Of a DNA stretch of 29,953 bases, positions 1 through 29,953 are shown piece by piece. The notes below the pieces were generated by a model, which had not been told where the DNA came from, did no database searches, and saw only the letters and a program-made list of their open reading frames with translations. A program made the translations under genes and the position numbers. Every line of letters starts with the position of its first letter. Within the stretch, counting starts at the first letter, position 1. Source of the stretch: a virus; IMG/VR virus record IMGVR_UViG_3300042197_003688, positions 1 through 29,953 of that record; one strand, given 5' to 3'.

Positions 1-48
1 CGGCGCCACGATCCCAGCGGTAAAAAAATCTCAGATGATAATTATTAG
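1..48 (+). CDS. possible 3' end of an upstream gene
   Basis: Reading from base 1, frame 1 is open for fifteen codons and ends with TAG two bases before the next ATG. That spacing matches the tight packing of the following genes on the same strand. The fragment is too short to recognise, and a chance open frame of this length is quite possible. Confidence 0.2.
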   Translation, partial: RRHDPSGKKISDDNY

Positions 49-50
49 AC

Positions 51-935
51 ATGCCTACCATCTACATTTTCGGTGATTCGTTTACTGTGCCCAATCAGAT
101 CTACTCCGGCGCATCTGCCCATAGACTGTATGCCAGCCCCGGCGAAAGCTGGCAGCAGGGGCAGCCTCGTCCCAAGACCGCGACCTGGATCAATCTAGTG
201 GCTGCTGCGCTGAGCCAACAGCATCTAGACCTGGATCTGATCAATCACAGCCAGCACGGAGTAGCACAGGATTTCTGCTGGACCCAGATCAACAAGGCCA
301 TGCCAGTGATCAATCCCGATGACTACGTGATAGTGGCGGTCACGCATCCCAATAGATTCTGGTACATCCACGAACATCCCAATCTGTCAAATCACCACAT
401 CATACACCTTGACCAGTATCTGGAAAAAGAGCAGGCACAGGCCATAAAACTGTTCATGCAGCACATACAGCGGCCCGAACTGGACACTCTACACCAGACC
501 AATCGCATGAAGAGCCTGGCCTACGAAGTGCTGAAACGAGGACTGCGCAGACCATTGATGATCAACTGTTTCGCCACGGATATCACAGAAGTTGACAGCA
601 TAGAAGAACTGGCCTGGGCCCAGGGCAATCTCTTCACCATACAGGCGCAGGAATATCTCCGAGGTGATGACGACAGTGCCAATTTTTTCAAAGGCATAGA
701 CTGCAGATACAATCATCTCTGCCTCAGCAATCACAGGATCTTGGCTGACAAGGTCATCGCGGCTTTCACAGAAGGCGCAGTGGTCGATCTAGATCAGGGA
801 TTCCATCAGGGACTGTTGAAGGATGGCGTGCTAGAAGACCTAGAGTTTTGCCAGAGAGAGTTGGACTGGGACAAAATGCAGTTTATCATACAGCAGCAAC
901 AGCAGCAAAAACGCACATGGATGAAATTGAGATAA
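51..935 (+). CDS. SGNH/GDSL-hydrolase-like protein, copy 1
   Basis: A 294-residue protein beginning with a beta strand and the GDS motif (G8-D9-S10) typical of block I of SGNH/GDSL hydrolases, which remove acyl or other ester groups. Near the C-terminus, residues 215-230 contain a DCRYNHLCLSNH segment that could supply the block V histidine (H222). The usual Asp-x-x-His spacing is not evident, so the catalytic pair is unproven. No signal peptide or membrane segment is seen. The C-terminus carries a glutamine run (CAG/CAA repeats, about 891-908). It is followed after one base by a paralogue sharing THPxRxW, IQRP and the C-terminal block, so the two are a tandem duplication. Substrate unknown; sugar-ester or polysaccharide modification is an inference from the family and from the glycan genes elsewhere. 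No clear ribosome binding site precedes the ATG. Confidence 0.7.
   Translation: MPTIYIFGDSFTVPNQIYSGASAHRLYASPGESWQQGQPRPKTATWINLVAAALSQQHLDLDLINHSQHGVAQDFCWTQINKAMPVINPDDYVIVAVTHPNRFWYIHEHPNLSNHHIIHLDQYLEKEQAQAIKLFMQHIQRPELDTLHQTNRMKSLAYEVLKRGLRRPLMINCFATDITEVDSIEELAWAQGNLFTIQAQEYLRGDDDSANFFKGIDCRYNHLCLSNHRILADKVIAAFTEGAVVDLDQGFHQGLLKDGVLEDLEFCQRELDWDKMQFIIQQQQQQKRTWMKLR
693..734 (+). repeat. 42-bp direct repeat, copy A
   Basis: This stretch is identical base for base to 1525-1566. It encodes the GIDCRYNHLCLSNH motif in the first SGNH-like gene. Flanking sequence in the two genes differs substantially. Confidence 0.9.
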
Positions 936-936
936 T

Positions 937-1800
937 ATGAGTAGATTATTCGTGATAGGAGACAGTTTTTCAGCCAGCCCTAAAAAGGGCGATGAAACTA
1001 TGAATTGGTGTAGATTATTGGCAGAAAGGCTGCATCAAGAAACCGGACAGGACATCACGTTGATCAACAACAGTCTGATAGGAACCAGCCAGGAGTGGTG
1101 CTGGACTCATCTGCAGATTTGGTTGAACTATGAAATGACCGCTGAGGATTATCTGGTGATCTGCCTCACACATCCCAGCAGAGTGTGGTTTTTGGATCGC
1201 ATGCCTGAAATGACTAACGCCAATATCATCGATCTAGATCGCTGGGTCACCAAAGAAGAAGCCAAGGCCATAGAACTCTACATCAGATACATACAGCGTC
1301 CCATGATAGATCTCATGAACGTCAACAACAGATTGGCCTACGTGGCCTATCAGACGCAGCGCAGATCTCTAAGGAAACCTTTGATCATCAAATGCTTTGA
1401 TCAAGATCTTGATCAGGCTGTGGAATTTTCAGAACTGTTGATCGCTCAAGGTTCTTTGATGTCAGATGTGCAGTATCATGAATTTGAGGATCCCGAAGCA
1501 GAAAGAGAAAATAGATTTTGGCGAGGCATAGACTGCAGATACAATCATCTCTGCCTCAGCAATCACCAGATCTTAGCCCAGAAATTATTAGACGGTTTCG
1601 TGTCCGGGCAGATCCCAGATCTCCAATCGGGATTCCATAGAGCACTACTGAAAACAGGTGCGCTAGATGATCTAGAATTCTGTCGAAAAGAATTAGACAT
1701 GAGCACCAGAGAAAACAATCTAAACAACACTGATAAATTCAAACCGATCATACCTTGGGCCAAACGAGTAGGTGTCAGAACCGGTCAAATAGATGCCTGA
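937..1800 (+). CDS. SGNH/GDSL-hydrolase-like protein, copy 2
   Basis: A 287-residue paralogue of the preceding gene. It starts with an IGDSF motif (G8-D9-S10) and shares DY-L/V-I, THPxRxW, LDRW/LDQY, IQRP and GIDCRYNHLCLSNH with copy 1. The start lies one base after the upstream stop (TAATATG), suggesting translational coupling. Copy 1 has about 25 extra residues after the GDS motif that are missing here. Much of the protein has diverged, yet a 42-base stretch encoding the C-terminal motif is identical in both copies. As in copy 1, the serine is clear but the Asp-His pair is uncertain. The family call rests on motif and fold pattern. The biological substrate is not evident. Confidence 0.7.
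   Translation: MSRLFVIGDSFSASPKKGDETMNWCRLLAERLHQETGQDITLINNSLIGTSQEWCWTHLQIWLNYEMTAEDYLVICLTHPSRVWFLDRMPEMTNANIIDLDRWVTKEEAKAIELYIRYIQRPMIDLMNVNNRLAYVAYQTQRRSLRKPLIIKCFDQDLDQAVEFSELLIAQGSLMSDVQYHEFEDPEAERENRFWRGIDCRYNHLCLSNHQILAQKLLDGFVSGQIPDLQSGFHRALLKTGALDDLEFCRKELDMSTRENNLNNTDKFKPIIPWAKRVGVRTGQIDA
1525..1566 (+). repeat. 42-bp direct repeat, copy B
   Basis: Identical partner of 693-734, in the same reading frame position of the second SGNH-like gene. Confidence 0.9.
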
Positions 1801-1803
1801 TCG

Positions 1804-1832
1804 TTGACAGATGTGATAAATTAGTGTATACT
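1804..1832 (+). promoter_or_regulatory. strong sigma-70 promoter for the Bax-inhibitor gene
   Basis: TTGACA at 1804-1809 and TATACT at 1827-1832 are separated by exactly 17 bases. The -35 is a perfect match and the -10 differs from TATAAT at one base. A good ribosome binding site, AAGGAG (1846-1851), lies six bases before the ATG at 1858. This points to host RNA polymerase and early expression. Confidence 0.85.
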
Positions 1833-1857
1833 AGCAGTATCTTTCAAGGAGAATCAA

Positions 1858-2529
1858 ATGGATCGTAGTCTTTCAGCCGTAGAAAACCTAAACTCTGCAG
1901 TAGCGGGTGTTTTGGGTCGTATGGCAGTGGGTGTTTTCGCTACTTTGGTCGCAGCCGCAGTCATCAGCGCCATGGGTCTAGTGCCCGTGCTGTTTGGCGG
2001 CATCCTAGGATATGTGATCATCTTCGCTCCTTTGGCAATGAGCCTATTCCTGGCATGGAAAGGTGCAGATATGTCAGAGAGCACCATCAAGGCATGGTAT
2101 TTTGCCTTTGCGGCTGTGATGGGTATGAGCCTAAGCCTGATTATCAGCATGTTTACCACAGCCTCGATAGTCAATGCTCTAATTGGTACCACTGTGAGTT
2201 TTGGTGCATTGGCAGCGTGGGGATATTTTACCAAACGTGATATCTCAGGTTGGGGACCATTCTTGTTCGCAGGAGTCATCGGATTGATCGTCGCTGGTAT
2301 CGCTAATATCTTTATCGCCAGCACTGCTCTGCAGATGACATTAAACGTGTTGACCATCCTGATCTTCCTAGGTCTCACAGCCTATGACATGAATCGCATC
2401 CGCGACATGTTTTGGTCGGCCAGCGAAAGTGAAATCGCCAGGATGCAGTGGTTTGGAGCACTGAGCCTCTACATCAACTTTATCAATATTTTCGTGAGCC
2501 TACTGCAGTTATTTGGCAATAGAGAATAA
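1858..2529 (+). CDS. Bax inhibitor-1 / YccA-YbhL family membrane protein
   Basis: A 223-residue, very hydrophobic protein with about seven membrane segments (roughly residues 22-40, 44-66, 80-98, 102-124, 133-154, 159-175, 200-218). The sixth segment ends in TAYDMNRI and the last reads SLYINFINIF, followed by a short charged tail. This is the layout of the BI-1/TMBIM family, whose bacterial members include YccA, an inhibitor of the FtsH protease, and the calcium-leak protein YetJ. The family's di-aspartyl pH sensor would be D177 plus an aspartate at position 207, but residue 207 is asparagine. The gene has its own sigma-70 promoter and ribosome site and is closed by a terminator, so it is an independent early unit. 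A role in modulating host membrane proteolysis or membrane integrity is inferred from the family. Confidence 0.88.
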   Translation: MDRSLSAVENLNSAVAGVLGRMAVGVFATLVAAAVISAMGLVPVLFGGILGYVIIFAPLAMSLFLAWKGADMSESTIKAWYFAFAAVMGMSLSLIISMFTTASIVNALIGTTVSFGALAAWGYFTKRDISGWGPFLFAGVIGLIVAGIANIFIASTALQMTLNVLTILIFLGLTAYDMNRIRDMFWSASESEIARMQWFGALSLYINFINIFVSLLQLFGNRE

Positions 2530-2550
2530 TCGACCTAGCAACAAAACAAA

Positions 2551-2571
2551 ACCCGCTTCGGCGGGTTTTTT
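2551..2571. terminator. bidirectional rho-independent terminator
   Basis: A perfect stem ACCCGC-TTCG-GCGGGT is followed by a T run on the plus strand and preceded by an A-rich tract. It lies between the convergent ends of the Bax-inhibitor gene (plus) and the nucleotidyltransferase gene (minus). The T run is better on the plus strand, but the A-rich flank gives a usable U-rich tail on the minus strand as well. Confidence 0.92.
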
Positions 2572-2572
2572 A

Positions 2573-3286
2573 TTAATCTAAAATATTATTCTGCTGTTCT
2601 AGACTTAGTTCTTGATCTTCTAGATCTCTTATTATTTCGCTCAGTTGGTCGATGATACCTAGATTCCTTAGTATCTTAAACACGAGGTTTTCCACAGACC
2701 ATTCTCCCGCTCGTTCTAATCCTGCTTTGCGCATCTTGGTGACTTTCTCTTTGGCCAATCGAAGTTTGTTGATATCTTTGCTGAGCATAGCGATCTCAAT
2801 ATCATGCATCACGGAATCTTTTTTGGCTTCAACTGAGGCATCATCGATTTTAGGTTTGACCTTTTTAGGTTCGACCAGCCATCGATCTTTGGCTAGGCTA
2901 TAAACACCTGTGCTATGATGAGGTTCGTCTTCGCCTTGCACATAACATTCTACAGGTAGTCCTTTGATAGTGATATTATGTTGTTCTCCCCATAACGCTT
3001 TCTTTGCATTATAGAGTTCTCGTTGTTCGTCTGTGGGGGTTCCGGGAACTATGAGATGCAGATCTAGATCTGAATACTGTGTCCAAGTGTAGTTAGCGTT
3101 AGATCCGGTTATGGTATAATCGGTGATTTCTAGATCTATGCCTACGAATTCTTCAAAGGCGCGGGCGATTTCTATGAGTTTAGATTCGACCGCAGGATCT
3201 AACTGCCCATCCTGCCAGATCTTAGGATTTAACTGTTTGTTGACAGTGACGTAATCTGCTCGTTCGTGTAGTTCTCGTAGACGCAT
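2573..3286 (-). CDS. minimal nucleotidyltransferase (Pol beta fold)
   Basis: A 237-residue protein with the nucleotidyltransferase signature: TGS at residues 60-62, then SDLDLHL with D73 and D75 as the two metal-binding aspartates. A possible third carboxylate is E113 in the following strand (VECYV). The rest is helical and charged, with a C-terminal coiled-coil-like stretch (about 190-237). The family transfers nucleotides to small molecules, RNA or proteins; which applies here cannot be told. It is the last gene of the primase-helicase operon, four bases after the preceding gene, and ends at the terminator. A role tied to replication, or as a toxin-like modifier of a host target, is inference only. 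Confidence 0.7.
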   Translation of the reverse strand: MRLRELHERADYVTVNKQLNPKIWQDGQLDPAVESKLIEIARAFEEFVGIDLEITDYTITGSNANYTWTQYSDLDLHLIVPGTPTDEQRELYNAKKALWGEQHNITIKGLPVECYVQGEDEPHHSTGVYSLAKDRWLVEPKKVKPKIDDASVEAKKDSVMHDIEIAMLSKDINKLRLAKEKVTKMRKAGLERAGEWSVENLVFKILRNLGIIDQLSEIIRDLEDQELSLEQQNNILD

Positions 3287-3289
3287 CCA

Positions 3290-3541
3290 TTATTTAGCCC
3301 ACATCAAATGATAGGTTAATAGAGTATTTTCGTCGTAGATCTCTGCCATCAATCTTACGCTAGATCCAGAGTGGTCTAGAACTAATTGACAGCAGGTCTT
3401 AGGTTGTTTTAGCAACCAGGAAATTTCGTCCTGACCTACTTCTTTCTGCACCTTCGGCCAATCTATATCGTAATAATTAGCAGATTCGTCTGTGGTATAT
3501 TCCCACTCAGCGAGTTTAAAACGGTGCGTCTTCATCTGCAT
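3290..3541 (-). CDS. conserved-type small hypothetical protein
   Basis: An 83-residue soluble protein, unrecognised. It overlaps the 3' end of the gp41 gene by 26 bases, and a second in-frame ATG two codons in (3535) is an equally good start. The sequence is mixed alpha/beta, rich in Trp and Tyr near the N-terminus (KLAEWEYTTDESANYYDIDW). Its position between helicase and nucleotidyltransferase genes suggests co-expression with replication proteins. No function is proposed. Confidence 0.6.
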   Translation of the reverse strand: MQMKTHRFKLAEWEYTTDESANYYDIDWPKVQKEVGQDEISWLLKQPKTCCQLVLDHSGSSVRLMAEIYDENTLLTYHLMWAK

Positions 3542-4937
3542 TCATATTGTTCAAGATTTCACGCAACTTCGTACTTTCAACGTGCCCTCGTATCTTGCCA
3601 ACTGATGCACCTTCGCTAGGTTCTTCTCTCTGTACTTCTGTTTTGCGTTTGATACTTTCAATGATACTGGTAGCACCACGACTCGCACCATTGTGGCTTT
3701 CTTGTTCTTCCTCAGGTAGATCACTGATCTTTAGTGTTTCTAGATTAAATTCTAGATCTACTTTTTGTCCCACACCGCTAGAACTACGAGTTTTCATCAG
3801 CTGTATCTGATAGCGCCCACGCTCACGCATGGCACGTGATGTAAAGATACCAAACACGTTGTCTGCGGTCTGGATCTTGGATAATCCTCCTGAGATGTGG
3901 CTGTGATCGAATTCTACTTCTTCTACGGCACCTCGATTCAACTGTGCAGCCGTGACCAATATGCATTGTCTCTCTACTGCGAGATTTCTTAATTCTTCCG
4001 ATACATATTTGTCTTTGATGAATAGATCCGCGGGTGAAATCTTTTTACTGATAGGCATCAATAGATCTAGATAATCTACCAGTAGCACATCGACCTTCCT
4101 AGTGGTTTTGATTTCGTACTCTTTAAGGTAAGCACGTATGTCATTGGCAGTTTTACCAGAAGGCATATATTTGACCTGATATGCGCCTGATTTTTTACCG
4201 ATGATCCTAACTTTCATTTCGACATCGTCTAGTTCTTTAAAAATCTCTTTGGTATGGATTCCTGTAGTCATGGCATCCATGCGCATACAGACTAGATCTT
4301 CTGAAAGTTCTAGGGTTAGATAAACAACATTTAATCCCTGTAGAGCCCAGTTGACTCCTAGATTAGCCAGGAACAAGGATTTACCTGCACCAGAACCCCC
4401 TGCGAAGATATTGAGCTCGCCTCTATTCATACCACCGAACAATCTTCGATCGAGGCTAGGCCATCCTGTTGAGATCTGCCCATTCTTATCTTTGATTCGC
4501 ATCAATCTAGCACGGGGATCTTCAAAATAGTTTGTTCCCATATCTTTGGCTAGTCCTATCTGTACTGCTTCCTTGATCATGACTTCGACAGCACCATAAT
4601 CTTTTTTCTCTAATAGATCTGCTGAATTAATGATCGCACGTTCTAATGCTTTATGTCTAGTGAAGTTTTCAAATTCATCCATCAACCAATCTAAATGACC
4701 TTCCTTGGTTTCTTCTGGTTTCCTCAACCCTACTTTACAGGTAGCATTGACCATTTCATAGTCAGGCAACACAGAATACTGTTTGGCATATTCATTGATG
4801 AACTCTGCGGCATCTTGTAATTTGCGGTCAAATAAAGTGTGATCGAAAATGCCCTGACAGCGAACAAACACCTCCGCATCTGCTAACATCAGTTCTAGAT
4901 ATAATTTTTGTTCTTCGTAACCGTAGTCTTTTATCAT
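3516..4937 (-). CDS. 41: replicative DNA helicase gp41 (DnaB-like)
   Basis: A 473-residue protein, close to T4 gp41 (475). It carries an N-terminal helical domain, then a RecA-like helicase core: Walker A GGSGAGKS at residues 180-187, a TLELSE segment with the catalytic-type glutamate E210, Walker B LLVDYLDLL (about 285-293) and a later SGGLSKIQTAD segment typical of DnaB-family motif H4. It unwinds the lagging-strand template as a hexamer with primase gp61. The start shares an ATGA overlap with the stop of the upstream oxygenase-like gene. The C-terminal 60 residues are charged and low-complexity, ending in DEDAPF; such tails in replication proteins often bind partners (inference). Confidence 0.95.
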   Translation of the reverse strand: MIKDYGYEEQKLYLELMLADAEVFVRCQGIFDHTLFDRKLQDAAEFINEYAKQYSVLPDYEMVNATCKVGLRKPEETKEGHLDWLMDEFENFTRHKALERAIINSADLLEKKDYGAVEVMIKEAVQIGLAKDMGTNYFEDPRARLMRIKDKNGQISTGWPSLDRRLFGGMNRGELNIFAGGSGAGKSLFLANLGVNWALQGLNVVYLTLELSEDLVCMRMDAMTTGIHTKEIFKELDDVEMKVRIIGKKSGAYQVKYMPSGKTANDIRAYLKEYEIKTTRKVDVLLVDYLDLLMPISKKISPADLFIKDKYVSEELRNLAVERQCILVTAAQLNRGAVEEVEFDHSHISGGLSKIQTADNVFGIFTSRAMRERGRYQIQLMKTRSSSGVGQKVDLEFNLETLKISDLPEEEQESHNGASRGATSIIESIKRKTEVQREEPSEGASVGKIRGHVESTKLREILNNMNADEDAPF

Positions 4938-5542
4938 GTTATAACGTAATCAATAATGAGGCATTTTCTCGGTGTAGATCTCACCGGATATACTCCATGG
5001 AAAACATCTCCTTTAGCTATTATACACTTTCCCGCCTCAGGAAGTAAAGCCTTGTAACAAGGCGGATTGCCATCTGTCATAAAGGCATAAAAGGCCCCGT
5101 GTAAAAAGCCCTTGCCGTCTGAATCATCTTCTTTTACAGCATCAGTATATATGACCTGAGTAATGCATTTTTTACCATGGCTATGTACGCTTTGCCATCC
5201 ACCAGTTTTATACTCCATCATCCAACTTACAGCCGGCTCTATATCATAATAAAGACAATTTTCATAAAGTCTTTTCCTAGTCCATTTTGCTATCTTTTGA
5301 ATTGTGTTTTCTAATTCTTGAGAATTGTCTATATCGGAATCATTAAAAGGTCTATGATTAATCCTTTTAGACATTATAGGATCTCGCCATATAGGAAATT
5401 GTAAAGAATTAAGTGCTGATGTTTCGAAACTATAATCCTTTTCTGGATCTTTGTCCATGAAGGATTTTAGACTTTCGTAGTCTTGATAATGTGTGTCGAG
5501 CAAAAACTGATTTCCACAGATATAAAGATTATTTTCGATCAT
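4934..5542 (-). CDS. putative 2OG-Fe(II) oxygenase
   Basis: A 202-residue protein whose second half looks like a double-stranded beta-helix dioxygenase. H120 and H122 lie in VHSHGKK, followed by strands. H182 and R192 lie in a C-terminal block (GDVFHGVYPVRSTPRK), with the spacing expected for the distal iron histidine and the 2-oxoglutarate-binding arginine. An H-x-H rather than H-x-D arrangement is seen, so iron ligation is not certain. The start at 5542 was chosen because its ATG overlaps the carbamoyltransferase stop (ATGA); a start 12 codons upstream would overlap that gene by 40 bases. Family members hydroxylate proteins, nucleic acids or small molecules. Placement between carbamoyltransferase and helicase genes makes DNA or protein modification possible but unproven. 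Confidence 0.6.
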   Translation of the reverse strand: MIENNLYICGNQFLLDTHYQDYESLKSFMDKDPEKDYSFETSALNSLQFPIWRDPIMSKRINHRPFNDSDIDNSQELENTIQKIAKWTRKRLYENCLYYDIEPAVSWMMEYKTGGWQSVHSHGKKCITQVIYTDAVKEDDSDGKGFLHGAFYAFMTDGNPPCYKALLPEAGKCIIAKGDVFHGVYPVRSTPRKCLIIDYVIT

Positions 5543-6507
5543 TTGATTTTTATATGTTTTGGAACACTGTGATTCCACTTAATTCTGGTCTGTTGAGTAT
5601 AGAGTGCTGCTCCAGTAGCACTACTAGCATCTCCCGGTATAGGCAGACTCCATATACCATCATATTGATGGTCTAATGTTTTATTAAATTTTGAATTCAT
5701 AGCACATCCGCCCATATAAACTAGATTTTTATTAGGTGCTAGTTTGTGCGCCCAACCAAAAACTTTTGTCGCTTGTGCTTCAAATTCTTCTTGTACAGAT
5801 GCTGCTAGATCTTTTTTATCTTGTTCGGTCATTGCTAACAGCGGCCAGTTCCATACTCCTTTATGAAGATTATATCTCATAGTTAAATCATCTCTCCAAT
5901 AATTTTGAACCAATGATCTAAATTTTTTAGGATCTCCCTGCTCGCTTATTTGTTGCAGTATGTGTTCTTCACCTAGAGGTTTTAAACCTATTAAATCAGT
6001 GAATGCTGAATAAAATATTCCAAGACTAGTAGGATATGCTCTGCTAAAAACCTTTTTGAGTTTTAAGCCGTGTCCTTCCCATATGCTGATACTTTCCCAT
6101 TCGCCGATTGCATCTAATACCACTACTGTAGCACTGTCAAAGGGACTAGTGTAGAAACCTGCGGCAGCATGACTTAGATGATGATCAATATATCGTATTT
6201 TAAAATTAGGCCATCCTAATTTTTTAATATATCTTTTAGGCATATCTTCTACATCAAAAGCAGCTCTATATTGTCCTGCATAAAATTGTCGAAACTTTTT
6301 CCATAAAGGACGTTCGTACCAAACGATTTCGTCCGGTCCGGATCCGTTTGATGAATTTAAGGCGTCGCGATAGATCGCACTACAGAGATATTGATCTCCT
6401 ACAACACCAGTATATTCGGAACTTCTTTTCCAAAATCTAAGATCGCCATTGCTAACTACTGCAATACTGGCATCATGATTAAGTGCGTTAATTCCCCAGG
6501 TAATCAT
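5539..6507 (-). CDS. carbamoyltransferase-like protein, Kae1-like domain only
   Basis: A 322-residue protein matching the N-terminal half of NodU/CmcH/TobZ O-carbamoyltransferases. It has WGINALNHDAS at the N-terminus, the DHHLSHAAAGFYTSPFD motif with H109, H110 and H113, SLGIFYSAFTDLIGLKPLGEE, a GGCAMNSKFN segment and a PGDASSATGAAL segment. Full family members have a second, YrdC-like domain that makes carbamoyl-adenylate; nothing after this gene encodes one. The usual KVMGLA stretch reads ILQQIS here, another departure. It may act with a partner, use a ready-made donor, or have a changed activity. It shares ATGA overlaps with the small gene upstream and the oxygenase-like gene downstream. 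Confidence 0.82.
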   Translation of the reverse strand: MITWGINALNHDASIAVVSNGDLRFWKRSSEYTGVVGDQYLCSAIYRDALNSSNGSGPDEIVWYERPLWKKFRQFYAGQYRAAFDVEDMPKRYIKKLGWPNFKIRYIDHHLSHAAAGFYTSPFDSATVVVLDAIGEWESISIWEGHGLKLKKVFSRAYPTSLGIFYSAFTDLIGLKPLGEEHILQQISEQGDPKKFRSLVQNYWRDDLTMRYNLHKGVWNWPLLAMTEQDKKDLAASVQEEFEAQATKVFGWAHKLAPNKNLVYMGGCAMNSKFNKTLDHQYDGIWSLPIPGDASSATGAALYTQQTRIKWNHSVPKHIKIK

Positions 6508-6620
6508 TTGTAGATAAAAGGATCTCGTTTCTTAAGTTCAGCCAATCTCTTTTTCCATGCTCGATTTTGTTGATATCTACGCCATGGCCAGGTGATCAAA
6601 TCTATTAATTTTCTAAACAT
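6504..6620 (-). CDS. 38-residue basic small protein
   Basis: A short open frame that fills the gap between the primase and carbamoyltransferase genes. It starts inside the last codons of primase, with GGAG (6628-6631) seven bases before its ATG, and its TGA overlaps the next ATG. The peptide has a hydrophobic amphipathic N-terminus with two Trp (LIDLITWPW), followed by a strongly basic helix (KKRLAELKKRDPFIYK). The exact fit to both neighbours and the good ribosome site argue that it is real. Membrane-surface or nucleic-acid binding is plausible from composition. The function is unknown. Confidence 0.78.
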   Translation of the reverse strand: MFRKLIDLITWPWRRYQQNRAWKKRLAELKKRDPFIYK

Positions 6621-7635
6621 CTAGTATCTCCATATCTTTGAATTTATTTGATAGTTTTCTTTTTTCTATTTCTATCTTAGCAGGATTATCGGTGGCTGTT
6701 TCGATAGCATCTACTATCACAAATAACTTACCATACCTTTTAACAGCATCTGCACAATCTTTTATATCATCTTCCCAATTTGGGAAAGATACCTTCCAAC
6801 CTAATTTTGCCGCTTGTTCTATCAAAATGATTCCGGCTTGATCCTGATCGGGAATAACTATAACTTCTTTGTCTATACTGTTAATTATTCTACTTTGTTG
6901 GTCTGAGACTTCGTTAGTGAGCAGAGCCACCCCGCCTACCGAAAGAGCGTCAAATGGTCCTTCAACTACAAAAACATATTTGTGTTCTTCTATCTGAGAA
7001 TCTACATTATAAACGAAAAATGGATGTTGATCTGAAAGATATTTAGGTCGACCTTCTCCGATTTTTCTAGCGGTATTGCCTACGATTTTACCATGATAGA
7101 AAAAGGGAATGATCACTCGATTAGCGTAGCCTGGAGTGGGCGACCAATAAAAATTTTCACTGATAGGATCAAATCCTCGTTGATAAACATAATCGATCAC
7201 CGGTTCCAGATCATCGGCGATTTCTCCGAGATACCCACTATTGACCCAATCGTTGATAGGCATAGATCCTTCGGGTAACGTTTTCTCTTCGAACTCAATT
7301 TTTTGTTCTACATACTGGGTCGGTGAGTAACCTTCGCCTTCGGTTTTCAGTGCCTCAAATGTCAATTCTTTGATCGTGTCACTGGAGGCTCCTAGCCACT
7401 GACAGAGAGTTTTAAATTTAGGAGATAATGTAGAACCTGGTTTCCATCCTGTGGAAAATTTACAATTAAAACAGTTATAGACGATACCTTCGCTGAGCAT
7501 GATACCCGCACGTTTTCTAGTGTCGGCACGATGTCCCCGGTGATGGCAACAAGGAGCATTGAAACTCATCCATCCACTAGGACTATTCTTAATCTTGGGA
7601 AGGAGAGATCTAAATTTATCTACGACTAACGCCAT
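6613..7635 (-). CDS. 61: DNA primase gp61
   Basis: A 340-residue protein, matching T4 gp61 (342). An N-terminal zinc-ribbon region has Cys/His residues at 29-35 (CCHHRGH) and a CxxC at C55 and C58. The central TOPRIM domain has VVEGPFDA with E225 and an IPDQDQAG segment with D263 and D265 for metal binding. It makes RNA primers for lagging-strand synthesis and works with gp41, encoded four genes downstream. A sigma-70-like promoter lies directly in front with its -10 only six bases from the ATG, so the transcript would be leaderless. No in-frame ATG further downstream keeps the zinc region together with the residues before it. Confidence 0.93.
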   Translation of the reverse strand: MALVVDKFRSLLPKIKNSPSGWMSFNAPCCHHRGHRADTRKRAGIMLSEGIVYNCFNCKFSTGWKPGSTLSPKFKTLCQWLGASSDTIKELTFEALKTEGEGYSPTQYVEQKIEFEEKTLPEGSMPINDWVNSGYLGEIADDLEPVIDYVYQRGFDPISENFYWSPTPGYANRVIIPFFYHGKIVGNTARKIGEGRPKYLSDQHPFFVYNVDSQIEEHKYVFVVEGPFDALSVGGVALLTNEVSDQQSRIINSIDKEVIVIPDQDQAGIILIEQAAKLGWKVSFPNWEDDIKDCADAVKRYGKLFVIVDAIETATDNPAKIEIEKRKLSNKFKDMEILDV

Positions 7636-7641
7636 ACGAAC

Positions 7642-7670
7642 AGTATACTATCTATAGAGTATGCTGTCAA
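7642..7670 (-). promoter_or_regulatory. sigma-70 promoter for the primase operon
   Basis: On the minus strand TTGACA (7670-7665) and TATACT (7647-7642) are 17 bases apart. The predicted transcription start falls on the A of the primase ATG. The promoter overlaps the last codons of the gene at 7648-8469, which runs the same way. Confidence 0.85.
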
Positions 7671-8469
7671 GACTCCCGTGGTTGGATATTAGATGATCGG
7701 GCGTGTGTTTAATCCTAAAATAATTGTATTTTCCAACGATGTTTTTATAAACTGGAGTCGTTTGGTTGGTGTAAGAATCTGTATCTAAATCTACCCATGC
7801 TGTGGGATTTCCCCCATCACTTTGGCTTCCTTGGATGACGATATCACCGTAATATCCAGTCATATTAAATTGAAAAGTATGTAGGCTCTGTGGTGTGGAT
7901 AATTGAGAATTAGCATCTATAATGCTGGAGATGTAAAATCTCGCTTGGCTAGAAAAATCTATTCTAAAATCTTTAAATTCATCTATCTCAATACTGTCTA
8001 CGGGTTCTCCAAACAAATCGCCATATATTTCTAGATTTGAAAAAGTACCATATTGAGAATCGATATAAAACGGGGTCCTGGATGATACTATAGAATTGTC
8101 GCTGTTATTTCTTATTTGTCCTACTATGGAATATTGATAAAATCCTGGTTCTACATCTGTCAGTTCGCTTTCAGTTAATGTCACGTGAATCTTTCCGCCG
8201 GATAAACTCTGGACCGCGCAGTCTTTGGTTAGTATTAGTTCTTTGGTTTCTCGATTGACTATGTTAAAGACGAAGTCATCATAGTCGCTTACATCGTAGA
8301 TTTTTTCATCTGAATTTCTTACTTGGATGTCAACGCGGTTATCGGCGCCGCGATACAGTTTTAAATTGCGATTATACACTTGTCGATACCTCTCTGTTTT
8401 CCATGAGGCCAGATAATTTGTGTAAGCATTGACCTTGTTTGGATATAAATAAACTGAAATTAGTTGCAT
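7648..8469 (-). CDS. probable virion structural protein (baseplate/fibre type)
   Basis: A 273-residue, almost all-beta protein. Residues about 35-140 follow the pattern of phage baseplate upper-protein N-terminal domains: a strand with charged Asp pairs (DVSDYDDFVFNIV), GGKIHVTLTESEL, then PGFYQYSIVG. The C-terminal part is rich in Ser, Thr, Asn and aromatic residues, as in phage tail and fibre proteins. The start at 8469 was preferred over one 12 codons upstream: it follows an AGGG at a reasonable distance and a late promoter motif, and avoids overlap with the divergent gene at 8495. Structural function is inferred from fold pattern and late promoter; no exact family was identified. Confidence 0.6.
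   Translation of the reverse strand: MQLISVYLYPNKVNAYTNYLASWKTERYRQVYNRNLKLYRGADNRVDIQVRNSDEKIYDVSDYDDFVFNIVNRETKELILTKDCAVQSLSGGKIHVTLTESELTDVEPGFYQYSIVGQIRNNSDNSIVSSRTPFYIDSQYGTFSNLEIYGDLFGEPVDSIEIDEFKDFRIDFSSQARFYISSIIDANSQLSTPQSLHTFQFNMTGYYGDIVIQGSQSDGGNPTAWVDLDTDSYTNQTTPVYKNIVGKYNYFRIKHTPDHLISNHGSLDSILYR
8444..8451 (+). promoter_or_regulatory. late promoter motif for the gene at 8495
   Basis: A perfect TATAAATA on the plus strand, 43 bases before the ATG of the plus-strand gene. It lies inside the 5' end of the divergent gene. T4-like late promoters consist of this motif alone, read by the gp55/gp33-modified polymerase. Confidence 0.6.
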
Positions 8470-8485
8470 ACTAGGACCCTTAGAA

Positions 8486-8493
8486 TATTTATC
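8486..8493 (-). promoter_or_regulatory. late promoter motif for the virion-type gene
   Basis: GATAAATA on the minus strand, 16 bases before the ATG at 8469. It differs from TATAAATA only at the first base. The resulting leader would be only about ten bases. Confidence 0.5.
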
Positions 8494-8494
8494 T

Positions 8495-8866
8495 ATGAGA
8501 ATCACTGAAAATTTACAAGAAAATTTTCCATTTATTACAGTATTAAATCACGTTAACGCAGAATATGTGGGCATCGTTATCAATCAAGATGCTCAGGTTA
8601 CCAGCATTTATGATTATGCCAGTATACGATCCGATCAAGAAAAACAGCGGTTTTTAGAACTAGGAGAAGTGTGGTGGTGGGAATCAAACAGACAAATACC
8701 GATTAATATTTTTCTAAATAGAGAGATAGTCGTATTCAAATACGCCATACGCAACTTCAGTACCAAAGATGTCAAAATACTATTAGGCCCTTGCACCAGC
8801 CTCAATGACATTATCGTAAAGAGAATAAAACGTAAATCGATTACGTTAATAAGAAAACCCGGTTAA
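8495..8866 (+). CDS. conserved phage hypothetical protein
   Basis: A 123-residue protein with a beta-rich N-terminal half (FITVLNHVNAEYVGIVINQD), a helical segment ending in LGEVWWWESN, and a basic C-terminus (VKRIKRKSITLIRK). It is the only plus-strand gene between 2573 and 16165. It has its own late-type promoter and overlaps the 3' end of the DnaE-like gene by four bases. The ribosome site is weak. No function is recognised; its promoter suggests late expression, perhaps in virion assembly or gene regulation. Confidence 0.7.
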   Translation: MRITENLQENFPFITVLNHVNAEYVGIVINQDAQVTSIYDYASIRSDQEKQRFLELGEVWWWESNRQIPINIFLNREIVVFKYAIRNFSTKDVKILLGPCTSLNDIIVKRIKRKSITLIRKPG

Positions 8867-9438
8867 CTGTATCCATAACTGATCTGCTCACAGATCAGAT
8901 TCATCTGTACCACGATAGCCATGGCATACGCAGTGGCATGAGATTTTTTAAAATAATAATCGTCATTTGTCGGTTTCGTCCATATCTCTTTCATTATGAT
9001 AGTCCAGTCTTTCCCAATCAGATAGCGTTTGGCTGGGCGAATCATAGCAAGGACGGCAGATAATTGTTCCACGGAAGTAGGGCAAGTCTTCTTCAGTATA
9101 TCCCCGTGCCCGTTCAAATGAAATAATAGATCCACAAATTCTTGTTGTTGTAATAGATCCCATAGCGGCTCTCGGTTCATTAATTCGTTGAGATGATGTT
9201 CATCTCTGATTCCTTTGTATATTCCTACATTAAGAAAATCTATTTTAAAAAAACCTTTTTCTTCTGCTTGTTCGTAAGGTATTTCACATAAGCCTGTTTT
9301 TAAATCGATAGGAACCTGATGGAGATAGATTCCTGTGTTGTGTTTGACAAGATTGCCATCATCTAGACGACTGGCCACTTTATATCTAAATAATTTCAAC
9401 GCCCGGTCTCGATCAACGAAATCTATATCGATATCCAT
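8863..9438 (-). CDS. miniature DNA polymerase III alpha (DnaE)-like protein
   Basis: A 191-residue protein that strings together, in order, the signature blocks of the DnaE palm and beyond. MDIDIDFVDRDR at residues 1-12 corresponds to the PDxDxDF catalytic motif. NTGIYLHQVPI (34-44) matches the NTG/SIHAAGVVI block. EEKGFFKIDFLN (59-70) matches the KxDFLGL block with the third catalytic aspartate (D67). LSAVLAMIRPAKR (126-138) matches LIALVALYRPGPM. KKSHATAYAM (164-173) matches the NKSHAAAYA block. Bacterial DnaE exceeds 1,100 residues and the first two catalytic blocks lie about 150 apart; here they are about 65 apart. The start at 9438 was chosen for its AGGA ribosome site and because an earlier ATG would overlap the upstream gene. 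Polymerase activity is doubtful at this size. Confidence 0.72.
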   Translation of the reverse strand: MDIDIDFVDRDRALKLFRYKVASRLDDGNLVKHNTGIYLHQVPIDLKTGLCEIPYEQAEEKGFFKIDFLNVGIYKGIRDEHHLNELMNREPLWDLLQQQEFVDLLFHLNGHGDILKKTCPTSVEQLSAVLAMIRPAKRYLIGKDWTIIMKEIWTKPTNDDYYFKKSHATAYAMAIVVQMNLICEQISYGYS

Positions 9439-9439
9439 A

Positions 9440-9664
9440 TTATTGCATCCTAATAGTTTCAAATAATAGCAATGGAAGATTGTCTGCTAAAAATTGAGCA
9501 TATTCTTCGGCATCTTCTTCATCTTCGAATCCCGAAAACTGTACTATGATCACCGGTTCGTCAGCCATCACTCTCACTTCGATATCAATGTTGTCTCGAG
9601 AAATTAATTCTTCGTTTTCTTTTAATTCTACTTCTGTGCTTTCTTCTTTTGCGTGTTTACTCAT
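9440..9664 (-). CDS. small acidic hypothetical protein
   Basis: A 74-residue protein with a charged N-terminal third, rich in Glu and Lys, and a compact alpha/beta second half (VRVMADEPVIIVQFSGFED, then EDAEEYAQFLADNL). Its start overlaps the stop of the zinc-finger gene, and its stop lies one base before the DnaE-like start. No known family is recognised. Strong acidity and operon position suggest a partner-binding role in replication, which is inference. Confidence 0.65.
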   Translation of the reverse strand: MSKHAKEESTEVELKENEELISRDNIDIEVRVMADEPVIIVQFSGFEDEEDAEEYAQFLADNLPLLLFETIRMQ

Positions 9665-10347
9665 TATAAAATTTTAGCCTCTATGATAACATCTTTGACC
9701 AACTCAATATCGGCAGGTAACGATTTGAATCTCCTTAACCAATATTGAGGATCTATTATGGGACCAATGATTTCTAACTGCTCATCGTTCATCCTTTGTA
9801 ACATATCTTTTCCTGCCTTTGTATTTAATATTAACCAAGGACTGATCAACCCTTCTTTTATATCATGTGTAGCGCGATTTAAATTAGCATAGGCAAAGTA
9901 ATGCTCCCACGGTGCAGAATTTGATTCGCTCCAATCCATCATAGCGGTAATTGATCTTTGCACGGCGCCGTCGGCAGGCTCGTTTTTTATTAATTCGCTG
10001 ATATATGAATAATACAGTTCATCTCTACACCAGTGATCTAATTTAACTCCGCTTTTGATAACATACTCTATGAACATCTCCGGATATATGGGATTGGTAT
10101 TGACTAGAAAACTTCCAAATTTTACAAAGGCTGTATAATAAGGACTTTGTACGAAATCGTCAAAAGTTTTTTTAGATTTGCCTTTCTGCGCGAAATCGTA
10201 GAATTTTTGGAACGTCAATAGCCCTGTTTGCACATGTTTTTCATTTCTGTTTAAGTAGCGTCTTTTCTGTTCGCAGACATGTACTGCTAAAGTTTTTTCT
10301 TTAGCAAATTCTTTCTGACAATATTCGCACTTATAATTTAATTGCAT
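9664..10347 (-). CDS. zinc-finger protein of unknown function
   Basis: A 227-residue protein starting with a C2H2/C2HC-like finger: C7, C10, H23 and C25 in YKCEYC...LAVHVC. The remaining 200 residues are mainly helical with many aromatics (FQKFYDFAQ, PYYTAFVKFGSFLV, PQYWLRRFKSLP) and resemble no family I can name. The start at 10347 gives a 17-base overlap with the upstream gene; two upstream ATGs (10401, 10383) would lengthen the overlap without a better ribosome site. Nucleic-acid binding through the finger is likely. The gene lies in the UvsW-clamp-loader-like operon. Confidence 0.7.
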   Translation of the reverse strand: MQLNYKCEYCQKEFAKEKTLAVHVCEQKRRYLNRNEKHVQTGLLTFQKFYDFAQKGKSKKTFDDFVQSPYYTAFVKFGSFLVNTNPIYPEMFIEYVIKSGVKLDHWCRDELYYSYISELIKNEPADGAVQRSITAMMDWSESNSAPWEHYFAYANLNRATHDIKEGLISPWLILNTKAGKDMLQRMNDEQLEIIGPIIDPQYWLRRFKSLPADIELVKDVIIEAKIL

Positions 10348-10810
10348 TGATCTGCTTTTTATCCCACCCGAGAGATAGTGCATATTCTTTGATTTCTTCA
10401 TCTGTAGTGATCGATGCTAATGTTTCTATGTCCGACATCTTCATAGTTGGAAATTGTTCTGCGAGAAATTCTTCTTTTTTATTTCGATGCACTTTCAAAG
10501 GAATCCATTCGTGGAATTGTGCTTTTTTGCTGACATGGCTGCACAAAGTCAATGTCTGCCATTGTAGTTGGGGATGATGCTGGATTCCTGTCCAATGTTT
10601 GTTATAGTATTGGTTTACAGTCAAGACAAAATGTTCTTGCAGATCTCTGTTACTGGTTTTACAACTGCTGATATATCTGTTGAGATTCCAAAGATCTCCT
10701 TTGATCTCTTTGCGACCTTCTTCTGTGGCAGCCTCCCACAGTTCTTTGATGCCCATGTCTACCGCGGGGATCATATCTTTGAATAGGTCTACGTGTTTAT
10801 TTTTTCCCAT
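10331..10810 (-). CDS. probable clamp-loader small subunit (gp62-like)
   Basis: A 159-residue helical protein opening with DLFKDMIPAVDMGIKELWEA, then DLWNLNRYISS and QEHFVLTVNQYYNKHW, and ending with a predicted helix pair (EEIKEYALSLGWDKKQINAIKL). Size and pattern resemble the clamp-loader small subunit of cyanophage-type T4 relatives (T4 gp62 has 187 residues), which with gp44 loads the sliding clamp gp45. The assignment is from pattern memory, without strong catalytic motifs. The usual neighbours gp44, gp45 and regA are not in this window, which weakens it. It overlaps the upstream gene by 14 bases. Confidence 0.45.
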   Translation of the reverse strand: MGKNKHVDLFKDMIPAVDMGIKELWEAATEEGRKEIKGDLWNLNRYISSCKTSNRDLQEHFVLTVNQYYNKHWTGIQHHPQLQWQTLTLCSHVSKKAQFHEWIPLKVHRNKKEEFLAEQFPTMKMSDIETLASITTDEEIKEYALSLGWDKKQINAIKL

Positions 10811-11105
10811 CTTTTTTACTCAAGTGATATATCATTATAGCACGATCTAATGCTTCTTTCAAGAGAGGATTGTTTTTTGCCTCTCGACGGATTTCTCCCC
10901 ATAATTTGGAATCTCGCAAATCGTCGATCAATGGCTTACCATCCTCTGTTCTTGGATCGTAGTCCCAGCCGATTGCTTCTTGATCTAGACTGCCATCTTC
11001 TTGTTGATACACGATTCCTTCTCTGCGAGTATAGATATACTCAACTCCTGGTTTTAGTTTTCCCATCTTTTGAAAATCCCACAGTTTCTCGTTCGATGTC
11101 TTCAT
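10797..11105 (-). CDS. conserved phage hypothetical protein
   Basis: A protein of about 102 residues with KLKPGVEYIYTRREGIVYQ, an IGWDYD segment and a helical C-terminus (LWGEIRREAKNNPLLKEALDRAIMIYHLSKK). Several in-frame ATGs exist (11132, 11105, 11066), all inside the 3' end of the cupin gene. 11105 is chosen as a compromise and is uncertain. The protein is soluble and has no recognisable catalytic motif. It is co-transcribed with replication genes. Confidence 0.6.
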   Translation of the reverse strand: MKTSNEKLWDFQKMGKLKPGVEYIYTRREGIVYQQEDGSLDQEAIGWDYDPRTEDGKPLIDDLRDSKLWGEIRREAKNNPLLKEALDRAIMIYHLSKKDGKK

Positions 11106-11409
11106 GATCGAATTCAGCCCAATAGAGTTCAAAAGCCACAGTTTCTTCTAAGGCTTCAAACTGATGATATTCTCCAGGAGCCACTTTGGTATATTGTCCT
11201 GCAGTTAATATGGTTTCGTCTACCAGATCGTAATTGTTCTTCCACACTCTGATGACCAACTTTCCAGATTCGACGAAAAAACCGTTCCATTTATACTTGT
11301 GTCTGTGCTTTGAACAGACTCCACCTGCCCTGGCTTCTATCCTATGAAATTCTAAAACTCCGTTGGCTTCTAGTAATTCTGTCTCACCCCACACCTTTCC
11401 TGCGATCAT
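11041..11409 (-). CDS. single-domain cupin protein
   Basis: A 122-residue cupin. Motif 1 holds H35 and H37 (KHRHKYKWN) with E47 a little further on. Motif 2 has PGEYHQF with H82. These are the expected metal ligands of a small beta-barrel cupin, as in sugar isomerases and many binding proteins. A good AAGGAG ribosome site precedes the ATG. The C-terminal 20 residues are charged and overlap the next gene. The substrate is unknown; a link to sugar nucleotide metabolism is possible, since the island upstream encodes another cupin domain, but the operon is otherwise replicative. Confidence 0.8.
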   Translation of the reverse strand: MIAGKVWGETELLEANGVLEFHRIEARAGGVCSKHRHKYKWNGFFVESGKLVIRVWKNNYDLVDETILTAGQYTKVAPGEYHQFEALEETVAFELYWAEFDHEDIERETVGFSKDGKTKTRS

Positions 11410-11436
11410 TGCTTTCTCCTTATCTCTTTAACAATA

Positions 11437-11943
11437 TTAAATTATCTTATGCAGTTGAACGATCTCGCTTTGCCTACTGACTTCTTTGACAAAAAATGCG
11501 CAAGGTGGACTTTCATCGGAATGTAGGGGCACCGTTAAAAACTGACCGTTCTTCATTTTAGGAAAATACCAACGGACATCTTGAAAAATGTTCACGATTT
11601 CTATAGTCATGTATTCGCATTTAAATCCATTGATAGGATTGAATATAAATGCATCGAATCCACGTTCGTTGATGCTGGTCAACGGTAGAACTTCTGGATC
11701 CAGCCCGCATTCTTTATCTCCTACGACCATGCACCAATCTAAGGGCATCTGGACTTCGTGGCCCCCTATGTTCAATAATATCGCAGGACTATTAAATGAT
11801 TCTAGGAAGATCAGCGGCATGAAAAAGAAATCCGGATCGTTGGGATTACTGTTATCCAGCACTGAAAATCTAGTATCTTCATCTACTTCGTTCGGTAACT
11901 CATTAAGATCGAAGGCTGTGTTGTTTAATGTTAATATTCTCAT
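11437..11943 (-). CDS. conserved phage hypothetical protein
   Basis: A 168-residue protein, mostly beta-strand, with acidic loops and a helix-poor profile: FFMPLIFLESFNSPAILLN, MPLDWCMVVGDKECGLDPE, then GFDAFIFNPINGF. Its start shares an ATGA overlap with the stop of the 236-residue gene before it. A 27-base gap with a ribosome site separates it from the cupin. I do not recognise it. Its constant companionship with UvsW in this operon suggests an early infection role, which is inference. Confidence 0.65.
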   Translation of the reverse strand: MRILTLNNTAFDLNELPNEVDEDTRFSVLDNSNPNDPDFFFMPLIFLESFNSPAILLNIGGHEVQMPLDWCMVVGDKECGLDPEVLPLTSINERGFDAFIFNPINGFKCEYMTIEIVNIFQDVRWYFPKMKNGQFLTVPLHSDESPPCAFFVKEVSRQSEIVQLHKII

Positions 11944-12650
11944 TTATTCCTCTTTTCTAACATCGCTCGAGTTTTTTGATAAGACAAATCGAATGAATGA
12001 GTCCATCGTCCAAAATGTTTGTTCCAATCTCGATCATCGAACAGATTAATGTCCATATCCCAGTCCTCCTCAAACATGGGAATGAATTGTGCCAATGCCT
12101 GACCCGCTTTTATGCGGATCATGTACGGTTCTGATTTTAGTTTCAACAGGCAATTTATATTGCTGACATGTTGATATTTAAATTCTAAGATACCGGGAGC
12201 CACGGTCCATTCTAAAGGATCTTTTTGATCCCAAACAGGTGACATCATCAACCATTTTACCATCCGATCAGTTTTAAAATACCACGGACTCATCAATTTT
12301 ATGTTGCAATAACCGGGCCATGCACCTGAGGCCTGGCTGTCAATGTGATGTCTTTCTAAGGGCAGTTTGATTTCTTCTTTGCAGGCAAAATCGTAGGCGA
12401 TAGATCCGTCCGGGCGGACTTCGATGTCGATGTCTGACCAAGACCTAATGAGAAAACTGTTTTTATAAAGATCCTGGAATCCGTTACAATGCCGCACGGT
12501 GACCCAATCGGGATCTTTGCTAAGGTCGAAATACCAATTAGGCAAAGACCCTTTGCCTGCCTGAGGCGGAAATAGATCGACTAGGCTCTGCATAGTAGTA
12601 TAGCATTGTAGTTTGATCTTTTTCTTTTTAAAATTGAAAAAATTTATCAT
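11940..12650 (-). CDS. conserved phage hypothetical protein
   Basis: A 236-residue soluble protein with a basic N-terminus (FFNFKKKKIK) and many tryptophans: NWYFDLSKDPDW, GAWPGYCNIKLMSPWYF, WLMMSPVWDQKDPLEW. Beta strands dominate. The C-terminal part (MFEEDWDMDINLFDDRDWNK) is acidic and then helical. It is linked by ATGA overlaps to uvsW upstream and to the 168-residue gene downstream. No motif points to an enzyme class I can name; the aromatic-rich surface could bind a nucleotide or a protein partner. Confidence 0.65.
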   Translation of the reverse strand: MINFFNFKKKKIKLQCYTTMQSLVDLFPPQAGKGSLPNWYFDLSKDPDWVTVRHCNGFQDLYKNSFLIRSWSDIDIEVRPDGSIAYDFACKEEIKLPLERHHIDSQASGAWPGYCNIKLMSPWYFKTDRMVKWLMMSPVWDQKDPLEWTVAPGILEFKYQHVSNINCLLKLKSEPYMIRIKAGQALAQFIPMFEEDWDMDINLFDDRDWNKHFGRWTHSFDLSYQKTRAMLEKRNK

Positions 12651-14101
12651 ATGGTAACCTTGGTGACTTGGAAGGGATATTTTGCTTCTTTATAATATTT
12701 TTTTCTTTCTGTGAGATGACGTTTAGCATACTTACAGGTCGAAGTTATATCCCAGATCTGCACGAAATCTTTGTCTTCGGCTTTTCTGATGCCTCGCCCT
12801 ATGCTCTGTATCACCCGAACAAAACTCTTGCCAGGTTCCAATAGAACCAAGTTGAAAATACGAGGTATATTGATACCCACAGCGGCAACGCCGTAAGTTG
12901 CCACAATGATTTTATTATCGGCCGTTTTAATTTCATCATATTCTTCTTTCCTATCGTCTAGTTTTACCGCACCCGAGATGAATGCCGAATCTTTTAAAAT
13001 CGCAGTGATCTTATTTCCTGTGTCGATCCTATTGACTAACACTAATGTATTACCTGTATCGGAAATTTCTTCGATCTTGTTAGCGATCCATTCGATCCTT
13101 TTTTCATCGGTGACTAGCCAGGTATATTCTTCTTGATATGAACGGAATTCTTCTATGTCTGTGGTTTGCAGCACGTTGATTTCTAATTTCGCCAGCACAT
13201 CTTTTTGTTGTAGATCATAAGCCGACACTTGATTTATCACAGGTCCTATGCCAGCCAATAGACTCTGGAATTCCCATTTTTCTTTAGGTATAGTGCCTGT
13301 TAAACCCCAACGGATAGGACAATTACGGAAGTTCTGAGTGGCCAATCTCATTAGTACATCTGCTTTGGCCTGATGCACCTCGTCGATGATAACGGCAATC
13401 ACCCCTTCGCAGAATTCTGCCAAAGATAAAGTATCGTCGTCATAACTCTTTTTCTCGAGCACGTTGAGACTCTGCCATGTGCAGATAGTGTGTGTTCGAT
13501 TTAATTCTTTGCGATCTCCGAAATACACGCCAACGTCTAAGCCTAGATTCTTGTAGTCTTCTTCAGTCTGGACAACAAGCGATTTGTTCGGAACAATAAC
13601 CATCGTACGGCCATAAGGTTCACAAAGATGCGAAAGCGTCGCGGTAGTAATCGTTTTACCAGCACCTGTAGCTACCTCCTGTAATGATTGCGGGTTTTTT
13701 AAAAACTTGTTAACCACATCATATTGATAATCTCTCAGCACGATTGGTTGGCCTGCCGCCGGGTGACCTATTGGCCAAGTCTTTCCCTGATCCGCCCAAT
13801 AGTTTTCTCCGATGTAGGCGAATGACATCGTTTGATGCAGACGTTGATCCTCAACTTCTATGTCATATCCGGAATTTTCTATGATGGGAAGTATGACATT
13901 TAGATGTGCTAGATAACCGGTTCCACCTATGCCGAAAAAGGTCTTAGTTCCATCCCAACGACCTAATTTATATGCAGGCATATGGCGAGCATAGGGAAGA
14001 TCAAACTTTAGTTCGTTGACAATTTTACGCCGGACTTCTACAGGCAGGCTCTCGACTTTTATATTGACTTCGTCTTTGATAATCAGTTTACAACTTGACA
14101 A
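12647..14101 (-). CDS. uvsW: UvsW-type recombination helicase
   Basis: A 484-residue superfamily 2 helicase (T4 UvsW has 503). Walker A ATGAGKT ends at residue 150, the DEVH box is at 240-243, LTGTIPKE forms motif III and QSIGRGIRK forms motif VI. An N-terminal substrate-recognition domain (about 1-110) precedes them. UvsW remodels branched DNA, reverses stalled forks and drives the switch from origin- to recombination-dependent replication in T4. It overlaps the preceding unknown gene by 14 bases and shares an ATGA with the next one, so it is probably the second gene of an operon starting at 15287. Confidence 0.94.
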   Translation of the reverse strand: MSSCKLIIKDEVNIKVESLPVEVRRKIVNELKFDLPYARHMPAYKLGRWDGTKTFFGIGGTGYLAHLNVILPIIENSGYDIEVEDQRLHQTMSFAYIGENYWADQGKTWPIGHPAAGQPIVLRDYQYDVVNKFLKNPQSLQEVATGAGKTITTATLSHLCEPYGRTMVIVPNKSLVVQTEEDYKNLGLDVGVYFGDRKELNRTHTICTWQSLNVLEKKSYDDDTLSLAEFCEGVIAVIIDEVHQAKADVLMRLATQNFRNCPIRWGLTGTIPKEKWEFQSLLAGIGPVINQVSAYDLQQKDVLAKLEINVLQTTDIEEFRSYQEEYTWLVTDEKRIEWIANKIEEISDTGNTLVLVNRIDTGNKITAILKDSAFISGAVKLDDRKEEYDEIKTADNKIIVATYGVAAVGINIPRIFNLVLLEPGKSFVRVIQSIGRGIRKAEDKDFVQIWDITSTCKYAKRHLTERKKYYKEAKYPFQVTKVTI

Positions 14102-15287
14102 TTTTAAAATTCCTTATCACTGTAGGTTTCACTTCTCCTAGATAACATAGACAAGGATGATTGAAAATCCACGTAGAAACGATCGCGTCACTGAGCGGAG
14201 GCACATAACAGTTTGTCCCTATAATTTTAACATCTATTTTATTTTTAAACAACCATTTAGGCGGCTTCTGTAAGAAAATATAGATGTTACCTTCGTCGAC
14301 TTTTCCTCCTAATCGATTTTCTTTGATCCAAGAGTTAATGTGAGAATTCTCTTTTTCTGATTCTCTGAAACAGATTTTGATTTCATCTTTACAGCCAGCG
14401 ATTTCAGCATCAGATATGAACTGTTTTAACCATTCGAGCAAATTTTTGGTGTTCTTATCTAAGATCACTGCCGAGCGGCCACCGGCCGATCTATGCAGGT
14501 CGAAAAATTTTGAATTCTCTTTCAACCAAAATTGATTGGCAGAATTAACAGAAACACACTCTACCAAGGTACTGGGTGGTTTTTCCGATTTTAATGGAAA
14601 CCCCATGGTTTTCGCCAAGAAAATGTCCTGTTCGCGGATACCTGTTTTTTTAGATTCGAACGCTTCGATCGCATCGTTGACCGCATTGACCAATATGACC
14701 CCGTGTTCGTCGGCGCGAGCATACGGCATTATCGAATCTTGCTGCTGCCATATCTCTTCGACACTGCTGACGAGATCTAAAAATGTATTATCTATGTCAA
14801 AATTGTGGTAATTTACGAATTCATTAACGTGCATAATGTTGTGTTTGTATGCTTCAATCATGCGTAATTTTTTTCCATGATCCCATCGATTATTTTCACT
14901 GTTCGACCTTTCATTCTTGATCTCGTTGTCGAACGTTTCTTTTAGCGAGAAGGGGAATTTCAAGCAAATCCAGATTTTTTTCTGGTCATCAACTTCGACA
15001 AAAACTTTTTTAGATAGATCTAAGGTACGAAAAGGTTTCTTCCATACCGGATTTGATATCTCCGATTTATAATCTAGACCGAGATCGAAACTTTCGTTTT
15101 TATATCTAGATAAAATCTTTAAAAGATAGTTAGCTTGATTAGAAGTCAGCGATTTTTCGTCATTCGCACAGTAATCATAGAGGCTATATGTAGCCGTGAG
15201 GTCCTGATCGGTCACCAACAACTGCTGCGAGGAAATCAAAGAATGAAATTGATCAAAAATATCTTCTATGTAAACAGATTTTGACAT
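14088..15287 (-). CDS. large protein of unknown function preceding uvsW
   Basis: A 399-residue soluble protein without a recognised family. It has a helical N-terminal part (about 1-70, LTSNQANYLLKILSRY), an alpha/beta section with RTLDLSKKVFVEVDDQKKIW, a long helical middle (about 135-215) and alternating strands and helices at the end (DEIKICFRESEKE, NIYIFLQKPP, KIIGTNCYVPP). That pattern could be a degenerate helicase or nuclease-like fold, but no motif is visible. It heads the uvsW operon, has its own sigma-70-like promoter with a predicted leaderless start, and overlaps uvsW by 14 bases. Tight linkage suggests it works with UvsW. Confidence 0.75.
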   Translation of the reverse strand: MSKSVYIEDIFDQFHSLISSQQLLVTDQDLTATYSLYDYCANDEKSLTSNQANYLLKILSRYKNESFDLGLDYKSEISNPVWKKPFRTLDLSKKVFVEVDDQKKIWICLKFPFSLKETFDNEIKNERSNSENNRWDHGKKLRMIEAYKHNIMHVNEFVNYHNFDIDNTFLDLVSSVEEIWQQQDSIMPYARADEHGVILVNAVNDAIEAFESKKTGIREQDIFLAKTMGFPLKSEKPPSTLVECVSVNSANQFWLKENSKFFDLHRSAGGRSAVILDKNTKNLLEWLKQFISDAEIAGCKDEIKICFRESEKENSHINSWIKENRLGGKVDEGNIYIFLQKPPKWLFKNKIDVKIIGTNCYVPPLSDAIVSTWIFNHPCLCYLGEVKPTVIRNFKIVKL

Positions 15288-15293
15288 TGTAGT

Positions 15294-15322
15294 AGTTTAC
15301 TATAATTTCTGCATTAGGTCAA
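15294..15322 (-). promoter_or_regulatory. sigma-70-like promoter for the uvsW operon
   Basis: On the minus strand TTGACC (15322-15317) and TAAACT (15299-15294) lie 17 bases apart. Six bases separate the -10 from the ATG at 15287, the same geometry as at the primase promoter. Confidence 0.65.
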
Positions 15323-15326
15323 GATT

Positions 15327-16157
15327 TTAAAATCCAGAAAAAATCCTAGAAAATGGCAGGCCCGACTGTATTTCCGGGCCCGTCCATTCGGTATGACATA
15401 ATTTTAAAAACCATTCTTCTCTATCAGGAAGCGTCGGATCTTCTAGATTCTCCCAATGATCTGAAACTGGATGTGCTAAACTGGTTTGATCGCAGATGAT
15501 CGGAGTTCCTTCGACGGCGGCACGCACTGCTGGCCCACTATTGAAATTGATCACACAATGATATGAGTAATCTATATTGAAATCATCGTAGGAGTTTGGT
15601 ATCTTGGTTGGCCGGATCAATTCTGTACCCGGTAAATTTATGTGAAAGGGAGATCGGGGATGAGGCCTAACATCGATCAGCCTATCCGAATACTGCCTTG
15701 CCTTGCTTACCATCGCTGAAACCCATTGCACCATACTAGGCTGACCTTGCCATTGGAGGCTGTGTTCGTGTTGGCAGGCGATTAATATGCGATTTTTTCG
15801 CTTGTCATTGATCGGCTTCAGGACTACTCCTAGTTTTTTAGGTCGATCGGTATCAAGCATACGATCATTGCCAAACTTTCCAAGACCGTGTATATGGTCG
15901 AGGCTCAATCTCCATGTGGAACCACGAAAAAGATTTCCGACTTCGATGATCATCACCGATCTTCCCTGAGACTTGGCTCTCTCAAACACCAATTTATTAG
16001 GTTTCATCCGACCATACCAAAGGACTGACCATATCACATCGACGTCCTGGCCGTCTTCGACCACCGCCATGCCGATATTTTTCAATCCCTGCTCTACAGC
16101 AGCAAAAATCGGTGGACTATTAAGAGCGCCGTGCTCTCTCCATAATTTAAATTTCAT
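15327..16157 (-). CDS. KpsC-like polysaccharide biosynthesis protein 1
   Basis: A 276-residue protein of a family with four members in this island. Its shared core is a strand ending in RPHPRSP (about residues 163-169), an NFNSGPAVRAAVEGTPIICD block and a C-terminal region with W-rich helices. These blocks resemble the second half of GT-B-fold capsule transferases such as KpsC/LpsZ, which move sugars such as Kdo. The N-terminal half is shorter than in full transferases. It is transcribed away from the late promoter at 16165. Its GC content looks somewhat higher than that of the other three. Activity and acceptor are unknown; the class is inferred from motifs. Confidence 0.6.
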   Translation of the reverse strand: MKFKLWREHGALNSPPIFAAVEQGLKNIGMAVVEDGQDVDVIWSVLWYGRMKPNKLVFERAKSQGRSVMIIEVGNLFRGSTWRLSLDHIHGLGKFGNDRMLDTDRPKKLGVVLKPINDKRKNRILIACQHEHSLQWQGQPSMVQWVSAMVSKARQYSDRLIDVRPHPRSPFHINLPGTELIRPTKIPNSYDDFNIDYSYHCVINFNSGPAVRAAVEGTPIICDQTSLAHPVSDHWENLEDPTLPDREEWFLKLCHTEWTGPEIQSGLPFSRIFSGF

Positions 16158-16164
16158 AAGGTTT

Positions 16165-16172
16165 TATAAATA
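16165..16172 (+). promoter_or_regulatory. late promoter motif
   Basis: A perfect TATAAATA, 23 bases before the ATG of the plus-strand gene at 16196. It is flanked by a short inverted repeat (GGTT...AACC). Confidence 0.7.
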
Positions 16173-16195
16173 ACCTAGTATTTAATGATAAAACT

Positions 16196-16591
16196 ATGAG
16201 CAAATTTGCTAAACGGATAAAAAAGTTAAACAAAAAATCTCGAAACATTTTAGTCGCAGGCAGCGCCTGGGGTAATCTGTCGGAATTGATAGATTCGTTC
16301 GGAACTATCTTTCTGATCGATGATAAGAAAAGGATATTGCGTTCAAAGAACATCGTATATCGTGAAAATTTTGATAATATTTCACATCTGTATGATGTCG
16401 ACGTAGTATTGATCGACCTGGATCATGAAAATCACATCACAGAACTTTTACCGCTGTTGAAAAGGTGGAATTCTCTCATAGTCATCGAAGGGCCCGGTCT
16501 GATTTCTCAAGAAAATCAAAAATTCCTTAAATCACATAACTATCAGATTGTAGATGTTCACAAAAATCATTATGTTTGGAAATTAAGATAG
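16196..16591 (+). CDS. small Rossmann-like hypothetical protein
   Basis: A 131-residue alpha/beta protein. After a basic start (KFAKRIKKLNKKSRN) comes a strand-glycine turn (ILVAGSAWGNLSELI), then strands ending in DD (TIFLIDDKKR), VDVVLIDLDHEN and SLIVIEGPGLIS. The order resembles a cut-down class I methyltransferase or nucleotide-binding fold, with AGSAWGN in place of the SAM-binding glycine motif. No catalytic residues can be assigned. It has its own late promoter and precedes the GDP-mannose dehydratase gene, so a role in sugar modification is plausible. Confidence 0.6.
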   Translation: MSKFAKRIKKLNKKSRNILVAGSAWGNLSELIDSFGTIFLIDDKKRILRSKNIVYRENFDNISHLYDVDVVLIDLDHENHITELLPLLKRWNSLIVIEGPGLISQENQKFLKSHNYQIVDVHKNHYVWKLR

Positions 16592-16605
16592 GCCTAACTC
16601 TGTAC

Positions 16606-16613
16606 TATAAATA
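16606..16613 (+). promoter_or_regulatory. late promoter motif for the GDP-mannose dehydratase gene
   Basis: A perfect TATAAATA in the gap between two plus-strand genes. A ribosome site GAGGA (16631-16635) follows just before the ATG at 16640. Confidence 0.78.
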
Positions 16614-16639
16614 AAAAACTAATTTAGCCTGAGGAAAAA

Positions 16640-17653
16640 ATGAAAAAAATTGCATTTGTTACCGGAATGACTGGACAAGACGGTCCGTATCTGGCAAAAC
16701 TGCTGTTGGAAAAAGATTACAAGGTCTACGGCCTGATAAAAAGATATTCTAATCCTAATTTAGACAACATAAGATATCTCGGAATCGAGCATGACATCGA
16801 ATTAATCACTGGTGATATCACCGACGATGGTTGCATGAACCATTTAGTCAAAAGCCTGAAACCTAACGAGTTTTATAATCTCGCTGCTCAGAGTTTCGTA
16901 GGAGCCAGTTGGGATTTAAACAAATTAACCACCGAAGTAAATGCCGTGGGAGTCTTAAATATACTCAACGCTATCAAACAACACAACCCCGACACTAGAT
17001 TTTACCAGGCATCGACGTCTGAAATGTACGGAAACAGCATCGAGATATCCGGCGGGCAACAAGATGAATCTACACCTTTCTGGCCACGTAGTCCGTATGG
17101 TGTTGCTAAACTCTATGCCTATTGGATGACCATAAATTTCCGTGAAAGTTACAGTCTGCATGCATCAAATGGAATATTGTTTAATCACGAATCTCCTATC
17201 CGAGGCAAAGAATTTGTGACTAGAAAGATAACAGACGGCGTGGCAAAGATTAAATGCGGTCTAGCAGACAGTATCACGTTAGGTAATCTAGAAGCCAAGC
17301 GAGATTGGGGATTTGCCGGTGATTTCGTAGAAGCCATGTGGCTGATGTTACAACAAGATGAACCTGGAGACTATGTCGTAGCCACAGGGCAACAATATAC
17401 CATAGGTGATCTATTAGAACGTGCATTTAAATCTGCTGGAATTGATGACTGGCAACAGTATGTTAAAAGTGATCCCAGATTTAAGCGCCCTGCAGAACTT
17501 CATAGTCTTTGCGGAAATCCTGCAAAAGCAGAAAAGACACTTGGATGGCAGCGAAAAACTGATTTCGAAAGCCTCGTTAAGATGATGGTCGAAGCTGATA
17601 TTAAACGTTATAGCAAAGACGCTGGTCTCGATTGGACCTTGCAAACGAGATGA
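16640..17653 (+). CDS. gmd: GDP-mannose 4,6-dehydratase
   Basis: A 337-residue extended short-chain dehydrogenase. The NADP-binding glycine motif is TGMTGQDG (residues 8-15). The catalytic set is T126 with E128 (STSEMYG) and Y153/K157 (YGVAK). LFNHESPIRGKEFVTRKI is the block diagnostic for GMD. The length is slightly below the usual 345-370. It converts GDP-D-mannose to GDP-4-keto-6-deoxymannose, the precursor of fucose, rhamnose, perosamine and other deoxysugars. No dedicated reductase is adjacent; the epimerase-type enzyme at 26063 is a candidate. It has its own late promoter and shares an ATGA overlap with the next glycosyltransferase gene. Confidence 0.95.
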   Translation: MKKIAFVTGMTGQDGPYLAKLLLEKDYKVYGLIKRYSNPNLDNIRYLGIEHDIELITGDITDDGCMNHLVKSLKPNEFYNLAAQSFVGASWDLNKLTTEVNAVGVLNILNAIKQHNPDTRFYQASTSEMYGNSIEISGGQQDESTPFWPRSPYGVAKLYAYWMTINFRESYSLHASNGILFNHESPIRGKEFVTRKITDGVAKIKCGLADSITLGNLEAKRDWGFAGDFVEAMWLMLQQDEPGDYVVATGQQYTIGDLLERAFKSAGIDDWQQYVKSDPRFKRPAELHSLCGNPAKAEKTLGWQRKTDFESLVKMMVEADIKRYSKDAGLDWTLQTR

Positions 17654-18477
17654 TAAAAAAAGCCGTAGTCACGACCTTTCATAAAGAGGGCTATGACAAG
17701 TACGCCAAGAGGATGATACAGACATTCTTAAATACTTGGCCCAGTGACATAACATTATATGCGTATCCTCAAGATCATACCATAGATGAGTCTGCAGAAA
17801 ATCTCGTAGTAAGAGATTTACACGAATCGTGCCCAGATTTAGTGGCTTTTAAAAATCGTTGGAAGGATGATCCCAAGGCCAGGGGTGAGGTAGCGACTGG
17901 TCCGGCCGACCGCAAGGGCAAACAACCAGGAATTGGGTTTAGGTGGGATGCTATTCGATTTAGTCATAAGATCTATTCTGTTTGCCATGCTGCTCGAAAC
18001 ACCGAGGCTGACCTATTGCTGTGGATGGATGCTGATATGATCTGCCATACTTCTATTCCGCATCATTTTATCGATAGAATGTGCCAACCTCATATTGGTC
18101 TAGGATTTTTAGGCAGAGAAAGGAAATTTACCGAATGTGGTCTTTACTCTATGAATCTTCGAGATAAAAATACACAGAAATTTTTATCAGAATTCCAACA
18201 GGCCTATGACAGCGGTCGCCTCTTCCAGTTCAGCGAGTGGAATGATTGTTGGGTGTTTGACGAAGTACGCAAAGAAGTCAAGCAACATCATCCTGAATGG
18301 CAGTGGAACGATTGGTGTCATGGGTTAATCAAAGATGAAGGCCATCCATTGGTTAACAGTGAGTGGGGCGCTTATCTAGATCACTTGAAAGGTAATCGAA
18401 AAAATCACGGTAAAAGTCTAAAAAGTGATTTTATACGACCACGTACCGAAAAATATTGGATCAGTCATCAGAATTAA
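17650..18477 (+). CDS. DxD glycosyltransferase, family member 1
   Basis: A 275-residue protein starting AVVTTFHKEGYDKYAKRMI, with a DAD metal/nucleotide-sugar motif at 127-129 (LWMDADMICH) and a C-terminal GAYLDHLKG...GKS block. Two other genes here (18461-19177 and 24730-25449) share the N-terminal pattern, the DAD motif and the C-terminal block, so they form a family of GT-A-like transferases. The start at 17650 overlaps the dehydratase stop (ATGA); a longer start six codons upstream is less likely. The 3' end overlaps the convergent gene by 17 bases. Donor and acceptor are unknown; coupling to GMD suggests a GDP-deoxysugar donor. Confidence 0.75.
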   Translation: MIKKAVVTTFHKEGYDKYAKRMIQTFLNTWPSDITLYAYPQDHTIDESAENLVVRDLHESCPDLVAFKNRWKDDPKARGEVATGPADRKGKQPGIGFRWDAIRFSHKIYSVCHAARNTEADLLLWMDADMICHTSIPHHFIDRMCQPHIGLGFLGRERKFTECGLYSMNLRDKNTQKFLSEFQQAYDSGRLFQFSEWNDCWVFDEVRKEVKQHHPEWQWNDWCHGLIKDEGHPLVNSEWGAYLDHLKGNRKNHGKSLKSDFIRPRTEKYWISHQN

Positions 18478-19177
18478 ATTCGGCCTTGCTGTGTTTGGCT
18501 TTATAATGCTCCATGTAAGATCCTAAAACTGTGTGTCGCATTGGAGTCTTATAGGGTTTAGTAAAATTTTTGCAAAGATCTAACCCGTCTGCCTCTGTTT
18601 GTTCAAAGACATATCCATAAACATCGTTGTCAAAAAATCTTCTTAACATTTGATAGTCCTGTTCAACATAGTGGCGTCTATATTCTTTTTTAAACTGGTC
18701 AAATAATTTATGTTTTGTATTAATCGCAAAAAACCCAGTTTCGGGAACGAACCATCTTCCCGGTGAACCATCTTTGGCTGTCTGATAAGTGACTCCCATG
18801 TGGGTACTTAACACATTTTTTGGTAATAAGGATTCTATAAACGCTCTGTCTATAAAATTTGTGTGTAAAACATCTGCATCGAGCCAAATGATGCGATCGG
18901 CATCAGAATTGTACATTGCATGTATGAAACTCCATGCCTTTTTAGCGAATTTCTTTACTTGTTTCTTAGAGATTTTTTGGAATTCAAAATATTCTTTTTC
19001 AAACTCTTCGAATGATATCTGTTTTATCCTATGAGCATCCGATAATCTAAATCCTTCGACATAACAGGTCAGTGTCATATCTTTGGGCCAATATTTCAAC
19101 CAAGATTCGGTAGCATCTTTGCCTATAAGATCATAATAGGGTTGATTAAAACTAGTAATAATTTCTATGTTAAGCAT
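18461..19177 (-). CDS. DxD glycosyltransferase, family member 2
   Basis: A 238-residue paralogue of the gene at 17650: IEIITSFNQPYYDLIGKDATESW at the start, a DAD motif near residues 100-102 (IIWLDADVLH), a conserved aromatic block (GFFAINTKHKLF) and GSYMEHYKAKHSK at the end. It is the last gene of the seven-gene minus-strand glycan operon, overlapping the KpsC-like gene by eight bases. Its 3' end runs into the convergent plus-strand gene with no terminator between. Expected to be a cytosolic sugar transferase; specificity unknown. Confidence 0.72.
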   Translation of the reverse strand: MLNIEIITSFNQPYYDLIGKDATESWLKYWPKDMTLTCYVEGFRLSDAHRIKQISFEEFEKEYFEFQKISKKQVKKFAKKAWSFIHAMYNSDADRIIWLDADVLHTNFIDRAFIESLLPKNVLSTHMGVTYQTAKDGSPGRWFVPETGFFAINTKHKLFDQFKKEYRRHYVEQDYQMLRRFFDNDVYGYVFEQTEADGLDLCKNFTKPYKTPMRHTVLGSYMEHYKAKHSKAEFNSDD

Positions 19178-20105
19178 AATTCCTCATATGACTCCAACAT
19201 TCTCCGTTGGCGATTTCGTCCAAATTCCAATGGGACATCGCCAATCGTTCTACCCATCGCTGACGGTAAAATAATTCTGGATTTTCTATTTTAGAAAGAT
19301 CCGTGTTTGCGATTTCTCGGCACTGACTTCGTTCGGGGTCAGTAACAAATATCGGACAACCTTCAATGGCGGCACCTACTGCAGGACTAGAATTATGATT
19401 GACAACTGCCCAGCATTTATGAAGATCATCTAATAATCTAACATTCGGTTTAGATAATCTTACATTTTTAAGAATACCTATTTTATTCATAAGATTTTTT
19501 GGATTGAGATAAGATGCCGAGCCTTTATCTCCGGGATGTGCTCTAATTACGATCTCTCTATCAGTATACTTTCGTAATTCTCTGACGGTGGCAGCAGTCC
19601 AATCTACAACGTCATATCCTCCCATGCTCCAGCCACCATTCCGTTGTAAACATAGAAGTATATGGTGCCCATTTTTCCTATAATCTTTAAGACTTAGTCC
19701 CATATCTTTAGAAATTTTTTCCCATCTATTAGGATCGGGGTTATTGTCGCAGTATATTCCAGTATTAGGAAAAACGCCATCAAAACTATATCTTAGATAA
19801 TATTTGGGATTATCTGGAGTATTATAAAGAAATAGATTACTATCCGCAATGACCGTATGTTTTTTCATCGCTGCTTGCCGATCTAACACCTGCTTTCTTA
19901 ATATTAGATGAGGTGTGTTTTTAGAATCTTCATGAACGTATCCTAAAATCATAGCGACATCAGCGTCGACAATGTTCATATCGGTATGAAGCACTAAATG
20001 ATCTTTGCAGGCTATCACACCTTGCGAAAATTTATGAAGTACTTCTGCTTTTCGAGTATCTTGCCCCTTTTTAGGAAGACATGAAAGATATGTGACAAAT
20101 TTCAT
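19170..20105 (-). CDS. KpsC-like polysaccharide biosynthesis protein 2
   Basis: A 311-residue member of the four-gene family. The shared blocks are VIRAHPGDKGSA, VNHNSSPAVGAAIEGCPIFVTD, IENPELF and a C-terminal LAMSHWNLDEIANGECWSHM. The first part includes a strand pattern with DVAMILGYVHED and a GGWSMGGYDVVDW segment, as in GT-B folds. It shares ATGA with the gene before it, so translation is probably coupled. Related to capsule transferases of the KpsC/LpsZ type by its C-terminal half; sugar and acceptor not known. Confidence 0.62.
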   Translation of the reverse strand: MKFVTYLSCLPKKGQDTRKAEVLHKFSQGVIACKDHLVLHTDMNIVDADVAMILGYVHEDSKNTPHLILRKQVLDRQAAMKKHTVIADSNLFLYNTPDNPKYYLRYSFDGVFPNTGIYCDNNPDPNRWEKISKDMGLSLKDYRKNGHHILLCLQRNGGWSMGGYDVVDWTAATVRELRKYTDREIVIRAHPGDKGSASYLNPKNLMNKIGILKNVRLSKPNVRLLDDLHKCWAVVNHNSSPAVGAAIEGCPIFVTDPERSQCREIANTDLSKIENPELFYRQRWVERLAMSHWNLDEIANGECWSHMRNYA

Positions 20106-21085
20106 TTTTTCTTCTTTTTATTGTCTTCGGGGAGATCACGTTCATGCTGTATATTTTCGATTATAGGACAAAGATGTGCCCAAGCTATTCCTTCTTTCAT
20201 TTCGTCAACACTCCATTGGGAATAGGCTAATTTTAACAACCATCTTTTGATTTCAACATCGGCGGGCATATATAAAGAATTTATTTCCTCTGGATAATGC
20301 GAACTGATATCAAAGGCGAAATTTCCCGGGTCTGTGGCGATAGTCGGTATACCGAACAATATAGAATCTATAGCAGAACCGCTGCTATAGGTTATCGAAC
20401 AATAGGCATTTTCCAAAGTTTTTTGCAGAGTGACTTCTTTTGGATCTACGAAATCAATATTTTCGATTTTCTTCTTATGTAAATCAAAGAAAAAGTCATA
20501 GAATTCTTCTCCGGTACGGAGAGGTGCTAATGGATGCGGTCTAACTATGATCTTTCGATCTGTGTGTAATCTTAAGTTTTCTATAATATGTTTGGCCCAA
20601 TTATATACATTGGCTCCGCGCAAAGATGCATCGGCCGGTAATTGTAGCAGAACCACGATATGTCCCGATTCTTTAAAATCCCAGCCTCCCCAACTGACCC
20701 CAAGTTTTTGTAGCCTAGATTCGTCATAATTTTTTGTAAGATCAACAAATGTCGCTTGATTATTCAAAAATCCATTAACACCAATTCTATAGTAAATATT
20801 TTCTTCGTGTACTTGCCTATTCAATAACGGTGTTTCAATGCAGATAAAAGCCTTGGAATTAAATGCGATACTAGATCTTACCAAGTGGTGACCTTTTTCT
20901 CTGGCTTTCCAAGATCCCATCATTAATGCGACATCGCAAGGTACATACGCTTCGTTTAGATCGTAATCAATCTCATATTCTAATCCTTGTTCTCGAGAGT
21001 ATCGATCGATACCTTCGGTAAATTTCATTAATATCTGCTGTTCTCCGAAATCTCTAGCAGTCTGTATAAACGATCTAATTTTCAT
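20102..21085 (-). CDS. KpsC-like polysaccharide biosynthesis protein 3
   Basis: A 327-residue relative of its two neighbours: DVALMMGSWKARE, SWGGWDFKESGHIVVLLQLP, IIVRPHPLAPL, ITYSSGSAIDSILFGIPTIATD, and the C-terminal LAYSQWSVDEMKEGIAWAHL. The tail is strongly basic (KKKKK). Compared with the others, the NS motif before the small-residue helix reads SS. It overlaps the previous gene by eleven bases and shares ATGA with the next. Probably a sugar transferase or polysaccharide-handling protein; the duplication of this family may mean each copy adds a different residue. Confidence 0.62.
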   Translation of the reverse strand: MKIRSFIQTARDFGEQQILMKFTEGIDRYSREQGLEYEIDYDLNEAYVPCDVALMMGSWKAREKGHHLVRSSIAFNSKAFICIETPLLNRQVHEENIYYRIGVNGFLNNQATFVDLTKNYDESRLQKLGVSWGGWDFKESGHIVVLLQLPADASLRGANVYNWAKHIIENLRLHTDRKIIVRPHPLAPLRTGEEFYDFFFDLHKKKIENIDFVDPKEVTLQKTLENAYCSITYSSGSAIDSILFGIPTIATDPGNFAFDISSHYPEEINSLYMPADVEIKRWLLKLAYSQWSVDEMKEGIAWAHLCPIIENIQHERDLPEDNKKKKK

Positions 21086-21881
21086 TTAGTATTCTCCAAG
21101 CGGTGCCATCTTTTAATTCATTGATATGAAATTGACCATAGGCGAGATGGCAGGCCCATGCATATAATTTTTCTTTATCGGGAAAATAGGGATTTTCTAT
21201 CTGGCTTAGATCTTGAGAAGTGACTGGTTTAGCGGCATGTGTGGGGGAAAGAGTGAATGCAGGGTATCCATACATCACGGCTTCGGTGGCTGCATTGCTG
21301 TTGAAGGTTACAAGACAATGAGTATCATCATCCAAGACCTCCTTCAGAGAATTATTGTGCATCCGTTCTACTCTGCTTTTTACTCGTTCTCTAATTACTA
21401 TAGGTCTATGGGTATATCGCTTGATAGTATCGATGGTTTCTTGCAACCAATCTTCCAATTCTAGACCGTAAAATGTCATAGGTTTTTCGTCTGGCTTAGC
21501 AATAACGATCTTCTTACCTCCTCGCTTCCGAGGATAAAGTGGTATGGCCAATCGTTTGAATCTATCATCAGGGCGAGGTATTATTTCAGCATCATGTTGT
21601 AGATCATTTTTAACGATTCTGTGATAATATTTCCACCCCATAGGATTGATAGCACTGCGTTGATTTCCCATATAGCCAGTATCCATAAAATAAAAATCTC
21701 TGTTATACAACCAACATTTTTTCATTATTTTATGTTTTAGTATTCCCCGGAGGACTATAGGATCTTCCGAATCATTATATTCAAAGTCGTCGGTGTTAAT
21801 TACCCGGCCGCCGCTGCCTATAGCGAACATATTAATGTACTCGTCCTTGCCATCCTTGCTTAAGAAAATCCAATTGTTCAT
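21075..21881 (-). CDS. KpsC-like polysaccharide biosynthesis protein 4
   Basis: A 268-residue family member, more divergent: IVIRERVKSRV replaces the RPHP block, followed by LVTFNSNAATEAVMYGYPAFTL and the shared C-terminal YAWACHLAYGQFHINELKDGTAW. The loss of the RPHP motif may alter activity. The start at 21881 overlaps the stop of the methyltransferase gene (ATGA); an ATG seven codons upstream lies inside that gene. It begins the run of three consecutive paralogues in this operon. Confidence 0.6.
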   Translation of the reverse strand: MNNWIFLSKDGKDEYINMFAIGSGGRVINTDDFEYNDSEDPIVLRGILKHKIMKKCWLYNRDFYFMDTGYMGNQRSAINPMGWKYYHRIVKNDLQHDAEIIPRPDDRFKRLAIPLYPRKRGGKKIVIAKPDEKPMTFYGLELEDWLQETIDTIKRYTHRPIVIRERVKSRVERMHNNSLKEVLDDDTHCLVTFNSNAATEAVMYGYPAFTLSPTHAAKPVTSQDLSQIENPYFPDKEKLYAWACHLAYGQFHINELKDGTAWRILNEN

Positions 21882-22543
21882 TCTAGGATCCTTATCGAAC
21901 ATTGTTGATATCTGTTTCTGTAGATGACTTCAAATTTCCTATCATATTTTTCAACCCATTCTTTTAATGCTCGATATTCTCCTTGTTCCCATAGATCGTA
22001 TTTCTCAATACCAGACCAAGGATAAAACTCGTCAAATATTATTACAGTTCCCTCAACGATATAAGAGTTTAAAAGATTAAAAATAGTTTTGGTGCTAGAA
22101 TATAAATCACAATCAATATGAAGTATTGATATCTGTTTTATTGGATTTTCATCAAGCCATTTAGGTACACTTTGATCGAAAAAGCCTTTTACTAATTTTA
22201 CATTGTTAGGAACCTGGGGAAGTTCATCGAGTGCAAAGTATCCGGCAGGTCTTGTTGATACTTGATCGCTGGCATTAAGAAACCAATCTTCAGGTAGGCC
22301 TTCAAAACTGTCGAACCCCCATAAAATTTTGTTAGGAAAACCTCCCGCGAGATGGGTAATAGTTTTTCCCTGGTACACACCAAATTCTAGTATTTCACCT
22401 TCTATCATTGGCAATTTACAAATCGATTGTAAATGCTTTTTTCGTTCAATGCCAGTGCTTTTAAAATCCTTAGTAGGAATAGGAGCTGTGTGAAACGGTT
22501 CTATAGAGAAATTATTTTTTGTTATTAAATCTGGTAGACTCAT
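21878..22543 (-). CDS. TylF/MycF-family sugar O-methyltransferase
   Basis: A 221-residue class I methyltransferase. The SAM-binding motif is LEFGVYQGKT (about residues 52-61), followed by WGFDSFEGLPEDW and LHIDCDLYSSTK (141-152) with D144 and D146. IIFDEFYPW adds D171 and E172, the metal-binding set of the TylF family. TylF and MycF methylate sugar hydroxyls on macrolides, and relatives methylate O-antigen sugars. Here it should methylate a sugar of the glycan built by its operon partners. It follows the glycosyltransferase gene directly with no gap. Confidence 0.85.
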   Translation of the reverse strand: MSLPDLITKNNFSIEPFHTAPIPTKDFKSTGIERKKHLQSICKLPMIEGEILEFGVYQGKTITHLAGGFPNKILWGFDSFEGLPEDWFLNASDQVSTRPAGYFALDELPQVPNNVKLVKGFFDQSVPKWLDENPIKQISILHIDCDLYSSTKTIFNLLNSYIVEGTVIIFDEFYPWSGIEKYDLWEQGEYRALKEWVEKYDRKFEVIYRNRYQQCSIRILE

Positions 22544-23215
22544 TTAATTTAACATATCCTTCAAATAGGTTTTCCATACCTGGTGATACTCGCAATGGCG
22601 ATAATCTTTAAACCACGGACCACCCTCAGTATAATGTAGGGCCTTAGGAAAACCGTCTGTCGGTTCTTGATACCAATTAACTAACCAATTCCATTCGTGT
22701 GTGATTGAACCGATTTCTTCATCTTTTAACCACTGGAATCGATGTAGATACTGACCTGTTTCTTCGTTAACTGTTTTTAGATCGAGTTTCTGATTCGATA
22801 TATGGCCACAATTCCATAAAATTAATGAACTCCAATTTTTTCGAGGATAAGGCAATTGTCGGCAGCCATCCATCTTCACCCCTTCCTTGGGAGTATAATC
22901 ATGCTTGACTACCATAGCAGCGTAACGGTCATCGGCGAGATCAAATAACTCAGAAATATCCGTGGTCCACAGAAAATCACAATCGCAAAATATTGCCCAT
23001 CCTGTGTAATCTGAAAGGTAAGGAACGAGAAATCTAGTAAATGTAAATTCAGTCGAACCGAGATTATCAACAGAGCGTTGATATATTCCAGAATCTCTCA
23101 GATCTTTTTGTTTGAGAGGAATAACTTCTGCGTTTGGTTGGTGTTTTAAGATACTGTATTCGCAGACCTGATAAGTAATATCTTCTCTAGTATCGTATCC
23201 TACAAATACTTTCAT
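22544..23215 (-). CDS. glycosyltransferase (GT8-like)
   Basis: A 223-residue protein beginning MKVFVGYDTRE, with SILKHQPNAEVIPL, STEFTFTRFLVPYL and a DCD motif in AIFCDCDFLW, then a C-terminal ALHYTEGGPWFKDY. The layout is that of GT-A enzymes of the GT8 type, in which DxD binds metal and sugar nucleotide and the HxxGxxKPW-like C-terminus closes over it. The start at 23215 forms an ATGA overlap with the fusion enzyme gene. A longer reading from 23308 adds 31 residues that have no matching pattern and lie in that gene, so it was rejected. A GGAGG lies about 13 bases upstream. Confidence 0.8.
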   Translation of the reverse strand: MKVFVGYDTREDITYQVCEYSILKHQPNAEVIPLKQKDLRDSGIYQRSVDNLGSTEFTFTRFLVPYLSDYTGWAIFCDCDFLWTTDISELFDLADDRYAAMVVKHDYTPKEGVKMDGCRQLPYPRKNWSSLILWNCGHISNQKLDLKTVNEETGQYLHRFQWLKDEEIGSITHEWNWLVNWYQEPTDGFPKALHYTEGGPWFKDYRHCEYHQVWKTYLKDMLN

Positions 23216-23982
23216 CGTCTTTCTATATCCTCCTCGACACACCGTTCGCCGTATTGAATTTCGATCATCTTCAACGGCGCTGTTCCCTCGTTGGCTAATT
23301 GATGCCATTCAGTTCGCTCGATATGTACATGATCAAACTTATTGTAAACTCCTAATAATTCCGCATCAGTTTTTCTATTTAAAGTGTATACCGTAGCCAC
23401 GCCTTCTGCGACAAACCAATGTTCTGCCCGATCTTTGTGTCTTTGCATACTTAAATGTTTTCCTGGTTCCACGATTAATTCTTTTAATTTGACTTGAGCA
23501 TTGTTTTCGTGTAGCACACGATAATATCCCCATTGCCGTTCGGTCTTAGGTGCCTTCCATTCTTGTAATATCCAAGAACTAGAATTCATTTTATGTTCGC
23601 CACCAGTTCCAAACTCAAATTCTAAATTGGATATTTCGCCTAACATTTCCATTTCTGGAATATTTGCGTTTGTTCGATCACCGCCGTTAGCGAAAATTAT
23701 TTTGTCATCGGGATAGATTTGTCTGACTTTTCTGATAGCATCTTTTGCACTGCCGTCGGTATCATCAAAATTGATCACTCGATCGACACTTTTCATAGAA
23801 GAAATAACAGAAGCACGCTCTTCCCAAGGCATAAATTCTCGACCCTTCTTTCGTCGTAGCCATTCATCGGAATTGGCACCGACTACTAAAATGTCTCCTA
23901 ATTTTTTTGCTTCTCGAATATATGCGACATGTCCAGAATGTAGAGGATCGAAGCCTCCGGTAACAATTATAATCTTTTTCAT
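23212..23982 (-). CDS. fused sugar-phosphate nucleotidyltransferase and type II phosphomannose isomerase cupin
   Basis: A 256-residue two-domain enzyme. Residues 1-130 are a cytidylyltransferase-like domain with GGFDPLHSGH (9-18), as in glycerol-3-phosphate cytidylyltransferase and the heptose-1-phosphate adenylyltransferase half of HldE. Residues 150-256 form a cupin like the C-terminal domain of ManC-type enzymes: LSMQRHKDRAEHW (178-190) and an ending IEIQYGERCVEEDIER, close to the usual IEVQxGxYLGEDDIxR. Type II PMI domains interconvert fructose-6- and mannose-6-phosphate and are normally fused to a GDP-mannose pyrophosphorylase, not to this domain. The protein may make an activated heptose or alditol and mannose-6-phosphate. 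It heads the seven-gene operon, with a late promoter five bases before its ATG. Confidence 0.85.
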   Translation of the reverse strand: MKKIIIVTGGFDPLHSGHVAYIREAKKLGDILVVGANSDEWLRRKKGREFMPWEERASVISSMKSVDRVINFDDTDGSAKDAIRKVRQIYPDDKIIFANGGDRTNANIPEMEMLGEISNLEFEFGTGGEHKMNSSSWILQEWKAPKTERQWGYYRVLHENNAQVKLKELIVEPGKHLSMQRHKDRAEHWFVAEGVATVYTLNRKTDAELLGVYNKFDHVHIERTEWHQLANEGTAPLKMIEIQYGERCVEEDIERR

Positions 23983-23987
23983 ATGAA

Positions 23988-23995
23988 TATTTATA
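23988..23995 (-). promoter_or_regulatory. late promoter motif for the minus-strand glycan operon
   Basis: A perfect TATAAATA on the minus strand ends five bases before the ATG at 23982, so transcription would start at or near the start codon. It may be a real leaderless late promoter or a chance AT-rich match; no ribosome binding site is seen between motif and ATG. Confidence 0.5.
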
Positions 23996-24022
23996 TGCTA
24001 TGTTTATTTGGTAAATAAATTC

Positions 24023-24733
24023 ATGAAAGAAAAAAATAATGTGCTGCCTTATGAAGAAAAGATATTTTCTCAGCACAGAGAAGACGGAATAATTCAAAAA
24101 TTATTGTCATTTTCTGATAATCAAAATAAGATTGCGGTAGAAATCGGTTCAGGAAACGGACAAGAAAACATGATCAAGAATTTAGTAGTTAATCACGGGT
24201 TTATTGGGTATGGTCATGATCTTCAAGAAAGTAAGTTTATCCATAAAAATTATTATCACAGAGTTGGATTGGTTACTCTCGAAAATTTATCAGACATGCT
24301 CAAAACAATTCCCACGATGACTCCTTCATTCTTTAGTCTAGACATTGATAGTTATGATTTTTGGATTATGAAATCTTTGTTAAAAGATTACAATTTTCGT
24401 CCTTCTATAATTTGTGCAGAATACCTTTGTTATTTCGGCGATAGTTTAAAATGTGCAGTAAAATACGGGTTATCTAAATATTCATTTAAAAAATGTGGGT
24501 CGAGTCTCGCAGCCTATCAGGAATTATTATTAAGATATAATTATAAATTTTTTACCTGTGACACGCGAGGAGTTAATTCTTTTTTCTATCTGGCCGAGTC
24601 CGTCGAGGAAACTGAAGAATTTACGAATTTACCAAGACATAAATTTACTTTTATGCCAAAATACAAACATCTCACGAATATAGATTTAAATGATCCTATG
24701 ATCGAATTTGACGAAAAAAGGTTGTTTGAATGA
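24023..24733 (+). CDS. FkbM-type methyltransferase
   Basis: A 236-residue class I methyltransferase: SQHREDGIIQKLL, then VEIGSGNGQEN (about residues 39-49) for SAM binding, SFFSLDIDSYDFWIMKSLL (102-120) and PSIICAEYLCYF. This is the pattern of FkbM-like enzymes found in polysaccharide clusters. The ATG at 24023 was preferred over a TTG at 24008, which adds only five residues; neither has a strong ribosome site. Its stop overlaps the next start (TGA/ATG). The gene and the next two are clearly more AT-rich than the rest of the window. Confidence 0.72.
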   Translation: MKEKNNVLPYEEKIFSQHREDGIIQKLLSFSDNQNKIAVEIGSGNGQENMIKNLVVNHGFIGYGHDLQESKFIHKNYYHRVGLVTLENLSDMLKTIPTMTPSFFSLDIDSYDFWIMKSLLKDYNFRPSIICAEYLCYFGDSLKCAVKYGLSKYSFKKCGSSLAAYQELLLRYNYKFFTCDTRGVNSFFYLAESVEETEEFTNLPRHKFTFMPKYKHLTNIDLNDPMIEFDEKRLFE

Positions 24734-25449
24734 TAGTAGTTTCAACTCTAAGCGAAGATAATTATAATACCTACGCATTAAAAACTATACCTACCTGGTT
24801 AACATTTTTCCCCCCAGAAACTCGTTTTATGATACATTGTGATTTTGATCTTCCTCTAGAGGACAAAAGAATACAATGTTTTCCTTCTTCCGAACAAAAA
24901 TTAGAATTTATAGAAAGAAATAGAGAGATATCAAGAACAAATATACCAATCAAAGGATATGCTACTAGATGGGATGTTTATTGCCATAAAGTTTTTGCTC
25001 AATGTGAATCTGCCTTAATGCTAACCGACGAAATAATGATTTTCATCGATGCTGATGTTGCGCTTCTAAGAAATGTAGACGAAACTGTTATTTCAAATTT
25101 TTTAAAAGACGTATTTTGTTCTTACGTTTCGAGAGTTAACGAAGGAACTGAAACAGGATTAATTTTTTATAATTTGGGACTAGATGAAAATAAAAGTTTT
25201 TTTAAAAGTTACTTGGACATATATCTTTCCGATAGATTATTTGATTTTATCCGATGGGACGATTGCTATATTTTTGATCATCTTAGGTCTCAATCAGAAT
25301 TAAATTTCGTCAGCATGTCCGGGGATTACGATTTTTTTATTGATCCTATATCAGTAGGACCATTAGGGGAATATTTTGATCATTGGTTAGGAAAATTAAG
25401 TAAACTTAGAGGTTATTCAAAACATAGAAAATTTAGAGGAAAACTATGA
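24730..25449 (+). CDS. DxD glycosyltransferase, family member 3
   Basis: A 239-residue AT-rich gene whose product resembles the transferases at 17650 and 18461: IVVSTLSEDNYNTYALKTI at the start, IFIDADVALL with a DAD at 107-109, an aromatic RWDDCYIFDHL block and a C-terminal GEYFDHWLGKLSKLRGYSK. It overlaps both neighbours by four bases (ATGA), making a translationally coupled trio. Probably a GT-A-type sugar transferase acting on the same glycan; donor and acceptor unknown. Confidence 0.72.
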   Translation: MIVVSTLSEDNYNTYALKTIPTWLTFFPPETRFMIHCDFDLPLEDKRIQCFPSSEQKLEFIERNREISRTNIPIKGYATRWDVYCHKVFAQCESALMLTDEIMIFIDADVALLRNVDETVISNFLKDVFCSYVSRVNEGTETGLIFYNLGLDENKSFFKSYLDIYLSDRLFDFIRWDDCYIFDHLRSQSELNFVSMSGDYDFFIDPISVGPLGEYFDHWLGKLSKLRGYSKHRKFRGKL

Positions 25450-26075
25450 AATCATTCATACCAACATTTAATGAAAAATATGCACCATTGCTTAATGTAA
25501 AGGTAAATTATGAAAAACGAGGCGTATCTAAAAATCTGTATCAAAGAACAGAAGGATACGAAAAAATTTTTAACCTCTTAGAGGATCTAAAAAAATCCTC
25601 CTATAAAATTGTCGAAACGGGTACACTTCGTATAGTCGATGATTGGAAGGGAGGGTGTAGCACGGTATTGTTTCAAGAATTTGTGAAGACTCACAGCGGG
25701 CATGTATATAGCGTAGATATTAATCCTAAGGCCGTGAAAACTGCTAGATCATATCTAGGAGAACAAGTTACAGTCACTGAGAGCGACAGTGTGTCTTATC
25801 TAGAATCTAACGATTGGAGCGATATCGATCTGTTTTATCTAGATAGTTACGATGTAAAATGGCAAACACCGGAGCCTAGTGCCGAGCATCACCTCAAGGA
25901 ATTCAAAGCCATAGAAAAATATCTTACGTCTGGAAAAATACTGGCAATAGATGACAATACCTTCTTGTTAGATTCAAAAAAGAGAACCGGTAAAGGTATG
26001 AAAGTTTATGAATATCTTCACAGCAAGGGTGTGTTACCGGTATATGATGAATATCAGATAATTTATAAATTTTGA
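25446..26075 (+). CDS. class I SAM-dependent methyltransferase
   Basis: A 209-residue protein with IVETGTLR (55-62) at the SAM-binding glycine position, HVYSVDINPKAVKTA (motif II, D91), then LFYLDSYD (D133) and KILAIDDNT. This matches the small-molecule methyltransferase group often annotated as Methyltransf_24. Start overlaps the upstream gene (ATGA). The 3' end overlaps the convergent epimerase gene by 13 bases with no terminator. GC content rises again in its second half. Sugar or amino-sugar methylation is the likely role from context. Confidence 0.75.
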   Translation: MKSFIPTFNEKYAPLLNVKVNYEKRGVSKNLYQRTEGYEKIFNLLEDLKKSSYKIVETGTLRIVDDWKGGCSTVLFQEFVKTHSGHVYSVDINPKAVKTARSYLGEQVTVTESDSVSYLESNDWSDIDLFYLDSYDVKWQTPEPSAEHHLKEFKAIEKYLTSGKILAIDDNTFLLDSKKRTGKGMKVYEYLHSKGVLPVYDEYQIIYKF

Positions 26076-27025
26076 ATCCAATAAGCCGATTCGGTTAACC
26101 AACGACAGTATATTTCAAATCCCTCATCGATATCTACTTTAGGATCAAAATCGAAATCTCTACGGGCGGCTGTAATATCTAATGCGCCTCGACTAGGAAA
26201 ATCAACATCTTTATCTCTAACTTCGATAGTGCCTCGGCCAACTAATTTTACCGCTAGTTCCGCAGCCGATAATAAAGTTTTACTGTGACTTTTTGTTATA
26301 TTATATGTTTTATTTTTAGTGTTTTCGCTCAATAATGCTTGAACTATTCCATTGGCGGCATCATCGACATAGGTAAAATCTAAGGTTTCATTAACGCCGT
26401 TGACTTTGAGGACTCCACCTCGCATTGCGGTTAGTAGGAATTTAGAAATTACACGATCTTCAACATCTAGAGGACCATACACAGCACTGGGGCGAAATAT
26501 GGTATGATTTATACCTCGCCTTTGATAATCGCGGATCAACCATTCTCCGGCTAGTTTGAGAATTCCATATTGTCCTTGAGGTTTACATTCGGCATCTTCG
26601 GTAACATGGTCTTTGAAATCGCCGTACACCATACTACTGCTGGTGTATAAAAATCTATAGCAGTTAAACTTCAGACATGCCTCTAGTAAATTCAACAGTC
26701 CTTCGCTCATCACTCTAGCGCCTGCAGAAGGATCGGCATTCACGACTTTCTGTCTAGGAAACGATGCTAGGTGTATCACAGCGTCGGGACGATATCTTCG
26801 GAACAGCCATTCTGTGCTGTCTCGGTCGCTGATGTCGATCCTGTGTATTTTTTCTGTGCGAATCGATTTCATTCGTTCAGAAATTAGATAATCTATTTCT
26901 GATTGGGGAATGATTCCATAGTTTGTGCGAGTATCTGTGATGATGGTATCATGCCCATCCTGCTCTAGTTTTTTTACCACATTGTGGCCGATAAGTCCTA
27001 GGCCACCAGTTACTAAAATTATCAT
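26063..27025 (-). CDS. NAD-dependent sugar-nucleotide epimerase/dehydratase
   Basis: A 320-residue extended short-chain dehydrogenase. The NAD motif is GGLGLIG (7-13), S129-S131 lie in TSSSMVYGD, and the catalytic pair is Y153/K157 (YGILK). The C-terminal part (RPSAVYGP, LDFTYVDDAANGIV) is typical of UDP-glucose 4-epimerase-like enzymes; 4-keto reductases such as Rmd share this fold. It could reduce the keto product of the phage GMD, but the substrate cannot be read from sequence. It sits at the end of the gp32-uvsX-uvsY operon, sharing ATGA with uvsY, so it is expected earlier than the late glycan genes. Confidence 0.85.
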   Translation of the reverse strand: MIILVTGGLGLIGHNVVKKLEQDGHDTIITDTRTNYGIIPQSEIDYLISERMKSIRTEKIHRIDISDRDSTEWLFRRYRPDAVIHLASFPRQKVVNADPSAGARVMSEGLLNLLEACLKFNCYRFLYTSSSMVYGDFKDHVTEDAECKPQGQYGILKLAGEWLIRDYQRRGINHTIFRPSAVYGPLDVEDRVISKFLLTAMRGGVLKVNGVNETLDFTYVDDAANGIVQALLSENTKNKTYNITKSHSKTLLSAAELAVKLVGRGTIEVRDKDVDFPSRGALDITAARRDFDFDPKVDIDEGFEIYCRWLTESAYWIQNL

Positions 27026-27477
27026 AAAGTAGCGTCTTCTAATCCTGCAGTACGCAATTTAACGATGTTTGACAATTGCCATTGCTTGATGTCTAGGCCT
27101 TTGATGATGCCTAGCCATTTATTTCTTAATAGAGCAAAATCATTGATAATCTTTTCAAAATCAACAACATCGGCTTCGCCTTCTACAAACTTTTCACAGT
27201 CTCTAGAAGAGAGGCTTCGTTGATAATTTTCAAGATATTTGCGAAAATGCTGGCTGCGCAGTCTGCGCAGTTCGATGTTGAGATATTCTAATATGGCTTC
27301 GATCTCCTGCAGTTGATTGAATCGGTTTTCTACGATGCCTGGCATAGCAGCCGATGCTCGTTCGATGTTTCCCGCTATGCGGGCATCTTTTTTTGCTTCT
27401 AGCAGTTCGCTTTCATAATATGCCACAGCATCTGGTATGTTTGAAATATCCTTTGAAACTCGATCATACCAATTCAT
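27022..27477 (-). CDS. uvsY: UvsY recombination mediator
   Basis: A 151-residue, almost wholly helical protein, near T4 UvsY in size (137). Characteristic stretches for the cyanophage-type form are RFNQLQEIEAILEYLNIELR, HFRKYLENYQR, DCEKFVEGEADVVD and the C-terminal IVKLRTAGLEDA. UvsY forms oligomers that bind single-stranded DNA and help UvsX replace gp32. The neighbours fit: gp32 and uvsX lie just upstream on the same strand. It begins one base after the small acidic gene and shares ATGA with the epimerase gene. Confidence 0.82.
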   Translation of the reverse strand: MNWYDRVSKDISNIPDAVAYYESELLEAKKDARIAGNIERASAAMPGIVENRFNQLQEIEAILEYLNIELRRLRSQHFRKYLENYQRSLSSRDCEKFVEGEADVVDFEKIINDFALLRNKWLGIIKGLDIKQWQLSNIVKLRTAGLEDATL

Positions 27478-27714
27478 TTATTCCTCATCGTCGGTGTAAT
27501 CTTCATATTCTTCTTCGATCTCTTCGTCATCGATAGCGTAGTCGATGGCTTCGTCTAGATGGTCATCTATTCCTAATAGGCTCTGCAGTGTAGATTCTTT
27601 GATTCCATAGTCTAATAGAGTGTTTACGAATCCAGATGCTACGTCGGCTCTAGATTTTTCAGGGATATGTTCTACGACCAGTGTCCAAATATCTGCGATT
27701 AAATCTTCTTTCAT
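27478..27714 (-). CDS. small acidic protein between uvsX and uvsY
   Basis: A 78-residue protein with a helical first half (LIADIWTLVVEHIPEKSRADV, then FVNTLLDYGI) and an extremely acidic tail of about 25 residues (DDEEIEEEYEDYTDDEE). The start overlaps the uvsX stop by four bases. Small acidic proteins at this place are common in marine T4-like phages; function unknown. The tail could mimic DNA or bind a recombination partner (inference). Confidence 0.75.
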   Translation of the reverse strand: MKEDLIADIWTLVVEHIPEKSRADVASGFVNTLLDYGIKESTLQSLLGIDDHLDEAIDYAIDDEEIEEEYEDYTDDEE

Positions 27715-28790
27715 TCCACGCTCTCCGGTTGGGGTTCAACATTATTAGTTATCTCAGATGATGTATTTTCTGTGGCTTTAGAAAAATTTATCATCAATTG
27801 ATCGAGACAACCATTTTCGTTGCGCTCCCATTCTTTGCGATAGAACTTAAGGATTTCCCCATCCGGTGTGGTATAGGACAGTCTGTTACCATCTTTTACC
27901 AATATGCCTTTGGCTTCAGAGAGATCGACTAGTCCACTATAAGGATTCATGCCAGTTTCGTAGGGTATCTTGACCTGTACCGATTCAAAGGGTTTAGCAT
28001 AGCGTGTCTTCATGATCTTGCAGGCAGCACGGATACCTTTGACTTCTGAGATCTTGTTGCCATCTTCGTCTTCTTTGAGCTTGAGTTTCTTCATCGCCAC
28101 GACGATAGATGAGGCATAGATGAAACCTTGGCCGCCTGAGATCTTGTCGTCGGGATCGAACATGTCTTGGCTGGCATAGGTATGGTTAGTTGCTACCAAC
28201 CCGATATTTAGTGAACCGAACATGTTAACACAGTTACGGACCAATGCGGTCAATGCCTTAGGCTTACGGCCCATGTCGCCTTTCAAATCGCCTGCTTCAA
28301 ATTGATTGACATCTGTGGGAGTCAGCAACATGCCCAGGCTGTCCAGCACGAACAAGATCTTTGGACGACCGTCTTCGGGCATGGCCTTGTATTCTGCGAC
28401 AAATTCTGTGATGGTTTTGGCCACATCGTCGATCATGGCCATGTTGAGTTTCAGCAGTTTATCTTCTGCGGTATCGACCCCCAATGCCTTGAGCCAATCT
28501 TCATCTAAGGCATTTTCTGAATCGATCAAGATAGGATAGATGCCTTGCGATTGTGCGGCTTTGATAAGGTTACCGGAACAGATGTAGGATTTGCCTGCAC
28601 CACTTTCACCTGCGAATACCGTGACTTTGCCCAGTGGAACTCCGCGATGGAAGTCACCGCTGATCAGATAGTTCAGAGCATAGTTTCCTGTCGAAACCCA
28701 ATCTGTGGGATCATTGAAACCGATGCTGAGTCCTTCGATGCTCTTAGTAATACTTTTTCGAAACTTGCTTATATCAAATGCTTTTGCCAT
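27711..28790 (-). CDS. uvsX: UvsX RecA-like recombinase
   Basis: A 359-residue RecA-family protein (T4 UvsX has 391). Walker A GESGAGKS is at residues 61-68, Walker B is in ILFVLDSLGML (about 145-155), and the DNA-binding loop region includes LVATNHTYASQDMFDP and ISGGQGFIYASSIVV. It forms filaments on single-stranded DNA and catalyses strand invasion, which starts recombination-dependent replication in T4-like phages. A TAGGA ribosome site lies about eight bases before the ATG. The gp32 terminator hairpin lies upstream, so reads through it or a separate start supply uvsX mRNA. Confidence 0.96.
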   Translation of the reverse strand: MAKAFDISKFRKSITKSIEGLSIGFNDPTDWVSTGNYALNYLISGDFHRGVPLGKVTVFAGESGAGKSYICSGNLIKAAQSQGIYPILIDSENALDEDWLKALGVDTAEDKLLKLNMAMIDDVAKTITEFVAEYKAMPEDGRPKILFVLDSLGMLLTPTDVNQFEAGDLKGDMGRKPKALTALVRNCVNMFGSLNIGLVATNHTYASQDMFDPDDKISGGQGFIYASSIVVAMKKLKLKEDEDGNKISEVKGIRAACKIMKTRYAKPFESVQVKIPYETGMNPYSGLVDLSEAKGILVKDGNRLSYTTPDGEILKFYRKEWERNENGCLDQLMINFSKATENTSSEITNNVEPQPESVE

Positions 28791-28810
28791 TATGTCGTCC
28801 TATGATGATG

Positions 28811-28838
28811 AAAATGTGGGACCTTAGTCCCACATTTT
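28811..28838 (-). terminator. hairpin terminator/attenuator behind gp32
   Basis: A twelve-base perfect stem (AAAATGTGGGAC with its complement) around a four-base loop lies between gp32 and uvsX. On the minus strand only four T follow, so termination is probably partial. Such an arrangement would give more gp32 than UvsX. On the plus strand six T follow the stem. Confidence 0.8.
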
Positions 28839-28850
28839 TTAGTTTAGCAA

Positions 28851-29816
28851 TCACTGACCCTGTCTGGCGCGGATCTTGGCAAGGATATCTTGTGCCCTAG
28901 ATGCGCTTTCTGTATTGGCAGGTGCGGCCGCAGGCTTTGACACCGTAGCAGGCTCATCATCGACTTCATCATCGGACACCGTTGGTTTCGCCACGGTCTT
29001 GTTAGGATCTCCGGTGGCCGAACCCATTCCGGCAGGTTTGAAATATTGACCCCAACGATCCATATCGTAGGCTTCGCCGTCGACTGATGCTTCGAACATC
29101 TCTTTCATTACTTTCAGTTCGACATCGGTTGGCTTCTTAGGAAGGAAATCCGATAGATTAAACAGGCCATATTGATCGATGGCTGCTTTCTCTTGATCAG
29201 TTAAAGATCTTTCACGACGACTCCACTTAGAAGTAGAATAGTCTGCGAATCCGCCCTTGCTGGTCTTTGCGATGCGGAAATCAACACCACGGAGGAAATC
29301 GGTTGGCAGTTCTTCCAACTCTGGATCCATCAGTGCAGAACGAATGATCTGATAGATCTGAGGTCCGATGATAAATCTACGGATTGGATTATCCGGAGTA
29401 GAATCTTCTTTGAGAGGATCTTCTACAACAAAACCTTGGAAGATGTATGAACGCTTCTTCCAATACTTACGACCCATTTCTTCGAGGTTCTTGTCTTTGA
29501 ACCAACCACGGACTTCTGAAAGGATCGGACAGGCTGTGCCATCATTGTACATTTCCACACAGGGGACCTGTACCTGTACCGCACGGCTGTCTGTTTCTCC
29601 TTTGACACCTGCGAACGGCAGTTTGATCATCGCACGTTCTACCCAGAAGAATGTGTTGTTGGCGTTGCCGTCAGGAAGGAAACGGACCACCGCTTCTTTG
29701 CCTTCTTGCATGTTCCAATGGGGATAAATCGCGTTGTCTCCACCGCCTGTGGAGTTGCCTGTGGTTTTGTTTTGTGCTTCTTGAAGTTTAGCACGGATCT
29801 CTGCTAGTGTTGCCAT
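28851..29816 (-). CDS. 32: single-stranded DNA-binding protein gp32
   Basis: A 321-residue protein (T4 gp32 has 301). It has a basic N-terminal region for cooperative binding (AEIRAKLQEAQNK), an OB-fold core (about 30-230) with the NIxxNFFWVERAM-like strand NANNTFFWVERAMIK, and an acidic, Ala/Pro-rich C-terminal arm (DDEVDDEPATV...) for protein partners. The zinc ribbon of T4 gp32 uses one His and three Cys; here only C86 and C96 are visible, so zinc binding may be lost or different. Strong AAGGAGG ribosome site. It has its own promoter with an overlapping palindrome. It coats single-stranded DNA during replication and recombination. Confidence 0.94.
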   Translation of the reverse strand: MATLAEIRAKLQEAQNKTTGNSTGGGDNAIYPHWNMQEGKEAVVRFLPDGNANNTFFWVERAMIKLPFAGVKGETDSRAVQVQVPCVEMYNDGTACPILSEVRGWFKDKNLEEMGRKYWKKRSYIFQGFVVEDPLKEDSTPDNPIRRFIIGPQIYQIIRSALMDPELEELPTDFLRGVDFRIAKTSKGGFADYSTSKWSRRERSLTDQEKAAIDQYGLFNLSDFLPKKPTDVELKVMKEMFEASVDGEAYDMDRWGQYFKPAGMGSATGDPNKTVAKPTVSDDEVDDEPATVSKPAAAPANTESASRAQDILAKIRARQGQ

Positions 29817-29860
29817 TTTAAATTGCCTCCTTTGTAATTTGCCTTAAAATGTATGCCTTG

Positions 29861-29880
29861 CGCATAACACATATTATGCG
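29861..29880. promoter_or_regulatory. palindrome over the gp32 -10 region
   Basis: CGCATAA and TTATGCG, seven-base perfect arms around a six-base spacer, cover the -10 box and the predicted transcription start. This is the usual shape and place of a repressor operator. If transcribed it could instead form a weak 5' hairpin. Confidence 0.5.
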
Positions 29881-29901
29881 TGTTTTATTTAGCAAGGTCA
29901 A
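29873..29901 (-). promoter_or_regulatory. sigma-70 promoter for gp32
   Basis: On the minus strand TTGACC (29901-29896) and CATAAT (29878-29873) are 17 bases apart. The predicted leader is about 50 bases and contains a strong AAGGAGG site. Confidence 0.78.
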
Positions 29902-29930
29902 GATCTTTTTGAGAAATTTTTGCCAAAAGA

Positions 29931-29950
29931 AAAGGCTCCGAAGAGCCTTT
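29931..29950 (-). terminator. terminator of a gene beyond the window
   Basis: An eight-base stem AAAGGCTC / GAGCCTTT with a TTCG loop on the minus strand is followed by TCTTTT. It would end transcription coming from beyond the right edge, insulating the gp32 promoter. Confidence 0.8.
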
Positions 29951-29953
29951 CTT

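What the first reader, a model, noticed from the sequence alone, without database searches (positions are those of the whole stretch)
23212..23982. Unusual fusion of an HldE-type nucleotidyltransferase with a phosphomannose isomerase cupin
Type II PMI cupins are classically fused behind a GDP-mannose pyrophosphorylase. Here the partner is a small GGFDPLHSGH cytidylyl/adenylyltransferase domain. The two together might make a new activated sugar or couple supply of mannose-6-phosphate to glycan assembly.
Basis: partly seen in the sequence, partly recalled or inferred. Interest (0 to 1): 0.6.

Follow-up and report, generated by a model that had tools for sequence, protein, structure and literature searches.

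The report
Unusual two-part mannose-activation enzyme in phage
A phage gene fuses a mannose-phosphate isomerase to an unexpected kind of nucleotide-attaching enzyme; the same fusion is common in the abundant ocean bacteria SAR11 and SAR86, where it sits in the place of the standard enzyme that makes GDP-mannose, so it probably is their way of activating mannose, although no activity has been measured.

Summary
The fusion is real. It lies on the minus strand: one 256-aa ORF (23212-23982) with an HldE/TagD-like nucleotidyltransferase (PF01467, residues 1-143) and a type II phosphomannose-isomerase cupin (PF01050, 147-255). It is not a one-off: 572 IMG/VR stretches encode relatives, and at least 319 stretches of GTDB genomes do, mostly SAR86 and SAR11. 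No isolated phage in INPHARED carries the fused form. The best-supported function is an analogue of the bifunctional GMP-PMI enzyme (ManC/AlgA) in which the usual guanylyltransferase domain is replaced by an unrelated nucleotidyltransferase. In 199 SAR86-order genomes, 109 carry fusion-type ORFs and 18 carry canonical GMP-PMI; none carries both (P=2e-7). GDP-mannose dehydratase (GMD) occurs in 27 fusion and 6 GMP genomes, but in 3 with neither. Fusion and GMD lie within 50 kb in 20 of 27 genomes, four times within 3 kb, where GMP genomes have cpsB. A complete SAR86 genome has PMM, GMD and Fcl but no recognisable GMP and no other strong PMI. The window's phage also carries GMD. The ADP-heptose reading fails: most fusion genomes lack GmhA and the HldE kinase. 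The nucleotide (GTP assumed) and the sugar remain inferred; nothing was assayed.

The parts
23212..23982 (-). NTase-cupin fusion ORF, 256 aa
23554..23982 (-). Nucleotidyltransferase domain, residues 1-143: GGFDPLHSGH (HxGH motif, residues 9-18), FANGGDR (97-103), KxNSSSWIL (131-139)
   Evidence: PF01467, phrog_7878; best PDB folds 3glv Z 16.6, TagD 2b7l Z 15.6, HldC 5xf2 Z 15.1; motif residues invariant or nearly so in A3
23218..23544 (-). Type II PMI cupin, residues 147-255, with the QxHxxRxExW...H...N...E...G...ExDI.R set
   Evidence: PF01050 E 1e-22; best cupin folds are the phosphomannose isomerases 7zvy Z 16.2 and 7zvm Z 15.8; residues shared with E. coli CpsB PMI domain
22544..23215 (-). 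Downstream GT8-like glycosyltransferase; its ATG overlaps the fusion's stop (ATGA), so the two are probably translationally coupled
   Evidence: sequence; PF01501 E 6e-4 below cut-off, phrog_28018 E 6e-55; adjacent to the fusion in many phage loci
16640..17653 (+). GDP-mannose 4,6-dehydratase (GMD), consumer of GDP-mannose on the same phage
   Evidence: TIGR01472 411 bits (cut-off 415), PF16363 E 8e-119; 42% identical to E. coli Gmd
23988..23995 (-). TATAAATA, T4-type late-promoter-like box 5 bases before the fusion's ATG
   Evidence: the count in the window is not above chance, but all four copies lie just upstream of a gene on the same strand
16606..16613 (+). TATAAATA box 26 bases before the GMD start
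15327..23215 (.). Glycan island next to the fusion: GMD, GT8-like, TylF-like methyltransferase, and four copies of an unclassified ~275-327 aa family (15327-16157, 19170-20105, 20102-21085, 21075-21902)

Best explanation
The protein is a bifunctional mannose-activating enzyme that works like ManC/AlgA/CpsB (GMP-PMI). Its C-terminal cupin interconverts fructose-6-P and mannose-6-P. A host phosphomannomutase makes mannose-1-P. The N-terminal HxGH nucleotidyltransferase then joins mannose-1-P to a nucleotide, most likely GTP, to give GDP-mannose. The first and third steps of the pathway are thus in one chain, as in ManC, but the third step is done by a domain unrelated to the GT-A-type GMP domain. 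In the phage the product would feed the phage's own GMD and glycosyltransferases for late glycan modification. Shown: the architecture, the conserved motifs of both domains, the folds, mutual exclusion with GMP-PMI, co-occurrence and linkage with GMD/Fcl, and no recognisable GMP in a complete genome. Inferred: both activities, mannose-1-P as substrate, GTP as nucleotide, the role in infection.
For: (1) 199 SAR86-order genomes: 109 with fusion-type ORFs, 18 with GMP-PMI, 0 with both, hypergeometric P 2.2e-7. (2) 36 genomes have GMD: 27 with fusion, 6 with GMP, 3 with neither; Fisher P 8e-5, or 1.7e-4 within GMP-less genomes. (3) Distance fusion to GMD: 4/27 under 3 kb, 12/27 under 25 kb, 20/27 under 50 kb. 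Gene order: cpsB beside fcl and/or gmd in GMP genomes (L331-L333), fusion near gmd-fcl in fusion genomes (L325-L329). (4) Complete SAR86 genome CP097973.1: E. coli CpsB finds only the fusion's cupin, while PMM-like (34%), Gmd (59%) and Fcl (43%) are present; its four PF00483 proteins are RmlA, GalU, GlmU and a MurU-like protein. (5) Eight SAR11 genomes: six with a full-length GMD, none with GMP, fusion present in all. (6) No type I PMI in 22 of 24 fusion genomes; the fusion is the only strong type II cupin in most. (7) Catalytic-type residues of the PMI cupin are kept; nearest cupin folds are archaeal PMIs. (8) Window-type phages carry fusion plus GMD.
Against: No activity is known for any member. 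To my knowledge no HxGH-family enzyme uses GTP with a sugar-1-P; the closest solved relatives use ATP or CTP. 82 fusion genomes have no GMD (they could use GDP-mannose directly, or be incomplete). Cyanophages carry the stand-alone nucleotidyltransferase without the cupin; S-SCSM2R and single-cell virus AG-345-D19 hold a separate PMI too, P-TIM68 and S-SSM7 do not. The MurU-like protein of SAR86/SAR11 scores below its cut-off and could supply GMP activity. Mutual exclusion is not corrected for phylogeny, many genomes are single-cell or metagenome assemblies, and fusion in most of the 109 was judged by ORF length and cupin match; architecture was read directly in a subset.
Confidence: 0.6

Rival explanations
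1. Heptose enzyme: the cupin isomerises sedoheptulose-7-P in place of GmhA and the HldE-like domain makes ADP-heptose from heptose-1-P.
For: The best NCBIfam match of the NTase domain is HldE domain II (79 bits) and a near structural match is HldC; the two isomerisations are chemically alike; phage annotations call such proteins heptose enzymes, and pelagimyophages are reported to carry 'rfaE' (PMC7029224).
Against: HldE kinase (strong TIGR02198) in only 5 of 24 fusion genomes; strong GmhA in about 8 and in only 2 of 8 SAR11. Score far below the HldE cut-off (79 vs 181.5). Linkage is to GMD/Fcl.
Confidence: 0.1
2. PMI plus an unrelated nucleotidyltransferase: the cupin is the genome's PMI, which alone explains exclusion of GMP-PMI, while the NTase activates something else such as an alditol phosphate; GDP-mannose is made by a MurU-like protein.
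For: TagD-like fold; stand-alone NTase in cyanophages, apart from any glycan cluster; MurU-like protein below its family cut-off with weak similarity to guanylyltransferase models; many fusion genomes lack GMD.
Against: The fusion sits where cpsB sits beside gmd-fcl. In G017 and G014 the MurU-like gene lies beside an AmgK-like kinase gene, as expected for murein recycling (kinase identity by position and my own knowledge).
Confidence: 0.2
3. The phage copies have drifted: the NTase still works but the phage and SAR86 cupin is a sensor or another sugar isomerase or epimerase, not a PMI.
For: Phage and SAR86 cupins replace the usual PxxxxHRLEN and YGR features with WHQLxN and lack the C-terminal YGR tail kept by some SAR86 fusions.
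Against: The residue set shared with bona fide PMIs is intact in all.
Confidence: 0.1

Closest known systems
Bifunctional mannose-1-P guanylyltransferase/PMI (ManC, AlgA, CpsB, XanB; TIGR01479)
   Same: C-terminal type II PMI cupin; two steps of GDP-mannose synthesis presumed in one chain; similar place beside gmd/fcl in SAR86; mutually exclusive distribution
   Different: N-terminal domain is an HxGH-superfamily nucleotidyltransferase (PF01467) of about 140 aa instead of the about 350 aa GT-A guanylyltransferase
HldE C-domain / HldC (heptose-1-P adenylyltransferase)
   Same: Closest curated family of the NTase domain; its substrate also has the manno configuration (own knowledge)
   Different: Well below the family cut-off; FANGGDR and NSSS motifs; heptose pathway partners mostly absent
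TagD glycerol-3-phosphate cytidylyltransferase
   Same: Same fold, Z 15-16
   Different: 48.6 bits against a cut-off of 165.4; lipid/teichoic pathway
Monofunctional cyanophage MPI (S-SCSM1, PMC9602691)
   Same: Phage-borne type II PMI cupin; that phage also carries GMD and GDP-fucose synthase
   Different: Not fused to a nucleotidyltransferase; only about 30% identical to this cupin
Stand-alone cyanophage nucleotidyltransferase (P-TIM68, S-SSM7, S-SCSM2R)
   Same: 49-54% identical to the NTase domain by tblastn, same FxNGGDR and NSSSW motifs
   Different: No cupin; sits beside DNA polymerase and/or UvsX

Membership tests
GMP-PMI (TIGR01479 equivalog) | GT-A guanylyltransferase N-domain | tested here: not met
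   only model positions 359-460 match; N-domain is PF01467
GMP-PMI (TIGR01479 equivalog) | whole-protein score above 372.95 bits | tested here: not met
   74.1 bits
GMP-PMI (TIGR01479 equivalog) | both activities, PMI and GMP | not testable with these tools
   needs enzyme assay
Type II PMI cupin (PF01050) | profile match over the curated cut-off | tested here: met
   80.6 vs 23.6 bits
Type II PMI cupin (PF01050) | conserved QxHxxRxExW, H, N, E, G, ExD[IV]xR residues | tested here: met
   invariant with E. coli CpsB and other PMIs in A4
Type II PMI cupin (PF01050) | cupin fold nearest to a solved PMI | tested here: met
   7zvy Z 16.2, 7zvm Z 15.8, the two best cupin rows; other cupins follow within about 1 Z unit, at 15.4 and below
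HldE domain II (TIGR02199) | score above 181.5 bits | tested here: not met
   79.1 bits
HldE domain II (TIGR02199) | heptose kinase and GmhA in the same genome | tested here: not met
   absent in most bacterial carriers; not testable in the phage's unknown host
TagD (TIGR01518) | score above 165.4 bits | tested here: not met
   48.6 bits
HxGH cytidylyltransferase-like superfamily (PF01467) | HxGH motif and a Ser/Thr-rich second motif | tested here: met
   HSGH 15-18 and NSSS 133-136 conserved

The most novel reading that the evidence does not exclude
A nucleotidyltransferase of the HxGH superfamily is the true mannose-1-phosphate guanylyltransferase of SAR11 and SAR86: a non-homologous replacement of ManC's catalytic domain, fused to the same PMI cupin, and spread into T4-like phages as a late-expressed GDP-mannose module together with GMD.
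Probability: 0.5. Interest if true: 0.75.

Novelty: new variant of a known kind. Interest (0 to 1): 0.55.

Why it matters
If right, it fills a missing step (how SAR11 and SAR86 make GDP-mannose and GDP-fucose for surface glycans), corrects annotations that call these proteins heptose or glycerol-phosphate enzymes, and shows an enzyme architecture re-invented with an unrelated catalytic domain. It would also explain part of the carbohydrate gene cargo of aquatic T4-like phages. It is testable with one protein in laboratory E. coli.

Tried and rejected
Chance or artefact: rejected (conserved over hundreds of loci). ADP-heptose pathway: tested with GmhA and HldE-kinase profiles, not supported. 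Phage-only novelty: rejected, bacterial carriers are common. Operon evidence inside SAR11: the gene is fixed between polA and an MFS transporter in the listed SAR11 loci, which says nothing on function. Sigma-70 promoter scan: at chance level. TATAAATA count: not enriched in the window (4 vs 2.5 expected); only its placement is suggestive. tRNA search: none. Co-occurrence of the stand-alone cyanophage NTase with GMD: not seen among the 60 GMD records listed of 83, so no support from there. phmmer of the cupin alone against PDB sequences: no significant hit; only the fold search found PMIs. Literature (9 searches in open-access PMC): no paper found describing the fusion or the missing GMP of SAR11/SAR86; subscription papers were not covered.

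Full report
Observation. The ORF is real and on the minus strand: 23212-23982, 256 aa. Pfam places PF01467 at residues 7-102 and PF01050 at 147-255, both above their cut-offs. The Pfam match to the first domain stops early; the second conserved motif, KxNSSSWIL at 131-139, lies just before the cupin, so the whole nucleotidyltransferase is present. The gene ends in an ATGA overlap with a GT8-like gene.

Setting. The window is an IMG/VR virus record. It has T4-type genes: a UvsX/RecA-like protein at 27711-28790 and a gp32-like protein at 28851-29816; helicase, UvsW-like and primase-like ORFs are my reading of the sequences. Beside the fusion lie GMD, an NAD-dependent epimerase, methyltransferases, GT8-like genes and several unclassified families. 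In other phages the fusion sits either after the 151-aa gene next to UvsX, followed by the same unclassified families, or alone in another conserved block without sugar genes.

Distribution. 572 IMG/VR stretches encode relatives; the 80 best match essentially the whole length. No INPHARED phage has both domains in one place. In GTDB genomes, 319 or more stretches encode relatives, and all 80 loci kept match nearly the whole query; they are mainly SAR86 and SAR11. A tree of 70 sequences gives a well-supported phage group (with one Rhodobacteraceae-binned contig), a SAR11 clade and two SAR86 types. The fusion is therefore old and shared, not made in this phage.

What it does. Three readings were tested by genome content. 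(a) ADP-heptose: in 24 carrier genomes a strong HldE-kinase match exists in 5 and strong GmhA in about 8, only 2 of them SAR11; rejected as the general function. (b) PMI: type I PMI is absent in 22 of 24 and the fusion is the only strong type II cupin in most. (c) GDP-mannose: canonical GMP is absent in all SAR11 and SAR86 carriers of that set, yet full-length GMD, which needs GDP-mannose, occurs in many of them.

The larger test used 199 genomes of the SAR86 order. The GMP-PMI profile separates canonical GMP proteins from fusion-size ORFs. 18 genomes have the former, 109 the latter, none both. Of 36 genomes with GMD, 33 have one of the two. Fusion and GMD are physically close far more often than chance. 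Where read directly, cpsB lies beside fcl and/or gmd in GMP genomes and the fusion lies near gmd-fcl in fusion genomes. The eight type-b fusions read (L247-L254) confirmed that 250-270 aa ORFs with a canonical cupin are also fusions. The complete genome CP097973.1 was read whole: E. coli CpsB matches only the fusion's cupin, while PMM-like, Gmd and Fcl are found; the four GT-A nucleotidyltransferases are RmlA, GalU, GlmU and a MurU-like protein.

Structure. The model's NTase domain is nearest to 3glv, TagD and HldC, its cupin to two archaeal phosphomannose isomerases. The PMI residue set is shared with E. coli CpsB. HldE-type enzymes act on a sugar-1-phosphate of manno configuration (own knowledge), so mannose-1-P is a small step in substrate; the anomer and the nucleotide would have to differ, which is the weakest link.

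In the phage. Window-type phages carry GMD with the fusion (window, L357, L358; cut copies at the locus ends in L002, L003, L030). All four TATAAATA boxes in the window stand 5 to 43 bases before a gene on the same strand, two of them before the fusion and GMD. This hints at late expression and thus at modifying glycans of the virion or the cell late in infection; it is a weak inference.

Relation to known work. Monofunctional PMI, GMD and GDP-fucose synthase are described in cyanophage S-SCSM1, and MPI genes are said there to be frequent in viral metagenomes (PMC9602691). Pelagimyophages are reported to carry rfaE among LPS genes (PMC7029224). GDP-mannose dehydratases were noted in a SAR86 hypervariable region (PMC3569297). 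I found no description of the fusion's function.

Limits. No biochemistry; no phylogenetic correction; assemblies are often incomplete; PMC open-access only. The MurU-like protein is the main alternative source of GDP-mannose.

Noticed in passing
window 15327-16157, 19170-21902: Four copies of an unclassified 275-327 aa protein family without Pfam matches, three in tandem; the family recurs beside the fusion in 38 of 80 phage loci (107 members), perhaps glycosyltransferases.
   Followed up: partly
window 24730-25449, 17632-18477, 18461-19177: A second recurrent unclassified family (three copies here, in 23 of 80 phage loci) in the same island.
   Followed up: no
window 8444, 16165, 16606 (+) and 23988 (-): All four TATAAATA boxes of the window lie 5-43 bases upstream of an ORF on the same strand, as T4 late promoters would.
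   Followed up: partly
window 5539-6507: Carbamoyltransferase N-domain protein (PF02543, E 6e-27) in a phage, next to a 2OG-Fe(II) oxygenase-like ORF (4934-5578).
   Followed up: no
L095, L096, L137 and other SAR11 loci: The fusion is fixed between DNA polymerase I (polA) and an MFS transporter in SAR11, but moves between many chromosomal sites in SAR86.
   Followed up: partly
L171 7992-8453, L172 8001-8459: Cyanophages carry the nucleotidyltransferase alone directly or almost directly after the DNA polymerase gene; role unknown.
   Followed up: partly
L123 (Candidatus Neomarinimicrobiota contig, 335 kb): A bacterial-binned contig carries the fusion followed by the same unclassified families as the phage island: phage-bacterium sharing or mis-binning.
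   Followed up: no
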